Source: Flavobacterium crocinum (GTDB lineage: Bacteria; Bacteroidota; Bacteroidia; Flavobacteriales; Flavobacteriaceae). Taken from it: a stretch of 64,000 bases of DNA. The position numbers and the translations under genes are program-made. How positions within the stretch are numbered: position 1 is the stretch's first letter; the number at the start of each line of letters is the position of its first letter. Location: contig NZ_CP029255.1 of the NCBI RefSeq assembly GCF_003122385.1, positions 3,720,001 through 3,784,000 on the forward strand. The letters run 5' to 3'. Shown one piece after another: positions 1-64,000 of the stretch. Under the pieces are notes generated by a model. The model saw only the letters and a program-made list of their open reading frames with translations, ran no database searches and was not told the DNA's origin.

Positions 1-1
1 A

Positions 2-751
2 ACCTACGGACTCCGCGGAGAATTGTGTCAACAATCTGTTGCAGATGCGATAGCATCAGGTTATCGTCTTATTGATACGGCAAAAGTATATGGAAATGAA
101 GAGGAAGTAGGCAAAGCAATAAAACAAAGTGGCATTGACCGAAAGCAACTTTTTGTAACTTCAAAACTATGGGTTGATGATGCCGGTTATGAAAATGCTA
201 AAAAAGGTTTTGAAGAAACACTTAGAAAATTAGGATTGGAATATCTGGATTTGTACCTGATACATCGCCCAAGAGGAGATGTGAAAGGATCCTGGAAAGC
301 CATGGAGGAACTTTATAATCAAGGAAAAATAAAAGCTATTGGTATTAGTAATTTCGATTCCGCTCAAATGGCAGATCTTTTGTCTTATGCCAAAATAAAA
401 CCAGCTGTGAATCAGATTGAAACTCATGCTTATTTTCAACAAATCAATGATTATAATGTGCTCAAAAAACATAATATCCAGATGCAGGCATGGGCGCCTT
501 TTGCAGAAGGACGCAATGGACTTTTTACAAACGAAGTTTTAACTCAGATTGCTAAAAAATACGGCAAAACCACGGCTCAAGTTAGTTTAAGATGGCATTA
601 TCAGCGCGGTATTGTGGCTATTCCAAGATCTTCGCAAAAAGGACATATTATAGAAAATCTCGATATTTTTGATTTTAAACTGGATACTGCCGATCTAAAA
701 GCGATTGAAAAGCTTGACTTAAATAAAACGCAGTTTCCGGAATGGAGTTAA
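2..751 (+). CDS. Aldo/keto reductase, 5' end cut by the window
   Basis: NAD(P)H-dependent reductase of aldehydes and ketones, cytoplasmic TIM barrel. The reading frame is open to the left edge (codons for TYGLRGEL precede the first internal TTG), so the true start lies outside the window. The catalytic tetrad of the family is visible: Asp in LIDTAKVYG, Tyr in the same motif, Lys in TSKLW and His in LIHRP. The later motif IKAIGISNF and the C-terminal IPRSSQKGHI cofactor segment are typical of the small 2,5-diketogluconate reductase/YvgN group. About 250 residues are present of a usual 270-280. The substrate cannot be inferred. The next gene is about 90 bp downstream on the same strand and has its own promoter. 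Confidence 0.9.
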   Translation, partial: TYGLRGELCQQSVADAIASGYRLIDTAKVYGNEEEVGKAIKQSGIDRKQLFVTSKLWVDDAGYENAKKGFEETLRKLGLEYLDLYLIHRPRGDVKGSWKAMEELYNQGKIKAIGISNFDSAQMADLLSYAKIKPAVNQIETHAYFQQINDYNVLKKHNIQMQAWAPFAEGRNGLFTNEVLTQIAKKYGKTTAQVSLRWHYQRGIVAIPRSSQKGHIIENLDIFDFKLDTADLKAIEKLDLNKTQFPEWS

Positions 752-796
752 GGTTAAGTGTGATATATTCCTTTTTTAATTTATCTTCGCTGTTTA

Positions 797-804
797 TACA
801 TTTG
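797..804 (+). promoter_or_regulatory. -7 element (TACATTTG) of the permease gene
   Basis: A perfect match to the Bacteroidetes -7 consensus TAnnTTTG, 33 bp before the GTG start. It runs into a 6-bp inverted repeat (GTGAGT/ACTCAC, 803-821) that would sit at the 5' end of the mRNA. No clear TTG -33 box is seen. Confidence 0.45.
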
Positions 805-837
805 TGAGTACATTCCACTCACTTAAAAATCTAATTT

Positions 838-2262
838 GTGAAAAAAGAACATGAAAATGTAGAAGAAAGTCAGCTTAAACGCGGGCTGACTAATCGCCAC
901 ATTCAGTTAATTGCTTTAGGAGGATCAATAGGAACAGGCCTTTTCCTTGGTATTGGTCCGGCAGCCGTATTAGCGGGTCCATCAGTTATTTTGGGATACG
1001 CAATTGCTGGAATTATCGCCTTTTTTATTATGAGACAACTCGGTGAAATGGTTGTCGAAGAACCTGTTTCAGGAAGTTTCAGCTATTTTGCTTATAAATA
1101 TTGCGGTTCTTTTGCAGGTTTTGCATCGGGCTGGAATTATTGGATTTTGTATATTTTAGTGAGTATGGCTGAACTTACAGCCATTGGGGTTTATGTGCAG
1201 TTCTGGTGGCCCGAAATTCCGCTGTGGACATCCAGTTTATTTTTCTTTCTGGTAATTAATGCTTTGAATTTTGCATCCGTAAAAGTTTATGGAGAAACAG
1301 AATTTTGGTTTTCAATTATAAAAGTGGTTGCTATTATTGCTATGATTCTTTTTGGTACTTACTTATTGGTAAGTGGAACAGGAGGAGAACAGGCCACTAT
1401 TCATAATTTATATAATGATGGAGGTTTCTTTCCAAAAGGGATCTTTGAAAAAACAGCAACTGGAGATTTTCAAGGTTTATTGTCAGCTATGGCGCTGATT
1501 ATGTTTTCTTTTGGAGGATTAGAACTAATTGGAATTACCGCAGCTGAGGCAGAAAATCCGGAAAAAAACATTCCAAAAGCAACCAATCAGGTTATCTATA
1601 GAATCCTGATATTTTATGTGGGAGCATTGGTTATTCTATTTGCTTTATCACCCTGGAGACAAATCACTACAGACAGCAGTCCGTTTGTGATGGTTTTTCA
1701 AAACTTAAACGGAATGGAATTTGAGCTGTTTGGCAACAAAATATACTTTACGCGTCTTATTGCCAATGTGCTTAATTTAATTGTTTTAACTGCCGCTTTA
1801 TCTGTATATAACAGTAGTGTTTACAGCAATTCACGCATGTTATTCGGTTTAGCAGATCAGGGTAGTGCGCCTCAATTTTTAAAGAAGCTAAACAAACAAT
1901 CGGTGCCTGTAAATGCTATTTTAATTTCTTCTTGTTTTGCCGCAATCTGTATATTAATCAATAAAGTGATTCCTGAAGAGGCTTTTAGTATTTTAATGTC
2001 TTTAGTAGTTTCCTGCTTAGTGATCAACTGGGTTATGATTTCGTATACACATCTGCAATTTAGACGTACAAAAGACAGAGAAAATATAAAAACCAAGTTC
2101 GCATCTATATTTTATCCGGTAAGCAATTATATCTGTTTTGTGTTTTTACTGGGTATTTTATCCATTATGTGGATGACGAATATGAAAGTATCCGTAGAAT
2201 TAATTCCTATTTGGCTGGGTATTTTGTTTGTGTTTTATAAAATTTTTAAAACAAATAAATAA
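838..2262 (+). CDS. Amino-acid permease, APC superfamily (AAT family)
   Basis: Inner-membrane proton-coupled amino-acid importer. The N-terminus carries the family signature (LKRGLTNRHIQLIALGG, then SIGTGLFLG in TM1) and the unwound TM1 glycines. About 12 hydrophobic segments follow, and 474 residues is the usual length. The EAENPEKNIPKA motif in the middle cytoplasmic loop is characteristic of AroP/ProY/CycA-type transporters. Substrate specificity (aromatic, proline, D-Ala/Gly) cannot be decided from sequence alone. The start is a GTG, because no in-frame ATG occurs near the conserved N-terminus and the -7 promoter element lies only 33 bp upstream. It is probably a single-gene unit. Confidence 0.9.
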   Translation: MKKEHENVEESQLKRGLTNRHIQLIALGGSIGTGLFLGIGPAAVLAGPSVILGYAIAGIIAFFIMRQLGEMVVEEPVSGSFSYFAYKYCGSFAGFASGWNYWILYILVSMAELTAIGVYVQFWWPEIPLWTSSLFFFLVINALNFASVKVYGETEFWFSIIKVVAIIAMILFGTYLLVSGTGGEQATIHNLYNDGGFFPKGIFEKTATGDFQGLLSAMALIMFSFGGLELIGITAAEAENPEKNIPKATNQVIYRILIFYVGALVILFALSPWRQITTDSSPFVMVFQNLNGMEFELFGNKIYFTRLIANVLNLIVLTAALSVYNSSVYSNSRMLFGLADQGSAPQFLKKLNKQSVPVNAILISSCFAAICILINKVIPEEAFSILMSLVVSCLVINWVMISYTHLQFRRTKDRENIKTKFASIFYPVSNYICFVFLLGILSIMWMTNMKVSVELIPIWLGILFVFYKIFKTNK

Positions 2263-2293
2263 AGAGTTTTTACTGTATAGTGGAAATTTTTTT

Positions 2294-2427
2294 AACACAT
2301 AAAAACATAGCTTTTGTTTATCTAAAAAAGGGAGTAAAAGAAACTAGTTTCTAACACATATTTTTCTCTGTATTTTATTAAAAGTGAAACGACTTTACCA
2401 AAAAGAAAACCTATGTTTCTATGTGTT
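2294..2427. repeat. 134-bp segment bounded by a 17-bp imperfect inverted repeat
   Basis: The left arm (2294-2310, AACACATAAAAACATAG) and right arm (2411-2427, CTATGTTTCTATGTGTT) are inverted complements with one mismatch. A further partial copy AACACATA is at 2353. The similarity continues a few bases beyond both arms. No coding capacity is seen inside. The arrangement resembles a small non-autonomous mobile element or a large hairpin between the permease and DUF1826 genes. Confidence 0.5.
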
Positions 2428-2468
2428 TAAAAATAATGATCCCAACAATTTATCCTACAATTTTTACC

Positions 2469-3167
2469 ATGAGCAATACATTTTCTGATAGCAACCAAAT
2501 TGGAGTAGTTTCTACTTTCTCTGATCTTGTGCATACCCATTTCAAAGGAGAAATGAATGCACTTTGCTGGTACAGAACTTTGGATGGTGATTTTAAAGAG
2601 ATTGTAGAAAAGTTATCTTTAAAAGAAAATATAACAGAAGTTTCTACTGAAGATCTAATCGCGCTTCAACTCTCAGAAAAAGGTAAAACAGCAAGAGAAA
2701 TAATTTTAAACGATTTACAATTATTAACTGATTTTGGCGCTTCACCTTCTCTTAATTTGCTGAAATGCTATGAACGTGATGATGAATTCGATTTCATCTC
2801 TACTGATGTGTATTCGTTTCATGTAGATCGTTCGCCTATTGCAACAGATACTTTTTTATGTACCTATCACGGAGCAGCAAGTGATATTGTTGCTAATTCT
2901 CAGACAGAACAAAAGATTCTGATTCCGGAAATTCGGACAAAGTTAAAAGAACTACATGATGGACCAGACGAAGAATTCGAAGACTTTTTAAAAGAGAATT
3001 TTTTCGATTTGCATTATCAGCTTCATGAAAATGCAGAACCTGTTAATTTAGGATTAGGACATCTGTGGCGACTGGCTGTAGATCATCCAAAACAAGAAGT
3101 CTTACCTTGTGTTCATAGAGCACCAGTAGAAAATGATGGAGAATATCGGTTGTTGTTGATTTGTTAA
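2469..3167 (+). CDS. DUF1826-family protein, possible 2OG-Fe(II) oxygenase-like fold
   Basis: Function unknown; I assign it to DUF1826 from overall similarity by eye. I chose the ATG at 2469 (MSNTFSD). The longer frame from 2421 begins inside the inverted repeat and adds an unlikely N-terminus; an ATG at 2436 is an alternative. The protein is soluble with no signal peptide. A central FHVDRSP followed by TFLCTYHG and a C-terminal CVHRAPVENDGEYRLLL resemble the HxD ... H ... R iron/2-oxoglutarate motif of double-stranded beta-helix oxygenases. That reading is inference. The stop lies 27 bp before the MEDS gene, within its promoter. Confidence 0.6.
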   Translation: MSNTFSDSNQIGVVSTFSDLVHTHFKGEMNALCWYRTLDGDFKEIVEKLSLKENITEVSTEDLIALQLSEKGKTAREIILNDLQLLTDFGASPSLNLLKCYERDDEFDFISTDVYSFHVDRSPIATDTFLCTYHGAASDIVANSQTEQKILIPEIRTKLKELHDGPDEEFEDFLKENFFDLHYQLHENAEPVNLGLGHLWRLAVDHPKQEVLPCVHRAPVENDGEYRLLLIC

Positions 3168-3190
3168 TGAAAACTAATTACGTATATTTG
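3161..3190 (+). promoter_or_regulatory. Promoter of the MEDS gene, TTG-N19-TATATTTG
   Basis: The -33 TTG (3161-3163) and -7 TATATTTG (3183-3190) fit the Bacteroidetes consensus with a 19-bp spacer. The -7 box ends only 4 bp before the ATG at 3195, so the transcript would be leaderless or nearly so. Confidence 0.5.
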
Positions 3191-3194
3191 ATAT

Positions 3195-3833
3195 ATGAAC
3201 AAACAGGCACCTTTTTCAGTATGTGGAGAATCATTGTCAGCTCCAATGCATATTTGTGGTTTTTTCGATTCGAGAGAACAACAATATGAAGTAATTATCC
3301 CTTATATTTTGGAGGGATTGGAAGCGAATGATAAAGTCATTAACATCCTCGAAGGAAACCGTCATGGTGAGCATTGTCGCTGTTTGACTGATAACGGAGT
3401 ATCGATTACTGAAAAACTGCTTAGCGGTCAATTGGAAGTTCTGGCTTCTGAAAACACTTATATAAATGGTGGTAAGTTTGTTGCAGATGAAATGTATGAT
3501 TTGCTGGAAAAGTCTTTATTATCATCTTCAAGAGCGGGGTATGATAGTGTTAGAGCGTGTGGTGATATGGTGTGGGCACTCAAAAACCTGCCAGGAACAG
3601 ACGAACTGTTAGAATATGAAGCCAGACTGAATCTACTAACTCCAAAACATTCTTGTTCCTTAATTTGTATGTACGATATCAGTAGCTTTAACGAAAGTAC
3701 ACTTAAAGATATATTGCTTACACATCCTTACGTAATCAAAGATGGAAAGATTAGCAAAAATCCATTATATGTTGAGCCTTCGGCATTACTTTCTAGTCTT
3801 TCAGATTTGCGGTCAGGTTCGGTAAAATCTTAA
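3195..3833 (+). CDS. MEDS-domain protein (DcmR-like sensory domain)
   Basis: A stand-alone sensory/regulatory domain of the MEDS type, the domain known from the dichloromethane regulator DcmR and methyl-compound-linked proteins. The conserved start MHICGFFDSREQQYE, the central segment on small-molecule-like sensing (YDSVRACGDMVWAL) and the ending cover the full 212 residues. No DNA-binding or output domain follows. The ATG at 3195 is chosen because the conserved GESLSAPMHICGFF segment starts just after it. Its proximity (about 5 kb) to hxlAB is suggestive but not evidence of a functional link. Ligand unknown. Confidence 0.75.
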   Translation: MNKQAPFSVCGESLSAPMHICGFFDSREQQYEVIIPYILEGLEANDKVINILEGNRHGEHCRCLTDNGVSITEKLLSGQLEVLASENTYINGGKFVADEMYDLLEKSLLSSSRAGYDSVRACGDMVWALKNLPGTDELLEYEARLNLLTPKHSCSLICMYDISSFNESTLKDILLTHPYVIKDGKISKNPLYVEPSALLSSLSDLRSGSVKS

Positions 3834-4031
3834 ATATTTGTCATTTATTTTTTGTTAGGTCAATCGTAAAGATTTATCTCCGCAACGATAGTCCGGATTT
3901 GCAACCGTGCACGCAAATATTGGTTAGTTCTCTTTGTAAATATAAAAAAGCACATTAATTTGTGTAACTTTTGTTTTAATGATTTGTTTTATGTCTTACT
4001 GATGTGGACATGGATTGTCAATCCGTGCAAG

Positions 4032-4281
4032 CGGGTTTCATTGCAAAATGTATCGTTCCTACGGAACTTTATTAAAAGGCGTTAATTGATTTCAACGGAT
4101 TGAAATCCGTTGCTACAATATTTGTTGTTCCTCTGGAACTTTTGTGAGCTACTATTTATTACTTGAAAGAGATAAAACCCATTGGTAGAATATATTTTCA
4201 TTGATAAGGAATTTTTTAATATTAGGCAATAACCTTTTCGTTGTTTAAGAAGAGCCATTGGCTCGATATATTTCGTAGGGC
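4032..4281. repeat. REP-like palindrome block, copy A
   Basis: 250 bp, identical to 4531-4780 except for a single substitution I could see (TTGC versus TTGT near the left end). It contains GTTCCTACGGAAC, CAACGGAT/ATCCGTTG (4093-4112), GTTCCTCTGGAAC (4127-4139) and GAGCCATTGGCTC (4252-4264). It is followed by an intact palindrome CCGGATTTTAATCCGG (4281-4296). Confidence 0.85.
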
Positions 4282-4374
4282 CGGATTTTAATCCGGTTAA
4301 ATAATATGCGCGTCCCTCATTTAGAGAGCCATAGGCTCGGACCATAATATCAATACTATATTTCGCAAATTAAA

Positions 4375-4396
4375 AAAGAGACTCTAAAGTCTCTTT
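4375..4396 (-). terminator. Hairpin terminator of the broken regulator gene
   Basis: AAAGAGACT/AGTCTCTTT forms a perfect 9-bp stem. Read on the minus strand it is followed by six T residues. It lies 28 bp downstream of the stop of the truncated HTH-type frame. A half copy (AAGTCTCTTT) remains after block B near 4900. Confidence 0.6.
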
Positions 4397-4423
4397 CAAA
4401 AATTAATAAATCCTTATAAACAA

Positions 4424-4540
4424 TCATTTCCCAATCAATTTCTCAAGCTTCGCCATCATCTCATCTTTCTCCTTCAACATCCTTTCATACAAAGCAATTT
4501 TTTCATCATATAATTGAACAATCTTATCAACGGGTTTCAT
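4424..4540 (-). pseudogene. C-terminal remnant of a regulator-like gene, cut by repeat block B
   Basis: The minus strand encodes 38 residues ending in EKIALYERMLKEKDEMMAKL, a charged coiled-coil tail. It resembles the C-termini of flavobacterial XRE/HTH regulators; that family call is from memory of the pattern. The upstream part is missing: the frame runs directly into repeat block B at 4531, which by chance supplies an ATG (MKP...). A terminator follows. It is best read as a gene destroyed by the repeat, although expression of a 38-residue peptide cannot be excluded. Confidence 0.45.
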
Positions 4541-4780
4541 TGTAAAATGTATCGTTCCTACGGAACTTTATTAAAAGGCGTTAATTGATTTCAACGGATT
4601 GAAATCCGTTGCTACAATATTTGTTGTTCCTCTGGAACTTTTGTGAGCTACTATTTATTACTTGAAAGAGATAAAACCCATTGGTAGAATATATTTTCAT
4701 TGATAAGGAATTTTTTAATATTAGGCAATAACCTTTTCGTTGTTTAAGAAGAGCCATTGGCTCGATATATTTCGTAGGGC
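4531..4780. repeat. REP-like palindrome block, copy B
   Basis: The second copy of the 4032-4281 block, offset by exactly 499 bp. Directly after it, the palindrome that is intact in copy A is interrupted: its left half is replaced by an 18-bp perfect palindrome TCCCGATAGCTATCGGGA (4782-4799), and the right half TTAATCCGG remains. Confidence 0.85.
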
Positions 4781-5043
4781 CTCCCGATAGCTATCGGGAT
4801 TAATCCGGTTAAATAAGGAGGTGGTTCCCTAATTTAGAGAGTAATAGGCTCGGCTCATATTAACCATGCAATATTGGTAAACAAAGTAAGATACCCGAAA
4901 GTCTCTTTCTATCATAAAATATCTTTTTTATTTAAATTTTAAAACGGATTCTTTTTAGGATTAAGTGTTTGTTTTATAATAAGTTGTATTTTTTTTAGAT
5001 AAATATCCTATAATATGGTTTCATTTTATAATTTGAAACCTAA

Positions 5044-5076
5044 TTGACTTCGCATTTTTACCGAAAATTAGTTTTG
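5044..5076 (+). promoter_or_regulatory. Promoter of the 5186 barrel gene, TTG-N22-TAGTTTTG
   Basis: TTG (5044-5046) and TAGTTTTG (5069-5076), spacer 22 bp, match the Flavobacterium consensus. The expected transcript has a leader of about 100 nt. Confidence 0.55.
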
Positions 5077-5185
5077 TAAGATAACTTTGGATGGAAATAA
5101 GGCCTTAATTCAATCCCTAATTCATTTTCTATTAACTAACGGGCTTTAATAATAACTCCATTATTACAAACTAAAATTAAAAATT

Positions 5186-5836
5186 ATGAAAAAGTATCAT
5201 TTATTAGTTGTCTTTTTTTTGTTTTCACTGGCGGTGTCGGCACAAGGCAGCCAGTCGTTTTTGCTTAATCTGTACGGAGGATATACTTTTTCCGACAGAG
5301 TGGATTTTGACTCTTCCTACGCTAAGGTAGAAGATGGTTTTGAGTATGGAATAGGTCTGGAATATTTTATAATGGATAATGCTTCGGTAGAGTTAAAATA
5401 TAACAGACTGGATACCAATATGCCTTTGTATACAAAAGTTCCTTTAAACGAAGGCAGCATTTCTCCTGGAACTCAGGTTAATGCCGGAGATGATAAAGGT
5501 GCGATTAATTACATACTGGCAGATTATACCTATTATTTTGGTTCAAGCTCTCAGAAGGCACTTCCTTTTCTTGGTGCGGGTGCGGGGGTAGCCATACTGG
5601 AAACACCAAGGAGTGGCAATGGAACGTATTTTGCCTGGGAGATTAAAGGTGGTGTGAAAGTAAAAACCAATTCGCCATTGTCTATTAATCTTCATGCTTA
5701 TCTACAGTCTATGTCTGCAGCGGTTGGATATGATTATTACTGGGACTATTATTGGGGTCCTGTGGCCGTTAATGATTATGTTTCAACATTTCAGTTTGGA
5801 CTTGGGTTTTCTTTAAGTTATAATTTCAGTAAATAA
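5186..5836 (+). CDS. Outer-membrane beta-barrel protein
   Basis: A small porin-like barrel for the outer membrane. It has a clear signal peptide (MKKYHLLVVFFLFSLAVSA, cleavage before QG). Alternating aromatic/polar strands follow, for example YGGYTFSD, YGIGLEYF and INYILADYTYYFG. It ends in FGLGFSLSYNFSK, a barrel-like last strand. 216 residues is typical of the OMP_b-brl families. It has its own promoter and a strong terminator, so it is monocistronic. The specific function is unknown. Confidence 0.75.
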   Translation: MKKYHLLVVFFLFSLAVSAQGSQSFLLNLYGGYTFSDRVDFDSSYAKVEDGFEYGIGLEYFIMDNASVELKYNRLDTNMPLYTKVPLNEGSISPGTQVNAGDDKGAINYILADYTYYFGSSSQKALPFLGAGAGVAILETPRSGNGTYFAWEIKGGVKVKTNSPLSINLHAYLQSMSAAVGYDYYWDYYWGPVAVNDYVSTFQFGLGFSLSYNFSK

Positions 5837-5919
5837 TCACTGCTGTATTAAACTTTTAAAAAGGGCCATAGAAGTTGGTACAAATAGTAATTTATTTTGA
5901 ATGTTAATCGCGTATAGAG

Positions 5920-5951
5920 AAAGACAGGTATTTTTTATATCTGTCTTTTTT
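5920..5951 (+). terminator. Intrinsic terminator after the barrel gene
   Basis: AAAGACAG/CTGTCTTT, an 8-bp stem followed by a run of six T. Confidence 0.75.
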
Positions 5952-6026
5952 ATGGGATTTTCGAAAAATAGAAACTGATCTTTTGGTTTGTCAAGGAATG
6001 AAAAAACAACATGATAAAAGTCATAG

Positions 6027-6046
6027 CTAAGATTGAAACATCTTAG
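6027..6046 (+). promoter_or_regulatory. Inverted repeat upstream of the DUF2141 gene
   Basis: CTAAGAT-N6-ATCTTAG is a perfect 7-bp inverted repeat. It touches a near-consensus -7 box TACTATTG (6047-6054). The position fits a repressor or activator site; the regulator is unknown. Confidence 0.35.
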
Positions 6047-6091
6047 TACTATTGTTATCATTTTTTCCTCAAAAAATCAAAAATAACAATT

Positions 6092-6514
6092 ATGATAAAA
6101 TTCTTCGTTTCTGTTTTTCTGTTTAGCAGCAGCTTGGCATTGGCACAAAACTCAAATCTTACAGTTAGCGTTTCTAATTTAAAAGATAATACAGGAGTAT
6201 TAGTTGCAGAATTATATAATTCTAAAGAGACCTTTCTGAAAAAGACATACAAAACGGGTTCATCCTCAATAAAATCAAATGCTGCATTAGTTCATTTTGC
6301 AGGAATTCCAAACGGTGAATATACCGTTTTGGTTTATCAGGACAAGAATAGTAATGGCAAACTGGACAAATATTTTATAGGAATGCCAAAAGAACCGGTA
6401 GCGTGCTCAAATAATGCAAAAGGATTTATGGGACCACCTAAATATGAAGACGCAAAATTTAATGTAGCTGCACCCGAGACAAAAATTTATATCAAGATGA
6501 GTACTGCTCATTAA
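6092..6514 (+). CDS. DUF2141 domain protein, exported
   Basis: A secreted 140-residue protein of unknown role. The signal peptide MIKFFVSVFLFSSSLALA precedes a compact beta-sandwich-like domain. The family signature is present: GVLVAELYNSKETF, then IPNGEYTVLVYQDKNSNGKLD, then GMPKEPVACSNNAKG. The DxNxNGKxD stretch resembles a calcium-binding loop. It probably acts in the periplasm or on the cell surface. It is transcribed alone, behind a possible operator. Confidence 0.8.
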   Translation: MIKFFVSVFLFSSSLALAQNSNLTVSVSNLKDNTGVLVAELYNSKETFLKKTYKTGSSSIKSNAALVHFAGIPNGEYTVLVYQDKNSNGKLDKYFIGMPKEPVACSNNAKGFMGPPKYEDAKFNVAAPETKIYIKMSTAH

Positions 6515-6735
6515 AAATAGTTTATTGGAAAAATAAACAGAAAGCTTATGGAAATGGGGGAGTTCTAAAGGAAAAGGTTAAGCTGTTTTTCTTTTCTGCC
6601 GTTTTCGTTTTTCCAACCTATACACGATTGAAAATGGTAATGCGTTATAAGTCAGTATTTTTTTAATATATTTATTCAGCGAAATAGATATTTAATGAAG
6701 ACAGAATACTAGTGCATATTGTAATTCAAAAGAAA

Positions 6736-8079
6736 ATGAAAACAATTGTTTTACTTTTTACATTTTTAATAAACTTAAGTGTTTACAGCCAGTCTAACGG
6801 ATTTGAGAAGGATCTGGACAATCTTTTTAAAAATAATTTTTCAGAGAAAACCCCTGGATGTTCTGTTCTCATATCGCAAAATGGCGAAGTGGTTTACAAA
6901 AAAGCTTTTGGCTGCGCGAACTTAGAATTAAATGTTCCTTTAGAATCTAAATCGGTTTTTAGTATTGCTTCCATTACAAAACAATTTACTGCCGTATCTA
7001 TACTTCAGCTGGTTGAAAAAGGAAAAATAGATCTCGATGATCCTTTGGAAAAGTACATTGAAAGTTTCAAGGGCAAAAATATTCGAATTCATCATCTTTT
7101 GTCACATACTTCAGGACTTAAAGATTATTTGCAAGTTGAGACAAATCAAAAATTTGGTGAGAGAATGGACTACACACCAATAGAATTAATTAGTGTATTC
7201 GAAAAATTACCTCTGGAGTTTGAACCCGGAACAGCATATAAATATTGTAATTCAGATTATATACTTTTAGGTTTTATTATCGAAAAGGTAAGCGGTCTGA
7301 AATATGCCGATTATTTAAAAAAGAATATTTTTGAGCCTTTAAAGATGGAGCATACTTATTATGACAGTGACGAAAATATTATTCCAAATCGTGTTTCAGG
7401 ATATTTTAAAGACGGGGATAACTATAAAAAAGCAGAATTCTGGAGCGCAACAATAGGCTATTCAGCCGGAGGGCTTCTTTCTGATACAGCTGATTTGGAG
7501 AAATGGAATAATGGATTGATGTCTTATAGTATTTTAAGTAAAGAGCTGTTGAATCAGGCCGTTAGTTCTTATAAACTTAAAGATGGCACGCTTGTCAATT
7601 ATGGTTTTGGGTGGAATATCAACAGTGATAATCCTATTAAAAAAATAGATCACGGCGGTAATAAAAATGGCTTTACGTCTTATGCAGGTTATTTTCCTGA
7701 AAAAAATCTTTATGTAGTATTACTTTTTAATTCCGAAGATGCTCCCAGAGATGAACTTTCAATTCGGGTACCCGAAATTATGATAGGAAAATCATTTCAG
7801 ACAAAAATAGCCTTAACAGATGAAAATCTTAAAAAATATATAGGGAAATATCAGCTGGTTTCGGATCCGGGCAGAACTATTACTATTACAAAAGAAAAAA
7901 CGGGATTGGTTGCCGCTATTTCGGGTCAGGGTAAATTTAATCTTATTTTCCAGTCTCAGACTCAGTTTCAGTTCTCTAATTTATTAGATGCACATTGTGA
8001 ATTCAGGCTTTCCGGTGAAAATACAGAGAGTATCATTGTAAAGCAAAACGGTACATTCGAATGGAGAAAGATTCGTTGA
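6736..8079 (+). CDS. Serine hydrolase of the class C beta-lactamase / DD-peptidase fold
   Basis: An exported serine hydrolase. The ATG at 6736 gives a proper signal peptide (MKTIVLLFTFLINLSVYSQ); the frame from the GTG at 6712 adds eight residues before it. The active-site triad motifs are visible: SxxK as SITK in SIASITKQFTA, YxN as YCN in YKYCNSDYILLGF, and HGG replacing KTG in KKIDHGGNKNGF. A C-terminal lipocalin-like beta domain (IALTDENLKKYIGKYQL onwards) is common in esterase and peptidase relatives. The substrate could be a D-Ala peptide or an ester; true beta-lactamase activity is unlikely to be its role. Confidence 0.85.
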   Translation: MKTIVLLFTFLINLSVYSQSNGFEKDLDNLFKNNFSEKTPGCSVLISQNGEVVYKKAFGCANLELNVPLESKSVFSIASITKQFTAVSILQLVEKGKIDLDDPLEKYIESFKGKNIRIHHLLSHTSGLKDYLQVETNQKFGERMDYTPIELISVFEKLPLEFEPGTAYKYCNSDYILLGFIIEKVSGLKYADYLKKNIFEPLKMEHTYYDSDENIIPNRVSGYFKDGDNYKKAEFWSATIGYSAGGLLSDTADLEKWNNGLMSYSILSKELLNQAVSSYKLKDGTLVNYGFGWNINSDNPIKKIDHGGNKNGFTSYAGYFPEKNLYVVLLFNSEDAPRDELSIRVPEIMIGKSFQTKIALTDENLKKYIGKYQLVSDPGRTITITKEKTGLVAAISGQGKFNLIFQSQTQFQFSNLLDAHCEFRLSGENTESIIVKQNGTFEWRKIR

Positions 8080-8118
8080 TAATTTTAAAATGTAAAATAT
8101 TACACTTTAAAATATTGC

Positions 8119-8157
8119 AAAAAAAAGGCCAGAACCTGTAAAAGTGTTCCAGCCTTA
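8119..8157 (-). terminator. Terminator of the hxlB-hxlA operon
   Basis: The minus strand reads AAGGCTGGAAC, a short loop, GTTCTGGCCTT, then a run of T. The 11-bp stem includes two G-U pairs. It lies 13 bp past the hxlA stop. Confidence 0.75.
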
Positions 8158-8169
8158 AAGAATCAATTA

Positions 8170-8808
8170 TTATGCAGTAACAGTGCTTATAGCTTCTTTT
8201 AATGCTTTAGCGGCAGCAGCCGGATCAGCAGCACCATAAATAGCACCACCTGCTACAGCTACAGTTGCACCAGCTGAAACAACATCTTTTATGGTATCGA
8301 TATTTACACCGCCCGCAACAGAAAAAGGAACTTTTGCTTCTCTTCCTTCACCGATAAGTGTTTGTACAGAATATCCAGGTAAAGCCTGCTCGTCCAGACC
8401 TGCGTGTAGTTCCACAAAAGCTACTCCAAAAGCGGTAACTTCTTTAGCTCTTTGTACTCTGTCTTTTACTCCAATAGTATCAACAACAACTTTTCTGTCG
8501 TATTTTTTTGCTGCTTCTATAGCACCTTTAATAGTAGCGTCGTCAACAGTTCCCATTACGGTAACAAGATCAGCACCTGCTTTAAAAGCCATTTCTGCTT
8601 CCAAAGCTCCGGTATCTGCCGTTTTCATATCAGCAAAAACCAATTTATCCGGGAAAGCTGCTTTCATAGCTGTTACAACGCTAAGACCTTCGGCTTTAAT
8701 AAGAGGCGTACCCAATTCTATAATATCAACGTAAGGCGCTACTTTTCCGGCAAGTTCTAATGCTGCTTCTGTAGTAAGTAAATCAATTGCAACTTGTAAT
8801 TTTGTCAT
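8170..8808 (-). CDS. hxlA: 3-hexulose-6-phosphate synthase
   Basis: Condenses formaldehyde with ribulose 5-phosphate to give D-arabino-3-hexulose 6-phosphate, the fixation step of the ribulose monophosphate pathway; cytoplasmic. The 212-residue TIM barrel belongs to the orotidine-phosphate-decarboxylase superfamily. Visible motifs are VAIDLLT at the N-terminus, the catalytic DxKxxD as FADMKTADTG (D60, K62, D65), VVVDTIGVKD, and VAGGVN with VAGGAIYGA as the phosphate-binding glycines. It lies 29 bp after hxlB and is followed by a terminator, so the two form an operon. The role may be formaldehyde detoxification, or the reverse reaction for pentose supply. KGPDC is an alternative relative, but pairing with PHI favours HPS. 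Confidence 0.9.
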   Translation of the reverse strand: MTKLQVAIDLLTTEAALELAGKVAPYVDIIELGTPLIKAEGLSVVTAMKAAFPDKLVFADMKTADTGALEAEMAFKAGADLVTVMGTVDDATIKGAIEAAKKYDRKVVVDTIGVKDRVQRAKEVTAFGVAFVELHAGLDEQALPGYSVQTLIGEGREAKVPFSVAGGVNIDTIKDVVSAGATVAVAGGAIYGAADPAAAAKALKEAISTVTA

Positions 8809-8837
8809 GTCTAAAATGTTTAAAAAGTAAAAAAAAG

Positions 8838-9404
8838 TTATTCCAGATTAGCGTGTTTAGGCCAAAGGTCTTCTTTGGTTAAACCAGATTCCTGCCAAAG
8901 GCTCATAAAAATGCTCTCCAGTATTAATAATGTAAATTGTTCAAAAAGGCTTCCTGCATATTGTTGAGAAACAGAAACACCAAAGTCTGTTTTAGTTGCA
9001 GCGTTAATAAGTAGTATACTATCTGCTATTTCTGCCAGTTTGCTTTTTGAGTCGGCTGTAATGGCGACAACTGCAACATTTTGTTTTTTTGCCTTTTCTG
9101 CTGCGGAGATCACAGTAGAAGTGGTGCCGGATCCAGATGCTAAAATAAGCAGGTCGTTCTCAAGAATAGCGGGAGTAGTGGTTTCGCCTGCCACATATAC
9201 GTTGTACCCCAGGTGCATAAAACGCATAGCAGCCATTTTTAAGGCAAGTCCGCTTCTGCCGGCCGCCATAAAAAAGATTCTGTTGGCCAATTTAATTTTG
9301 TTCACCAATGCATCAATTTCCTGAGGATTGATCTGATCTGCCAATTTTAGGTTTTCTTCTAAAATGGTCTTAAGATTTTGGTTTATCAAGCTATTGTTGT
9401 TCAT
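8838..9404 (-). CDS. hxlB: 6-phospho-3-hexuloisomerase
   Basis: Converts 3-hexulose 6-phosphate to fructose 6-phosphate, pulling the formaldehyde-fixing reaction forward. The single SIS domain of 188 residues has the expected motifs: IFFMAAGRSGLALKMAAMRF for sugar-phosphate binding, then the serine-rich LASGSGTTSTV loop and the C-terminal QYAGSLFEQFTLLILE. It is the first gene of the hxlB-hxlA operon; many bacteria have the order hxlA-hxlB. About 320 bp upstream lies an AraC-type regulator in the same direction. A CAAAAGTA (9602-9609) could be the reversed -7 box. Confidence 0.9.
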   Translation of the reverse strand: MNNNSLINQNLKTILEENLKLADQINPQEIDALVNKIKLANRIFFMAAGRSGLALKMAAMRFMHLGYNVYVAGETTTPAILENDLLILASGSGTTSTVISAAEKAKKQNVAVVAITADSKSKLAEIADSILLINAATKTDFGVSVSQQYAGSLFEQFTLLILESIFMSLWQESGLTKEDLWPKHANLE

Positions 9405-9676
9405 ATTTTGTATTTAAAAATAAGCGTATAAATGCCTGCTGTCTTTCTCAAAAAAACAGTGCAAAGGCAAGTAGAATAAATAATGATACTATTGAATAGT
9501 ACCAGATTAATAGGCAGATGAGTGCAATGAAAAAAAAGATCTGCGCTGCTTATATAGTAATAGGGATTTATACATTTTTGCATCAGTAGTATTTACTGTT
9601 GCAAAAGTAGAGCAGGGAAAAAGGAGGATGTTATAAAAACGGGACTATGCGATATAAATTTGCGCCGTTTTTAATA

Positions 9677-9726
<50 letters not shown>

Positions 9727-10605
9727 TTATGCGTTATAAATCTGTGAGAGTTCGTTTTGAAGTTCGGTTGGGGTTTCTTTAAGTTTTGATTTCACAAACT
9801 TATTCAAAGCGGATGGAGAGCTGAAACCAAGATTAAATGCGATTTCTTTATGAGAAAGGTCGGAGAACAGAAGCTGTCTTTTGATTTCTTTTAAAATCCT
9901 GTTATGAATGGCATTAATAGCCGTTTCACTACAGTGCTTCTTGGTTATTTCATTGAGTTTTTTAGGCGTTATACCGAGTCTTTCTGCATAATACTGCACT
10001 GTTCGTTGGTTTTTAAACTCTTCGTTAAGCAGTTTTTTAAAAGCAATATAAACATGCTGATTCGTTTTTTGATGCAATATTGGGTGCTGGCCGTGAATAG
10101 ATTCAATAAGTCCCAATAAAAATATTTTGATGTAAAAGCGCGCCTGTTCTTTTTTGACCAGTGTTGGACTATTGTAAATCGTTTGAATGCTTTCTACAAG
10201 TGTCAAAGCATGTTGAAATTCTTCTGTATTCAGCGCGTTACAGTTAAGATTCGCTGATAAATTGACGTTATAAGGACTTAATTCATTTTTCAATATGTCA
10301 GAGCAGAATAAAACTTCTTCGAACAAAATAATTTTAGCTTTCAGATCGCTGTCTGGATTGGAGATGAAGTTAATTTGGTCTGGGAATACAATTGATATTT
10401 TCTCTGATTTTAGATTAAAAACATTATCCTCAATATGAATATCAATTTTTCCTTTTTCTACTATTAGAATAAAAAAGTGATCATTTTTGTGTGGATTCAG
10501 ATATTCGTTAATGTTTGAATTGTCTATGTCAAAAACTCTGAAAGAGAGATTTTTGTCTTCTTTTTTTTGAATATTTTGTTTAAGGTTGAATCTTTTTAAA
10601 TCCAT
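9727..10605 (-). CDS. AraC-family transcriptional regulator
   Basis: A DNA-binding regulator with an N-terminal cupin-like sensing half (residues about 20-120; HFFILIVEKGKIDIHIEDN, a typical arabinose-binding-like barrel). The C-terminal double HTH covers about 190-288 (YYAERLGITPKKLNEITKKH and SHKEIAFNLGFSSPSALNKF). 292 residues is the normal length. It sits just upstream of hxlBA in the same orientation, making it a candidate for their control, but a 320-bp gap and a tandem repeat separate them. Effector unknown. Confidence 0.85.
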   Translation of the reverse strand: MDLKRFNLKQNIQKKEDKNLSFRVFDIDNSNINEYLNPHKNDHFFILIVEKGKIDIHIEDNVFNLKSEKISIVFPDQINFISNPDSDLKAKIILFEEVLFCSDILKNELSPYNVNLSANLNCNALNTEEFQHALTLVESIQTIYNSPTLVKKEQARFYIKIFLLGLIESIHGQHPILHQKTNQHVYIAFKKLLNEEFKNQRTVQYYAERLGITPKKLNEITKKHCSETAINAIHNRILKEIKRQLLFSDLSHKEIAFNLGFSSPSALNKFVKSKLKETPTELQNELSQIYNA

Positions 10606-10870
10606 TTGACGAGAAATGTTTTATAGTGTGTTTTAATATTTCTTTCTAAAAAAATATCCATCCGGAAGTTGTAAAAGTGGTATTTTAAAGAAATCTGCAA
10701 ATTTAAGAAAACCTATTGTTTTAATGTTCTAAATCATGAAAATAGAAGTCAAAATAGTTTTCGTTCTAAGATATAAGGATGAGATCTTGATAATTTGTAG
10801 AAATCTTTTTTGATTTGATTTTAAGTTTTTAAAGTTAAAGCTCTGAATGTTATGCTTTTGTATAAATAAA
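10606..10870. other. Upstream region of the AraC-type gene
   Basis: AT-rich sequence between the AraC start and the terminator of the hybrid kinase. I see no reading frame and no convincing consensus promoter. Confidence 0.4.
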
Positions 10871-10902
10871 AAAGGAGACGACTATTTAATAGTTGTTTCC
10901 TT
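10871..10902 (-). terminator. Terminator for the hybrid histidine kinase
   Basis: The minus strand has AAGGAAACAACTA / TAGTCGTCTCCTT (G-U pairs allowed) followed by seven T. It lies about 145 bp past the kinase stop. Confidence 0.65.
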
Positions 10903-11046
10903 CAACATACATGGCTATACACCTACAAAATTGAGAGAAAAGTAACCTTATTTCTTAAAATTATCAATTCCTGTTTAAGTAAATAGTGGTTGGGTACTAA
11001 TTAATAACGCTTTTATATCAGAGAAAAAATAGATGTCTTTTTACCA

Positions 11047-13047
11047 TCAACTGTCATTTTCTTTTTGCAATTCTTTTATGATTTCCTGAATGCTGCAGTG
11101 TAATATATTTAGATAGTCGGCAGTTTCAGCAGTGAATTCTTTTTTGCGGGCCTGTTCTTCTATAAAAGAGAGTTCTGTGCTTAGGCCTTTTAGCAGGAAC
11201 AGATGCAACCATACCTGAAGCTGTTCGGCAGTTTGCAATACTATTCTGAAATCATTTCGGTAAACGGCTTGTTGTAGTTCTTTTAGTTCGGAAGGAGCTT
11301 TCTGGATAAACTGAGAAGTCACTTCTTTTTTCCAGCCGGGTTTTATAAGGTCAGTTTGTTCAATTGCAGATAAATCAGCTTTGGGCGCAATAAAAGGACG
11401 TCGCTCTTTTTTTAATGCTTGTTTAATTGCTTCGAGAAGTTCGTGCTGCTTAAAAGGTTTTGGTACATAACCGTCCATTCCGGCATTCAGACAGCGGTGT
11501 TGTTCACCGGCAAGAGAATGTGCGGTCATAGCTATAATAGGAATTTCATTTTTGAGTTCATTACGAATATAATGCGTAGTTTGATAACCGTCACGAACAG
11601 GCATTTGAAGATCCATTAATATTAAATCATAGCGGTTTTCAGAAAGTAGTTCAATTCCCTGATCTCCATTCTCGGCAGTATCAATTTCAAATCCGAATCC
11701 TTCAATGACATTCTGCGTGAGTTTCTGGTTGAGACGATTGTCTTCCAGCAGTAGTATTTTAAGCCTGCCAAGGTCGTTTACAGGAAGTATTTTGGGTTTC
11801 TTTTTCTCATTAGTCGGTTTCTTGTAAGCAGCTGTGAAATAAAATTCTGATCCTGCTCCTTCACGGCTCTTAACCTGTATTCTGGAATTGTGCAGTTCTA
11901 CTAATTCTTTGACAATACTCAACCCCAGACCAGTTCCTCCAAATTTTCTGGTAATGTCTTCCTGAGCTTGTGTAAATCGTTCGAAGATGCTTTCCAGGTG
12001 CTCTTTGGGAATTCCGATTCCAGTATCTTTAACCGAGAACCGTATCAGATAATCATGTTCTGTTTCTCCTTTATTTTTAACAGATATAGTTACTTCTCCT
12101 TCGGTAGTAAATTTAAGTGCATTTCCTGCCAGATTTACCATTATCTGATTCAGCCTTCCCTGATCGCCTGTGATAATTTCAGGCAGTTCAGCATCCAGAA
12201 ACAGGTTGAATTCGACACCATGGGCAACTTTTACCTTTAGAAGATCATAAACATGGCGGAGCGACTTCTTTAAATTGAAAGGTTGTAATTCAAGTGAAAG
12301 TCCGCCTGATTCAATTTTGGAAAGATCCAGTATATCATTAACGATGAGCAGAAGATTATCTCCGGCCGTTTGTACATCCTGTACGAAAACACGCTGCTGT
12401 TTATCAAGGCGGGTTCCTGCCAGAAGCTCAGTAAATCCAATAACCGCATTAAGGGGCGTTCTGATTTCGTGACTCATGTTGGCCAAAAAAGATTCTTTAG
12501 CTATTATGGCACTTTCAGCAATTTTTTTCTGTCCGAGTAGTTCATTATTTTTTATTCCAAGTTCAAGGGTTGTAATAACATGTCGTGCTACGATATGAAG
12601 CGCTCTTCTTTGACTTTCATTAAGCGTTCTGGGTTCATGATCAGCAGCGCATAAAACCCCAACGGCATAGCCTTCCGGAGTAATTAAAGGCATTCCTGCA
12701 TAAAACCTGATTTTGAGGCCGCCTTTAACGTCAGGATCATCTTTAAAACGTTCACTGAGCAGCGTATCGTGGATTTCGACCAGAGAAGAATCCATTATAG
12801 TAAAACGGCTAAAAGTAATCTCGCGAGGAACAGGAGAAAACCCAAGACCAATTTCAGATTTGAACCATTGGCGGTTTTCGTCTATAAAAGCTATATATGC
12901 AATGGGTACACTACAGATATAGGATACCAAAGAAGTGGCATCATCAAAAGCATGTCCCGGAAGAGTCTCCAGCATATTGCTGTAACGCTTTAAAATTTCT
13001 AGACGTTCGGATTCAGTATGAGGCATGGATAAAGGGGCATTTCTCAT
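11047..13047 (-). CDS. Hybrid sensor histidine kinase (GAF-HisKA-HATPase-REC-degenerate Hpt)
   Basis: A soluble phosphorelay kinase with no membrane segments. Order: GAF domain (about 25-165, ending VGVLCAADHEPRTLN), HisKA with phospho-acceptor H193 (MSHEIRTPLNAVIGF), HATPase with N-box (NLAGNALKF), DTGIGI and GGTGLGLSIVK, and a receiver with D479 (LILMDLQMP) and K530. The final about 100 residues are helical, like an Hpt domain. The expected AHxLKG phospho-histidine position reads AEQLQV (E608), so this relay end may be inactive. There is no linked response regulator. The GAF ligand is unknown. It has its own terminator and is apparently monocistronic. Confidence 0.9.
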   Translation of the reverse strand: MRNAPLSMPHTESERLEILKRYSNMLETLPGHAFDDATSLVSYICSVPIAYIAFIDENRQWFKSEIGLGFSPVPREITFSRFTIMDSSLVEIHDTLLSERFKDDPDVKGGLKIRFYAGMPLITPEGYAVGVLCAADHEPRTLNESQRRALHIVARHVITTLELGIKNNELLGQKKIAESAIIAKESFLANMSHEIRTPLNAVIGFTELLAGTRLDKQQRVFVQDVQTAGDNLLLIVNDILDLSKIESGGLSLELQPFNLKKSLRHVYDLLKVKVAHGVEFNLFLDAELPEIITGDQGRLNQIMVNLAGNALKFTTEGEVTISVKNKGETEHDYLIRFSVKDTGIGIPKEHLESIFERFTQAQEDITRKFGGTGLGLSIVKELVELHNSRIQVKSREGAGSEFYFTAAYKKPTNEKKKPKILPVNDLGRLKILLLEDNRLNQKLTQNVIEGFGFEIDTAENGDQGIELLSENRYDLILMDLQMPVRDGYQTTHYIRNELKNEIPIIAMTAHSLAGEQHRCLNAGMDGYVPKPFKQHELLEAIKQALKKERRPFIAPKADLSAIEQTDLIKPGWKKEVTSQFIQKAPSELKELQQAVYRNDFRIVLQTAEQLQVWLHLFLLKGLSTELSFIEEQARKKEFTAETADYLNILHCSIQEIIKELQKENDS

Positions 13048-13793
13048 GACAGGTAGATTAAACCTTAAATTTATAAAATCATTTCATTTTAGATTTATAT
13101 TTTTATGCGGTATTTCTTATATAATTTACAGGTAGTGTATGAATTGCATGTTTTTATTTTTTTGTATAAGAAGTTTATTCCTAATTGGTACTTACTGTAT
13201 AAATTTAAATTTGAGGAGGTAACTATGTACTCAAAAGTTAGATATATAAAACCAGTGTGTTGGTAAAAAAAAAACTCTTATTGATTGGAAATGAGCATCA
13301 TTGAAAAAATGTCTCTTTTTTGTCCACCCTAATAAATAGGATGAGTTACGAAGATATCTTTAGTTTTGAAGTTAAATTGAGTGCCCCCTTTAATTTTAGT
13401 CCTCGATAAAACAAATAAACTTAATCCTACTTGAAAAAAATCTACTTACCGTTGTTTTCAATGTGCTTCGGCTCATCTGTAATCTATCAAAATTCCAATA
13501 TTTCATTTCTTGAAAATAGTGGAGATTGTCTGACGTTTTTTCAAACTTCTGAGAAGACATTGAGTTTTTTTAAAGAAAAATTTCTAACGATAATCAGACA
13601 GTCAGTCTTTAATGAAAAAGCTACTTTCTCATTAAATATCTTAAAAAGTTACAGCTTAAATGAAGGCTGTAAAAACAGTTTCAAAATTACCCAAACTATA
13701 TAAATCAATTTTATTACTTACTTTTTTATGGAAAAAAACTACTTATTGATTTTAAAGTTTTTAGTTTTTGTATGGCATTTTTGTCTGCAGAAA
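13048..13793. other. Long upstream region of the giant adhesin gene
   Basis: About 750 bp without a convincing gene. A TAGTTTTG box (13361-13368) is the best -7 candidate for the adhesin gene, but lacks a TTG at the right distance; it would give a leader of over 400 nt. A 90-codon frame from a TTG at 13431 has no family resemblance or signal peptide, and I treat it as leader sequence. A separated inverted pair TGTCTGA/TCAGACA lies at about 13527 and 13595. Confidence 0.4.
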
Positions 13794-16700
13794 ATGAAAG
13801 CTCTTTGGCTTTTTAAAAAGCAACCCAATTTAACAAGATACACGTTTGTAACTTGTTTCTTTTTATTTACTGTTTTATTGCAATCTCAAACAATAAAATA
13901 TGTAACAGTAAACGGTTCCGGAAATAAAGACGGAAGTTCCTGGAGTAACGCTTCGGAGAACTTACAGAAAATGATTAGTTCATCAGAGAGTGGTACCCAA
14001 ATATGGATTGCCAGAGGGACATATACTCCTAAAGTAGCTTTGGCGCCTAACGGCAGTGCACAGGACAGGAATAACACTTTTGGACTAAAAAAAGGTGTAC
14101 AATTATATGGTGGTTTTATTGGTAATGAAAACAGTCTTTTACAGAGAAATATTACAGCAAATGAAACTATTCTTAGCGGAAATTTGGGTGGTGGAAATTT
14201 TGCACACCATGTGATACTTATTTATGCTCTTGAAGAAAATGAGAATTACTACTTAAACGGACTAACCATTAGTGATGGTAAGGCTGATTCATTAGAGTAT
14301 TATAAAATATCTACAGAAACTAAGAAGAATTCTATTAACGATAATATCAAAGATAAATATCCGGATTGGTTTGTTTCGATGACAGAAAGCCCTTATTATA
14401 GTTATGCTTCGTTAGGTTTGCAACTTGCAGGATTTAGTGGCTTGCCTAGTATAGCTTCAATACCGGGAGGTGACATGGTAACAACGGAAATACTTAATAC
14501 ATCCTACCCTAAAAGTAATGGTGGGGCTATATACAACATAAAAGGGGTTTTAACATTAGAAAACGTAACCTTTAAAAATAATCAAGGTATAATTGGTGGG
14601 GCAATATGTTTACAGGAAGGTGCTCGAGCCACTTTTACTAACTGTATATTTTCTAATAATACAGCAACAGATAATGGAGGTGCAATTAGCAACAGCGACA
14701 GTTATTTGACTATTACAGGAGGAAATTTTAATACTAACAGTGCGCCTCTAGGGGGAGCTATTTCTGATTTAGATGGAAAATTTTTAAATCTAAGTAATGT
14801 AACATTTAGTAATAATCAAGCCTACACCACTAAAATTGGTGATGGATATGGAGGAGCTATTTACATTGAAAAAGTGAACAAGGATAATTCGTCATCAAGA
14901 ATTATCAATAATTGTACTTTTAGCAATAACAGTGCGGAAGTTGCAGGTGTTCTTTATGCTGATGAAAATATTACTAATCTTAAAATTACAAATTCTACAT
15001 TTAATGATAACAATGCTGTGATGACAGCAACTAACACACTCGCTGGAGGTGGAGGAGCTATTATGCTTCGCCGAGTTATAAATGCAGAAGTAACATCAAA
15101 TAATTTTAGCAATAATAAAGCTTCAAAAAGTATAGGAGGAGTATTCTTATTGGTCGAAGCAAATGGAGTTAAATTTTCAGATAATACATTTTCAGGAAAT
15201 GCGTCTTTGTTAGGAGGTGCTTTATCTTCACTTCAGAATAAAAATACTATTACTTTAACAGGAAATACATTTACAGGAAATAGTGCTACAGTGACAAGTA
15301 ACTATGATGCTTCCGGATTAGGAGGTGCCATAGTGTCTATCAACGATAATAACATTAAAATCTCTGATAACATATTTACAGGAAATACTGCTGCGAAACA
15401 AGGAGGAGCAATAAATTTCGAAACAAATACGGTTAATTCTGTTGTTAGTAATAATACTTTCAAAACCAATAGTTCTACTATGTATGGAGGAGCAATATTT
15501 GCTAATGCTTCTGACAATAGTACTACTAAGCTAACAATAAACGGTAATAATTTCGAAGGTAACAGTTCTACTGAAAGAGGTGGGGGAATATTCTTAAATC
15601 AAGGTTCAATTGCAACTGATATATCCAATAATTCATTTATAGGAAATAAATCCTTTATAGGTGCTGTTGTAGATATCGAAAGTTCTGCAAAAAACCAATT
15701 TTTCAGTAATACGGTCAGAGGCAATGTTGGAAGCACAAATAATCAAAATGAATCGGGGAGTATAATTGCCACTATTAATGGGGTAAATAAATTCTATAAT
15801 AATGTTTTTACCGGAAATGAAAGTTTTACAGCTGTTTTTTATGATAATTCAACTGTTGACTTTGTAAATAATACTATTTGGAACGAAAAGTTAGCGTATG
15901 GTATTTATATGTTTAGTAAAAACATTAAGCTTTATAATAATATTCTAGAAGAGCTTGGAGGGACAAGTACTTCAGCTGATGTTCAAAATAATGCTTTCAG
16001 GTATGATACTCCGAATAATTTTGTCACTAAAAAGAATAATATTCGTGAAACTAACCCGTATTTTGCTGATGTTGCTACTTTTAATTTTAATCTGACAGGT
16101 TGTAGTTCTATAATCAATAAAGGAAATAACGCATTATATTTAGCCGAATATTCCAGCACAGATTATTTAGGAAAGAACAGAAAAGTAAATACGATTGATA
16201 TTGGGGCTTATGAAAATGAATTAGGCGCTTCCGGTAAAACAGCGCCAACAGTTGCTTCAACACAAGCTTTTTGTAATGAAGCTATTGTAAACGATTTAAA
16301 AGCAACAGGATCAAACATAAAATGGTACAGCCAGGCTTCAGGAGGAACTCAATTAGCGAGCAATACATCTTTAGTTTCGGGTACTACCTATTATGCAAGT
16401 CAGACTGTTAACGGTTGTGAGAGCGACAGAGCAAGTGTTACGGTATCTATAAGTTCTACTGAGGCACCAACAGCACAATCTCCACAAAACTTTATTATTG
16501 GTCAGCCAGGATCTAAAATTGTGGTAAATGGAAGTAATTTAAAATGGTATACACAAGAAAAAGATGGTACAGCATTAACAATGCCGCCTTCTTTAAATAT
16601 GTCATCTGAAAATTCTGCTACTTATTGGGTTAGCCAGACCAATGCTAATAATTGCGAAAGTATTAGAACTAAAATAGTTGTAAATGTAACCAAGATACCT

Positions 16701-19700
16701 CTTACAATTAAAGCTATTAATAAGGTAAAAGTATTTGATGGAAATGTTTATGGAAATGGTAATTATACGGTAACATATTCTGGTTTTGAGTCTGGTGATA
16801 GTCAGGCAAATAGTATTTCCGGAACTCTTGCTTTTTCAGGTGATGCCGTTACTGCAACTGAGCCGGGTATCTATAAAATTATTCCTCAGGGTATTACCTC
16901 TACTAAATACACTGTTTTGTATGATGAAGGAACGTTAGAAATTAAATCGAATTTAATTTTAAATGATAACATTTTATATGTAAAACAAAACGGAAACGGA
17001 GATGGTACTTCATGGAATAGTGCCTTAAGCAATTTGGAAGTGGCTTTAACAAAAGCTTCTAATATTAACTCCGTACATACAGATGATAATGATCCTAAAA
17101 AGGTTAAAAAAATATTTGTAGCTAAGGGAACTTATCAATTGGCTTCAGGAAAATCATATATAATGCCTAAGAATGTAGAAATATATGGTGGATTTGATCC
17201 TGATAATGCTATTACAAACCTAACACATCAACGTATTACCGGTAATTTGAATGATGGAAGTATTTTAAAAGGAAATAATGCATCGGTTATTAAAAATGAT
17301 GATAATAGCTTAACCGGCAATGCTCTTTTAAACGGTTTTACCATTACTGGCGGTAATGCAACTAATGGAGGTGGTATCTACAATAAAAAAGTAACAGCAA
17401 AATTTGAAAACTGCATTATAAGATCAAATAATGCTACTACAAATGGAGGTGCTGTTTATAATGAAAATGCTAATACAACATGGATTAACTGTTTGATTGT
17501 TAGTAATACAGCTCCAAACGGTGCGTCTTTGTACAACAATGCATCGTTGCCAACACTTCTTAATGCTACGATAGCTGATAATACAGGTGCACAAGGAGCA
17601 GCATTGTATAATGCAAATGGTTCTTCTGCAAGAATTGTAAATACAGTTAGTGTAAAAAATAATACAGATATTGTTAATAATACCAGTAATCCTACTTATG
17701 AAAATAGTTTAATTCAGGGGGTATTTGGTTTTACTGGCACAACTACGATTTTTGATGCAAATTATTCGTTATTAACGAATAGTGCAGCTCTAAATGCCGG
17801 TAAAAATAATGTGGTTAACCTTGTTTTACCAGCTAAAGATTTAAAAGGCAAATCCCGTATTATTGATACTACTGTGGATATAGGAGCTTTTGAGAGAAAT
17901 AAAGTTCAAACCATAACAGCGGCTGCTCTTACAAAAAAATACGGAGATGAGCCATTTACACACGGTACAGCATCAAGCGGATTACCATTAGAATATACCT
18001 CTGGTAATACTTCTATTGCTATAATAGAAAACGGAAAAATTAAGCCCGTAGGTACCGGAACAGCAACTATAACCCTAAAACAATCAGGAAATGACAGCGA
18101 ATATGATGCTGCATCTCCAATAGACTTCATATTAACTGTAAATAAAGCAGCATTAACTGTAACAGCAGATAATAAATTATTTTTCGAAAATGGTTCTGTA
18201 TTTAAAGACTTTTCTGTGAATTATACTGGGTTTGTTCTAGGAGATACTCCAAGTACAGCTTTGGTGGGTGCAATAGCTTATAGCGGTACAGCTGTAACTG
18301 CAACCACTATAGGTAACTACGTTATAACTCCCTCTGGATTAACATCTTTAAATTATAATATTACTTACAATAATGGTAGGCTAACAATTGAGTCTGATGT
18401 TCAATTAACAGATGGTACAATATACGTTAGAAAAGGAAGTGCTGGAAAAGGGACTTCTTGGGATGATGCATTAGGAGAAGTTGCTGAGGGATTAAAATTA
18501 GCACACTCACTTAACACTAGTACTAGACCAAATGTTACTAAGGCTAATAAAATATATGTGGCTAAAGGGACTTATGCTCCAAAATACAGTCCTAAAGACA
18601 GTGCTAACTTTGCGGATGAAGATACAGACAATAGTTTTTTATTAGTAGATGGTGTAAAAATTTATGGAGGTTTTGATGGATCTATTGCTAATGAAAGCAT
18701 ATCCAACAGACAAATTCAAAAGAATAAAACTATTTTAGATAGTTATAATCCAGTAACACAAAATAGAGTACATCACATTGTTATTGCTTCTAACTCTACA
18801 GGAGACAACGAAATAGATGGATTTACCATTATGAATGGTGCGGGAGGCTTTGGATCATGGATGGGGGCCGGTGCGACAATGACCATAAAGGGTAAGCCAA
18901 TTACCCAGGCATTTGGTTCAGCTATTCGTGTACACAGTTCTAACCTTAATATAAAAAACTGTATTATTACTGGAAATTCCTCTGGTAACCAAGCAGGTGC
19001 TATGTATATAACGGATGTGTCAAATGTATCTGTTTTTAATACGCTTTTTTATAATAATACCGCAGATCATTATGGGGCATTAGGTACCTCTATGATGATA
19101 TTAGAAGCTAATGTGAAAATTTATAATTCTACTTTTGGAGATTCGCAGAATGCATTTCAAATTGTTACTGATCATGCCAATGCTAATTTGCAAGTATATA
19201 ACTCAATATTTAGATATTTCGCTGATCCTAATCATAATGATATAAAAAAATCGAAAGGAACAATTACCGTTAATAACTCCTTTCTACCTAATGCAGAAAC
19301 TTTTTATAGTAGTAATGGCTTTGTGTTAGCCAATAACATCTATAATGTAGACCCTGGTTTTATTGATGTTAACACTAATAATTTTGCTTTAAAAACAAGC
19401 TCTGTAGTTGTCGATAAAGGAGACAATTCGTTTTATAACACCGCTATTTATCATGATAAAGATATTGCAGATGATAAACGTGTTCAGAATAGTACAATAG
19501 ACATGGGATGCTTTGAATCTAAGCTACCTCAAACTATTACAACATCTGATTTAACCAAAAATTATGGAGATTCAGATTTTGTTAATGCAGCTGTAACAGT
19601 AAATACTGGCTTACCGTTAACTTATACCAAAAGTAGTAACACTACTGTTGCTGCTATTGTAGATGGTAAAATTCATGCACAAAATACAGGTACAACTACA

Positions 19701-22700
19701 ATTACTGTTGCCGTAGCAGGTAATGAAACTTATGCTCCAACAGAAAAAACCTTTGTTTTAACTGTAGCAAAAGCAAACTTAACTGTAAAAGCAAACGATA
19801 AGACTAAACTTGCTAATAATTTAGCAATGACAAATGCGGATTATGATGTAAGTTATACTGGTTTTGTTAACGGTGATGATCGTTCTAAGCTGACAGGATC
19901 ATTAGTATACTCAGGTAATGCTATAGGTAAAACAGATGTTGGTATATATACAGACGGGATAATTCCAGGTGGTTTATCTTCCAATAATTATAATTTTATT
20001 TACACTGCAGGAACTTTAAAAATACTACCTAATACTACATTAACAAATAACACACTATATGTAAAACAAGGTAATGTTGGTGGTGATGGTTCTTCATGGC
20101 AATTAGCGTTAAACGATTTGTCATTAGCTTTACGTTATGCTACCATTTTGAATAACAATACACCAAACACTGTCAATAAAATTTATGTTGCTAAAGGTAC
20201 TTATACACCAAAATATAGTGCAAGAGATAACTCCAACTTTATTAATGAAGGAAGAGACAACAGTTTCTTACTATTAGACGGCGTAAAACTATATGGAGGT
20301 TTTGACGGGAATATTGCTGATGAAGCTATAACTGACAGACGCATTCAGGAGAATAAAACGATTTTGGATGGTCAATCTACAATTAACCATATTATTACAG
20401 TTTCTAATTCAACAGGTAATAACGAGATAGATGGTTTTGCTATCTTAAAAGGTGCGGCGGCAAGTGCAGCACAAGGTTCTGAAGGAAATGTGACTGTTAA
20501 TGGAAAATCTATTACCAGAGAATATGGTGGAGGAATACGTGTACACAGTTCTAACGTTATTGTAAAAAACTGTACTATTGCAGAAAATTCTTCAGGTTTT
20601 AGAGCTGGTGGTATGTATATTACAGATAATTCTAATGTTTCAATATACAATACACTCTTTTACGGTAATTTAGCTTATAACGCTGGAGCACAAGGAACTT
20701 CAATAGCAATAAATGATGCCATTGTAAAAATTGTGAATACTACTTTTGGAGATAACATCAGTAATTCAGCTCATATTTTTACTAATGGTACTTCAAACTT
20801 AGAAGTATTCAATTCTGCTTTTAGAGATATTTCGGGTAACAATGACATAAATAGAACAGGAGGGACAGTTACAGTTAAGAATTCTTTACTGTCTAAAGCT
20901 CAGTCTGTATACGCTTCAATGGCATTAGCCAATAATTTTTATGCACAACCAGTTGATTTTGTTGATGCAAATGCAAATAACTTTGCTTTAAAAACAACTT
21001 CTCCAGCAATCAACAAAGGAGATAATGCACTGTATAATACACTAATTGGAGGTAATAAAGATATTGCAAATAACAATCGTATTCAGAGTACTACAATAGA
21101 TATGGGATGTTATGAGTCCAAAATATTACAAACTATTGTTGTCGATGATATCACCAAAAAATATACAGATGCTGAATTTGTAACAGGAACTGCATCAAGT
21201 GGTCTGTCGCCAATTACCTATAGTAGTGATAATAAAAATATAGCATACATTACAAAAGATAATAAAATTCAGATCACAGGGGTTGGTCAAGCTACAATAA
21301 CAGTTGCTCAAAATGGGAATGAAATCTATGCTCCGGCAACTAAAACCTTTAAACTTACGGTTGGAAAAGGAGACTTTACTGCCACTTTAAACACGCAAAC
21401 ATATACTTATGATGGTACTGCAAAATATCTGAATGTTTCAGCTTTACCGGCAGGGGCAAGTGTGTCTTATGAAGGGAATGGACAAATAAATGCAGGAGAC
21501 TATACTGTTAAAGCAATTATTAACGGAGGTGAATATTATAATGATATTACATTGTCTAATACACTTAAAATTAATAAAAAGAACCTTTCAGGTATTTCAT
21601 TTCCGTCAAATACATTTACTTATGATGGTTTTGATAAACATCCTGAAGTATCGGGAACTTTACCTGAAGGTGTAAGTGTGGTTTATTCAAACACTCAAAA
21701 GAATGCTGGTTTTTATAGCAATGTAAAAGCTGCAATTTCAGGTTCAAATTACAATGTACTTGAATTATTTACTTCTATGACTATTAATAAAGGAGATCTT
21801 CCGGGCGCACTGTTTTTATTAGAAAAAGAAGAAATTTATGATGGTACTCCTAAACGATTATCGCTTGACGGAATACTTCCTGATGGTGCTACAGTAAGTT
21901 ATACCAATAATGATAATATCAATGTTGGGACTTATAATGTTACAGTTAATATTAACGGAGGCGTAAATTATAATAACAAACAGCTTAATGCCAAATTAAC
22001 AATTTTAAAAGGCAACTTAACGGATAATTTCGTTTTAGCATCTAACACTTTTGTTTATGATGGCAGCGAAAAATCATTAGCTATTCAGGGTACTCTTCCT
22101 AATCAGGTGTCTGTAAGTTATACAAATAACAACAAAACAGATGTTGGTACTTATAGAGTTTATGCTGTATTAAGCAAACCAAATTATAACGATAAAACAG
22201 TAGAAGCCGATTTAATTATAGAACCAAAAACGATAAATGCTAAAGTAAAAGGTGAAATATCAAAAGTTTATAATGGTTCTGCTGTCGTAGCATTAAATGC
22301 CGATAATTTTACTTTAGAAGGTGTTGTTGACGGTGACAATGTAGTATTGGATAATCCTGCTGCCGGTGATTTAGATAATAAAAATGTGGGAGAAAATAAA
22401 TCAGTTACAATTAATGGTTTAAAGTTATCCGGAACCGATTCTAAAAACTACACATTAAACGCTACCTCTTTAGTGGCTAATATAGGTATCGTTAAGTCTA
22501 AAAAAATTGAGGCTTCATTAAAAGGAAACATAACCAAAACTTTTGACGGAACAACTGATGCTGTTTTATCAAATAGTAATTTTGATCTTAGCGGAGTTTT
22601 AGAAAATGAAGTTGTGACCTTAAACCATCCGTCTTTAGGAGCGTATGATACAAAAGATGTTGGAAAAAATAAAACGGTTACAGTTAACAATCTGACAATT

Positions 22701-25700
22701 GGAGGAAATGATGTTTCAAATTATACATTAAACGCTCAAACAACTTCGGCTCAAATAGGTGAAATTGCTATTAAAGCAATTACAGTTACGGCTAATGTTG
22801 CACAAGCCAAAGTGTATGGCGATATTGAACCTGTTTTAAGCTACACTGTAACTCCTGGTTTAATAAGTGGAGATTCGTTTACAGGAACTTTGGAAAGAAC
22901 AACAGGAGAAGATGTAGCAACTTATGCAATTGCACAAGGAACATTAAGTGCAGGAACCAATTATAGTATTACCTATGTACCAGCAAATTTTGCTATAAAG
23001 GCAAAACCAATTACTGTAACAGCTGATGCTTCTCAAACAAAAGTGTATGGTGCAGCAGATCCAATTTTTACTTATTCGGTTTCACCGAGTTTAGTCGGAA
23101 ATGATACTTTCTCAGGTGTTTTAAATAGAGCAACCGGAGAGAATATTGGAAATTATGCTATTGGACAAGGAACGTTGACTGCAGGTAATAATTATGCCAT
23201 TACTTATATTGGTAAAAACTTTGTAATTACTGGAAAGACAATTACAGTTACTGCTGATTCGCAAACTAAAGTATATGGAGAAGATGATTCAGCTTTAACC
23301 TATTCATTTGCACCAGCTTTAGAAAGTGGAGATTCATTCACAGGAACTTTATCAAGAGATTCAGCAGAAAATATTGGTAAATATGCTATTACAAAAGGAA
23401 GTTTGAGTGCAGGTTCTAATTATACCATTAATTATATAGATGGAGATTACACGATTACACCAAAACCTATCACAGTAACGGCTAATGCTTCTCAAAAGAA
23501 AGTTTACGGAACAACAGATCCAGCTCTTGGTTATTCGGTTTCACCAGCTTTAGTAGGAAATGATACTTTTAAAGGAGCTTTATCCCGAGAAGTTGGACAG
23601 AATATCGGAACTTATGCTATCAACCAAGGAGACTTGAGCGCCGGATCTAATTACACAATGACTTTTGAAAGTAAAGATTTTGAAATTACACCAAAAGAAA
23701 TCACTGTAACTGCCGATGCTTCACAAGTAAAAGTCTATGGCGATATTGATCCTGTTTTAACTTATACTTCAAGTGAAGCTTTGGTAACGGGAGATACTTT
23801 TAACGGAAGTTTAAGCAGAGTAAGTGGCGAGGATGTTGGAACTTATAACTATACTATTGGAAGTTTATCAGCAGGATCGAACTATATTGTAACTTTGGTT
23901 GGTTCAGACAGCTTTGGTATTACGGCAAAACCAATTACCGTAACAGCTTATGATTCTCAAACTAAAGTTTACGGAACATTGGATCCGGCTCTTACTTATT
24001 TAGTTTCACCGAGTTTAGTCGGAAATGATACTTTCTCAGGTCTTTTAGAAAGAAGAATAGGAGAGAATGTTGGAACTTATGCTATCGGACAAGGAACGTT
24101 GAATGCAGGTAACAATTATGCTATTACATACATAGGCAAAGATTTTGAAATTACAGCCAAAGCAATTGCGGTTACAGCTGCTTCACAAACTAAAGTTTAT
24201 GGAGAAGATGATTCAGCTTTGACCTATTCATTCGTACCAGCTTTAGAAAACGGAGATTCATTTACAGGAAATTTATCCAGAGTTTTGGGAGAAAACATTG
24301 GTAATTATGCAATAGGACAAGGGACTTTGAGTGCAGGATCTAATTACACTATTAATTATGTAGGTAAAGATTATAGAATCACAGCCAAACCTATCACAGT
24401 AACGGCTAATGCTTCTCAAAAGAAAGTTTATGGTTCAGTTGATCCGGCTTTTAGTTATTCGGTTTCACCAAATTTAATTGGAAACGATAGTTTCACAGGA
24501 GCTTTAGAAAGAGCAACGGGAGAAAATGTTGGTTCTTACGCTATCAAACAAGGAGATTTGAGCGCCGGATCTAATTATACAATGACTTTTGAGAGTAAAG
24601 ATTTTGAAATTACACCAAAAGCAATCACTGTAACTGCCGATGCTTCACAAGCAAAAGTATATGGCGATGTTGATCCTGTTTTAACTTATACTTCAAGTGA
24701 AGCTTTGTTAACTGGAAATACTTTTACAGGAAGCTTAATGAGAGTAAATGGTGAAAACGTTGGAACTTATAAATATACTATTGGTAATTTATCAGCAGGA
24801 GCCAACTATAGTATAACTTTGATTGGTTCAGACAGCTTTGGTATTACTGCGAAACCAATTACCGTAATGGCTGATGCTTCTCAAACCAAAGTATACGGAA
24901 CAGTAAATCCTGTTTTGACTTATTCGGTTTCACCAGCTTTAGTTGGAAATGATACTTTCTCAGGTACTTTAGATAGAGCAATTGGAGAGAATGTAGGATC
25001 TTATGCAATAGGACAAGGAACCTTGACTGCAGGTAACAATTATGTCATTACCTATACGGGCAAAGACTTTGAAATTACCAAAGCAGATCAGGTAATTACG
25101 TGGAATCAAACGTTAGTTTCGAATTGTGATGGAGCAACTACAACTGTGTTAACGGCTATTTCAAATAGTGGATTACCAATAAATTATGCTTCTTCTAATG
25201 AGAATGTGGTAACGATTTCTAATGATCAATTAATCTTTAACAATCCTGGTTCAGGAACTATTACAGCTTCTCAGGCAGGTAATAACAATTACAATGCGGC
25301 TGAAAATATAACATTACCAGTTTTAAATAGCCAGCCAAATTTAATTAAGCAACAGTTTGACAATGTTATTTTCTTTGACAACAGCTCAAAAGAATTTAAG
25401 TCCTATACGTGGTACAAAGACGGAGTTCTGGTCGCAGGTCAAACTTTGCAATATTATAAAGAAGTTGGAGGTTTAAACGGAACATATTACGCAGTTGCAA
25501 CAAAACTAGACGGAACGGTAATAACTTCTTGTCCATTAACCATATCATCAACAGGAATAATTGAGACAGTTAGAATTTATCCTAATCCAGTTAAAGCTAA
25601 TGGTAGTTACCAATTGATTACCAATTTAGATGCTGCTAAAATGATAAATGCCCGCGTTGAGGTATTTGGAATAAGTGGATCATTGGTAGATCAAAAAACA

Positions 25701-25814
25701 ACCAATGAAAACGAGACTACTTTACTGGCTCCGGCTGTTGAAGGTATCTATATTGTAAGGATGACTTTAGCAAACGGTAAAACATTTACAAAAAACCTTT
25801 TAGTGAAAAACTAA
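13794..25814 (+). CDS. Giant surface adhesin-like protein with beta-helix, MBG and YDG repeats, T9SS type A sorting domain
   Basis: About 4000 residues. I prefer the ATG at 13794 (the frame opens at 13728) because MKALWLFKKQ then FVTCFFLFTVLLQSQ makes a signal peptide. By base position: right-handed beta-helix rich in GGAI and NNTF repeats (13.9-16.2 kb); Ig-like CHU-type domains (16.2-16.7); an MBG module; then three more beta-helix sections each opening LYVKQ/IYVRK...G.SW (17.0-17.9, 18.4-19.5, 20.0-21.1) joined by YGD and MBG linkers. Next come four 71-residue YDG-containing repeats (21.4-22.2), two YDG domains (22.2-22.8), ten MBG repeats of about 77 residues (22776-25085) and Ig-like domains. 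The C-terminus has YPNPVKANG and IYIVRMTLANGKTF, a type A CTD. It is secreted by T9SS and anchored on the surface; it may act in adhesion, biofilm or polysaccharide binding. Confidence 0.9.
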   Translation: MKALWLFKKQPNLTRYTFVTCFFLFTVLLQSQTIKYVTVNGSGNKDGSSWSNASENLQKMISSSESGTQIWIARGTYTPKVALAPNGSAQDRNNTFGLKKGVQLYGGFIGNENSLLQRNITANETILSGNLGGGNFAHHVILIYALEENENYYLNGLTISDGKADSLEYYKISTETKKNSINDNIKDKYPDWFVSMTESPYYSYASLGLQLAGFSGLPSIASIPGGDMVTTEILNTSYPKSNGGAIYNIKGVLTLENVTFKNNQGIIGGAICLQEGARATFTNCIFSNNTATDNGGAISNSDSYLTITGGNFNTNSAPLGGAISDLDGKFLNLSNVTFSNNQAYTTKIGDGYGGAIYIEKVNKDNSSSRIINNCTFSNNSAEVAGVLYADENITNLKITNSTFNDNNAVMTATNTLAGGGGAIMLRRVINAEVTSNNFSNNKASKSIGGVFLLVEANGVKFSDNTFSGNASLLGGALSSLQNKNTITLTGNTFTGNSATVTSNYDASGLGGAIVSINDNNIKISDNIFTGNTAAKQGGAINFETNTVNSVVSNNTFKTNSSTMYGGAIFANASDNSTTKLTINGNNFEGNSSTERGGGIFLNQGSIATDISNNSFIGNKSFIGAVVDIESSAKNQFFSNTVRGNVGSTNNQNESGSIIATINGVNKFYNNVFTGNESFTAVFYDNSTVDFVNNTIWNEKLAYGIYMFSKNIKLYNNILEELGGTSTSADVQNNAFRYDTPNNFVTKKNNIRETNPYFADVATFNFNLTGCSSIINKGNNALYLAEYSSTDYLGKNRKVNTIDIGAYENELGASGKTAPTVASTQAFCNEAIVNDLKATGSNIKWYSQASGGTQLASNTSLVSGTTYYASQTVNGCESDRASVTVSISSTEAPTAQSPQNFIIGQPGSKIVVNGSNLKWYTQEKDGTALTMPPSLNMSSENSATYWVSQTNANNCESIRTKIVVNVTKIPLTIKAINKVKVFDGNVYGNGNYTVTYSGFESGDSQANSISGTLAFSGDAVTATEPGIYKIIPQGITSTKYTVLYDEGTLEIKSNLILNDNILYVKQNGNGDGTSWNSALSNLEVALTKASNINSVHTDDNDPKKVKKIFVAKGTYQLASGKSYIMPKNVEIYGGFDPDNAITNLTHQRITGNLNDGSILKGNNASVIKNDDNSLTGNALLNGFTITGGNATNGGGIYNKKVTAKFENCIIRSNNATTNGGAVYNENANTTWINCLIVSNTAPNGASLYNNASLPTLLNATIADNTGAQGAALYNANGSSARIVNTVSVKNNTDIVNNTSNPTYENSLIQGVFGFTGTTTIFDANYSLLTNSAALNAGKNNVVNLVLPAKDLKGKSRIIDTTVDIGAFERNKVQTITAAALTKKYGDEPFTHGTASSGLPLEYTSGNTSIAIIENGKIKPVGTGTATITLKQSGNDSEYDAASPIDFILTVNKAALTVTADNKLFFENGSVFKDFSVNYTGFVLGDTPSTALVGAIAYSGTAVTATTIGNYVITPSGLTSLNYNITYNNGRLTIESDVQLTDGTIYVRKGSAGKGTSWDDALGEVAEGLKLAHSLNTSTRPNVTKANKIYVAKGTYAPKYSPKDSANFADEDTDNSFLLVDGVKIYGGFDGSIANESISNRQIQKNKTILDSYNPVTQNRVHHIVIASNSTGDNEIDGFTIMNGAGGFGSWMGAGATMTIKGKPITQAFGSAIRVHSSNLNIKNCIITGNSSGNQAGAMYITDVSNVSVFNTLFYNNTADHYGALGTSMMILEANVKIYNSTFGDSQNAFQIVTDHANANLQVYNSIFRYFADPNHNDIKKSKGTITVNNSFLPNAETFYSSNGFVLANNIYNVDPGFIDVNTNNFALKTSSVVVDKGDNSFYNTAIYHDKDIADDKRVQNSTIDMGCFESKLPQTITTSDLTKNYGDSDFVNAAVTVNTGLPLTYTKSSNTTVAAIVDGKIHAQNTGTTTITVAVAGNETYAPTEKTFVLTVAKANLTVKANDKTKLANNLAMTNADYDVSYTGFVNGDDRSKLTGSLVYSGNAIGKTDVGIYTDGIIPGGLSSNNYNFIYTAGTLKILPNTTLTNNTLYVKQGNVGGDGSSWQLALNDLSLALRYATILNNNTPNTVNKIYVAKGTYTPKYSARDNSNFINEGRDNSFLLLDGVKLYGGFDGNIADEAITDRRIQENKTILDGQSTINHIITVSNSTGNNEIDGFAILKGAAASAAQGSEGNVTVNGKSITREYGGGIRVHSSNVIVKNCTIAENSSGFRAGGMYITDNSNVSIYNTLFYGNLAYNAGAQGTSIAINDAIVKIVNTTFGDNISNSAHIFTNGTSNLEVFNSAFRDISGNNDINRTGGTVTVKNSLLSKAQSVYASMALANNFYAQPVDFVDANANNFALKTTSPAINKGDNALYNTLIGGNKDIANNNRIQSTTIDMGCYESKILQTIVVDDITKKYTDAEFVTGTASSGLSPITYSSDNKNIAYITKDNKIQITGVGQATITVAQNGNEIYAPATKTFKLTVGKGDFTATLNTQTYTYDGTAKYLNVSALPAGASVSYEGNGQINAGDYTVKAIINGGEYYNDITLSNTLKINKKNLSGISFPSNTFTYDGFDKHPEVSGTLPEGVSVVYSNTQKNAGFYSNVKAAISGSNYNVLELFTSMTINKGDLPGALFLLEKEEIYDGTPKRLSLDGILPDGATVSYTNNDNINVGTYNVTVNINGGVNYNNKQLNAKLTILKGNLTDNFVLASNTFVYDGSEKSLAIQGTLPNQVSVSYTNNNKTDVGTYRVYAVLSKPNYNDKTVEADLIIEPKTINAKVKGEISKVYNGSAVVALNADNFTLEGVVDGDNVVLDNPAAGDLDNKNVGENKSVTINGLKLSGTDSKNYTLNATSLVANIGIVKSKKIEASLKGNITKTFDGTTDAVLSNSNFDLSGVLENEVVTLNHPSLGAYDTKDVGKNKTVTVNNLTIGGNDVSNYTLNAQTTSAQIGEIAIKAITVTANVAQAKVYGDIEPVLSYTVTPGLISGDSFTGTLERTTGEDVATYAIAQGTLSAGTNYSITYVPANFAIKAKPITVTADASQTKVYGAADPIFTYSVSPSLVGNDTFSGVLNRATGENIGNYAIGQGTLTAGNNYAITYIGKNFVITGKTITVTADSQTKVYGEDDSALTYSFAPALESGDSFTGTLSRDSAENIGKYAITKGSLSAGSNYTINYIDGDYTITPKPITVTANASQKKVYGTTDPALGYSVSPALVGNDTFKGALSREVGQNIGTYAINQGDLSAGSNYTMTFESKDFEITPKEITVTADASQVKVYGDIDPVLTYTSSEALVTGDTFNGSLSRVSGEDVGTYNYTIGSLSAGSNYIVTLVGSDSFGITAKPITVTAYDSQTKVYGTLDPALTYLVSPSLVGNDTFSGLLERRIGENVGTYAIGQGTLNAGNNYAITYIGKDFEITAKAIAVTAASQTKVYGEDDSALTYSFVPALENGDSFTGNLSRVLGENIGNYAIGQGTLSAGSNYTINYVGKDYRITAKPITVTANASQKKVYGSVDPAFSYSVSPNLIGNDSFTGALERATGENVGSYAIKQGDLSAGSNYTMTFESKDFEITPKAITVTADASQAKVYGDVDPVLTYTSSEALLTGNTFTGSLMRVNGENVGTYKYTIGNLSAGANYSITLIGSDSFGITAKPITVMADASQTKVYGTVNPVLTYSVSPALVGNDTFSGTLDRAIGENVGSYAIGQGTLTAGNNYVITYTGKDFEITKADQVITWNQTLVSNCDGATTTVLTAISNSGLPINYASSNENVVTISNDQLIFNNPGSGTITASQAGNNNYNAAENITLPVLNSQPNLIKQQFDNVIFFDNSSKEFKSYTWYKDGVLVAGQTLQYYKEVGGLNGTYYAVATKLDGTVITSCPLTISSTGIIETVRIYPNPVKANGSYQLITNLDAAKMINARVEVFGISGSLVDQKTTNENETTLLAPAVEGIYIVRMTLANGKTFTKNLLVKN
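23007..23930 (+). repeat. Four-unit MBG super-repeat, copy 1
   Basis: 924 bp (308 codons) encoding MBG units 2-5 of ten. Each unit has its own signature (VGNDTFSG; EDDSALTYSF; NASQKKVYG with ESKDFEITPK; TSSEAL with GSDSFGITAK), and the same four signatures recur in order in the next 924 bp. Confidence 0.9.
23931..24854 (+). repeat. Four-unit MBG super-repeat, copy 2
   Basis: The in-frame tandem duplicate of 23007-23930 (units 6-9). Unit 10, starting at 24855, again resembles unit 2. The exact 924-bp offset was checked at two landmarks. Confidence 0.9.
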
Positions 25815-25833
25815 ATAATGAAAGAGTATGAAG

Positions 25834-25856
25834 TCCCCATTATTTATAAATGGGGA
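25834..25856 (+). other. Hairpin between the adhesin and barrel genes
   Basis: TCCCCATT/AATGGGGA is a perfect 8-bp stem with a 7-nt loop and no T-run after it. It could be an mRNA-stabilising or partial termination element that lowers expression of the downstream barrel gene. Confidence 0.4.
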
Positions 25857-25884
25857 TGGATTATTCTGGTAAAATATAACATGT

Positions 25885-26718
25885 ATGAAATTTAATAGTA
25901 AACATATATTAGGATTTATATTAATGCTGTTTTCTACAGTTGCAACTGCTCAGTTTTACGTAGGTGTACAAACAGGAGCTGCTAATCTTGAAAGCGATGT
26001 AGCAGGAACAGTAGCCGAAACAAAAATGGGAGGAGCTGTAAAAGCAGGATATATTTATTCCTTTACAAAAAATATCGGAATTGGATCAGGAGTAGAATTT
26101 TCGCAATATAAGCAAAATGTATCTTTGGTCTCTTCTTCTACAACACTGACAAATTATGAAGTAGATGCTTCCGGTTCGGCATTTATTTATAACGTAACTA
26201 CCAGTAATTACAAAGAAAAACAAACATTGCAAGCCCTTCAAATTCCGCTTTTTCTTCAATTTAAAATGAACATTAATAAAGGGATTGATTTTAATTTCAG
26301 AGGAGGAGTAAAGTATTTTTTACCTGTTAGTTATAAAATAAAAGCGACAGCAGATAATGTAACCGGTACAGCTTATTATCCTGATTTTAATTTGTCAATT
26401 GATGATTTACCTGAATATGGAATAGGGCAGGAAAGCAGTTATTCTGCATCAGGAGAATACGAAACAAAGGGAATTTTAATGAGTTCTTTTGAATTGGGAT
26501 TTACATTCGATATAACAAAAAAGAATGCTCTGTATGTAGCCATGTTTGTCGAAAACGGATACGGAACGATACTTGATCAAAAAAATAATCAGTCTTACGT
26601 AGGTTTTAATCCGACGTCTACAAACAATAGAAAAGCAAATGGTTTATACAGCACAGAACAGAATGCTAAAATTACACCGGCAGCATTTGGTTTGACATTA
26701 GGGTGGAATTTTAAATAA
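25885..26718 (+). CDS. Outer-membrane beta-barrel protein next to the adhesin
   Basis: 277 residues with a signal peptide (MKFNSKHILGFILMLFSTVATA, then QFYVGVQTG). The rest is alternating beta strands (VKAGYIYSFTKNIGIGSGVEF, FQLKF-like strands, LGFTFDITKKNALYV) ending FGLTLGWNFK, a barrel end. It starts 70 bp after the adhesin and has no promoter of its own that I can see, so the two are probably co-transcribed. By position it may help present the adhesin, but it is not a recognisable PorP/SprF protein, which accompanies type B domains. A terminator follows. Confidence 0.7.
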   Translation: MKFNSKHILGFILMLFSTVATAQFYVGVQTGAANLESDVAGTVAETKMGGAVKAGYIYSFTKNIGIGSGVEFSQYKQNVSLVSSSTTLTNYEVDASGSAFIYNVTTSNYKEKQTLQALQIPLFLQFKMNINKGIDFNFRGGVKYFLPVSYKIKATADNVTGTAYYPDFNLSIDDLPEYGIGQESSYSASGEYETKGILMSSFELGFTFDITKKNALYVAMFVENGYGTILDQKNNQSYVGFNPTSTNNRKANGLYSTEQNAKITPAAFGLTLGWNFK

Positions 26719-26804
26719 AATGATAAAGTCAAGGTAAAGTCAAAATTACAGAAATTTATTCCATCCGACATTTACCGATAATTAAGATTTAAGTAATCTA
26801 ACAT

Positions 26805-26830
26805 AAAAAACAACTTTCGGGTTGTTTTTT
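26805..26830 (+). terminator. Terminator of the adhesin-barrel operon
   Basis: AAAAAACAAC/GTTGTTTTTT with a 6-nt loop (TTTCGG) and a T-run, about 90 bp past the barrel gene stop. Confidence 0.75.
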
Positions 26831-26987
26831 TGTTTTCAAAATATATTAAAGAAAAAAACTGCCCAACCTCGTGTTATAAGTGGCTGTAAAGCATGAAACA
26901 ACTGTTAAAGTAGTTTTATGTTAATTTTTTTATAAAATAAAATCTATATTTTTTTAATTTAGCGCTTCAATAAGCCCAGTTTCCAAA

Positions 26988-28715
26988 ATGACTTTCTGTA
27001 CAAAAAAAATTAGACTCTTTTTTGTGTTATGTGCCTTTGTTTTTTTTACAAAATTACAAGCTCAAAAAGTAGGCTCTCCATTAGGAGGCTTAATAACTAA
27101 TATAGAATCTGCAGTAACCAAAGAAGATAATCCTAAGAAAAAAGACACTTTAGAATTAAAAAAAAGACTGGCTTTTTTAAAAGAATCATCCGATAAAAAA
27201 AATAATATTTTATATCATGCGCTGTTAGCAAATGGATATTCTGTTTTTTTTGACAGGATAAACAGAAAAAGTGAGTATTATTATTTGAAATCTATTGAAG
27301 AAGCTAAAAAAAGTAATGATTTAAGTCTTAAAATCTGGACACAGATAAACTACTCAAAGTACTTGTATTTTTATTGCCAGATAGATAAACTTCTTCCTAT
27401 CGTTCTCAAAACAATGGAAGAAAGTAATCAGATTGATGCTTCAGAAATGATTTTACCAGCAGAGACTTTTCAATTTTTTGGCTGGATAATGCTTACTGTA
27501 GAAGATAGTTCAGCTATCAGTTTTTTAAAGAAATCAATGCAGTACATACAAGAATCATCTCCTGAATCTGCAAGTGTTTTAAATGCAATAGGCAACTGTT
27601 ATTTCAAAAATAAAGATTTTACAAATGCAATGCTTTATTTTGATAAATCTGAAGCTATGGCATTAAAAATAAAAGATACGATAAGATATGCTAAAGTATT
27701 AGGAGATAAAGCACTTGTTTATGATGAAAAAGGTGAAGTAAATACGGCTCTCCATCTTTTAAAACAGGATATAGCATATTCTCAGAAATTCAAAAATGAA
27801 AAAAATGAGATGTATGCTTCCATATTATTAGCAAAAATTCTGCTGAAATTAAACAATAAAAACGAAGCCGAAAAAATACTGGAAAGAGCTGAGGAAATTG
27901 CCGGTACTAAATCATACTACAGAAGTTCATTAAAAGAAATAATAGAATTAAAGCTGCTGCTTTTAAACGGGGCAAATGTTCAAAAGGAATTGATCTTAAG
28001 GAGACAGCTTAAACAGCTTGATGAGTATTTACTTAAAACAAACGGTAATGCCGTATTAAAGCGATCCAACTGGCTTATTCAAAAAAAGAAATACGAAAGC
28101 GAAACTAAAGAAATCCGATTACAATTAGAACAGGGAGAAAGAATTAGAAATATCGGTATTTTGATTTTGATCTCAACAATACTGTCAAGTGGAGTAGCTT
28201 ACACTTTTTTAGCTAAAAGACTAGAAGCAAAAGCAGAAAAGTTTGAAGAATATGAAAGTGATCGTTTGGCATTTGAAGAAAAACTCAAAAATGCAAGTTC
28301 TAATATGAATAGCTATGCAGAGAATCTTCAAAGTAAAGAAAAACAGATTGCAATTTTAGAAGATGAACTGGAGGAAATTAAAAGTTCTGCTGCAAAACAC
28401 ATAGATGAAGAAAAAGATAAACTTCGGGAAATGCTCAGTTCTCATCTTATGACAGATGAAAACTGGAGCGCTTTTAAACAAGAGTTTATAAAACAGCACA
28501 GTTCTTTTTATAATACTATAATGGAAAATTTTCCTGAGTTAAAAGAATCGAATCTTAAAATAATAATGCTTCAAAAACTAAATCTAAACAATTATGAGAT
28601 GTCTAACTTGTTAGGCGTTACAGTAGATGCAGTCAAAAAAAGCAAGCAGCGATTAAAGAAAAAATTAGGCGATAAATATGATCTCTTGTTTGAAATGATA
28701 GATTATAATAGCTAA
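26988..28715 (+). CDS. TPR-containing membrane-linked HTH regulator
   Basis: A 575-residue signalling protein common in Bacteroidetes. It has an N-terminal signal peptide (LFFVLCAFVFFTKLQA), a periplasmic TPR solenoid (about 60-370; for example YFKNKDFTNAMLYFDKSEAM), one transmembrane helix (IGILILISTILSSGVAYTFL, near 390-410) and a coiled coil (about 415-480). The cytoplasmic C-terminal HTH is LuxR-like (NLNNYEMSNLLGVTVDAVKK, SKQRLKKKLG). It lacks kinase motifs, so it probably links an envelope signal directly to transcription. It lies downstream of the adhesin operon on the same strand and could regulate it; that is inference. Confidence 0.75.
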   Translation: MTFCTKKIRLFFVLCAFVFFTKLQAQKVGSPLGGLITNIESAVTKEDNPKKKDTLELKKRLAFLKESSDKKNNILYHALLANGYSVFFDRINRKSEYYYLKSIEEAKKSNDLSLKIWTQINYSKYLYFYCQIDKLLPIVLKTMEESNQIDASEMILPAETFQFFGWIMLTVEDSSAISFLKKSMQYIQESSPESASVLNAIGNCYFKNKDFTNAMLYFDKSEAMALKIKDTIRYAKVLGDKALVYDEKGEVNTALHLLKQDIAYSQKFKNEKNEMYASILLAKILLKLNNKNEAEKILERAEEIAGTKSYYRSSLKEIIELKLLLLNGANVQKELILRRQLKQLDEYLLKTNGNAVLKRSNWLIQKKKYESETKEIRLQLEQGERIRNIGILILISTILSSGVAYTFLAKRLEAKAEKFEEYESDRLAFEEKLKNASSNMNSYAENLQSKEKQIAILEDELEEIKSSAAKHIDEEKDKLREMLSSHLMTDENWSAFKQEFIKQHSSFYNTIMENFPELKESNLKIIMLQKLNLNNYEMSNLLGVTVDAVKKSKQRLKKKLGDKYDLLFEMIDYNS

Positions 28716-28842
28716 ATGTATCAAATGTATTGGTCGACAATTATTACATAAAACATTTATAGATTATCAATGAATGGTATTAGTATCGAATAGCCCGAAG
28801 GCTGGTTTATTTGAGAAAAAAGATATTTGATTTAAAAGAAAA

Positions 28843-28876
28843 AAAAAGAATCTGTCCTGTTGGGCAGATTCTTTTT
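28843..28876. terminator. Bidirectional terminator between convergent genes
   Basis: AAAAAGAATCTG/CAGATTCTTTTT, a 12-bp perfect stem flanked by A-run and T-run, lies between the plus-strand HTH gene and the minus-strand lipoprotein gene and serves both. Confidence 0.85.
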
Positions 28877-28900
28877 AAGTTTATAATAGCAATGTATTTG

Positions 28901-30115
28901 TTATCTCAATCTTCCAACAAATATTAAACTACCACCAATTGCTTCAGAAACAGCTTCAAATTCAGCAGCTCCTTTTTGCTTTAAAAGACTGAATTTACCA
29001 TCAGGAGCAGTGATATTACCATAATATTCTACACCATCAATTGTACCAACTGTATAAACAGTACCATATTTTTCAAAAGAAGTAAAAGGCTCAACTTTTA
29101 GCGTTTTTAAATCTACAAGTGCAAATTTCGTTGGAGCATTGTACCAGTCAGCTGGTTTTGCCGGTGGCGTAAAAGTATTGTCAAGATACTGTGCAAGAGC
29201 TTTATCTCCATGTACATAAGCAACTACGTTTACTGAATGTGCATTTAGAGGTGCTTTTAAATCTACGAAAAAGTTAGGATCAAATGTTCCGTTAGGATTT
29301 ACCTTTAAAAGTGCGCCCGCAGGAGGAGCACTAGTTACAGTACTGTAATCCAGTGACAGAGATGTAGCACGTGAAGGTCTGTAGTACAAAGTACCATCAT
29401 TTCCTTTTGCAAACGTATCATAACCCATTGACATACGAGTATCTTTAACATAAGTAACCACTTTTGAAGCGATATCAAAAACCGCAATTTGAGCATATTG
29501 TGGAAACTTATTAAAATCAGTTGGTGTTGCCGCTACAGGTAAAATGATTTTTTTTGCAGAAGTCACATAGCTCATGTAAGTAGATGTTTTAACATCAGCA
29601 TCGTTGCTTAATGGTAATGGAGTAACAGTTATAGTTTCAGTTATAGTCATAGTTGCCGGATTGAACTTAATAATTTTTCCATCATTTAAAGCGAAAAAAT
29701 AAGCTTCTGTTTCAGATACGAAAGCAGGTGGTCCAAAAGTACCGCTTACACCAGTGCCGGCAAGACTTAAAGCGTCTGCACTCGAAATTTTCATATCATT
29801 ACTTACATTGTATTTGGTTAAAGTCGAAGCCGTACCATTCCAAACGTAAGGATGTTCGCCATAAGAATAGATTGTTGCACCCGGACCAATCTCAGTCATC
29901 GTTTTGTAATCAAGAGTAGAAGGGAATTTATCATATGCTCCTAAATAAAAAACCCTTCCTGAAGGAGTATTTACACGAACTGATGCAATAACAGCCGGAT
30001 TATTACCCTGACCTTCATCAGTTTTGTTGTCATCTGAACTACATGATGTTAAAGCAAATACCGAACACATTATTGCAGCAACGGTATACTTTGTAAAAAA
30101 TCGATTTGTTTTCAT
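28901..30115 (-). CDS. DUF4374-type surface lipoprotein, partner of a TonB receptor
   Basis: 404 residues. The N-terminus ends in LTSC (C25) followed by SSDD, an acidic signal that in Bacteroidetes promotes surface display. The rest is a beta-propeller-like repeat of short strands (for example AYFFALNDGKIIKFNPAT, GTLYYRPSRATS). It overlaps no gene and lies 21 bp downstream of the TonB-dependent receptor, so it is the second gene of a two-gene operon. Known DUF4374 lipoproteins include, to my recollection, XusB of Bacteroides, which binds xenosiderophores. A siderophore-capturing role is therefore plausible. The XusC-like PepSY gene is absent. Confidence 0.7.
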   Translation of the reverse strand: MKTNRFFTKYTVAAIMCSVFALTSCSSDDNKTDEGQGNNPAVIASVRVNTPSGRVFYLGAYDKFPSTLDYKTMTEIGPGATIYSYGEHPYVWNGTASTLTKYNVSNDMKISSADALSLAGTGVSGTFGPPAFVSETEAYFFALNDGKIIKFNPATMTITETITVTPLPLSNDADVKTSTYMSYVTSAKKIILPVAATPTDFNKFPQYAQIAVFDIASKVVTYVKDTRMSMGYDTFAKGNDGTLYYRPSRATSLSLDYSTVTSAPPAGALLKVNPNGTFDPNFFVDLKAPLNAHSVNVVAYVHGDKALAQYLDNTFTPPAKPADWYNAPTKFALVDLKTLKVEPFTSFEKYGTVYTVGTIDGVEYYGNITAPDGKFSLLKQKGAAEFEAVSEAIGGSLIFVGRLR

Positions 30116-30136
30116 ACTTATCGGTTATATAATTAA

Positions 30137-32506
30137 TTAAAATTGAGTTACTAATTTGATGTTAAATGATCTTCCTGGTTTTTGTACACCAAAAAAGTCA
30201 TAGTTTTTTTCATTGCTTAAGTTTTGAATTTCTGCAGTTATGGCATATTTTAAACTAGTAAAGCTGCTATGATAAGTCGTGCCAAGATCAAATGTCTGCT
30301 GACTTGGGATAACAAATGGATTTACAGAAGCGCTTTCCCAGCTTCTGAAAAATTCATACACATATCTTGCATCAAGAAAAAGAGATAACTTATCCGACTT
30401 GCCAATTAGGTTACGAAAAGAATAATTAGCACCTCCATTGGCAAAAAAGTACGGCTGATTAGGTACTCTGTCTCCTTTGTAAGCCGCAAATATTCCTTCG
30501 TCTGAATCATTATAAAAGTGCTGGTAGGTACTATTGGCATGAAAGGAAAGTTTATCATTTTTAGAAGTCCAGCTTCCTGAAACTTCAATTCCTTTAGAAG
30601 TTGCAGCAAATACATTCTGGAAAGTATTGTTACGGTCTAAGCTCGGCACAAATAAGATTTGATTGTCTATTTTTCTTAAAAAGACATTGGTTTGAACCTG
30701 CCAGTTACTTCTCTCATAATTTTCTTTGGACTTAAAGAAAAGCTCAAAATTAACGTTATGGCTTCGCTCCGGTTTTAGGTTCATATTACCTTGTATAAAT
30801 TGCCCGTCTCCAAATAATTCATCTGTTTGGGGCAAACGTGTAGCGTATTCATAGGTTAATCTGGTAGAAAATTGTTCATTGAATTTAAAACGAAACCCAT
30901 TTCCAAAACCAAAATAGTTCACGCTTCTGTTTTCTTTGATTACGGAGTTGTTGGAAGGGATTTTCTCTTCAGAATTTACTTTTTGCAGGTAATTTTTAAC
31001 GAATAAAAGATTCTCTAATTTTTCATTAAATGCATTTATTTTAAAGTCTGCACCATTAACCCATGTAAATAATTCTCTTACAGCGGTCGCTGGATCATAT
31101 CCGGTAATAAGTCTGTCGTCTCCGGTTTGTTTAGAATAAGTGGGAGCTGAAGTGAAACTTAAGGCATATTGGTTATTGATTTTCCATGAAGCTTTCAAAC
31201 GGGAAAAAACATCATTATTCCAAGTGTAAGTATCGCTTGGTCCGGTAGATTCTGAAATCTCTCCGCTTACATTTCCGGCAGAACCTTCAATACGTTCGCC
31301 ATACCAATTGTAGACATAATCAGATACATCTGTAAACTGACGTTCTCTGTAATTGTATCCTGAGACAAAATCTAACATAAAATTTTCACCAAATTCATTG
31401 CGATAGGTAAGGACAGTTCCAGCCGATTTGCGATACGTCATGACCTCTCCGTAAGGAACTCCAACCATTAATTGATTGTGTTGAATTTCTTTTGTGTAAT
31501 CAGTGTAAAAACCTTCGATGCTCAATTGTTTTGCCCAGATTCTGTCTTTAAAACCCGTCATTAACTGTACTCCGAAACCGTCGTATGCATCATGAAATCT
31601 TGGTACGGTTACTTTTTTAATCTTACCAAGATTATCAGCAACATCCACATCTACTTTATAATTGTTTTTGGAGGTATCATAAAAACCGCTTCCTTTTATA
31701 AAAAATCCGGTCTTTTCATTGTAATTATTAAGTATCAAAGAAGTTCGGTAGGTTCCAAAAGATCCCGCCTGAGCCGAAAAAGAACCACTAAAACCGGATT
31801 TAATTCTTGGAGTGATTAAATTAACAGCACCACCAAGAGCATCTGCTCCAAATTCAATTGGAACCACTCCCTTATATACTTCAACACGATCAATTAAATT
31901 AACAGGAACCGTCGAAATTCCGAAAGTATAACCGTGATATTCCAACGGAATACCATCTAAGAAGAAACGAATTTGATTGCCTGTTAGTCCATTCATCGAA
32001 AAGTTTGTTCTGGAACCTAAACCACCGGTACGCCTAACATTTATACCCTGAGTTTGTGAAAGTACTTCTCCTAAATCTGTCGTTTTAAATTTAGCTTCCC
32101 GCATTTCTATTACAGAAACGGCTTGTGCAGTTTCTTCTTTTTTTATTTTTTCAGATTTACTTTTTACTACTACATCATTTAATTTCTCTGCGTTGTTCGA
32201 TGTTTTTGCTGTTTTTTCTAAAATAATGTCAACAGAAATAGTTTGAGAATTTTCTAAAACAACGGAATGCTTTTTTGAAATGTATTCCTCTGAGCTAACT
32301 TCAATAGTATATCTACCATTTACCAGATTTTCTATCTGATAAAATCCGTTAGTATTTGTTTTTGCAATTGTTTCTGTGCCTAAAAGCTGAACAGTAACTC
32401 CTGATAATGGACTTCCTGATTCATTACTTACTTTACCTGATATTTTGTTTTGTCCTAGTAAAAATGTCGACGAAAAAATAAAGAGCAACGCTATTTTGAG
32501 TTTCAT
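30137..32506 (-). CDS. TonB-dependent outer-membrane receptor
   Basis: 789 residues. It has a signal peptide (MKLKIALLFIFSSTFLLG), a carboxypeptidase-regulatory-like domain (about 20-110, ISGKVSNESGSPLSGVTVQL) and a plug domain (about 125-240, with MREAKFKTTDLGEVLSQTQG and VEVYKGVVPIEFGADALGGA). A 22-stranded barrel follows, ending in FNIKLVTQF with terminal Phe. The size and the lack of a SusD partner fit siderophore or heme receptors rather than glycan SusC. It is co-transcribed with the DUF4374 lipoprotein. A perfect 14-bp inverted repeat directly upstream is a likely operator. Ligand not determined. Confidence 0.85.
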   Translation of the reverse strand: MKLKIALLFIFSSTFLLGQNKISGKVSNESGSPLSGVTVQLLGTETIAKTNTNGFYQIENLVNGRYTIEVSSEEYISKKHSVVLENSQTISVDIILEKTAKTSNNAEKLNDVVVKSKSEKIKKEETAQAVSVIEMREAKFKTTDLGEVLSQTQGINVRRTGGLGSRTNFSMNGLTGNQIRFFLDGIPLEYHGYTFGISTVPVNLIDRVEVYKGVVPIEFGADALGGAVNLITPRIKSGFSGSFSAQAGSFGTYRTSLILNNYNEKTGFFIKGSGFYDTSKNNYKVDVDVADNLGKIKKVTVPRFHDAYDGFGVQLMTGFKDRIWAKQLSIEGFYTDYTKEIQHNQLMVGVPYGEVMTYRKSAGTVLTYRNEFGENFMLDFVSGYNYRERQFTDVSDYVYNWYGERIEGSAGNVSGEISESTGPSDTYTWNNDVFSRLKASWKINNQYALSFTSAPTYSKQTGDDRLITGYDPATAVRELFTWVNGADFKINAFNEKLENLLFVKNYLQKVNSEEKIPSNNSVIKENRSVNYFGFGNGFRFKFNEQFSTRLTYEYATRLPQTDELFGDGQFIQGNMNLKPERSHNVNFELFFKSKENYERSNWQVQTNVFLRKIDNQILFVPSLDRNNTFQNVFAATSKGIEVSGSWTSKNDKLSFHANSTYQHFYNDSDEGIFAAYKGDRVPNQPYFFANGGANYSFRNLIGKSDKLSLFLDARYVYEFFRSWESASVNPFVIPSQQTFDLGTTYHSSFTSLKYAITAEIQNLSNEKNYDFFGVQKPGRSFNIKLVTQF

Positions 32507-32524
32507 GAAATACGATTAGATTTT

Positions 32525-32559
32525 GTATTGTTTTTATTTAGAATGAATAAAAACAATAC
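32525..32559 (-). promoter_or_regulatory. 14-bp perfect inverted repeat at the TonB-receptor promoter
   Basis: GTATTGTTTTTATT (32525-32538) and AATAAAAACAATAC (32546-32559) are exact complements around a 7-bp centre, 19 bp upstream of the start codon. On the minus strand it is preceded directly by TACTTTCG (one mismatch to TAnnTTTG), so transcription would begin inside the repeat. A repressor operator or a 5' UTR hairpin are both possible. Confidence 0.5.
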
Positions 32560-32809
32560 GAAAGTATGAAATTATTTATTAATAATATACTAAGAGTATA
32601 TAAAAAATGTAATAATGAATCTGATGTGGGTTTGGTAGAATATTTTGTTAAGAAAATGAAGAGAATCAATGAGGTATAATAATATCAAACAAAGTACTGT
32701 ATGTATTTTTCGTCATTGCTGCTAATTGTTTTATTATATTTGAAATGCTGCATAAACGAAAGGGAAGTTTTTGCATAGACTTATAGTGTACGGTAAATTT
32801 GATAGTATT

Positions 32810-33553
32810 ATGAAAATTAAATTTTTTTTGGCTATTTCAATTTTGTGGATAGCAGGTTGTTCCGGACAGGAGGTTTCTTCAAATAAAGTATTTAAAGAGA
32901 TCGCTCTGGTGAACAGGATAGAATTTGTAAACCCGAAGTATGACCAGCCAAAATTCAGTTGTGGCTTTCTTATAAAATATAACAATGAAACTTTTGCTGT
33001 TACAGCAAAACACATACTTAAGATTATTAAGCCGGAAAGTATGAAAACCCTGTCATTGGAAAAAGATATTAAAAATTGGGCATTATACCCATTGAACAAT
33101 AAATCCGAAATGGTAATTTGTGATAAATTATTAAATGAAAACAATTCGGAGTTATTAGAAGCGAAGTCTACTTACGACAATGACTGGCTAGTTTTTTCCA
33201 TAAAGCAAAACACTTCCCATATTATACCTTTGGAAATAAGAAATACGCCTTTAATTCAGGGAGAAAAATTATATGTTGTTGGTTGGACCAGAACGATGGA
33301 AAACGGACCCCAAAGGGTGTATGAATTTGCATATTATAAAACAATTTCAAATCGCATTTTATTAAAAGATATTCTGGTACCGGAGAAATTTGGTGGACTT
33401 AGCGGAGCTCCATTAGTAGATGAAAATGGTTTACTTGTTGGAATTGTCTCAAATGGAACAGTTGATCCGGAGTCAAACAAGAAGTTTTTCTCTCCATGCT
33501 CAGTAACGAATTTAGTAACTTTTATTGAAAACAGGAAGTCTGATAAACAATAA
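32810..33553 (+). CDS. Trypsin-fold serine protease-like lipoprotein
   Basis: The ATG at 32810 is chosen because it gives a lipoprotein signal peptide (MKIKFFLAISILWIAGC, lipid Cys17); the TTG at 32771 adds 13 residues in front. The protein has 247 residues. The chymotrypsin/HtrA triad can be read as H68 in AVTAKHIL, D125 in YDNDWLVF and S198 in GGLSGAPLVDENG, the last matching the GxSGxP motif. There is no PDZ domain. It probably cleaves or binds protein in the periplasm or on a membrane surface. Neighbours are divergent or convergent, so it stands alone. The family assignment is by motif only. Confidence 0.65.
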   Translation: MKIKFFLAISILWIAGCSGQEVSSNKVFKEIALVNRIEFVNPKYDQPKFSCGFLIKYNNETFAVTAKHILKIIKPESMKTLSLEKDIKNWALYPLNNKSEMVICDKLLNENNSELLEAKSTYDNDWLVFSIKQNTSHIIPLEIRNTPLIQGEKLYVVGWTRTMENGPQRVYEFAYYKTISNRILLKDILVPEKFGGLSGAPLVDENGLLVGIVSNGTVDPESNKKFFSPCSVTNLVTFIENRKSDKQ

Positions 33554-33636
33554 GCTATGGTATAAAGCAACAACTATTCAATAATAATTTGTGCGTAATA
33601 AATTCAGCCATTCTATCTGATGACAACTATTAATTA

Positions 33637-33670
33637 TTTGTTTTTTTCATGTGAGGATGGCCTACTTTTG
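33637..33670 (+). promoter_or_regulatory. Consensus promoter TTTG-N22-TACTTTTG
   Basis: Both the -33 TTTG (33637-33640) and the -7 TACTTTTG (33663-33670) match the consensus with a 22-bp spacer. The only thing downstream on this strand before a terminator is a 12-codon frame. Confidence 0.6.
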
Positions 33671-33707
33671 TAAAGACGGATTTATTGTAAATACTTTAAA
33701 TAAAAAA

Positions 33708-33746
33708 ATGAAACGTCAATTAAGCGGTTTATTTTTAGAAGAATAA
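33708..33746 (+). CDS. Candidate micro-gene, 12 codons
   Basis: An ATG preceded by TAAATAAAAAA, the A-rich context used by Flavobacterium for translation starts, opens a frame for MKRQLSGLFLEE and a TAA stop. A consensus promoter lies about 40 bp upstream and a hairpin with T-run begins 5 bp after the stop, so the whole is a self-contained transcription unit of about 110 nt. It could encode a peptide, a leader, or simply a small RNA. No similarity recognised. Confidence 0.35.
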   Translation: MKRQLSGLFLEE

Positions 33747-33750
33747 AAAA

Positions 33751-33785
33751 AACGCTAAAACCATAGTTTTAACGTTTTTAAAATA
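33751..33785. terminator. Terminator hairpin shared by the micro-gene and aconitase
   Basis: AACGCTAAAAC (33751-33761) pairs with GTTTTAACGTT (33766-33776) with one mismatch. A-runs and T-runs flank it on both sides, so it can end transcription in both directions. Confidence 0.7.
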
Positions 33786-33815
33786 GTGATGATTACGGAA
33801 CAATTTACAAACTAC

Positions 33816-33846
33816 AAATCGTGAAAAATAGAATCTTTCACGATTT
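33816..33846 (-). other. Second hairpin after aconitase
   Basis: AAATCGTGAAA/TTTCACGATTT, a perfect 11-bp stem with a 9-nt loop, starts 15 bp past the acnA stop. The T-run on the minus strand is weak, so it may be an RNA 3'-end protecting structure. Confidence 0.5.
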
Positions 33847-33860
33847 GATTTATTTAATTG

Positions 33861-36635
33861 TTATGGTTTATGAAGAAACTGTCTTAACACATACTGTAAA
33901 ATACCATCGTTTCTGTAATATTCAATTTCAATCTGTGAATCAAGTCGTGCAATTGCACTGAAGCTAAATACTTCTCCGTTTTCTTTAACGGCAGTAACAG
34001 ATAGTTCTTTTAACGGACTAATGTCTTCTGCAATTCCTGTAATAGTAAAGGTTTCTCTTCCAGTAAGTCCAAGACTGGCTGCATTTTCACCATTTTTATA
34101 CTGAAGTGGTAAAACGCCCATTCCCACTAAGTTGCTGCGATGAATTCTTTCGTAGCTTTCTGCTAATACTGCTTTTACACCAAGAAGAAAAGTTCCTTTG
34201 GCTGCCCAGTCTCTCGAAGAACCGCTTCCGTATTCTTTTCCGGCAAGGATAATTAAAGGTATTTCTGCTGCTTTATATTTTTTAGAAGCTTCATAAATGC
34301 TCAATTCTTCTCCAGTTGGAAGGAAAGTCGTAAAACCGCCTTCTTGTTTGGCTAAAGCATTTTTGATACGAACATTGGCAAAAGTCCCTCTGATCATAAC
34401 TTCATCATGGCCACGACGCGAACCATAAGAGTTGAAGTCGTTTTTCTCAACTCCTCGGCTTAATAAATAACTTCCTGCTGCAGAGTTTTCTTTAAAAGAA
34501 CCTGCAGGGGAAATATGATCTGTAGTAACGCTATCTCCTAAAACCAATAAAGTGCGGGCATTTACAATATCTTGTAACGCTTTAGGCTGATCTGGAAGAT
34601 CTTTAAAAAATGGCGCTTCTTTGATATAAGTCGAATTCTCATCCCATTGGTAAATTTTTTCTTTAGGAATCTGCAATTGTTGCCAAATTTCATTTCCTTC
34701 AAATATGGTTGCATAACTTGACTTGAATTGCTCTGGAGTCAGAACATTGCTGAGCATTTGACGGATTTCATCTTCGGCAGGCCATAAATCTTTTAGATAA
34801 ACGGGCTGTAGATTAGAATCATACGCAAGCGGTTCGTTTACAATGTCAATATCGACTCTTCCTGCTATGGCAAAAATTACGACAAGCATAGGAGACATCA
34901 GGAAATTCATTTTAATCTGCGGATGAATTCTGGCTTCAAAATTTCTATTTCCAGAAAGTACAGACGCCAGTACAAGATCATGTTCGTCTGCCGCTTTAGC
35001 CACATGCGGAGGAAGCGGGCCTGAGTTTCCAATACAAGAAGTACAGCCATAACCCACAACGTGAAATTTCAAAGCTTCGAGATCTTTTAGTAAATCTGCT
35101 TTAATTAAATAATCGGTTACAACTTTGGATCCTGGAGCCAGTGATGTTTTTACCCAGGGTTTTGTATTTACGCCTCTTTCTCTTGCTTTTTTTGCAATTA
35201 ATCCGGCACCAATCATAAGGAATGGATTAGAAGTATTCGTGCAGGAAGTGATGGCCGCAATAGCCACAGAACCGTCAGATAAAGTAAAACGTTCTGAACC
35301 AATAGTGACTTCAACACTTTTACTGCCATTTTCTATTTTTGGATCAATCTGAATTTCTTCCGGAACTGGTTTACTTTCATTTAAAGGCTGAGAACCGCCT
35401 TCTGCCAGCCATGTTTTAATTTGTTTTTCCGGTTTTAGATATTTTCTGCCAAAGTTTTTGTCTAAAGCATCAATAAAAGAAGGTTCAAGATTTTTAAGCA
35501 GAATTTTATCCTGCGGTCTTTTTGGGCCTGCAATTACAGGTTCAATAGAAGAAAGATCCAACTCTAAAATATGCGTATAGGTAATATTTTCGTCTCCCTT
35601 TCTCCACAACAAATTCGCTTTGCAGTAATCTTCAACCAAATGAATCTGCTCCTCCGATCTGCCGCTGAGTTTCATATATTCTAATGTTTTTTCGTCAGTA
35701 GGGAAGAAGGTAACGGTACAGCCAAATTCAGGAGACATATTTCCAATGGTTGCGCGATCAGGAACACTTAAATTGTCAAGACCTGGACCAAATACTTCCA
35801 CAAATTTACCTACTACGCCAAATTTTCTAAGCAGTTCAGCAATGGTCAGTACCATGTCAGTTGAAGTAGAGCCTAGCGGAATTTTCCCCGTCAATTTCAA
35901 TCCGATTACTTCGGGCATGATGAAATAAATAGGCTGTCCTAAAATTGCCGCTTCGGCTTCAATACCGCCGACACCCCATGCGATAACCCCAATTCCGTTT
36001 ACCATTGGTGTATGACTGTCCGTTCCAACAAGCGTATCCGGGAAAACTTCTCCGTTGCGTTCTATAACGCCTTTCGATAAATATTCAAGATTAACCTGGT
36101 GACAGATTCCCATTCCCGGAGGTACAACGCTGAAGTTGGTAAACGATTCCTGTGCCCATTTTAAAAACTGATATCTTTCGCCATTACGTTTGTATTCTTC
36201 GTCCATATTGCGCAGATACGAATATTCGGTTCCAAAGTAATCTACCTGAACAGAATGATCTACAACAAGATCAACAGGAATCAGCGGATTAATCGCATCC
36301 GGATTTTTGCCTCTTCTTGCTGCTTCGGCACGTAATGAAGCAATATCAACTACGGCGGGAACACCTGTAAAATCCTGCATTAAAACTCTTGCAGGTTTAA
36401 ACGGAATATCTTTGTCTGATGCTTCCGGTTTCCAGTTTAATAAGGTTTCAACGTTTTCTTTGGTAATTGCAAAATCATCGAAATTTCGCAAGGCATTTTC
36501 CAAAAGAATTCGGATTGAAAAGGGCATTTTTTCGATTTCAAATCCTTGTTGCTGCATTTCAGCAAGACTGTAATAAGAAAACTCCCTGCCAGAAGTTTTT
36601 AATACTTTTTTAATCTGGTAAATGTCGTTTTGCAT
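33861..36635 (-). CDS. acnA: Aconitate hydratase, AcnA type
   Basis: TCA-cycle enzyme interconverting citrate and isocitrate through a [4Fe-4S] cluster; cytoplasmic. It has 924 residues, close to the AcnA/IRP1 length. The cluster cysteines are visible as C465 in AITSCTNTSNP and C531/C534 in GYGCTSCIGNSGP. Other family motifs are VPAVVDIASLRAEAA, DSHTPMVNGIGVIAWGVGG and, in the swivelling domain, GKEYGSGSSRDWAAKGTFLLG. AcnA types are the stable, oxidant-tolerant aconitases. It is transcribed alone, with a double hairpin at its 3' end. Many Bacteroidetes instead use a shorter mitochondrial-type aconitase, so a second copy may exist elsewhere. Confidence 0.95.
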   Translation of the reverse strand: MQNDIYQIKKVLKTSGREFSYYSLAEMQQQGFEIEKMPFSIRILLENALRNFDDFAITKENVETLLNWKPEASDKDIPFKPARVLMQDFTGVPAVVDIASLRAEAARRGKNPDAINPLIPVDLVVDHSVQVDYFGTEYSYLRNMDEEYKRNGERYQFLKWAQESFTNFSVVPPGMGICHQVNLEYLSKGVIERNGEVFPDTLVGTDSHTPMVNGIGVIAWGVGGIEAEAAILGQPIYFIMPEVIGLKLTGKIPLGSTSTDMVLTIAELLRKFGVVGKFVEVFGPGLDNLSVPDRATIGNMSPEFGCTVTFFPTDEKTLEYMKLSGRSEEQIHLVEDYCKANLLWRKGDENITYTHILELDLSSIEPVIAGPKRPQDKILLKNLEPSFIDALDKNFGRKYLKPEKQIKTWLAEGGSQPLNESKPVPEEIQIDPKIENGSKSVEVTIGSERFTLSDGSVAIAAITSCTNTSNPFLMIGAGLIAKKARERGVNTKPWVKTSLAPGSKVVTDYLIKADLLKDLEALKFHVVGYGCTSCIGNSGPLPPHVAKAADEHDLVLASVLSGNRNFEARIHPQIKMNFLMSPMLVVIFAIAGRVDIDIVNEPLAYDSNLQPVYLKDLWPAEDEIRQMLSNVLTPEQFKSSYATIFEGNEIWQQLQIPKEKIYQWDENSTYIKEAPFFKDLPDQPKALQDIVNARTLLVLGDSVTTDHISPAGSFKENSAAGSYLLSRGVEKNDFNSYGSRRGHDEVMIRGTFANVRIKNALAKQEGGFTTFLPTGEELSIYEASKKYKAAEIPLIILAGKEYGSGSSRDWAAKGTFLLGVKAVLAESYERIHRSNLVGMGVLPLQYKNGENAASLGLTGRETFTITGIAEDISPLKELSVTAVKENGEVFSFSAIARLDSQIEIEYYRNDGILQYVLRQFLHKP

Positions 36636-36951
36636 GTTAGTTATAATTAATTAAAAAGATATTGGTAATTCGTTTTTTGAGTTTTTCTAATTTTATCTTT
36701 TGACTTTATTTCGTTAAAAAAATAGGTTTTTACGAAATATAGGAAACAAATAAATCTCAGTTTTACGATAGCTTCTTTAGTTCTCACTTTATTAGTATTT
36801 AAAGTTAGACAATTAAAAGCATCAATAAAAGTTTTTTAATTTCAATTTGTTGAAATTCAGTGTCTTGTTTTTTATGTTAAATTACACTGGTCTTTTATTG
36901 TTGTATAAAACTCCTAAGTAATAATTCAATCAGTATGCCACTCCTATAGCA
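36636..36951. other. Intergenic region upstream of aconitase
   Basis: 316 bp of AT-rich DNA. An imperfect palindrome AATTTCAATTTGTTGAAATT lies at about 36838. I see no consensus promoter on the minus strand and no frame. Confidence 0.4.
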
Positions 36952-39378
36952 TTATAAAATTATACTGGTTTGATTAATCTCTTTTTCAAAAGTTAGTTTA
37001 AAAGTGACCCCATTTTTATTTTCTATAGATAATGTTCCTTCAAGTGTTTCGCTTAAACCTTTGATAAGTGTCATTCCGAAAGAACTGCTATGCTCCAGTT
37101 CTGAAATATCGGCAATACCAATTCCATTGTCTGAAATAATAAGAATACAGTAATTTTCTCTGTCATTTAGTAAGGCAATTTTAATCTCGCAATTTTCTTT
37201 ATCCTTAAAAGCATATTTTATAGAATTGGTCACGACTTCGTTAATAATTAATCCTAAGGCAATAGCTTGCGAAATATCAAGTTCGATAGGATCAATATTT
37301 AATTCGAAGTGAATAAATTCTGAATGGAAAGATTCTTTTAAATAATCGACCAGTTCGTTGCAGTATTCGGGCATGTCTATAGTAGACAAGTTGTTCTCCC
37401 GATATAATTTTTGGTGAATTAATGACATGGCATAAATTCGGTTTTGACTGTTTTTTATTGTGTTTATTGCCAAATCATCTTTTAAATAATTCGACTGAGA
37501 ATTTAACAGACTGATTACAGTTTGAAGATTATTTTTCACACGATGATGAATCTCCTTCAAAAGCCATTCTTTCTCTTCAACCAAACGTTGCAGTTTTATA
37601 TTTTTAAGGTTAATTTCTTTTTCTTTTTGCTCTAATCGGATGTTATTTTTTTGTTTAATTTTTGATCTGTTATATAATAAAATAATAATGACAAGAAGTA
37701 AAAACAGAGAGCTTATCGAAATTATATTTAACAGTTTAGAAGTATGTAATTCTCTAATCTGTAGATTGGATTGTTTTTTTAACAACTTTATATTTTGTTC
37801 TTTAGCAGTAGTTTCAAACTGAAATTTTAATACTTCATATTCTCTGTTTTTAATAATATCATCCATTGAATCCTGTAGGATGGTGTAATTTTCAAAATGT
37901 TTGATAGAGGAGAAATAGTCTCCGTTTAATGAATCAATTTTAAACAGGGAAAGTTCCAAAATACGACGATTAAAGCCTTCTGCATTTTTTTTTGTAATAG
38001 CTATAATCCGATCCGTAACTTCCCGTGCTTTTTCCGGTTTATTAATTTTTGTGTAAAACAGGGCCATCATAGAAGAACTGTTGGCAATGTCTTTAATTGT
38101 TTCTGATGAAGTTAATTTTTTTGAAAAAAACTCCATTTTCTGATAAGCAAATTCAGCTTCTTTCAATCTTCCCAATCGTTCGTAACAAATGGCTTTTTGC
38201 TCATTAAGAATCATATTATCCAGATTATTTTTAGGAGGATATTTTTTAGAGTTGGTTAGTAGATAATTTAAGGCCTCGCTATATTTATCTCGATTCATCA
38301 AGGATCGAACAGCGCCAAAAAAACTTTTGTACCACGTACCAGCATTTATTTCCTTTTGATTGAACTCAATACCTTTTTGATAAAATTTGAGTGCATCTTC
38401 ACAATATCCGGTTTGGTTGTATATATTTCCCAGACGAATGTAAAAGCTGTCAGCAAAAGCATAATCTTTGGTATTTTCCATAGATTTAACGCTTTTCAGA
38501 GCATAATATAATGAACTTCTTAAGTTATTGTGGAGCAATTCGATGTATGAAATTGTAGTTTCAGTATATTGCGTATGCAATAAGCCTACCTTTTTTTGCA
38601 GTTTTAGACTTGTTAGACATTCTTGTTTGGCAAGTTCCATATTTCCTGTCCAGAAATGCACCGGTATTATTTTCATTAGGGAGACAAGTTCTTTTTCCTT
38701 GTCGTCCAGTTTTTTATAAAGCTGCATCGCTTCAGCCAGAATAACTGCTTTTTTAGGATTATCATTTGGCATAAAAGTGCCTTGATTTTCAATTGCTTCA
38801 GCTATTAATTTATCTTTTTTAGTTTTTCTGGCAGTTTTAACAAGTTCCGCAAAAATGCTACTGCTTAATTTGGTGTTTTTTGCCTGAAAGTGATATTTTG
38901 CTAATAAAAGTTTGGTTTCAAAAATCCATTTCGGAATTTTTGTTTTTTCTGCAATTTTTTGAGCTTTAATGATATATAACAGAGCATTTTGCATATCACT
39001 TGTTTTCGTGCCCGCTCTAAAGAGATAAGCATTACTTATTTGTAATGCCAATTTGATCTGTTCAATTGTTTTGAGTCTGGGAAGCAAAAGTTCGGCGCCG
39101 CGAATAAAATTATTAGTAATTAAATCATTTCCGGGAAAATAAGTACCGTCATTATAGCCTTCGTCATTAACCAGAGTGTAAGGAATTTTCTGGGCCTTGC
39201 AGGCTAAAATCATAGCGCTGTCAATATCGATACTGCCCTGATTAACACTATGAAGATAAATCCCAATGTTTTGGATCAATAAACGGTTCTTTTGCAGTTT
39301 TAAATTAGTGGTCTGGTTTTGGCAAAACGAGGTTATAGAAAAAAAATATAGTAAAGTATGGAGTAGTATTTTTTTCAT
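36952..39378 (-). CDS. TPR sensor histidine kinase, HisKA_2 family
   Basis: 808 residues. It has a signal peptide (MKKILLHTLLYFFSITSFC), a long periplasmic TPR domain (about 50-500), a transmembrane helix (LNIISISSLFLLLVIIILLY, near 545-565), a coiled-coil linker, a HisKA_2 dimerisation domain with EIHHRVKNNLQTVISLL (H611 or H612 the acceptor), and HATPase (NEVVTNSIKYAF; DNGIGI). The partner response regulator is not adjacent. It is paralogous to the kinase at 44480-46756, sharing EWLLKEIHHRVKNNLQ and SLIHQKLY, so cross-talk with the sigma-54 regulator at 43112 is conceivable. Apparently monocistronic. Confidence 0.85.
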   Translation of the reverse strand: MKKILLHTLLYFFSITSFCQNQTTNLKLQKNRLLIQNIGIYLHSVNQGSIDIDSAMILACKAQKIPYTLVNDEGYNDGTYFPGNDLITNNFIRGAELLLPRLKTIEQIKLALQISNAYLFRAGTKTSDMQNALLYIIKAQKIAEKTKIPKWIFETKLLLAKYHFQAKNTKLSSSIFAELVKTARKTKKDKLIAEAIENQGTFMPNDNPKKAVILAEAMQLYKKLDDKEKELVSLMKIIPVHFWTGNMELAKQECLTSLKLQKKVGLLHTQYTETTISYIELLHNNLRSSLYYALKSVKSMENTKDYAFADSFYIRLGNIYNQTGYCEDALKFYQKGIEFNQKEINAGTWYKSFFGAVRSLMNRDKYSEALNYLLTNSKKYPPKNNLDNMILNEQKAICYERLGRLKEAEFAYQKMEFFSKKLTSSETIKDIANSSSMMALFYTKINKPEKAREVTDRIIAITKKNAEGFNRRILELSLFKIDSLNGDYFSSIKHFENYTILQDSMDDIIKNREYEVLKFQFETTAKEQNIKLLKKQSNLQIRELHTSKLLNIISISSLFLLLVIIILLYNRSKIKQKNNIRLEQKEKEINLKNIKLQRLVEEKEWLLKEIHHRVKNNLQTVISLLNSQSNYLKDDLAINTIKNSQNRIYAMSLIHQKLYRENNLSTIDMPEYCNELVDYLKESFHSEFIHFELNIDPIELDISQAIALGLIINEVVTNSIKYAFKDKENCEIKIALLNDRENYCILIISDNGIGIADISELEHSSSFGMTLIKGLSETLEGTLSIENKNGVTFKLTFEKEINQTSIIL

Positions 39379-39523
39379 ATTTTGACTTGGTTTCTTGCAG
39401 TAAAGCTAACACTTTACAAAAAGATATATTCTTCTAAACTTGTACTTTTTTAGACTTTTTTGGATAATTTATCGATACTTAGAACTTAAGGAAAGATCCT
39501 TTTTAAACAGTTTTATATAGCAA

Positions 39524-39555
39524 CACATAAAAGCATTAAAAATTGCTTTTATGTG
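39524..39555 (-). terminator. Hairpin downstream of the dioxygenase gene
   Basis: CACATAAAAGCA/TGCTTTTATGTG, a perfect 12-bp stem with an 8-nt loop, lies 18 bp past the stop. T-rich sequence follows on the minus strand only weakly. Confidence 0.6.
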
Positions 39556-39572
39556 GTGAAGCTGGCTCCGGA

Positions 39573-40511
39573 TTAATTGATTTTAACCAAATTATTTTCG
39601 ATGGTTTTTCGATGTGCTTCATATTGAGCAGGAAGTTTTAAGTTTTGGCCCAATTCTTCCAAAGGTTCATCTACAGTAAATCCCGGATTGTCAGTAGCAA
39701 TTTCAAATAAAACACCTCCCGGTTCTCTAAAATATAAAGAGTGGAAATATTGTCTGTCAATCTGAGGTGTAATTGATAATCCATATTCTTCAATTTTGTC
39801 ACGGAAATGCATTAAAATTTCATCATTTTTTACGCGGAAAGCGACATGATGTACAGTTCCGTTAGCTACATGACCTTTTTTTTCTTCCGGTATTTCTACC
39901 AAATCAACAATAGCGGCATTTTCTACAGTAGCTGTAGCGTAACGGAAACGGTTATCTTCCTGACCGATTAATTTATAACCGAATATTTCTGTTAAAACAG
40001 CAGCAGTTGGTTTGACGTCTTTTAATGTCAGTGTAACGTTATGAAAACCTTTTGTAGCCACATTTGCCTTTACTTCCTCTGTTTCCCAGGCTTTTCGGTT
40101 ATCTTCTGTTTCAGATTCGATTAATTCTAATTTTAAACCGTCCGGGTCCTGAAAACTAAGGTATTTTTCTCCAAATTTCTCAGCAGGTTTTTCATAAGTA
40201 ACCTTGTACTGATCAAAACGTCTCTGCCAGAAATCAAGACTTCCTTTTGGTACAGAATAACCAATTTTTGTAGCCATTCCCGAACCTTCTCTGCCTTGTT
40301 GAATCGCAGACCCCCAAGGGAAAAAAGTTAAAATTGTTCCCGCACTTCCAACCTCATCACCAAAGTAAAAGTGATAGGTTCCCGGATCATCGAAGTTTAC
40401 GGTTTTTTTGATGAAACGTAATCCTAATATTTTAGAATAAAAATTGAAGTTTTGTTTCGCATCACCTGCAATTGCAGTAATATGGTGTAAGCCTAAAATT
40501 TTGTTTTCCAT
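39573..40511 (-). CDS. Ring-cleaving dioxygenase, VOC (glyoxalase) superfamily
   Basis: 312 residues with two VOC modules. The metal site reads H9/H10 in ILGLHHITAIAG, HH in GTVHHVAFRVKN and E in GGVLFEIATDNPG. The overall pattern (YHFYFGDEVGSAGTILTFFPW, SLYFREPGGVLFE, GQNLKLPAQYEAHR) is that of the MhqO/MhqA-type dioxygenases, which in Bacillus are induced by quinones and hydroquinones. It is divergent from a sigma-54 activator gene. Upstream lie a GG-N10-GC core, a TTAATC direct repeat and a 14-bp palindrome. It may open aromatic or hydroquinone rings as a detoxification step; the substrate is not proven. Confidence 0.85.
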   Translation of the reverse strand: MENKILGLHHITAIAGDAKQNFNFYSKILGLRFIKKTVNFDDPGTYHFYFGDEVGSAGTILTFFPWGSAIQQGREGSGMATKIGYSVPKGSLDFWQRRFDQYKVTYEKPAEKFGEKYLSFQDPDGLKLELIESETEDNRKAWETEEVKANVATKGFHNVTLTLKDVKPTAAVLTEIFGYKLIGQEDNRFRYATATVENAAIVDLVEIPEEKKGHVANGTVHHVAFRVKNDEILMHFRDKIEEYGLSITPQIDRQYFHSLYFREPGGVLFEIATDNPGFTVDEPLEELGQNLKLPAQYEAHRKTIENNLVKIN

Positions 40512-40548
40512 GGTATTTTTATATTAAATGGTTTATTGATTTTTCTAT

Positions 40549-40564
40549 TGCAAGTTTACTTCCG
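40549..40564 (-). promoter_or_regulatory. Sigma-54-like core promoter of the dioxygenase gene
   Basis: The minus strand reads CGGAAGTAAACTTGCA: -24 GG, ten bases, -12 GC inside a perfect TTGCA. It lies 38 bp from the start codon. An overlapping TAAACTTG is one base off a housekeeping -7 box, so the sigma factor is not settled. Confidence 0.5.
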
Positions 40565-40579
40565 ATATAGTTCTGAATC

Positions 40580-40599
40580 GATTAACATAGATTAAGAAA
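40580..40599 (-). promoter_or_regulatory. Direct-repeat box TTAATC-N4-TTAATC
   Basis: The minus strand reads TTTCTTAATCTATGTTAATC. The two hexamers are one helical turn apart. The same 20 bases, two substitutions aside, lie upstream of the alpha/beta hydrolase gene (54325-54344) at an identical distance from the core promoter. Confidence 0.6.
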
Positions 40600-40705
40600 T
40601 AAAAAGGCATAGAATATTGTGCCATTACTATTACCCAAATAATATTCCAGTTTAAAAAAGGTATTGTTTATGAGAGGTTTGGCGTTTTATCCAATTTTTC
40701 ATTAA

Positions 40706-40719
40706 TACGATATATCGTA
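40706..40719. promoter_or_regulatory. Palindromic site TACGATATATCGTA
   Basis: A perfect 14-bp palindrome between the divergent dioxygenase and sigma-54-activator genes, followed by AATTTTAT. Sister sites with the same flank are at 53212 and 54501. It is a candidate upstream activator sequence. Confidence 0.65.
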
Positions 40720-40819
40720 ATTTTATGATTTCAATCTGCATATTTAGAAAAGGAATCACAATTTAATAAAGGCTCTTTCTTAAATTTACGGTATAAAATA
40801 CCGCGAGAATTTTTTATTT

Positions 40820-42397
40820 ATGGAAAAGCCGAATGACCAAACTCCAATTATGATGAACCGATTGCAGGAAAGAGAAAGAGAACAAATGCTAATTATGTCG
40901 TTTTGTTCGGAAATCGGTCAGACTTTAACTAAAGAAGAATTAAATGTGGTGATAGGCCAATTGAAAGAACAAATTTTTTTTGATGATTTTATTTTGGCTT
41001 CTTCAAATGAAAGTGAAACAGAATATTCTGTTTTCTGTCAATTCCTTCAGAAAGATAAAGACTTAAAAAAATATCCTGTAAATGATGGTTTTTTCGATAC
41101 TTGTCTGGATTCTGCCGATGCCGTTGTTTTTGATTTAAAAAATCAGAATTCCTTTCCTGAGTTTATTAAGAAAGCAAATGACAGCGGTTTTAAAAACGGA
41201 ATCGGTATTTCGCTGCCTTATGCTAAAGGAAAAAGCAATGTTCTTTTTATGTTTTTTAAAAGTGCACAGACTTTTAGCAGAGAATCTAACCGAATTATAA
41301 GAGGAATTGCAACTCAGTTATCTATAACCATCCAAAACATTGCTCTTAGTGAGAAATATGAAAGTGAAATTGCCGAACTAAAAAAACTCAAGCAAAGTTC
41401 TGTTCAAAAAGAAGAAGAAAAAGAAACTTCAAATGAAACTGACTCAGTAGGAATTGTGGGTGACAGCGCCGTAATGAAACAGGTTTCTGAGTTGATTGCT
41501 CAAGTTGCGCCCTCACAATCGACCGTTTTGATTTATGGAGAAACAGGAACCGGAAAAGAATTGGTTGCCGATGCAGTACATCGTTTATCGACGGTTTCAA
41601 AAAATAGAATCATAAAAGTAAATTGTGCCTCAATTCCGGTAAATCTAATTGAGAGTGAATTGTTCGGACATGAAAAAGGCGCTTTTACCGGAGCAACCGA
41701 ACAAAGAATTGGAAAATTTGAACAGGCGCAGGATGGTACTATTTTTCTGGATGAAATAGGGGAGTTGCCTTTGGAACTTCAGGGGAAATTGCTTCGTGTG
41801 CTTCAGGAAAAACAGATTGAAAGAATTGGAGGAAAAGAGACGATCAAAGTAAATGCAAGGGTAATTGCTGCAACTAACCGTTCATTAGAAAAAGAAGTTG
41901 CAGAAGAAAGATTCAGAAGTGATTTGTATTATCGTTTAAATGTGTTTCCAATTTCACTTCCGCCACTTCGGGAACGAAAAGAAGATATTCGGGTTTTAGG
42001 AGAATTTTTTCTGGAAAGGCACAGTTTGAAAATAGGGAAGAAGATAAAAGGCTTCTCTAAGAAAGTATTAAACAGCATGATGGTTTATGAATGGCCCGGA
42101 AATGTTAGAGAGCTTGAGAATATCATCGAAAGAAGTATTCTGTTTGCAAAAGATGAGCTAATAAAAGAAATCATTCTCCCTGAAATTTATAAACCGAAGT
42201 CTTATACTACAGAACCGGATTTTTATATTAAAACTTTACAGGAAGTAGAGAAAGAGCATATTTTGAAAGTGGTAAAAAAATGCAACGGAAGAATTTCCGG
42301 ACCTCAGGGTGCTGCGATTTTACTGGGACTTCCAAGTACAACTTTAATTTCCAGAATGCATAAATTAGGCATTAAAAAAAAGCATTTTCTGGATTGA
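40820..42397 (+). CDS. Sigma-54-dependent activator, GAF-AAA-HTH
   Basis: A bacterial enhancer-binding protein of 525 residues. It has an N-terminal GAF-like sensing domain (about 25-175), a central AAA+ domain (210-445) with Walker A GETGTGKE (240-247), the sigma-54-contacting GAFTGA (287-292) and Walker [12 protein letters not shown], and the Fis-type HTH at 490-523 ([20 protein letters not shown]). There is no receiver domain, so it is ligand- rather than phosphorylation-controlled. It is divergent from the ring-cleaving dioxygenase with a palindrome in between, the classic layout of activator and target. Its HTH resembles that of the response regulator at 43112, so the two may recognise related sites. 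Confidence 0.9.
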
Positions 42398-42398
42398 T

Positions 42399-43016
42399 TT
42401 ATTCTTCGACCATATTAATTTTCCCCGAAGAAACAGCCCAATAAATCAATAAAAGCATGCTGATTGCCAAAGCAGCAGCTGGATAGTGAAACGAAATTCC
42501 GAAGGCAATTAAATAAGTCGGGAATCCGTATAGATAATTGTTTCTTATTTTTTTGATTGCTGAATTGGTAATGCCGGGACGTAAAAGTTTTTTATTGTTA
42601 CTGGCAATAAACCAAAGCAGATTATACGAAATATTGATAAGAACAAAAATTCCGGTATAAATAGCAACCGAAATACTGGAAGCTTCTCCTTCGAAAAATC
42701 GCGATAAAAGCGCCGTAGGATAAGATACTGCAGTTACAAGAAAAAGAATTAATCCGTTTGAAAACATAATGGCTGTATTGCGACTATAGATTTGTTTGAA
42801 AATCTTGTGATGATTGACCCACATAATAAAAATACTGAAAAACGATAGCGTAAAAGCAAGATACGCTGTCCATTCGTTTTTTAAATACGCTAATAATTCA
42901 GCACCATTTTTTACAGTTTGTATGTCCGGAGCATGAAGATCCAGTACCAAAAGCGTAATCGCAATGGCAAAAACAGCATCGCTGAAATTTTCTATTCTAA
43001 TCGTTTCTTTTTCCAT
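42399..43016 (-). CDS. TMEM175/DUF1211-family membrane protein (putative potassium channel)
   Basis: About 205 residues with six hydrophobic segments. The family signature RIENFSDAVFAIAITLLVLD (FSD motif in TM1) follows the start directly. I chose the ATG at 43016 (MEKETIRI), which has an A-rich upstream stretch; the frame can be extended to an ATG at 43064. Bacterial members conduct potassium and lack a classic selectivity filter. The stop is separated by one base from the convergent sigma-54 activator gene. It is the last gene after the kinase/response regulator pair on this strand. Confidence 0.8.
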   Translation of the reverse strand: MEKETIRIENFSDAVFAIAITLLVLDLHAPDIQTVKNGAELLAYLKNEWTAYLAFTLSFFSIFIMWVNHHKIFKQIYSRNTAIMFSNGLILFLVTAVSYPTALLSRFFEGEASSISVAIYTGIFVLINISYNLLWFIASNNKKLLRPGITNSAIKKIRNNYLYGFPTYLIAFGISFHYPAAALAISMLLLIYWAVSSGKINMVEE

Positions 43017-43111
43017 TTTTTTTGATTTTTTTAAATCCGAAGAGACAATACTTTTCCAGCCCATAGGTTTCTATGCGCTTATTGATTCAGGAAATGTGAC
43101 TTCAGTGTTTC

Positions 43112-44470
43112 TTAATTGTATCCTTGTTTGATACCTAATTTTTTCATTTTTGAGAACAGCGTCTGTGGCTGCATTTTAAGTAATTCTGCTGCTCCGCCCG
43201 GGCCGGAAACTTTACCATTGCAGAGTTGAAGAGCATTCATAATATGCTCTTTTTCCATTTCTTCCATAGATTTTAATCCTCCGGATTTCAATTCTAAAGG
43301 TTGTTGATTGTGGGATGGAAGATCAAATTTTTCAATTTCACTGGTTTTGGCGAGCAGGACATTTCTTTCAATCAAATGTTCTAATTCGCGAATATTACCC
43401 GGCCAGTCGTACTGCATTAATTGTTCTAAAGCAATCGGACTTATGACTGTTACATTTTTACGGGAACTTATCGCATATTTTTTTACAAAATAATAGGCAA
43501 GAGCTTCAATGTCTTCTTTGCGTTCCTTGAGGGTTGGAAGTTGTATTGGAAATACATTTAAACGATAATACAAATCCAGTCTGAAACGACCTTCTGCAAC
43601 TTCTTTTTCTAAGGTTCTGTTGGTTGCGGCAACAATTCGGACATTGACTTTAATGGTTTTATTACCGCCAAGACGCTGAATTTCCTTTTCCTGTAAAACA
43701 CGCAATAACTTTACCTGTGAATCAAGTGGTAATTCTCCAATTTCGTCCAGAAAAATAGTGCCTTCATGTGCCTGTTCAAATTTTCCGATTCGCATAGAGT
43801 TGGCTCCGGTAAAAGCGCCTTTTTCATGCCCAAAAAGTTCTGATTCTATTAGTGAATGGGGCAAAGCAGCACAGTTTACAACCACAATCGGACTGGATTT
43901 GCGCCCGGAAAGTTCGTGTATAGAATGTGCGGCTCTTTCTTTCCCGGTTCCGCTTTCTCCTAAAATTAAGACAGAAGTTTCTGCGGGAGCCACAATTTTT
44001 ATCTTTTCAATGACTTCTTTTAGAAGTGGGCTGCTGCCAATGATTCCGTCTATTTCCTGATTTTCTTCATGGGTATTTTTATCGGTTAATGTTCCTGTTT
44101 CCTGATCAAATCTGTATTTAGCAATATCAAGCATTACGATAAGATCTTTTTCGCGAAAAGGCTTCACCATAAAACCATACGGATGTGTTGCTTTAACAGC
44201 TTCGAGCGTACTTTGGTTGGTATTGGCAGAAATATAAAGAAAAGGAAGTTGTAACTCCCGAAGTTCCCATGCGAGATCAATTCCGGTTAGACTGCCTTTT
44301 AGCATAATGTCCAGCAATACCCAGTCCGGTTTTTTGTCCTCGATTAACTTTCTGGCCTGAACAACCGATGAAGCAATACCGATTATTTGATAGCCCGCTT
44401 TAATTAGCATGATTTTTAAATCATTTGCTACAATAAATTCATCTTCAACAATTAGAATTTTCTCCTTCAT
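43112..44470 (-). CDS. Sigma-54 response regulator, REC-AAA-HTH (NtrC type)
   Basis: 452 residues. The receiver domain (1-120) has acidic pocket E9/D10, phospho-acceptor D54 (VLLDIML) and K103 (MVKPF). The AAA+ domain (140-380) has Walker A GESGTGKE (171-178) and GAFTGA (218-223). The C-terminal Fis-type HTH is GAAELLKMQPQTLFSKMKKL. It lies 9 bp after the TPR histidine kinase, so the two are an operon and a cognate pair. HisKA_2 kinases usually partner other output domains; coupling to an NtrC-type regulator is a flavobacterial habit. Targets may include the sigma-54 promoters described in this window. Confidence 0.9.
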   Translation of the reverse strand: MKEKILIVEDEFIVANDLKIMLIKAGYQIIGIASSVVQARKLIEDKKPDWVLLDIMLKGSLTGIDLAWELRELQLPFLYISANTNQSTLEAVKATHPYGFMVKPFREKDLIVMLDIAKYRFDQETGTLTDKNTHEENQEIDGIIGSSPLLKEVIEKIKIVAPAETSVLILGESGTGKERAAHSIHELSGRKSSPIVVVNCAALPHSLIESELFGHEKGAFTGANSMRIGKFEQAHEGTIFLDEIGELPLDSQVKLLRVLQEKEIQRLGGNKTIKVNVRIVAATNRTLEKEVAEGRFRLDLYYRLNVFPIQLPTLKERKEDIEALAYYFVKKYAISSRKNVTVISPIALEQLMQYDWPGNIRELEHLIERNVLLAKTSEIEKFDLPSHNQQPLELKSGGLKSMEEMEKEHIMNALQLCNGKVSGPGGAAELLKMQPQTLFSKMKKLGIKQGYN

Positions 44471-44479
44471 TACCTTGAT

Positions 44480-46756
44480 TTATATGATTTCAGAACTTTC
44501 GTCTATAACTTCAAATTCTGTATTTCTTGTAAACGTAATCGTGATTTTTAACCCATTGTCATTTTTCATCTCAAAATTTCCATCAATTTGATCTGTCAAT
44601 CCCATCATTAGATTCATTCCGAGAGAATCTCTTTCGGTGTCATGAAAATCTTCCGGAAGCCCAACACCATTGTCTGCTATAATAAGTTTGTAATCATTAT
44701 TTTCTATTTTTTTCAGACTAATAATGACTTCTCCTTTTCGGTTTGACGGAAAAGCATATTTAATAGCATTATTTATGGCTTCATTTATAATTAGCCCTAA
44801 CGGAACCGCTTTAGCAACATCAAGACAGACTTTTTCAGTATCGAGTACAAAATGGATTTTGTTATCAGTATTAAAACATTCTTTCATATAACTGATTAAC
44901 TCATAAATGTACCAGGACATGTCAATATTAGCCAGATTATCAGACTGATATAGTTTTTGATGAATCAAAGACATAGCGTGCATTCTGTGCTGGCTGTTTT
45001 GTATCGCCATTAAGGCATCTTCGTTATCGAGATAAGCAGATTGTGTGTTTAATAAACTAATCACAATCTGAAGATTGTTTTTCACACGATGATGAATTTC
45101 TTTTAAAAGCCATTCTTTTTCAATGAGCATTTTTTTGTTCAGCTCGTTTTGTTCGTTAATCTGCTGACGCTGTATTTCTAATGCTTCGTTCTTTTTCTTT
45201 TTTATTCTGAAGCTATTATACAAAAACGCTAAAAAAAGTATCAGAACAACAACGCTTCCTATAAAAACAGATCGGATTACATTATCTTTCTGAATCTGTA
45301 TTTGTTGTACTTTCGCCTGTTGTTGCAGTAAATCTATATTTTTATCTTTCTTCTCGCTTTCAAATTCGATCTGAAGACTGTTAATCTGTTTGCTTTTTTC
45401 GCCTTTAAAAACAGAATCAGATAAACTTTTATACAGTTGATAATGTTTGATGGCATTCAGATAATCTCCTCTGGAAGAATCGGCTTTAAACCAGATTAAA
45501 TAACTTTCTGACCGAATTAAATTGTTTCCTGCGCTTGCCGCCAAAGTGTCCAGTCTTTTTACCGTTCTGTAGAAATCATCGTATTTTTTTATTTGATACT
45601 GATAAGAAGCAAAACTTCTTAAAATCGCAATGCTGTTTCCGTTTCGATCTGCATTTTTACCATAGAAATCAGCCAGTTTTCTATAGTAAATTGCAGCCGT
45701 TGCATTATCATTTAAGATTCTGTAAATATTAAAAAGCAGGTAATTCTCTTTCATGATTCGTTCCATGTTAGAGCTTGGAAATTTTACCTGCATTTCTTTA
45801 ATCAGTTTAAGAGCATTTTTTTCTTTTTTCTGACGAATAAGCAATGAACAAAGATTTTCTCCGATTGTTCTAACATACTCTGTATCGTTATGTTTTTTAG
45901 CAATTTCAAAGGCTTTATACCAGTATTCTTCTGCATCATCATTTTGGCGCAAGTAATAATAAACAAGTCCAACATGATTGTAAATAGAGCTTAACTGTAG
46001 TGAAGTATCATTTACGGCAATAGCTGTTTTTTCTGCTAAAAGTGCAAATTTTAAAGACTCTGGATAATTGCCTTTTTGGGTATTTACTTCCGAAAGCAGA
46101 TTGTAAACACCTTGCAGCTTTTTGTATTTTATTGTTTTATAAAGTGCAAGAGATTCGAGTAAAAACGATTCTGCTTTATCCGGCTGTTCATTTATACTGT
46201 ATAATTCACCCAGTTCTTTTAAAGTTGTAGCTTGTTTTTCTTTGGCTCCGGCCTTTTTATAAAACTGAATGGCTAGTTTTTTGTATTTGGCTTTTTGTTC
46301 AACATCGGCATCATATATAGAGAATTCGGCATAACTTGCTGCCTGCTGCTCTATAAGATTATTTTTTTTAGAATAGGCAATCGCGTTTTTGGTTTTTTCT
46401 AATGCATTTTCGATATCGCCTTTTTCTCTGTAAATCTGAGCCCCTAAAAGAATTGATTTTCCTTTCCCGACTTTATACTTTAAACGATCACTTAATAAAT
46501 TGGCTTGTGTATTGATACGATCTGCATTGTCCAGATCTGCTTTAATTTCGCCTGTTTTATTGAGATAATAGCTGCTTAACCTTAAAAGCAATTCTACTTT
46601 TTTAGTATTGTTTTGAGCTTCAGCTATTTTCTTGTTTAATTCGTCAGGGTTTTCAACAGACTGTGCATTTCCTTTTGTGTTTATAAGAAACATTAAAAAT
46701 GCAAGACAAAGAAAACAGGAGTAATTTTTCAAGTGGTTTAGGGGATTAAATTTCAA
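44480..46756 (-). CDS. TPR sensor histidine kinase, HisKA_2, partner of the sigma-54 response regulator
   Basis: 758 residues. It has a signal peptide (about 1-32, with LCLAFLMFLINTKGNAQ), TPR repeats through about 440, one transmembrane helix (VFIGSVVVLILFLAFLYNSF, near 500-520), a coiled coil, then EIHHRVKNNLQIVISLL with H555/H556 and the HATPase N-box NEAINNAIKYAF (from 658) and DNGVGLP. It senses something in the periplasm through TPRs. It is in one unit with the regulator at 43112 (9-bp gap) and starts 52 bp after the DUF1275 gene, so it may also be read through from the long train upstream. Confidence 0.88.
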   Translation of the reverse strand: MKFNPLNHLKNYSCFLCLAFLMFLINTKGNAQSVENPDELNKKIAEAQNNTKKVELLLRLSSYYLNKTGEIKADLDNADRINTQANLLSDRLKYKVGKGKSILLGAQIYREKGDIENALEKTKNAIAYSKKNNLIEQQAASYAEFSIYDADVEQKAKYKKLAIQFYKKAGAKEKQATTLKELGELYSINEQPDKAESFLLESLALYKTIKYKKLQGVYNLLSEVNTQKGNYPESLKFALLAEKTAIAVNDTSLQLSSIYNHVGLVYYYLRQNDDAEEYWYKAFEIAKKHNDTEYVRTIGENLCSLLIRQKKEKNALKLIKEMQVKFPSSNMERIMKENYLLFNIYRILNDNATAAIYYRKLADFYGKNADRNGNSIAILRSFASYQYQIKKYDDFYRTVKRLDTLAASAGNNLIRSESYLIWFKADSSRGDYLNAIKHYQLYKSLSDSVFKGEKSKQINSLQIEFESEKKDKNIDLLQQQAKVQQIQIQKDNVIRSVFIGSVVVLILFLAFLYNSFRIKKKKNEALEIQRQQINEQNELNKKMLIEKEWLLKEIHHRVKNNLQIVISLLNTQSAYLDNEDALMAIQNSQHRMHAMSLIHQKLYQSDNLANIDMSWYIYELISYMKECFNTDNKIHFVLDTEKVCLDVAKAVPLGLIINEAINNAIKYAFPSNRKGEVIISLKKIENNDYKLIIADNGVGLPEDFHDTERDSLGMNLMMGLTDQIDGNFEMKNDNGLKITITFTRNTEFEVIDESSEII

Positions 46757-46808
46757 TTTTTAAAGATACTCTATTATCAGAAAACTGCAACCTGATGTCA
46801 ATGTTTTT

Positions 46809-47474
46809 CTAGCTTTCGCGGTGATACCAATAACAAATTATCATGGCTGTACCGGGAATAATTAAAGTTCCTAATCCAAAAAACTTTCCGGCAACTGCTC
46901 CTAAAAAACAGCCTGTAAGAAATCCAATAATAGTAACAAGTTGCTTCTTAAAACTTAAAAGCACATCGACATCTTTTAATCCGTTTTTGAGCAGATTTCC
47001 AAGATCAAGAGAAGCCTGAGTTACATTTCCTGTCATCATGGTTGTTGGACCGTAAGTTTCTTTGGCGTAAAGCTTTCCAAAAGCATTCTGAAGTCCCATT
47101 GCAAATACAGTTGTCATGGCTATAGCATAAACTGTCCATTCAGCTGTATTTTCTAAGTATCCAAAAATGTAAGAAGCAATACCACTTACTGCCAGAATAA
47201 CACCTTCCCAGCATAAAATAGTGTAATGATTAGCACTTTTTAAAGCAATTCTTCCACCGGTAATGACGGCTAAGATGAAGACGGGGAAAGTAAGCAGTTT
47301 TACCCACGCATGAATGTCTGAGCCTTTGATAATCTGATAAGCAAAGACAATAAAGTTACCCGTAACATGAGCTGAAAATATAGAATCCGCCGCGACAAAG
47401 GTTACGGTATCGCAATACCCTGCTATCATCGTGAGAAGCAGGGTTACGTACCAAATGTTTTTTTGTATTTCCAT
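46809..47474 (-). CDS. DUF1275 (YoaK-like) membrane protein
   Basis: 221 residues, about six transmembrane helices, with the family features AGYCDTVTFVAADSIFSAHV then TGNFIVFAYQI near the N-terminus and GLQNAFGKLYAKETYGPTTM with MTGNVTQASLDLG in the middle. Function unknown. It is the seventh gene of the minus-strand train, 11 bp after the Dps gene. A second, divergent DUF1275 gene is at 59147-59866, also in a stress-type operon. Confidence 0.8.
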   Translation of the reverse strand: MEIQKNIWYVTLLLTMIAGYCDTVTFVAADSIFSAHVTGNFIVFAYQIIKGSDIHAWVKLLTFPVFILAVITGGRIALKSANHYTILCWEGVILAVSGIASYIFGYLENTAEWTVYAIAMTTVFAMGLQNAFGKLYAKETYGPTTMMTGNVTQASLDLGNLLKNGLKDVDVLLSFKKQLVTIIGFLTGCFLGAVAGKFFGLGTLIIPGTAMIICYWYHRES

Positions 47475-47485
47475 AAAATTATTTT

Positions 47486-47959
47486 TTAGCTTAAGTGTGC
47501 TCTAAGCATCCAGGCCATTTTTTCGTGCGTTTCTAAAAGACCAGTGATATAATCACTTGTTCCGGCATCCTGAAGTTCTGAAGCAAAATTATTGATGTTC
47601 TCACGCAAATGAATTAAAATGCTTTCGTGATCCACCAATAACTCTTTAATGTAACTGATGCTGTCGTTTTGACCTTTTAATTCTTCTGTTAAATGCGTTA
47701 ATGCCAGATATTCTTTTAAAGTTCCCGGAGCGTAGTGTCCTAAAGTTCTGATTCTTTCGGCAACTGCATCAACAATTTCGTCAAGTGCTTCGTATTGCTG
47801 TTCAAAGAAAAGATGTTTGTTGTAGAAATCCGGACCTTCAACGTTCCAGTGTGCTTTTTTTGTTTTGGTATACAATACAAATTCGTCAGCTAAGACTTTT
47901 GTTAATACATCCACTACTGTTGTGATGCTTTCTTGTTTGATTCCGATGTTTGCTTTCAT
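47486..47959 (-). CDS. dps: Dps-family ferritin-like DNA-protection protein
   Basis: 157 residues forming the 12-mer mini-ferritin that oxidises Fe(II) with hydrogen peroxide and stores it, protecting DNA. The inter-subunit ferroxidase site is complete: H37 in KKAHWNVEG, H49 in YNKHLFF, D64 and E68 in DEIVDAVAERI, with the same spacing as E. coli Dps. It lies 2 bp after the DoxX gene and 11 bp before DUF1275, well inside the operon. Its presence points to an oxidant or metal stress role for the unit. Confidence 0.9.
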   Translation of the reverse strand: MKANIGIKQESITTVVDVLTKVLADEFVLYTKTKKAHWNVEGPDFYNKHLFFEQQYEALDEIVDAVAERIRTLGHYAPGTLKEYLALTHLTEELKGQNDSISYIKELLVDHESILIHLRENINNFASELQDAGTSDYITGLLETHEKMAWMLRAHLS

Positions 47960-47961
47960 TT

Positions 47962-48390
47962 TTAAATAAGGTTTAATAAATAATAATCAAGTGAATAGGT
48001 TCCTGCTCCAAGTGCAAGCAGCAGTAATAAGGATAAAGTGTACATATAAGGAACGTCACGGACTTCCAGTGAATCTTTTCGGTGTACTACAAAATAACCA
48101 ATTGCAGTAACACCAATTGTTGGAAGGACAGCCAAACGGGTTCCTAAGCCTAGTATAATAAAAACAGGAACTACAGTATCTGAAAATGTTGCCATTAACC
48201 CGTTTAGTTTTTCCGGTAAATGCAGTGGATTCGGAACATGTTCTTTTTGTCCGTTTTCCAATCTGAATTTTTTCATTCCATGTACTCTGAATAGTTCAAC
48301 AGCCAGCAGTATTCTAAAAACTAAAATTGCTGTATTGTTCAATGTTGATCCTAAATCGGAGTGCAGGATTAGTTTAATAATTTCGTTCAT
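47962..48390 (-). CDS. DoxX-family membrane protein
   Basis: 142 residues with four hydrophobic helices; the DoxX pattern starts at ILVFRILLAVELFRVHGMKK and includes LNGLMATFSDTVVPVFIILG and GVTAIGYFVVHRKDS. Members accompany thiosulfate:quinone oxidoreductases or oxidative-stress proteins in several bacteria; the molecular role of stand-alone forms is uncertain. Overlap-free, 9 bp after the amidohydrolase and 2 bp before dps, so translationally coupled expression is likely. Confidence 0.75.
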   Translation of the reverse strand: MNEIIKLILHSDLGSTLNNTAILVFRILLAVELFRVHGMKKFRLENGQKEHVPNPLHLPEKLNGLMATFSDTVVPVFIILGLGTRLAVLPTIGVTAIGYFVVHRKDSLEVRDVPYMYTLSLLLLLALGAGTYSLDYYLLNLI

Positions 48391-48399
48391 TTTTTCAGT

Positions 48400-50286
48400 T
48401 TAAAATGCAAAACAGGAACAGCCCAAAGCGCCCCAAAATGCGTTATAATTATTTACAGGAACATTGCTCATTCTGGCAACATCGTGATTGTGAGCGTGAA
48501 CATCACAACTTCCGGAGCAGCTATGAATTTGTGCTGTCAGTTTTGGTTTTGCATCCGCTTTTGCATTTTTTTCTATAGCACTCTGCAAACCGCTTCTAAC
48601 AGGATATCCGTTGTAAATATTCGTTGGCGACCAATCAGGTAAAATCGGAATGTGAGGCGGTGAGAATGAAGAAAAATCACCATTTGCATAGACAATTTTT
48701 CCATCGACAATCGTTAAATCCGATTCGATTTTTTTGATGTCTTCGTCGTCAATTGTAAAATAATCACGATCCAGGACTACTAGATCCGCAAACATTCCTA
48801 CTTTAATATCTCCTTTTTTAGTCTGTTCCTGAGAAAACCAGGCGCTTCCTCTAGTATAAAGTTCCAAAGCGGTTTGTCTGTTCAATCTCGTTTCATTGTA
48901 TAATTGTAGACCTCCAACCGTTTTTCCGACCGTCATCCAATACATGGAAACCCACGGATTGTAACTGCTTACTCTGGTAGCATCTGATCCTGCACCAACA
49001 GGAACTTCCATTTCAATCATTTTTTTGATTGGCGGTGTGTTTTCTGCTGCTTTTGCTCCATATCGATCCGTAAAATATTCTCCCTGATACGCCATTCTAC
49101 TTTGAATTGCAATGCCGCCTCCCAGCGCTTTTACACGTTCGATGTTTCTTTCGTCAATAGTTTCCGCATGGTCAAAAATCCAAGGAAGTCCGTTAAAAGG
49201 AATTTCTCTGTTGATTTTTTCAAAAACATTCAAAAAGCGCGTAATACTTTCATTATAAGTAGCATGAAGTCTGAACGGCCAGCGGTTTTCTACCAAAAGA
49301 CGAACAACCTTTTCCAATTCGGCTTCCATGTTTTCAGGAAGATCAGGTCTTGGTTGTAGAAAATCTTCAAAATCAGCTGCAGAAAAAACTAACATTTCGC
49401 CCGCTCCATTATGACGATACATATCATCGCCCTGATATAATTTCACGGTATCAATCCAATCTTCAAAATCTTCAAATTCGTGTTTCGGTTTTTGAGTGAA
49501 AAGATTATAGGCAATTCGAACCGTTAATTGTTTCTTTTCGTTCAGTTCATTGACCACTTTATAATCGTCCGGAAAATTCTGGAATCCGCCGCCGGCATCA
49601 ATAACACTGGTAATTCCAAAACGATTCAGTTCTTTCATAAAATGACGTGTCGAATTGATTTGATGTTCATACGAAAGAGTAGGGCCTTTAGCCAAAGTCG
49701 AATACAAAATCATAGCATTTGGTGTTGCAATGATCAATCCGGTTGGTTCGCCTTTTGTATCTCTCTCAATATGTCCTCCCGGCGGGGCAGGTGTATTTTT
49801 AGTATAACCAACCGCTTTTAAGGCTGCTCTGTTCATAATGGCTCTATCATACAAATGCAAAATAAAAACCGGAGTTTCAGGAGCTATCGCATTGATTTCT
49901 TCAAGAGTTGGCATTCTGCGTTCGGCAAACTGAAATTCAGACCAGCCGCCAACCACACGAACCCATTGCGGATTTGGTGTACGATCTACTTGTTCTTTTA
50001 GCATTCGGAGCGCATCTGCAAGTGAAGGAACACCATCCCATCGCAATTCTAAATTATAATTCAAACCACCTCGGATCAGGTGAATGTGAGAATCGTTAAT
50101 TCCGGGAACCACTCTTTTATTTTGAAGATCGATTATTTTAGTTTCTTCAGATGCCAATTCCATAACACTGCTGTCGTTTCCCACAGCAATAAATTTCCCA
50201 TCTTTTATGGCAACTGCGGTTACGTTTGGTGTTTCGGTGTTGAAACTATGAATTTTACCGTTGAATAGAATTAGATCTGCTTTCAT
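48400..50286 (-). CDS. YtcJ-like metal-dependent amidohydrolase with a Cys/His-rich tail
   Basis: 628 residues of the amidohydrolase_3 type. The N-terminal metal site is GINDSHIHL (H67, H69); other motifs are IFDHAETIDERNIERVKALG, GAGSDATRVSSYNPW (metal Asp) and KGDIKVGMFADLVVLDRDYF. A unique C-terminal extension beyond about 585 reads H588, C590, C594, H597, H599, H601 and finally C623, C625, and may bind a metal. No signal peptide is present. It is the fourth gene of the train, 9 bp before DoxX and 8 bp after the M17-N-like gene. The substrate is unknown; family members hydrolyse C-N bonds of varied cyclic compounds. Confidence 0.85.
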   Translation of the reverse strand: MKADLILFNGKIHSFNTETPNVTAVAIKDGKFIAVGNDSSVMELASEETKIIDLQNKRVVPGINDSHIHLIRGGLNYNLELRWDGVPSLADALRMLKEQVDRTPNPQWVRVVGGWSEFQFAERRMPTLEEINAIAPETPVFILHLYDRAIMNRAALKAVGYTKNTPAPPGGHIERDTKGEPTGLIIATPNAMILYSTLAKGPTLSYEHQINSTRHFMKELNRFGITSVIDAGGGFQNFPDDYKVVNELNEKKQLTVRIAYNLFTQKPKHEFEDFEDWIDTVKLYQGDDMYRHNGAGEMLVFSAADFEDFLQPRPDLPENMEAELEKVVRLLVENRWPFRLHATYNESITRFLNVFEKINREIPFNGLPWIFDHAETIDERNIERVKALGGGIAIQSRMAYQGEYFTDRYGAKAAENTPPIKKMIEMEVPVGAGSDATRVSSYNPWVSMYWMTVGKTVGGLQLYNETRLNRQTALELYTRGSAWFSQEQTKKGDIKVGMFADLVVLDRDYFTIDDEDIKKIESDLTIVDGKIVYANGDFSSFSPPHIPILPDWSPTNIYNGYPVRSGLQSAIEKNAKADAKPKLTAQIHSCSGSCDVHAHNHDVARMSNVPVNNYNAFWGALGCSCFAF

Positions 50287-50294
50287 AATTTCGA

Positions 50295-51017
50295 TTATTT
50301 AGCGTTCAATTTTGCAATAGCCTCTTTGATTCCCTCGCCGGCAACAGTATAAAAAGCAGGTCCTGCAAGCAGAATAACTTTTGTTAAAGGTTTGTAGTCA
50401 GCTAATTTTTTTGCTTTTAGATAAGATTGTGTTCTATAAGCTTCGAATGAACCTAAAACTACATTTGTAGCCACCAAAGCCGTTGGAGAATCAATTCCTG
50501 CATCTTTAATATCACTTGCAAAAGAATAGTTGGAAACGCCCAAACGTAAAGCTTCACGCATAGCGGTGCTTCCAACGCTAATCATTAAATCAGGAGTAAA
50601 TTTGGTGCGGTCTCCCAATCCAATCAGTAATAATTGTTTTGAAGCCAAAGTTCCTTTTGGAGGTGTAATCAATAAAGTTTCAAGAGAATGACCTGTAAAT
50701 TTTCCGCTTTTACGTAATTCAGTTATAATACCTTTTAAGGCATCGTCTAAATGTACCATTCCGTTTAAATTTGCCGGAAGAGCAGGAGGATTGAAAATAT
50801 CACCTTCTGTATATTCAAAAACACAAGCAACCTGAAGGTCAGCTTCTGCAGCGGATGGACCCTGAACCAATCCGTTTACGGCAACTCCATCTACTTTTCC
50901 CCAGGTAACTGTAGAACCGATTGAAGCTGTTTGTGCAAAGCCATTAAACGAAAATGTTAGGATTAAAAGAAAGAGATAGGAGTATCTGAATTTGTAAATT
51001 GAAGTTTTTGTTTTCAT
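50295..51017 (-). CDS. Exported peptidase M17 N-terminal-domain protein
   Basis: About 240 residues. The ATG at 51017 gives a good signal peptide (YSYLFLLILTFSFNGFAQ); the longer frame to 51137 would overlap the porin gene by 100 bp and is rejected. The mature part resembles the N-terminal macro-like domain of leucyl aminopeptidases (LLLIGLGDRTKFTPDLMISV, then ALRLGVSNYSFASDIKDAG). The catalytic M17 domain with its metal ligands is missing, so it is unlikely to be a peptidase. It may bind a small ligand in the periplasm. It follows the porin gene by 19 bp. Confidence 0.65.
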   Translation of the reverse strand: MKTKTSIYKFRYSYLFLLILTFSFNGFAQTASIGSTVTWGKVDGVAVNGLVQGPSAAEADLQVACVFEYTEGDIFNPPALPANLNGMVHLDDALKGIITELRKSGKFTGHSLETLLITPPKGTLASKQLLLIGLGDRTKFTPDLMISVGSTAMREALRLGVSNYSFASDIKDAGIDSPTALVATNVVLGSFEAYRTQSYLKAKKLADYKPLTKVILLAGPAFYTVAGEGIKEAIAKLNAK

Positions 51018-51036
51018 TGTTAAGGGTTTAGTATTG

Positions 51037-52434
51037 TTAAAATTTGAATCCAAGTCGGGTGTTAAAGAAAACACCATCTTTTGAGTTCGGAATAATGTCA
51101 TTGATAAAAGCACCAGTTTTAAAGTATTGAATACCACTGACTACTGAAATATATTTGTTTACGTTGTACGTGAAATTAGCCAGATAAGCAGTTCCAATAT
51201 ATTTTTCGTCAGAATCGCTTCCGCGAAGGTTCAGCATGCCGCTTGGCCTGTAAACTCCATCTTGAGTTGAGTATCTCCAGTTTAATACCATATCGACCTG
51301 CATCTTAAGTTGTGGCAGTAAATCCATCGTAACATAAGGATGAATGTCGATAAGGTTTACGGGGCCAACCTGAGGGCTAAAGCCAAAATAACCTCCTTTT
51401 GGATAAAGCGGATTAAACGTCTGAAGATTTCCATTTCCCTGATTTCTATCTCCTGAGATATAGTCATTTCGGAGATTTATCGTAGGTTTAAATTTTGTGT
51501 TTTCAAACATATATCCAATGTCGACAGATCCTGTCCAGGCATTAATATCCCCTGAGCCAAAAGTTCCAAATTGATAGGCCGCTTCCAGATTGTATATAAA
51601 TCCGCCGCCGTATTTCCATAATCTTGTTCCAATTGTATGACGTCTTTCCGGAGCGATTCCTTCTTCAAAAAGCGATTCGTCTCTTCTTATTCCGAGATAA
51701 TAAACATCGAGATTTCCTGCTTTTGGAAAGATTATTTTAGAATAAGCTCCCCATAGATTGAATTGTTTAGACATTTTATTGTCAAAAACTCCTGTATGAA
51801 TTGTATCTGCCATCATCGCAAAGGCATCAACAGATACTCTTGAAGAGTTATACATTAATTTGGCTCCTGTAAAATAAAGTCTTGCATTTGGACCTTCTCT
51901 AACAGAAATTAATCTTCCGGAACCATAATCTAATTCCTGTCTTCCGGCACGAATGGTTATTTTTTTGTCTTTTTGCTGCCAGACATTTACATCCAGAAAC
52001 AAATTCTGAACATTTAACTGATCTTCATCAATTCCTCTTGCTCCGTTTACGCGGCCGTCTTCGAGGGCACTTCTTAACTGAGCAAATACTCTAAAGGTTT
52101 TTCCTAAATGAATATCGGCATGAAGATCATAACGTTGCAGTAAAAAATTGTTGTGACCAATATTTAATCTTCCCCAATCTTCATTGTTGAAATCAACATA
52201 TTCATATCGGGCTTCGCCTCCAAGAGACATATAAATATCTTTCTGTTTGTTTAACGGAATGAATTTTAGTTTTTCATAAAAGTTTCTGTTTGAATCTTTT
52301 AGAAATTCATAATTTTCATCGTAACGCAAAAGCTTAAAACTTTGAGCTATTGTCGTTGTTCCAATTAAAAGAAAGCATAAAAGAATAATCCGGAAGAATT
52401 TGTTTGGCGATATGGATTTTGATGATTCCAACAT
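51037..52434 (-). CDS. Outer-membrane porin of the alginate-export (AlgE-like) family
   Basis: 465 residues with a signal peptide (FFRIILLCFLLIGTTTIAQ) and a barrel of about 18 strands. Typical segments are GGEARYEYVDFNNEDWG, RYDLHADIHLGKTFRVFAQL and GRQELDYGSGRLISVREGPN, the last being the signature of this family, ending NTRLGFKF with terminal Phe. It is expected to be a passive channel for an organic compound rather than for alginate. It is the second gene of the train, 41 bp after the YcaC-like hydrolase. Confidence 0.85.
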   Translation of the reverse strand: MLESSKSISPNKFFRIILLCFLLIGTTTIAQSFKLLRYDENYEFLKDSNRNFYEKLKFIPLNKQKDIYMSLGGEARYEYVDFNNEDWGRLNIGHNNFLLQRYDLHADIHLGKTFRVFAQLRSALEDGRVNGARGIDEDQLNVQNLFLDVNVWQQKDKKITIRAGRQELDYGSGRLISVREGPNARLYFTGAKLMYNSSRVSVDAFAMMADTIHTGVFDNKMSKQFNLWGAYSKIIFPKAGNLDVYYLGIRRDESLFEEGIAPERRHTIGTRLWKYGGGFIYNLEAAYQFGTFGSGDINAWTGSVDIGYMFENTKFKPTINLRNDYISGDRNQGNGNLQTFNPLYPKGGYFGFSPQVGPVNLIDIHPYVTMDLLPQLKMQVDMVLNWRYSTQDGVYRPSGMLNLRGSDSDEKYIGTAYLANFTYNVNKYISVVSGIQYFKTGAFINDIIPNSKDGVFFNTRLGFKF

Positions 52435-52475
52435 AATGAAGCGTAAGAGATTTATAATAAAATGAATTAGTCGAA

Positions 52476-53108
52476 TTAGTGTTTCAGCATGTTGTGAGCA
52501 TAGTGAATTCCTAAACCATAAGAACCACCGTGTTTTTTCATTAAGTTTGTTACCGGAACATAGGTTTCCTGACGCGCCCAGTCTCTTTGCAGTTCTAAGA
52601 TATATTGAATAGAAGTCACAGGTTGTGCACCTGCCTGGATCATTCTCTGAATAGCACGTTCATGAGCTTCATCACTCACATCACCACACGCATCTGTGAT
52701 AACATAAACTTCGTAACCTTCTTCAAGTGCTGATAAAGCCGGACCAACGATGCAAACACCTGTCCATAATCCGGCTAAAACTATTTTTTGTTTTTTTGTT
52801 CCCGTAATAGCCTTGTAAGCATTTTCATCTTCCCAGGTATTCATTGTAGTACGATCGATATAACCTGAAGTGGCAATTGGATAATATTCTTCGATTTCCG
52901 GAAAAACAGGACCCGCAAAACTTTCTTCAAAAACAGTAGTTACAATAGTGGGTACATTAAAAATTTTAGACGCACCACAGATAATAGCAACATTATTACG
53001 AAGTTCACTTATTGCAATATTATTGGTTGCAAAAGCCATTTGTCCTTCAAAATCGATTAATACTAATGCATGGTTATCTGGTGATAATAAGTTTACGGAT
53101 GGTTTCAT
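52476..53108 (-). CDS. YcaC-like cysteine hydrolase (isochorismatase family)
   Basis: About 210 residues. The ATG at 53108 (MKPSVNLLS) is chosen: it lies 22 bp after the expected start of a sigma-54 promoter transcript, whereas the frame up to 53180 runs through the promoter itself. Catalytic residues appear as D19 (ALVLIDFEGQ) and C119 (GLWTGVCIVGPAL), with a Lys near 105-108. The closest pattern is YcaC and related nicotinamidase-like hydrolases of undefined substrate. First gene of a seven-gene minus-strand train and the best candidate for a sigma-54 operon in this window. Confidence 0.85.
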   Translation of the reverse strand: MKPSVNLLSPDNHALVLIDFEGQMAFATNNIAISELRNNVAIICGASKIFNVPTIVTTVFEESFAGPVFPEIEEYYPIATSGYIDRTTMNTWEDENAYKAITGTKKQKIVLAGLWTGVCIVGPALSALEEGYEVYVITDACGDVSDEAHERAIQRMIQAGAQPVTSIQYILELQRDWARQETYVPVTNLMKKHGGSYGLGIHYAHNMLKH

Positions 53109-53140
53109 GATATTTATTTTTTTAGATTTATAATTAGTCA

Positions 53141-53156
53141 AGCCAATGAAGTGCCA
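53141..53156 (-). promoter_or_regulatory. Sigma-54 core promoter of the YcaC-porin-amidohydrolase train
   Basis: The minus strand reads TGGCACTTCATTGGCT: TGGCAC at -24, ten bases between GG and GC, TGGCT at -12 (consensus TTGCW). The predicted start is near 53130, 22 bp before the ATG. Confidence 0.65.
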
Positions 53157-53211
53157 AACATTCATTTTATTGTATAGCAAGACATTGTGCTATTGGGATG
53201 CCAAAAGCATT

Positions 53212-53225
53212 TACGATATTTCGTG
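53212..53225. promoter_or_regulatory. Palindromic site TACGATATTTCGTG
   Basis: Thirteen of fourteen bases match the 54501 site, and the flank ATTTTATTA also matches. It lies about 82-95 bp upstream of the predicted sigma-54 start, the usual distance for an enhancer-binding-protein site. Confidence 0.65.
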
Positions 53226-53374
53226 ATTTTATTAAGCCTTATTCGTTATACAGGAAAAAGTGTAGAAAGTTTCTGTTTGATTTCAGTTCAAATAGAAACC
53301 CTTTTTGGAAGATTTAAAACCGTCGGTAAAGGCGTCCCCTTGCAGACAGTTTTTAGTTTCTTTATTAAGAAAAA

Positions 53375-54193
53375 TTATTCTTTGATAAAAGCAAGAATAT
53401 CTTTATTGATTGTTTCTGCTTCTGTAGTTGGCATACCATGAGGGAAACCAGGATAAGAAATTAGTTTTCCGTTTTTCAAAAGTTTTGCCGCCCTTGGAGC
53501 CTGATCGTAAGGAACAATTTGGTCATCTTCTCCGTGAAGTACCAAAACGGGAATGTCTAAACTTTTAAGATCTTCTTTAAAATCGGATTCTGAGAAAGCT
53601 TTGATGCCTTCATAATGAGCATAAACAGATCCCATCATGCCCTGACGCCACCAATTGTGTCTAATTCCTTCTTTAATAGTTTGTCCTTCGCGGTTCCATC
53701 CGTAAAATGGAATAGGGAAGTCGTAGAAATATTGCGCTTTGTTGAACCCGGTTCCTTGTCTGATTTCATCAAAAACAGCTAAAGGAACACCTTCAGGATT
53801 ATCTTCGTTTTGAATCATAATAGGTGTTACAGCGCTTATGATTACTGCTTTTGCAATACGTCCTTTTCCGTATTTTGCAGCGTAACGGATTACTTCTCCA
53901 CCTCCGGTTGAATGTCCTACGTGAATAGCATCTTTTAAATCAAGTGCTTCAGTTAATGCTGCTACGTCTGAAGCGTAAGTTTCCATGTTATTTCCTTCAG
54001 AACTTTGACCAGAGCGACCATGTCCGCGACGATCATGTGCAATAACTCTGTATCCTTGTTTTAGAAAAAACATCATCTGTGCATCCCAGTCATCAGATGA
54101 TAATGGCCATCCGTGGTGAAAAACAATTGGCTGACCTGTTCCCCAATCTTTGTAAAAAATTTCTGTTCCGTCTTGTGCTTTAATAGTGCTCAT
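53375..54193 (-). CDS. Alpha/beta hydrolase, non-heme haloperoxidase type
   Basis: 272 residues, cytoplasmic. The catalytic triad is S95 in GHSTGGGE, D223 or D224 in HGEDDQIVPYD, H252 in FPHGMP. The oxyanion HHGWPLSSDDWDAQ and HDRRGHGRSG motifs are standard for the chloroperoxidase/bromoperoxidase (perhydrolase-like) esterases. The natural substrate is uncertain. Upstream it shares both a palindrome and a TTAATC direct repeat with the dioxygenase gene 13 kb away. It ends 266 bp before the YcaC-like gene starts and is transcribed in the same direction. Confidence 0.9.
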   Translation of the reverse strand: MSTIKAQDGTEIFYKDWGTGQPIVFHHGWPLSSDDWDAQMMFFLKQGYRVIAHDRRGHGRSGQSSEGNNMETYASDVAALTEALDLKDAIHVGHSTGGGEVIRYAAKYGKGRIAKAVIISAVTPIMIQNEDNPEGVPLAVFDEIRQGTGFNKAQYFYDFPIPFYGWNREGQTIKEGIRHNWWRQGMMGSVYAHYEGIKAFSESDFKEDLKSLDIPVLVLHGEDDQIVPYDQAPRAAKLLKNGKLISYPGFPHGMPTTEAETINKDILAFIKE

Positions 54194-54293
54194 CTTAATG
54201 TGGTTTTGGATTAATAAATGTTTATATATAATTGTTTAAAATTCTGATCGTAATTAAATCTGATTTTGATTCAATTATGTTGTTGTTTTTTTT

Positions 54294-54309
54294 TACAAAC
54301 TTAGAACAG
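54294..54309 (-). promoter_or_regulatory. Core promoter of the alpha/beta hydrolase gene
   Basis: The minus strand reads CTGTTCTAAGTTTGTA and contains a perfect -7 TAAGTTTG but no -33 TTG. At the sigma-54 positions it has TG and GT instead of GG and GC, so it is probably a housekeeping-type promoter that depends on an activator at the adjacent direct repeat. Confidence 0.45.
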
Positions 54310-54324
54310 GAATGAAAGTTTGTT

Positions 54325-54344
54325 GATTAATGTAGATTAAGAAA
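54325..54344 (-). promoter_or_regulatory. Direct-repeat box TTAATC-N4-TTAATC, second copy
   Basis: The minus strand reads TTTCTTAATCTACATTAATC, 18 of 20 identical to 40580-40599. In both cases 21 bases separate the last TTAATC from the TAARYTTG element. Confidence 0.6.
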
Positions 54345-54832
54345 GAAAAAAATCTCTTTTTTATCTTTTTTTTTTTCGAAGTACTGTTTCCATATTTTTT
54401 GATTAAGAATATTTTTGGTACAGTATTTTCAAACAATATGCCGTGTATATTAATTCGCTTGTTTGTAAGGCTTTAAGTGTTTTTGAAGTGTTTTTGAATT
54501 TACGATATTTCGTAGATTTATTATCCGCTTTTAATAAAAAAGTATTTTAAACAGCATTTTTTTCGAAAGAGGCTGATTTTGGAAAAGGAATAAAATGAAA
54601 GTTTTGAATTGTTTTTTTGATATTTAGGGTCGTCAAACTACCCAATTCTACTTCGATGTTTTACAAAACAGTTTCAGTATTTCAGAAAGATTATATGATA
54701 ACTCCAAAGCATAGCTTTCCCTTTTATTGCTTTGAAAATCCTGATTAGAACAACGATGTTCAGATTGAATTAAGCAATAATTTTATTTCCGTACTTTAAG
54801 AAAACATTATTTTGGTTGGTTTTACTGAAGAA
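54345..54832. other. Gene-free region between the alpha/beta hydrolase and the molybdoenzyme
   Basis: Apart from the palindrome at 54501-54514, this region holds only AT-rich sequence and poly-T. No clear terminator is seen after the molybdoenzyme gene. Confidence 0.4.
54501..54514. promoter_or_regulatory. Palindromic site TACGATATTTCGTA
   Basis: The third copy of the TACGA-N4-TCGTA site, preceded by AATT and followed by GATTTATTA. It lies about 310 bp upstream of the alpha/beta hydrolase start. Confidence 0.6.
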
Positions 54833-57199
54833 TTACATTCGTTTTATCTTTTGGTAAATGGCAGGGTCATGTTTTTTTACTTTTATTTTCACGTATTTAG
54901 AGGCTGGCATATTACTTTCTTTCACGACATTATTTACAGATACCAATACATTTGTTTCAGGAAAATAAGTTACCGTATTCCGCTCTGGAATCTGATACGA
55001 AACGATAAGGAATAAAGGAGCAATTCGTTCGATTCCATCATTGTAATTGAATAAATCTACTTTGTCTCCCGCTTTGAATCCTGCTTTATCAATATCATTT
55101 TGATTCATAAAAATAACGCGTCGTTCATTTTTTATTCCTCTGTAGCGATCATCCATGCCGTAAATAGTAGTGTTAAACTGATCATGCGTGCGCGTTGTAG
55201 CCATCATGTATTCATCTGCTTCTAATTCGTTATCGGGAATTTCAGTTAAAGTAAATGCCGCACGATCAGCCGATTCTTTGGCTTTAAATTCGCCATGACG
55301 AGGAGCATTTGGCAGATAAAAACCACCTTTTTCCCTAACTCTGACATTGTAATTTTCAAAACCCGGAATACAGTTTTCGATTGCGTCTCTCACGGCATCA
55401 TAACTGCCATGATACAGCAGCCAATTAACAACAGATTTTTCACCAAGCGTTGCCATGGCCATACGGCAGACAATTTGAGTTTCATTTAGGAATTGGTCTG
55501 ATATGGGTTGAAGTACGCCTTTTGAAGACTGCACAACACCCATAGAATTTTCGGTACTGATAATCTGTATTTCGTTATTTACGATATCCATATCACTTCG
55601 GGAAAGCGTTGGCAGTATCAGAGATTCTTTTCCGTGTATTAAATGACCTCTGTTGAGTTTCGTAGATACACAAACCAAAAGTTTCAGTTTTCTAAGTGCT
55701 TCAGCAGTATAAGTAGTATCTGGCGCAGCCGATAGAAAATTTCCTCCCATGCAGAACATCACTTTTACTTTCTCTTCATGAATTGCTTTTATAGTTCCAA
55801 CGACATCATAACCGTGATTTCTTGGTGGATTAAATCCAAAATAAGCTTGCAGACGGTCTAATTGTTCGTTTGTAGGTTTCTCATCAATAAGCATCGTTCG
55901 GTTTCCCTGCACATTACTGTGTCCGCGAACCGGACAGACACCGGCGCCGGGTTTTCCAATACTGCCTTTAATCAATAGAATATTGACAATTTCTCTAATC
56001 ATGTCAACGCCATTTGGCTGTTGTGTAAGTCCCATTCCCCAGCAAATGATAATTCTTTTTTTGAAAGCAATCATTTCTGCAGCTTCAATAATTAATTCTT
56101 TAGAAACTCCGGAAAGAAAGGCAAGATGATCTAAATCTAAATTTTCAAATTGTTTCTGGAAATTTTCAAAACCAGTTGTTTTGTCTCTGATGAATTCATG
56201 GTCAAAAACTTCCCCCGGATTTTTCTTTTCCAATTCAATTAACAAAAGTTCAATAGCTTTCAGCAAAGCCATATCGCCGTTGATTTTTATGGGAAGAAAA
56301 AGATCGGTTAGTTTTCCGCCAGAACCAATTATTCCTTTTATGGCCTGCGGATTATGAAATCCCATTAAACCAGCTTCAGGCAGCGGATTGACAGCAATGA
56401 TTTTTGCGCCGTTTTTTTTGCCTTTTTCTAAAGCGCTCAGCATTCGGGGTGCATTAGTTCCTGGATTCTGTCCGATTATTATAATAAGATCAGTATCGTA
56501 AAAATCTTCTAAAGTAACTGTTCCTTTTCCAATTCCGATTGTAGTTTTCAAAGCAGTTCCGGAAGTTTCGTGGCACATATTAGAGCAATCCGGCATATTA
56601 TTGGTTCCAAATTCTTTTGCAAAAAGCTGATAAAGAAACGAAGCTTCATTACTGGTTCTTCCCGAAGTATAAAAAGCAGCTTCATTTGGAGATTCTAGTG
56701 CATTTAAATGAGAAGCAATTTTTCCAAAAGCATCCTCCCAGGTGATAGGCTGATAATGCGTTCCGCCAACGGGCAAATACACAGGTTCCGTCAATCTTCC
56801 CATTTTTCCAATCTGATAATCATCTAACTGAGAAAGACTGTAAACAGAATTTTCTTTGAAGAAAGCAGCAGTAACTTTTTTGGTTGTAGCTTCTTCAGCT
56901 AAAGCTTTTGCTCCGTTTTCGCAATATTCACCCAAAGGAGATCGATCGTCATCAGGATCTGGCCACGCACAGCTCGAGCAGTCAAAACCGCCCATTTGAT
57001 TCATTTTAAACAAAGCTTTTCCGCCTCTAAGAACTGTTTTGTCTTCAATAAGATCACTTACCGCAGCCATCACCGCAGGAACACCGGCTGCCCATTTTTC
57101 AACTTTAGTTAATTTAAGTTTAGAAAGCTGGTATGGATTTTCCGCTTCAGGTAATTTATGGGTTAAATCATCTGTATTTTGTTGCTGATCGTTCTTCAT
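54833..57199 (-). CDS. FdhF/YdeP-type molybdopterin oxidoreductase
   Basis: 788 residues, DMSO-reductase family. N-terminal cysteines C74, C77 (GGFDCSSCAWPDPDDD) and C93 stand where the iron-sulfur cluster is bound. The molybdenum ligand is probably C209 in SNMCHETSGTAL, equivalent to the selenocysteine-His of FdhF. Further motifs are IIIGQNPGTNAPRMLSALEK, GKPGAGVCPVRGHSNVQG and the C-terminal TRTHDQFNTTIYG domain. No signal peptide, so cytoplasmic. YdeP relatives confer acid resistance; formate oxidation is inferred from similarity and from FdhD next door. It starts 18 bp after fdhD and is the last gene of the train. Confidence 0.85.
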   Translation of the reverse strand: MKNDQQQNTDDLTHKLPEAENPYQLSKLKLTKVEKWAAGVPAVMAAVSDLIEDKTVLRGGKALFKMNQMGGFDCSSCAWPDPDDDRSPLGEYCENGAKALAEEATTKKVTAAFFKENSVYSLSQLDDYQIGKMGRLTEPVYLPVGGTHYQPITWEDAFGKIASHLNALESPNEAAFYTSGRTSNEASFLYQLFAKEFGTNNMPDCSNMCHETSGTALKTTIGIGKGTVTLEDFYDTDLIIIIGQNPGTNAPRMLSALEKGKKNGAKIIAVNPLPEAGLMGFHNPQAIKGIIGSGGKLTDLFLPIKINGDMALLKAIELLLIELEKKNPGEVFDHEFIRDKTTGFENFQKQFENLDLDHLAFLSGVSKELIIEAAEMIAFKKRIIICWGMGLTQQPNGVDMIREIVNILLIKGSIGKPGAGVCPVRGHSNVQGNRTMLIDEKPTNEQLDRLQAYFGFNPPRNHGYDVVGTIKAIHEEKVKVMFCMGGNFLSAAPDTTYTAEALRKLKLLVCVSTKLNRGHLIHGKESLILPTLSRSDMDIVNNEIQIISTENSMGVVQSSKGVLQPISDQFLNETQIVCRMAMATLGEKSVVNWLLYHGSYDAVRDAIENCIPGFENYNVRVREKGGFYLPNAPRHGEFKAKESADRAAFTLTEIPDNELEADEYMMATTRTHDQFNTTIYGMDDRYRGIKNERRVIFMNQNDIDKAGFKAGDKVDLFNYNDGIERIAPLFLIVSYQIPERNTVTYFPETNVLVSVNNVVKESNMPASKYVKIKVKKHDPAIYQKIKRM

Positions 57200-57217
57200 T
57201 ACATTTTGGTTTAATGG

Positions 57218-58090
57218 CTATTGTGTTACGATTACGGTTTGATTCGATGAATTGTATATGTTCAATCTGTTATCTTTTAGAAATCCTAAAAGAGTGATAT
57301 TGAATTCTGCTGCAAGTTCGACTGCCAAACTCGACGGAGCGCCAATAGAAGCAATGATAGAAATTCCGGCCATTGCTGCTTTTTGGATTAATTCAAAACT
57401 TGCCCTTCCGCTTAGAAGCAAAATATGTTCGTTTAAAGGCAGTGATTGGTTTATTAATGATCTTCCAATTAATTTGTCTAATGCATTGTGTCTTCCAACA
57501 TCTTCAGTTAAAAGAATCAAATCGCCTTGACTATTAAAAAGTCCCGAAGCATGCAAACCTCCAGTGGATTCAAAATCACTTTGTGCGATTCTTAATTTTT
57601 CAGGAAGTTTATAAAAAACGGATGCATCAATAGCAATTTTTGGTCTCACTAAGTTGCTAAAAGGACTTACCGTTTTTATAGACTGAATCGAACTTTTTCC
57701 GCATACGCCGCAACTTGAAGTGGTATAGAAATTTCGATCCGTCTGCATTAAATTTGGACTGAAACTCTCCTTAAGATCAACCTGTACAATGTTTTGCTTT
57801 TGAGAAACACAATTCGTTTTTAAAGGATAAGCATCCTGAACATCTTCAAAAGAAGTAATAATTCCTTCTGTAAACAGAAAACCTATTGCCAGATCAATAT
57901 CATTGCCCGGAGTTCGCATCGTAACCGAAATATTTTTTTGAATTCTCTCTGAATCAGAACCATAAGAAAGCCTGATTTCCAAAGGTTCCTCAACGGAAAG
58001 TGTGTCTAAAAACGATGAAATCTCGTTGCCGTCTATTCTTTGGACGTTTACGTGTTTGATGGAAACTAATTCCGAATAATTTATTTCCAT
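57218..58090 (-). CDS. fdhD: Formate dehydrogenase accessory sulfurtransferase FdhD
   Basis: 290 residues. Carries sulfur from IscS to the molybdenum cofactor, needed for formate-dehydrogenase-type enzymes. The catalytic loop SSCGVCGKSS has C127 and C130. Other conserved segments are MRTPGNDIDLAIGFLFTEGI, GGLHASGLFNSQGDLILLTE, DVGRHNALDKLIG and LLSGRASFELIQKAAMAGI. It lies directly before the molybdoenzyme it presumably serves. An intervening 92 bp separates it from the DsbA-like gene, so it may also have an internal promoter. Confidence 0.93.
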   Translation of the reverse strand: MEINYSELVSIKHVNVQRIDGNEISSFLDTLSVEEPLEIRLSYGSDSERIQKNISVTMRTPGNDIDLAIGFLFTEGIITSFEDVQDAYPLKTNCVSQKQNIVQVDLKESFSPNLMQTDRNFYTTSSCGVCGKSSIQSIKTVSPFSNLVRPKIAIDASVFYKLPEKLRIAQSDFESTGGLHASGLFNSQGDLILLTEDVGRHNALDKLIGRSLINQSLPLNEHILLLSGRASFELIQKAAMAGISIIASIGAPSSLAVELAAEFNITLLGFLKDNRLNIYNSSNQTVIVTQ

Positions 58091-58182
58091 ATTCTGATAA
58101 TTAAGGTTCTTACGTAAATTTAATTAAAAATTGGTTCAAAATATAGATTTACTCCGTTAAATAGATACTTATCAGTACTCCT

Positions 58183-58698
58183 TTATTTCACAATTTCACT
58201 TATAAGCAGTAACAGATCATCTGCGCCAGCATTAAATTTCCTTCCGTTAACAAAAAAGGAGGGAGTACCATTGACACCGCTCATGACGCCACTTTCAAAA
58301 TCAGAATCTACTTTTGCAGCCAGTTCCGGTTTTTTAATATCAGCATTAAATTGATAAGGATCTAGTCCCAATTTATCGGCTAATTCTAATAAAAGGGGTT
58401 CGCTTAAAACTCTCTGATTTTCGTAGATGGAATCGTGCATTTCCCAAAACTTTCCCTGCAATGCGGCCGCTTCTGCGACAATTGCCGCAGGACGGGCGTA
58501 TTGGTGCATTTCTGATAATGGAAAATTTCTAAAAACAAATTCTATCCGTTTGCCGTATTTCTTCATCATTTCTTTAAGAACGGGATAAGCTGCCCCGCAA
58601 TAAGGGCATTGATAATCTCCGTATTCTACGATTACTATTTTAGCATCTTTTTTTCCTTGTATATGATCAGTTTTACTGACCTCTGGTTGTAGTGACAT
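58183..58698 (-). CDS. DsbA-family thioredoxin-fold protein
   Basis: 171 residues. The redox motif CPYC (C31, C34) sits in EYGDYQCPYCGAAYPVL; the insert helix domain follows, and the cis-proline is in GVNGTPSFFVNGRKF. There is no signal peptide, so unlike true DsbA it should be cytoplasmic, possibly a DSBA oxidoreductase or a NhaA-like thioredoxin domain. It lies 12 bp after the peroxiredoxin gene, which it may reduce. Confidence 0.85.
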   Translation of the reverse strand: MSLQPEVSKTDHIQGKKDAKIVIVEYGDYQCPYCGAAYPVLKEMMKKYGKRIEFVFRNFPLSEMHQYARPAAIVAEAAALQGKFWEMHDSIYENQRVLSEPLLLELADKLGLDPYQFNADIKKPELAAKVDSDFESGVMSGVNGTPSFFVNGRKFNAGADDLLLLISEIVK

Positions 58699-58710
58699 AA
58701 TTAGTTGGTT

Positions 58711-59163
58711 TTAAATTTTTTCTAAAGCTTCCAGAATTCCATCAGCTCCGGGATTTACCGCCATTGGTGAGAGATAACTCCATTGTATAATTCCTTCTTT
58801 ATCAATTACAAATAGAGCACGATTGCATTCGCCTTCGGTCTCATTGTAGACACCGTATTTTTTTGATATTTCTCCTTTCGGTTCAAAATCTGCCAATAAA
58901 GGGAAATGCAGATTTCTGGATTGAGAAAAAGCCATGTGACACCATTTGCTATCTACAGAAATACCGAAAATTGCGGCATTGTATTTCTTGAAAAATTTCA
59001 GCATTTCATTGTAAAGTGCCATTTGATCGCTGCAAACCGGACTCCAATCGGCTGGATAAAAAGCCAGAATCACATTTTGTCCTTTAAATTCTGATAAAGT
59101 GATTTTTTGGTCGGGTGTTGCAAATAGTGTAAAATCCGGGGCAATGTCATTTTTCTTCAGCAT
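58711..59163 (-). CDS. Peroxiredoxin (AhpC/TSA, AhpE-like)
   Basis: 150 residues; reduces hydrogen peroxide and organic hydroperoxides. The peroxidatic site is FYPADWSPVCSDQM (C44); other cysteines at C75 and C113 could be resolving. A compact 1-Cys/atypical form. Its start overlaps the end of the DUF1275 gene by 17 bp, so translation is coupled, and the thioredoxin-fold gene follows immediately. Confidence 0.88.
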   Translation of the reverse strand: MLKKNDIAPDFTLFATPDQKITLSEFKGQNVILAFYPADWSPVCSDQMALYNEMLKFFKKYNAAIFGISVDSKWCHMAFSQSRNLHFPLLADFEPKGEISKKYGVYNETEGECNRALFVIDKEGIIQWSYLSPMAVNPGADGILEALEKI

Positions 59164-59866
59164 AAGATTTATTTTTAAGGTTAAAGTCAGTTATAAGCAA
59201 TAGCAATGCACAAATATTTAATAATGCAGCGGGCAGAATTAGTGTCCAGTTTTTTAATAATGGAAGCATAAGCGGAACAACTGATGCTCCGAGTAAAAAG
59301 CCAATCCATAATAACAAAAGCCGAAGAGCATTCAGTTTATAAAACTTCCGACTGTTTTTATTGCGGGACAGACTTAGCATTGCTGTATTTCTAGCCAGAC
59401 TATTTAGAGTTCCTGTTACGAAATCGGTATTTATTTTTTGGTCTCCGACTGTTGTTACAATGGTATTCATAACGCCAGTTGAAAATAGAATTATAGGAAT
59501 CGACAATCCGTTATTTATAGTATAATAATTGGATGCCATTGTATAGACAATCAGAATACCGGAAACAATATAAAATGGCAGTGTCTGAATTTTAGATTCT
59601 CGCCATAACGAAATACAGGTTCCCGCGTATATTCCGAAGACAAAACAGCCAATAACACTTAAAGATGAAATAAGTATGTTTAGTTTACCACTTGATAAAG
59701 CGATTCCCAGTTGCGTACTGTTTCCGCTGATAAAAGAAACATATACTTTCCATTTAAGAAAACCTGTAGCATCAAGATAACCAGCAATAAATGCCAAAAA
59801 AATGGCTAGTTTTTCCTGTGATCTGGTTTGTTCAGACGAATCAATGAACTGTGTTTCGGCAGCCAC
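59147..59866 (-). CDS. DUF1275 (YoaK-like) membrane protein, second copy
   Basis: 239 residues and about six transmembrane helices. The family features are AGYLDATGFLKWKVYVSFIS, GNSTQLGIALSSG and the middle GVMNTIVTTVGDQKINTDFV then TGTLNSLARN. It is only distantly similar to the copy at 46809. It lies between the bicupin and peroxiredoxin genes, overlapping the latter. Function unknown. Confidence 0.75.
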   Translation of the reverse strand: MAAETQFIDSSEQTRSQEKLAIFLAFIAGYLDATGFLKWKVYVSFISGNSTQLGIALSSGKLNILISSLSVIGCFVFGIYAGTCISLWRESKIQTLPFYIVSGILIVYTMASNYYTINNGLSIPIILFSTGVMNTIVTTVGDQKINTDFVTGTLNSLARNTAMLSLSRNKNSRKFYKLNALRLLLLWIGFLLGASVVPLMLPLLKNWTLILPAALLNICALLLLITDFNLKNKSYAEEK

Positions 59867-59877
59867 AATGCTTACTT

Positions 59878-60918
59878 TTAAGGTTGAATGAATAATTTAC
59901 TTTTAGGAAATTTTTCGATTTCACCTTTCGCCAAACCAAAATTCGTTACCACCACATCCTTTGGATTTCCTGAAAGCCATTCGCTCAAATCAATAGATTG
60001 ATAAACACCACTGTTAAATCCGATTAAAATTTTGCAAACGGTATCTCCTGTGTTTTTGATATAATGTCCGGCGCCCATTGGCACATAACCAACGTCTCCT
60101 GCGTTGAATTGTTCCGTTACCACTGTACTTTCTGCTAAAAACACAGACATTTCGGCCTGACCGGAAATATAATACTGCCATTCATCAGCGTTTGGATGCC
60201 AGTGCATTTCTCTCAAAGCACCAGGTTGTAGTTCTATAATTGATCCTGCCATTGTTGTACTGATAGGAAATTCTTTGCTCGTTACCAATCTTTGCAAACC
60301 ACCACCCGGAATTATTCTCGGTTGTTGAGAATGCAATGGATAACGGTGTAAATTGGTTAATTCGACATCAGATTCTTCAGGTCTGGAAGCGGCTGTAAAG
60401 GATAGTTCATCCGGAACAATTCCGGCAGCAAAATAAGCTTCTTTTTGAGGTAATGCAGCGACTTCTTCAACTGAGATTCCTAAGTTTTGAGCAACAATTT
60501 CCGGTGGCATACAGGATACAAAATCGGTTACGCTAAAGGTATGATCTTCAGAAAAATTACCATTATCGAATATTAAAATAAAATGACATTCTTCTGTTCC
60601 TGTTGCTTGTATAGAATGTCCGTATCCTTTTGGGAAATACCAAACATCTCCCGGTTCGAAATTATCAGTATAACTTTTGCCATTTGGATGAATAATAGTC
60701 GTACGCACAGTTCCTGAAATAACATAAGCCCATTCGGCTGCATTTGCATGCCAGTGCAATTCGCGCATACTTCCGGGTTGTAATCGCATTGAAACTCCTG
60801 CAATGCCAATTGAAGCAGGAAAATCTTTTACAGAAGCTCCTCTTGTTGTGCCGCCATCATTGGTGCGTGGTTCTTTTTTTTCCAGTTCGTATTTGAAACT
60901 TAATAATTCGGTAGTCAT
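59878..60918 (-). CDS. Bicupin, oxalate-decarboxylase family
   Basis: 346 residues, two cupin domains. Manganese sites: first H55, H57, E62, H101 (ELHWHANAAEWAYVISG; GYGHSI), second H239, H241, E246, H285 (EMHWHPNADEWQYYISG; GAGHYI). The lid that sets decarboxylase versus oxidase activity reads SEDHT (123-127); the catalytic glutamate at its second position is kept. The product from oxalate would be formate and CO2, and the same gene train ends with FdhD and a formate-dehydrogenase-like enzyme. There is no signal peptide. First gene of the train, behind a promoter with an AraC-type operator. Confidence 0.8.
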   Translation of the reverse strand: MTTELLSFKYELEKKEPRTNDGGTTRGASVKDFPASIGIAGVSMRLQPGSMRELHWHANAAEWAYVISGTVRTTIIHPNGKSYTDNFEPGDVWYFPKGYGHSIQATGTEECHFILIFDNGNFSEDHTFSVTDFVSCMPPEIVAQNLGISVEEVAALPQKEAYFAAGIVPDELSFTAASRPEESDVELTNLHRYPLHSQQPRIIPGGGLQRLVTSKEFPISTTMAGSIIELQPGALREMHWHPNADEWQYYISGQAEMSVFLAESTVVTEQFNAGDVGYVPMGAGHYIKNTGDTVCKILIGFNSGVYQSIDLSEWLSGNPKDVVVTNFGLAKGEIEKFPKSKLFIQP

Positions 60919-60964
60919 AATAATAGCTTTTGATGATTAATTATATTGGTTTGTAATTCTATTG

Positions 60965-61029
60965 TAAAGCTATTAAAGATATACGCGGACTATAGTTTGA
61001 ATTCGTTGGATGGGCAAAATGAGTCGTTG
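60965..61029 (-). promoter_or_regulatory. AraC-type operator and promoter of the bicupin operon
   Basis: Two TCGTTG hexamers (61003 and 61024, 21 bp apart) enclose GATGGGCAAAAT; 28 bp away is the reversed -7 element TAGCTTTA (60965-60972). The same layout occurs at 63786-63850. Confidence 0.65.
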
Positions 61030-61090
61030 AAACTTTAGGAAATTATTTGGCTTATTAAACTATAATGAGTTTATTTTTTAAGGATTTAAA

Positions 61091-61125
61091 ATCAAAAATC
61101 ACTGCAATAAACAGTGATTTTTGAT
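61091..61125. terminator. Terminator after the ABM monooxygenase gene
   Basis: ATCAAAAATCACTG/CAGTGATTTTTGAT, a perfect 14-bp stem with a 7-nt loop, begins 23 bp past the stop. It separates the two minus-strand gene trains. Confidence 0.85.
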
Positions 61126-61147
61126 TTTATATAATGGATAGACTTTA

Positions 61148-61699
61148 TTATTTATAAAGCCATTTTTTGATCAGTTTGGTATAATTTGGCATTACGACAA
61201 ATACCATTAAAAAAACGATGATTCCCGAAATTATTAATCCATCAAAGTAATGATTTTGAGGGATTTTCAAAAAGCTTAGAAAGGGGAGTGCCAACAATGG
61301 AATTAAAAGTGACAATGGATAAATGGCTGACCAGGTAACAAGGAATTGTTTCCAGCGGACAGGTACTTTAGTCCCTTCATTTTCGGCATTAAAAAGAAAA
61401 TCCAACCCCGATTTTATTTGGTAATTGTCATTTTTTCTAAATAAAGGATTTGCTTTTTGAATGAGTATTTTTCGATCTTCGGATTCCATCCATAATTTTA
61501 GGTTTTCAATAGTATCAAATCGGATAATGACTGTATAAACAAACGTTAAATGCGGAATTGGTCGCACCATCTGCAAGTCAATAAAACCATTTGAATGTTT
61601 CGTAATAGGAACAATTTTATCCAGCCATTTTTCATATTCCTGTTCTTTCCCATCCAGAATGTGGTGCGTAATAACAACAGATGCGCCTTGATTTTCCAT
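61148..61699 (-). CDS. ABM-domain protein with two membrane helices
   Basis: 183 residues. Residues 1-100 are an antibiotic-biosynthesis-monooxygenase (dimeric alpha/beta-barrel) domain: VVITHHILDGKEQEYEKWLD, HSNGFIDLQMVRP, FDTIENLKLWMESEDRK. Two transmembrane helices follow (about 120-145 and 155-175; SAIYPLSLLIPLLALPF and IISGIIVFLMVFVVM). This fusion is frequent in proteobacteria and Bacteroidetes. Enzymatic role unknown; heme- or quinone-linked chemistry is typical of ABM proteins. It is the last gene of its train, 36 bp after the oxidoreductase. Confidence 0.8.
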   Translation of the reverse strand: MENQGASVVITHHILDGKEQEYEKWLDKIVPITKHSNGFIDLQMVRPIPHLTFVYTVIIRFDTIENLKLWMESEDRKILIQKANPLFRKNDNYQIKSGLDFLFNAENEGTKVPVRWKQFLVTWSAIYPLSLLIPLLALPFLSFLKIPQNHYFDGLIISGIIVFLMVFVVMPNYTKLIKKWLYK

Positions 61700-61735
61700 A
61701 GTACTGTTTTTTAGGTTGCGTTTTCTTTTCAGTAA

Positions 61736-62704
61736 TTATTGAACTAATATAATCTTACCTGTATGGCTGCCGTCTTCTAATAGTCGATGTGCATCAGGAG
61801 CTTCTGTGAAAGGAAAAGTTTTATAAATTATTGGTTTAAACTGTTTCGATTCGATCAATGGCCAGACGTTTTTTTGTACTTCTTTAGCTAATTGTCTTTT
61901 AAAATCATACTCTCTGCTTCTTAATGTACTTCCGGTAATAATTAAACGCTTTAGCATCACTTTCCAAATATCGAGATCTACGTGACTGCCACTTACGGCA
62001 TTAATATGCACTAATCTGCCTTCGGGTTTTAGGATGTTTACATTTTTACTAAGGTAATTGCCGCCAATCATATCTAAAATAACATCAACACCTTCTTCCT
62101 GCAAAACGGTTTCGAAATCCTGAGTTTTGTAATTGATATAAGAATCAGCACCAAGATCAAGGCACTTTTGACCTTTTTCATCAGATCCGACCGTCACAAT
62201 TACACGCAGTCCTAAAGCATGAGCGATTTGGATTCCTGTAATACCAATTCCGCTGTTACCGCCATGAATCAAAAGAGTTTCTCCAGATTTAAGAGCTCCT
62301 CTTTGGAAAACATTTGACCATACTGTAAAAACCGTTTCGGGCAGACTTGCCGCTTCTGCAAAAGTTAATCCTGATGGAATTGGAAGACATTGACCTTCGC
62401 GCACGCTGACATATTCTGCATAACCGCCGCCAGCAAGAATAGCACAGACTTTATCACCAACTTTAAAATCGGTAACATCTGGACCGCATTCGACTATAAT
62501 TCCAGATACTTCTAAACCGGGAATTTCAGATGAAACTCCGGTTGGCGCAGGATAATTGCCTTCACGCTGGAAAATATCAGAACGGTTTAACCCTGCTGCT
62601 TTTACTTCTATTAATACTTTGTCTCCGCTTACTTCCGGAGTCGGATATTCTTGTAATTTTAATACATCTGGACCTCCAGATTGCGTTATGACTATTGCTT
62701 TCAT
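61736..62704 (-). CDS. NAD(P)H:quinone oxidoreductase-like MDR protein (PIG3 type)
   Basis: 322 residues, zinc-free medium-chain dehydrogenase. Motifs: AAGLNRSDIFQREGNYPAP, IPGLEVSGIIVECG, LIHGGNSGIGITGIQIAHAL for NADPH binding, and GADSYINYKTQDFETVLQEE. The pattern matches PIG3/quinone oxidoreductases that reduce quinones in one-electron steps. It lies 11 bp after the lipocalin-like gene, in the operon that ends with the ABM protein, and may handle quinones or other electrophiles. Confidence 0.88.
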   Translation of the reverse strand: MKAIVITQSGGPDVLKLQEYPTPEVSGDKVLIEVKAAGLNRSDIFQREGNYPAPTGVSSEIPGLEVSGIIVECGPDVTDFKVGDKVCAILAGGGYAEYVSVREGQCLPIPSGLTFAEAASLPETVFTVWSNVFQRGALKSGETLLIHGGNSGIGITGIQIAHALGLRVIVTVGSDEKGQKCLDLGADSYINYKTQDFETVLQEEGVDVILDMIGGNYLSKNVNILKPEGRLVHINAVSGSHVDLDIWKVMLKRLIITGSTLRSREYDFKRQLAKEVQKNVWPLIESKQFKPIIYKTFPFTEAPDAHRLLEDGSHTGKIILVQ

Positions 62705-62715
62705 TTGGTTTTTGA

Positions 62716-63147
62716 TTAATGGTTTTTATTTGGTTGTCCTATTCTTTTCCAGGTAAGTTTATGAATTACCAAATGCGAATTACTCATAAATGGTTTCTCG
62801 GTTTCCAGATGCAGTAATCCATCTTTAAAAAGAACTTTCCTGTTTTGTGTCTGATCTCTCCAATTTTCAAAAAGCGAAACATACATGGTATGACTGACTA
62901 TCTGTTTTTCGTCATCAGTCTTGAAAGGACCGGAGTAGGCCAGATAAGGTTTATTATTTTTTGTATCAGAATGTTCAAAATCAGTATTCATTATTTGTGC
63001 CGACATATAGCCGTCACGATTATAAATGATAATGCCTTTTGGTTTGGTTCCCATTGGATTTGTAATCTCTCCACCCTCTAAAGGTACTTCAATCAGTTCA
63101 ACTAAAGTCCAAGATCCGACTAGTATTTCAAACAAGTTTTTTTTCAT
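62716..63147 (-). CDS. Lipocalin-like domain protein
   Basis: 143 residues. The domain starts at LVGSWTLVELIEVPLEGGE and includes KGIIIYNRDGYMSAQIMNTD, the pattern of small lipocalin-like proteins of unknown ligand. I set the start at the ATG 63147 (MKKNLFEIL), because the frame upstream to 63174 runs into a hairpin (63165-63184) that terminates the preceding gene. It is cytoplasmic. Found widely with NADPH:quinone reductases in Bacteroidetes. Transcription probably depends on read-through of that hairpin or on a hidden promoter. Confidence 0.75.
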   Translation of the reverse strand: MKKNLFEILVGSWTLVELIEVPLEGGEITNPMGTKPKGIIIYNRDGYMSAQIMNTDFEHSDTKNNKPYLAYSGPFKTDDEKQIVSHTMYVSLFENWRDQTQNRKVLFKDGLLHLETEKPFMSNSHLVIHKLTWKRIGQPNKNH

Positions 63148-63164
63148 AATACTCAAAATAAAAG

Positions 63165-63184
63165 GAGCGCACATTGGTGCGCTC
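63165..63184 (-). terminator. GC-rich hairpin between the SRPBCC-like and lipocalin genes
   Basis: GAGCGCAC/GTGCGCTC with a 4-nt loop; on the minus strand followed by CTTTTATTTT. It is a terminator or attenuator, 14 bp after the SRPBCC-like gene stop. Confidence 0.7.
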
Positions 63185-63197
63185 GATTTCTATGCTA

Positions 63198-63755
63198 TTA
63201 AAATGGCTGATTGTATTTTCCAGTTAATGCTTTGTTCTCGATACTTTTAGCAAAATTTGGAGTTTCTTCGTGGTTGTGTGCGTCAGAAGCAGCTTGTCTT
63301 GAAGCTGCCGCGCCTGCTAAATCAACACCATGTTCTTTTAGATATTCAAACATTTCCGGAGTGGCAGTTGCGTGAATTTCATTAGTATAAAGACAGGTAT
63401 TATCATCGATTTTAGTTGCTTTAAGTTCCCATAAAACCTGAACTTTAGTACGTCCGTTTTTAGTGATTGAATCTGAGACAGACAACATACGGCAATAATC
63501 CGGACGGTGGACGGTTGCCACATAGTGCTGTACCATTAAAGCGTCGCCAATTGTTTCTACATTAATTGACATCGGCTCGCCTTCATAAGTGCTCGTAATT
63601 CCCGCGCCGATATGCTGTGTAGAACAACGTTGGTATTCTGCATCCGGAAGGTTTAAAAGCCAGTCCGCGATATTTACTTTTTCTATTGGAGCATTAATGA
63701 TAGCTGTAACTGCTGAATGTGATAATGCGTTTTCTTTGGTTTGGATGATTTCCAT
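63198..63755 (-). CDS. SRPBCC-like protein (tentative)
   Basis: 185 residues, no signal peptide. It begins HSAVTAIINAPIEKVNIADW, and the middle strands (STYEGEPMSINVETIGDALM, VQVLWELKATKIDDNTCLYTNEIHATATP) suggest a START/SRPBCC ligand-binding fold. The tail is charged (DAHNHEETPNFAKSIENKAL). I do not recognise a characterised homologue. It is the first gene of its train, directly under the second AraC-type operator, and is followed by a hairpin. Confidence 0.5.
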   Translation of the reverse strand: MEIIQTKENALSHSAVTAIINAPIEKVNIADWLLNLPDAEYQRCSTQHIGAGITSTYEGEPMSINVETIGDALMVQHYVATVHRPDYCRMLSVSDSITKNGRTKVQVLWELKATKIDDNTCLYTNEIHATATPEMFEYLKEHGVDLAGAAASRQAASDAHNHEETPNFAKSIENKALTGKYNQPF

Positions 63756-63785
63756 GATTTTTTGGTTTTAAATGTTTAACTGAAG

Positions 63786-63850
63786 TAAATTTACCTCCTT
63801 AAAACGGTGAAACATCCTACTATTCATCGAATGGGCAAAAGCACTCGTTG
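63786..63850 (-). promoter_or_regulatory. AraC-type operator and promoter of the SRPBCC-like gene
   Basis: TCATCG (63824) and TCGTTG (63845), 21 bp apart, enclose AATGGGCAAAAG; 28 bp away is the reversed -7 element TAAATTTA (63786-63793). The layout is identical to 60965-61029. Confidence 0.65.
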
Positions 63851-63929
63851 AAAAAGCGAAATCAATCGTTTGTTGTTTTTGAAGTTCAAAATGAAGAGCA
63901 AAAAAAGACCTCAATTTGAGCAAGCATTG

Positions 63930-63949
63930 CCAGTGGTTTCAACCACTGG
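63930..63949. repeat. REP-like palindrome CCAGTGGTT/AACCACTGG
   Basis: A 9-bp perfect stem with a 2-nt loop near the right window edge, of the same style as the palindromes in 3.8-4.9 kb. The neighbouring sequence to 64000 contains only broken frames, so I assign no gene. Confidence 0.6.
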
Positions 63950-64000
63950 GGAACAATGATACTCATGTTCATTATTAAAACGAAATTATCGGCGCAATAG

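Follow-up and report, generated by a model that had tools for sequence, protein, structure and literature searches.

The window, i.e. the whole stretch of 64,000 nucleotides analyzed here, contains a minus-strand gene (39573-40511) for a ring-cleaving dioxygenase of the MhqO family (VOC superfamily) and, divergent from it, a plus-strand gene (40820-42397) for a sigma-54 activator. The best solved relative of the dioxygenase is 3oaj, annotated as "Putative ring-cleaving dioxygenase mhqO", which aligns with residues 2-309 of 312 (E 1.5e-87), and this full-length homology suggests an enzyme of the MhqO type; the third solved relative is 4huz, a 2,6-dichloro-p-hydroquinone 1,2-dioxygenase. On the minus strand there follow a second sigma-54 activator gene (43112-44470), whose product shows in Pfam a receiver domain, an AAA+ domain and a related helix-turn-helix, and the adjoining gene (44480-46756) for a TPR / HisKA_2 histidine kinase (Pfam), presumed from its adjacency to be the partner of this response regulator. 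The same strand encodes a YcaC-like isochorismatase-fold hydrolase (52476-53108; solved relative 1yac, E 4.8e-34), whose start was taken as the ATG at 53108 instead of the mechanically listed TTG at 53180, and an alpha/beta hydrolase of the non-heme chloroperoxidase / arylesterase family (53375-54193; solved relative 1a88, E 1.2e-119). The YcaC-like gene heads a closely spaced minus-strand run that ends with the kinase and response-regulator genes and, to judge from the ORF spacing, is probably an operon read as one transcript.

Palindromes are located at 40706-40719 (separating the dioxygenase gene from the divergent activator gene), 53212-53225 (YcaC-like gene) and 54501-54514 (alpha/beta hydrolase gene). 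As an earlier note on this DNA had claimed, the three are nearly identical, each matching TACGATATWTCGTR with 0 mismatches, and each stands upstream of the minus-strand enzyme gene assigned to it; the shared flank that had also been described was found at site 2 (ATTTTATTA) and site 3 (GATTTATTA), whereas site 1 deviates (ATTTTATGA). No second palindrome was found by eye ahead of the window sites, where a conserved ATAAAAT flank is present instead. The palindromes are real and non-random: in the genome-wide scan that the note had proposed, exact TACGATATWTCGTR occurred three times in 5.88 Mb, every copy inside the window, versus 0 matches for a reversed control pattern. With up to one mismatch, the whole genome yielded 7 extra places versus 6 for the control, five of the 7 being within listed ORFs and two ahead of paralogues of the same enzymes. 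A three-mismatch search of the window gave 25 matches versus 19.05 ± 5.62 in shuffles, i.e. the chance level, and the palindrome signal is therefore carried by the exact matches.

The sites are also conserved. All 27 named Flavobacterium orthologue loci have palindrome 1, with up to two mismatches, ahead of the activator gene, and its 10-bp core is identical in 26 of the 27 aligned regions, window included. Of 12 genomes, the window genome among them, all carry a counterpart of palindrome 3 (at most one mismatch) by their orthologue of the alpha/beta hydrolase gene, and 8 carry one of palindrome 2 (at most two mismatches) by the YcaC-like gene; in the other four, G090, G059, G076 and G051, none was found at the YcaC site. 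Across the genus, all 12 genomes with an activator orthologue of at least 63% identity contain an exact palindrome, versus 3 of the 109 others (Fisher 4e-14, uncorrected for relatedness), and the reversed control pattern gave 12 matches over 10 of the 121 genomes. One genome, G106, has a single exact palindrome without a close activator orthologue, which may be due to chance.

A sigma-54-like core follows each window palindrome at 55-57 bp, with an IHF-like motif in between. The dioxygenase core TGGAATATTATTTGGG (40634-40649, minus strand), 56 bp after palindrome 1, has its -24 GG at 40648-40647 and GG, not GC, at -12; the YcaC-like core TGGCACTTCATTGGCT (53141-53156, minus strand), at offset 55 after palindrome 2, has the complete -24 GG and -12 GC ten bases apart; and the alpha/beta hydrolase core CGGCATATTGTTTGAA (54428-54443, minus strand), at offset 57 after palindrome 3, reads GA at -12. 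The dioxygenase and alpha/beta hydrolase cores both have the -24 GG and the G at -12, but not the C. The earlier note had assigned GG-N10-GC cores to two of the three sites. The one at 53141-53156 was confirmed, and the core of site 3 had been overlooked. The string at 40549-40564 was rejected, because of the 27 aligned regions the window is the sole one to read GG-N10-GC there (GG alone is present in 13), whereas core 40634-40649 keeps its GG and first -12 G in all 27. Because the window holds 201 GG-N10-GC strings (about 0.47 per strand per 300 bp), their presence at two of three sites is in itself no evidence. At the offset observed, GG-N10-G is present in all three window sites, with a chance of 0.025 each for an offset picked after the sites had been seen, and at 39 of 40 sites the two best sigma-54 matches included one with GG at offset 54-57, the exception being G033 x. 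The proposed enhancer layout, a site upstream of a putative core at a near-fixed distance, thus holds at all three promoters. The genome encodes RpoN.

The consensus sequence for IHF is WATCAANNNNTTR. The IHF/HU-like motif AAACAATACCTTT between palindrome 1 and its core (40657-40669, minus strand, offset 36) agrees with it at 7 of 9 positions; the match is imperfect, the window sites scoring 7, 6 and 6 of 9. The motif shows a positional peak over 38 of the 40 sites, G101 C29 and G033 x having been dropped from this count.

The dioxygenase and alpha/beta hydrolase genes carry a second, predicted proximal promoter of the sigma-A type with a box of its own. That of the dioxygenase (40551-40595, minus strand) consists of the box TTAATCTATGTTAATC (40580-40595), a 21-bp spacing and the sigma-A -7 box TAAACTTG (40551-40558), which is overlapped by the string at 40549-40564; the box, with 0 mismatches, and the spacing recur in each of the 12 orthologous dioxygenase promoters inspected, the window's included. 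In that of the alpha/beta hydrolase (54296-54340, minus strand), the box TTAATCTACATTAATC (54325-54340) is followed after 21 bp by TAAGTTTG (54296-54303). With up to three mismatches, the box pattern was not enriched in the whole genome (12 matches versus 12 for the reversed control), and use was restricted to matches that had at most one mismatch or were conserved between genomes.

Site searches relied on a model (R1) in place of a composite palindrome and core pattern. Trained without the window genome, the model finds five promoters in that genome at E ≤6.3e-9, the next match being at 0.0088. Two of the five are 0.55 and 1.16 Mb away and precede distant paralogues of the same enzymes, so the regulon is not local, contrary to what the earlier note had supposed. 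Weaker matches in this genome (E 0.0088 to 10) were left out of use. One of them, at 4338269 (E 0.0165), was noted only; it lies ahead of an alpha/beta hydrolase gene, shortly after a paralogous activator gene. In the genus, the search returned 82 matches (29 training sites, the 3 window sites and 50 others). The 45 further matches examined comprise 44 of these 50 and 4338269; two in G062, one in contig 2 of G033, one in G107 and those in G010 and G031 were left out, the last two covering part of the model only, without a palindrome. VOC, YcaC or ABH genes follow 26 of the 45. Sixteen non-training genomes have a close member of the activator family (best E 6e-90 or better, the next being 1e-78, a cut chosen after seeing the list), and three of them are without a site match: G013, with a recognition helix of the palindrome-linked kind, and G084 and G098, whose helices differ. 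For the sites in G006, G052, G062, G078, G108 and G120, only more distant family members were among the matches listed.

In other genera of the Flavobacteriaceae, every one of 12 osmC-type activator genes has a palindrome (at most one mismatch) no more than 350 bp from its stop codon, four of these loci not having been selected through the site model there, versus 0 of 18 other activator loci. These palindromes are mostly tandem and directly 3' of a gene for an activator with a similar helix-turn-helix; osmC comes next after the palindrome in 11 of the 12 loci, and consensus-like cores, e.g. TTTGGCACGG-N4-TGC, are found at the osmC sites. All 12 palindrome-linked activators have the recognition helix TTLxSK/R (x being A in 7, T in 4 and F in 1). 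Six osmC-linked activators were tested, and in place of GAF they have cNMP-binding domains (6 of 6) and a PAS domain (3 of 6); HTH_8 was above the cut-off in three, just below it in two and without a match in one. Given the linkage at 12 of 12 versus 0 of 18 activator loci, this FhlA-type helix-turn-helix subfamily very probably binds the palindrome.

The window genome encodes four activators that resemble each other in their FhlA-type helix-turn-helix, i.e. the 40820 and 43112 proteins and those at about 4.336 Mb and at 2.340 Mb. Of these, the leading candidate for binding the palindrome is the 40820 protein. It has a sigma-54 interaction AAA+ domain (PF00158, E 2.6e-72) with the Walker A motif GETGTGKE and GAFTGA in the translation. 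Pfam gave no GAF match, and structure comparison of residues 1-186 revealed a GAF fold, so that the GAF-type activator announced beside site 1 is indeed present. Likewise, HTH_8 did not match at 0.001 in Pfam; the C-terminus aligns with the NCBIfam FhlA model to residue 522 and resembles that of the 4.336-Mb paralogue, which HTH_8 does match. The protein scores 389 bits with the NifA equivalog (TIGR01817), versus a cut-off of 528.85.

The main binder of the enhancer could instead be a paralogue, either the 43112-44470 response regulator with its adjacent kinase or a receiver-domain activator at about 4.336 or 2.340 Mb (G000:C1), a possibility that we regard as real but rather unlikely. The helix-turn-helix is common to all four proteins, the response-regulator orthologues in 11 synteny genomes (82-93%) lie in the same cluster and are better conserved than those of the 40820 protein (63-78%), and G006, G062, G108 and G120 show a family member of the 2.340-Mb type and G052 one of the 4.336-Mb type. 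However, the TTLxSK/R helix matches the 40820 (TTLISRM) and 4.336-Mb (TTLASRM) proteins, whereas that of 43112 (QTLFSKM) differs slightly; 43112 orthologues at E 1e-130 or better occur in 17 of 121 genomes and were not found in six site-bearing genomes. Moreover, palindrome 1 adjoins the 40820 gene in all named orthologue loci, including one (L051) in which the dioxygenase gene and its sigma-54 core are gone. Because L051 keeps the palindrome, control of the activator gene may be a further, or even the main, role of palindrome 1, and the stretch from the palindrome to the activator ATG is strongly conserved too in the 27 aligned regions. A 41% relative from an unclassified Bacteroidetes bin (L067) has no site ahead of its activator gene. 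That the palindrome serves mainly for autoregulation of activator genes, the enzyme promoters being a secondary use, nevertheless appears improbable, since no activator gene adjoins palindrome 2, palindrome 3 or either of the two distant sites and the core offset is maintained at the enzyme promoters. We consider it more improbable still that the palindrome is the site of a repressor or other regulator, with coincidental or weak sigma-54-like cores. The lack of the -12 GC in two of the three window cores would fit that explanation, but the near-fixed offset at 39 of 40 sites, the consensus-like cores at the osmC sites and the linkage of the palindromes to sigma-54 activator genes argue against it.

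Taken together, these results make it probable that the palindrome, whose core is ACGAWATWTCGT, acts as enhancer (UAS) in a small sigma-54 regulon. An FhlA-type helix-turn-helix activator, most likely the GAF-AAA-HTH protein encoded at 40820-42397 and possibly shared with its paralogues, would bind the palindrome, and a DNA bend, perhaps induced by an IHF/HU protein, would bring it to the sigma-54 RNA polymerase waiting at the core 55-57 bp beyond, where ATP hydrolysis would open the promoter. The predicted targets are the MhqO-type dioxygenase, the YcaC-like hydrolase with its probable operon, including the kinase and the second activator, the chloroperoxidase-type hydrolase, and the distant paralogues of the dioxygenase and the YcaC-like hydrolase. 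As annotated by homology, these enzymes look like the detoxification functions that the earlier note had seen in them. Electrophile defense is plausible from the MhqO-family dioxygenase, and the enzymes would likely serve to protect the cell from quinones, from further reactive electrophiles or from peroxides, which would also be the presumed signal.

More tentatively, and with somewhat less than even confidence, we suggest a Flavobacteriaceae sigma-54 electrophile/peroxide network with one shared enhancer (core ACGAWATWTCGT), a near-rigid enhancer-IHF-core geometry, swapped sensors, paralogues converging on the operator and genus-specific targets. The DNA-binding end and the operator would be kept, and the sensor would be GAF in the window, receiver domains in the three paralogues and cNMP plus PAS in other genera; this third sensor type adds to the case for such a network. 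Its targets would be osmC in most other genera seen and MhqO-, YcaC- and chloroperoxidase-type enzymes in Flavobacterium, and the convergence of several paralogues on one operator would integrate their signals at the DNA site. If true, this would provide a concrete, testable pair of enhancer and activator that applies to an entire family of environmental bacteria, tie sigma-54 to quinone/peroxide defense and offer a natural series for regulon rewiring, with one operator, swapped sensors and shifting targets.

The sigma-54 enhancer mechanism is textbook knowledge; to our knowledge, the mapping of activators to their enhancers is still poor outside Proteobacteria, and this enhancer sequence and gene set appear to be undescribed, no description of the enhancer having been found in our searches of open-licence PMC text. 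A DoxX-type partner belongs to the MhqR/YodB regulon of Bacillus. FhlA represents the same class of activator, sharing AAA+ and, at the C-terminus, a related helix-turn-helix (the FhlA model of NCBIfam spans residues 141-522), and its enhancer CATTTCGTACGAAATG is given as containing the half-site ACGAAA/TTTCGT (PMC4987338), as the palindrome does. Here, however, the half-sites face the opposite way (ACGAWAT-ATWTCGT), no FhlA-type enhancer was found in the window with three mismatches allowed, the 40820 protein scores 388.1 bits versus the FhlA equivalog (NF011958) cut-off of 830, and the targets are not hydrogenase genes. NorR is described there as a GAF-AAA-HTH protein with several enhancers per promoter (PMC4987338), which resembles the tandem arrangement of palindromes that other genera show at osmC, but the NorR enhancer is GT-N7-AC and the 40820 protein reaches 363 bits versus the NorR equivalog (NF003451) cut-off of 476. 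In the same genus, -24/-12 promoters have experimental support in the sigma-54 regulon (motif SM4) of Flavobacterium psychrophilum; the targets named in the passages concerned differ from those proposed here, being chaperones, Lon and a gliding operon, and these passages give no enhancer sequence (PMC9723704). An MhqR-type operator (up to three mismatches) had 0 matches in the window, which gives no sign of an MhqR regulon. The MhqR/YodB regulons for quinone detoxification in Bacillus and Staphylococcus are reported to pair an MhqO-family dioxygenase with alpha/beta hydrolase partners (PMC6798810), and the window likewise contains both kinds of enzyme; those regulons are governed by MarR/DUF24 repressors, whereas the genes described here have the layout of sigma-54 activation.

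The palindromes at 40706-40719, 53212-53225 and 54501-54514, which precede the minus-strand dioxygenase, YcaC-like and alpha/beta hydrolase genes, respectively, were all found exactly where the earlier note had placed them. On whether the pattern occurs at random, a scan of the single-contig 5.88-Mb F. crocinum genome returned the exact palindrome at these 3 places only and a reversed control pattern at none. At one mismatch there were 7 additional places, about the control level (6); five fall within listed ORFs, and the two intergenic ones lie 205 bases upstream of a dioxygenase paralogue (87% identical) and 149 bases upstream of a YcaC paralogue (73% identical). Across the genus, the exact palindrome is present in 15 of 121 genomes, namely in 12/12 of those carrying an orthologue (at least 63% identity) of the 40820 protein, the GAF-AAA-HTH sigma-54 activator divergent from the dioxygenase gene, versus 3/109 others (G033, G106 and G107), and the reversed control matched 12 times across the set, in 10 genomes. 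Fisher's exact test for this association yields P = 4e-14, which overstates the case because the genomes are related. G106 has no close orthologue of the activator; its exact copy lies at C45 329397-329410.

Upstream of the activator, the palindrome is retained with at most two mismatches in all 27 named orthologue loci (L041-L066 and L068), and it is missing from that place in L067, a 41% relative. Some named loci and G-numbered genomes are the same genome, e.g. G051:C68 and NZ_MUGS01000034.1 (F. araucananum); their positions coincide, and the two sets are therefore not independent. With at most one mismatch the palindrome occurs at the dioxygenase and alpha/beta hydrolase promoters of 12/12 genomes each, and it is present at the YcaC-like promoters of 8/12 (own genome included throughout). 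When 27 dioxygenase-activator intergenic regions, the window's among them, were profiled column by column, the 10-bp palindrome core proved identical in 26; a sigma-54-like core at 40634-40649 keeps its GG and -12 G in all 27. The sigma-54 core previously proposed at 40549-40564 did not survive this comparison, being intact in the window alone. L051 has lost the dioxygenase together with its core but retains an intact palindrome next to the activator. This points either to a further function of the site at the promoter of the activator itself or to a deletion that happened recently.

The order of elements in gene orientation, over 40 sites, is a conserved flank ATAAAAT, the palindrome, an IHF-like motif and the sigma-54 core. 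The best IHF match falls 35-37 bases from the palindrome toward the core in 26/40 sites, and over 38 sites the mean IHF-like score there is 7.24 of 9, versus 4.92 (maximum 5.32) in 200 shuffles. A GG-bearing sigma-54 match at offset 54-57 ranks among the best two in 39 of the 40, the exception being site G033 x. In the window, the GG of GG-N10-G stands at offset 56-58 in all three sites versus 2.5% of random positions, an offset picked post hoc. Of the three -12 elements, only that of the YcaC-like gene reads GC; the dioxygenase has GG there and the alpha/beta hydrolase GA, which is where the sigma-54 reading is weakest.

A promoter model built from 29 sites of 11 other genomes detected five promoters in F. 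crocinum (E 1.6e-15 to 6.3e-9; next best 0.0088). Because these comprise two distant paralogue sites besides the three of the window, the regulon is genome-wide, against the earlier supposition of a local one. At E 0.001 the model matches in 27 of 121 genus genomes. We checked 45 further matches, i.e. 44 of the 50 outside the training set and the window plus a weak candidate at G000:C1 4338269-4338357 (E 0.0165; own genome), shortly past a paralogous activator gene. By the script's rule none of the 45 is spanned by an ORF of at least 80 aa. The next gene encodes a VOC dioxygenase (8), a YcaC-like protein (11) or an alpha/beta hydrolase (7) in 26 cases, an amidohydrolase in 2, another hydrolase in 6 and a product without assignment in 5; Dps, catalase, YceI, MaoC, kinase and small acetyltransferase genes occur once each. 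When the 12 training and own genomes are set aside, 13 of the 15 genomes with matches fall among the 16 having a close activator-family member; the matches in the other two (G010 and G031) are partial and devoid of the palindrome. No site match was found in G013, G084 and G098, which also belong to the 16. Next to the paralogous receiver-domain activator at G000:C1 4335950-4337899 there is a second cluster, with kinase, alpha/beta hydrolase, amidohydrolase and porin genes.

The dioxygenase is homologous over its full length to the solved MhqO. Homologues of the alpha/beta hydrolase are non-heme chloroperoxidases and arylesterases, and that of the YcaC-like protein is YcaC; PMC6798810 gives MhqO-type enzymes a role in quinone detoxification. 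The YcaC-like gene heads a closely spaced run (porin, amidohydrolase, DoxX, Dps-like protein, kinase, response-regulator activator), and, judging by this spacing, the site at 53212-53225 may also drive this second activator. Inside the cluster, 50295-51137 encodes a short protein limited to the N-terminal domain of M17 leucyl aminopeptidases. A second, proximal promoter, composed of the box TTAATCTANNTTAATC, 21 bp (20 at the G082 alpha/beta hydrolase) and TAnnYTTG (sigma-A -7), was found at both dioxygenase genes (that of the window and its distant paralogue), at the alpha/beta hydrolase and at an acetyltransferase-esterase operon (window 40551-40595 and 54296-54340; G000:C1 4326188-4326232 and 4324494-4324538). 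The box is free of mismatches in 12/12 dioxygenase promoters, has at most two in 13 of the 14 alpha/beta hydrolase promoters examined (all except G033), and is absent from the YcaC promoters examined. Upstream of YceI, pirin and acetyltransferase-esterase genes of the own genome there are related boxes, those at YceI and pirin being TTAATCTANNTTAAGT. Only close matches count, because at up to three mismatches the box and its control are equally frequent (12 each, own genome). Read from sequence, both promoter inputs would point to electrophile or oxidative stress.

Among 249 family genomes outside the genus set, 13 gave model matches at E 1e-4; two of these are Flavobacterium, and an osmC-like gene comes next in 7 of the remaining 11. 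A search of 26 genomes (these 11 and 15 without a match) with the 40820 protein provided 30 loci. In one activator type, at 12/12 loci from 12 Flavobacteriaceae genera (L293-L297, L299-L302, L314-L316), at least one palindrome (at most one mismatch) lies within 350 bp of the activator stop codon, versus 0/18 of the other loci. Eleven of the twelve carry two or three palindromes, at spacings of 18-23 or 39-40 bp. An OsmC-family gene, confirmed by Pfam, comes next at 11 of the 12 loci, with the palindromes between it and the activator; no osmC was seen at L300. Four loci (G126, G131, G139 and G338 contig 21) were not picked there by the site model. The recognition helix reads TTLxSK/R in all 12 activators. 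Ahead of AAA+, the six scanned with Pfam (L293, L294, L297, L300, L302 and L315) all have a cyclic-nucleotide-binding domain, joined in three of them by a PAS domain; thus, helix and operator are kept and the sensor is a different one from the window protein's GAF. These cNMP (with or without PAS), sigma-54 AAA+ and HTH fusions are unusual, and osmC adjoins five of the six.

The best evidence that an HTH subfamily would read the palindrome is this 12/12 versus 0/18 split, with helix and operator shared despite the swapped sensor. The 40820 protein itself (40820-42397, plus strand; TTLISRM) probably binds the window palindromes. The earlier note had suggested it as the binder, and its exclusiveness was not upheld: of ten strong sigma-54 activators in the own genome, four share the HTH type and six differ. 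Among the four, the 4.336-Mb activator (TTLASRM) also follows the helix rule, and the 43112 response regulator (43112-44470, minus strand; QTLFSKM) and the 2.340-Mb activator (STLNSKI) deviate by one residue. The rule is not strict, since G006, G062, G108 and G120 have sites and, among the matches listed, a family member of the 2.340-Mb type; paralogues are thus likely to share the palindromes. Variant operators resembling AGCGAWATATAGC occur at G006:C4 393121, G076:C6 75951, G048:C18 353442 and G000:C1 2314408, the last being TTACGATATATAACA. Activators of the 2.340-Mb kind are encoded in these regions too, which suggests that the operator is split between paralogues.

Taken together, the conserved palindrome, the core geometry and the linkage of HTH type and site sustain the original idea of a sigma-54 enhancer regulon. 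No description of this operator and target set was found in the literature searched. The F. crocinum genome has an RpoN gene, and sigma-54 promoters have experimental support in F. psychrophilum (PMC9723704). The window palindromes are real and well conserved, a putative sigma-54 enhancer of known kind.
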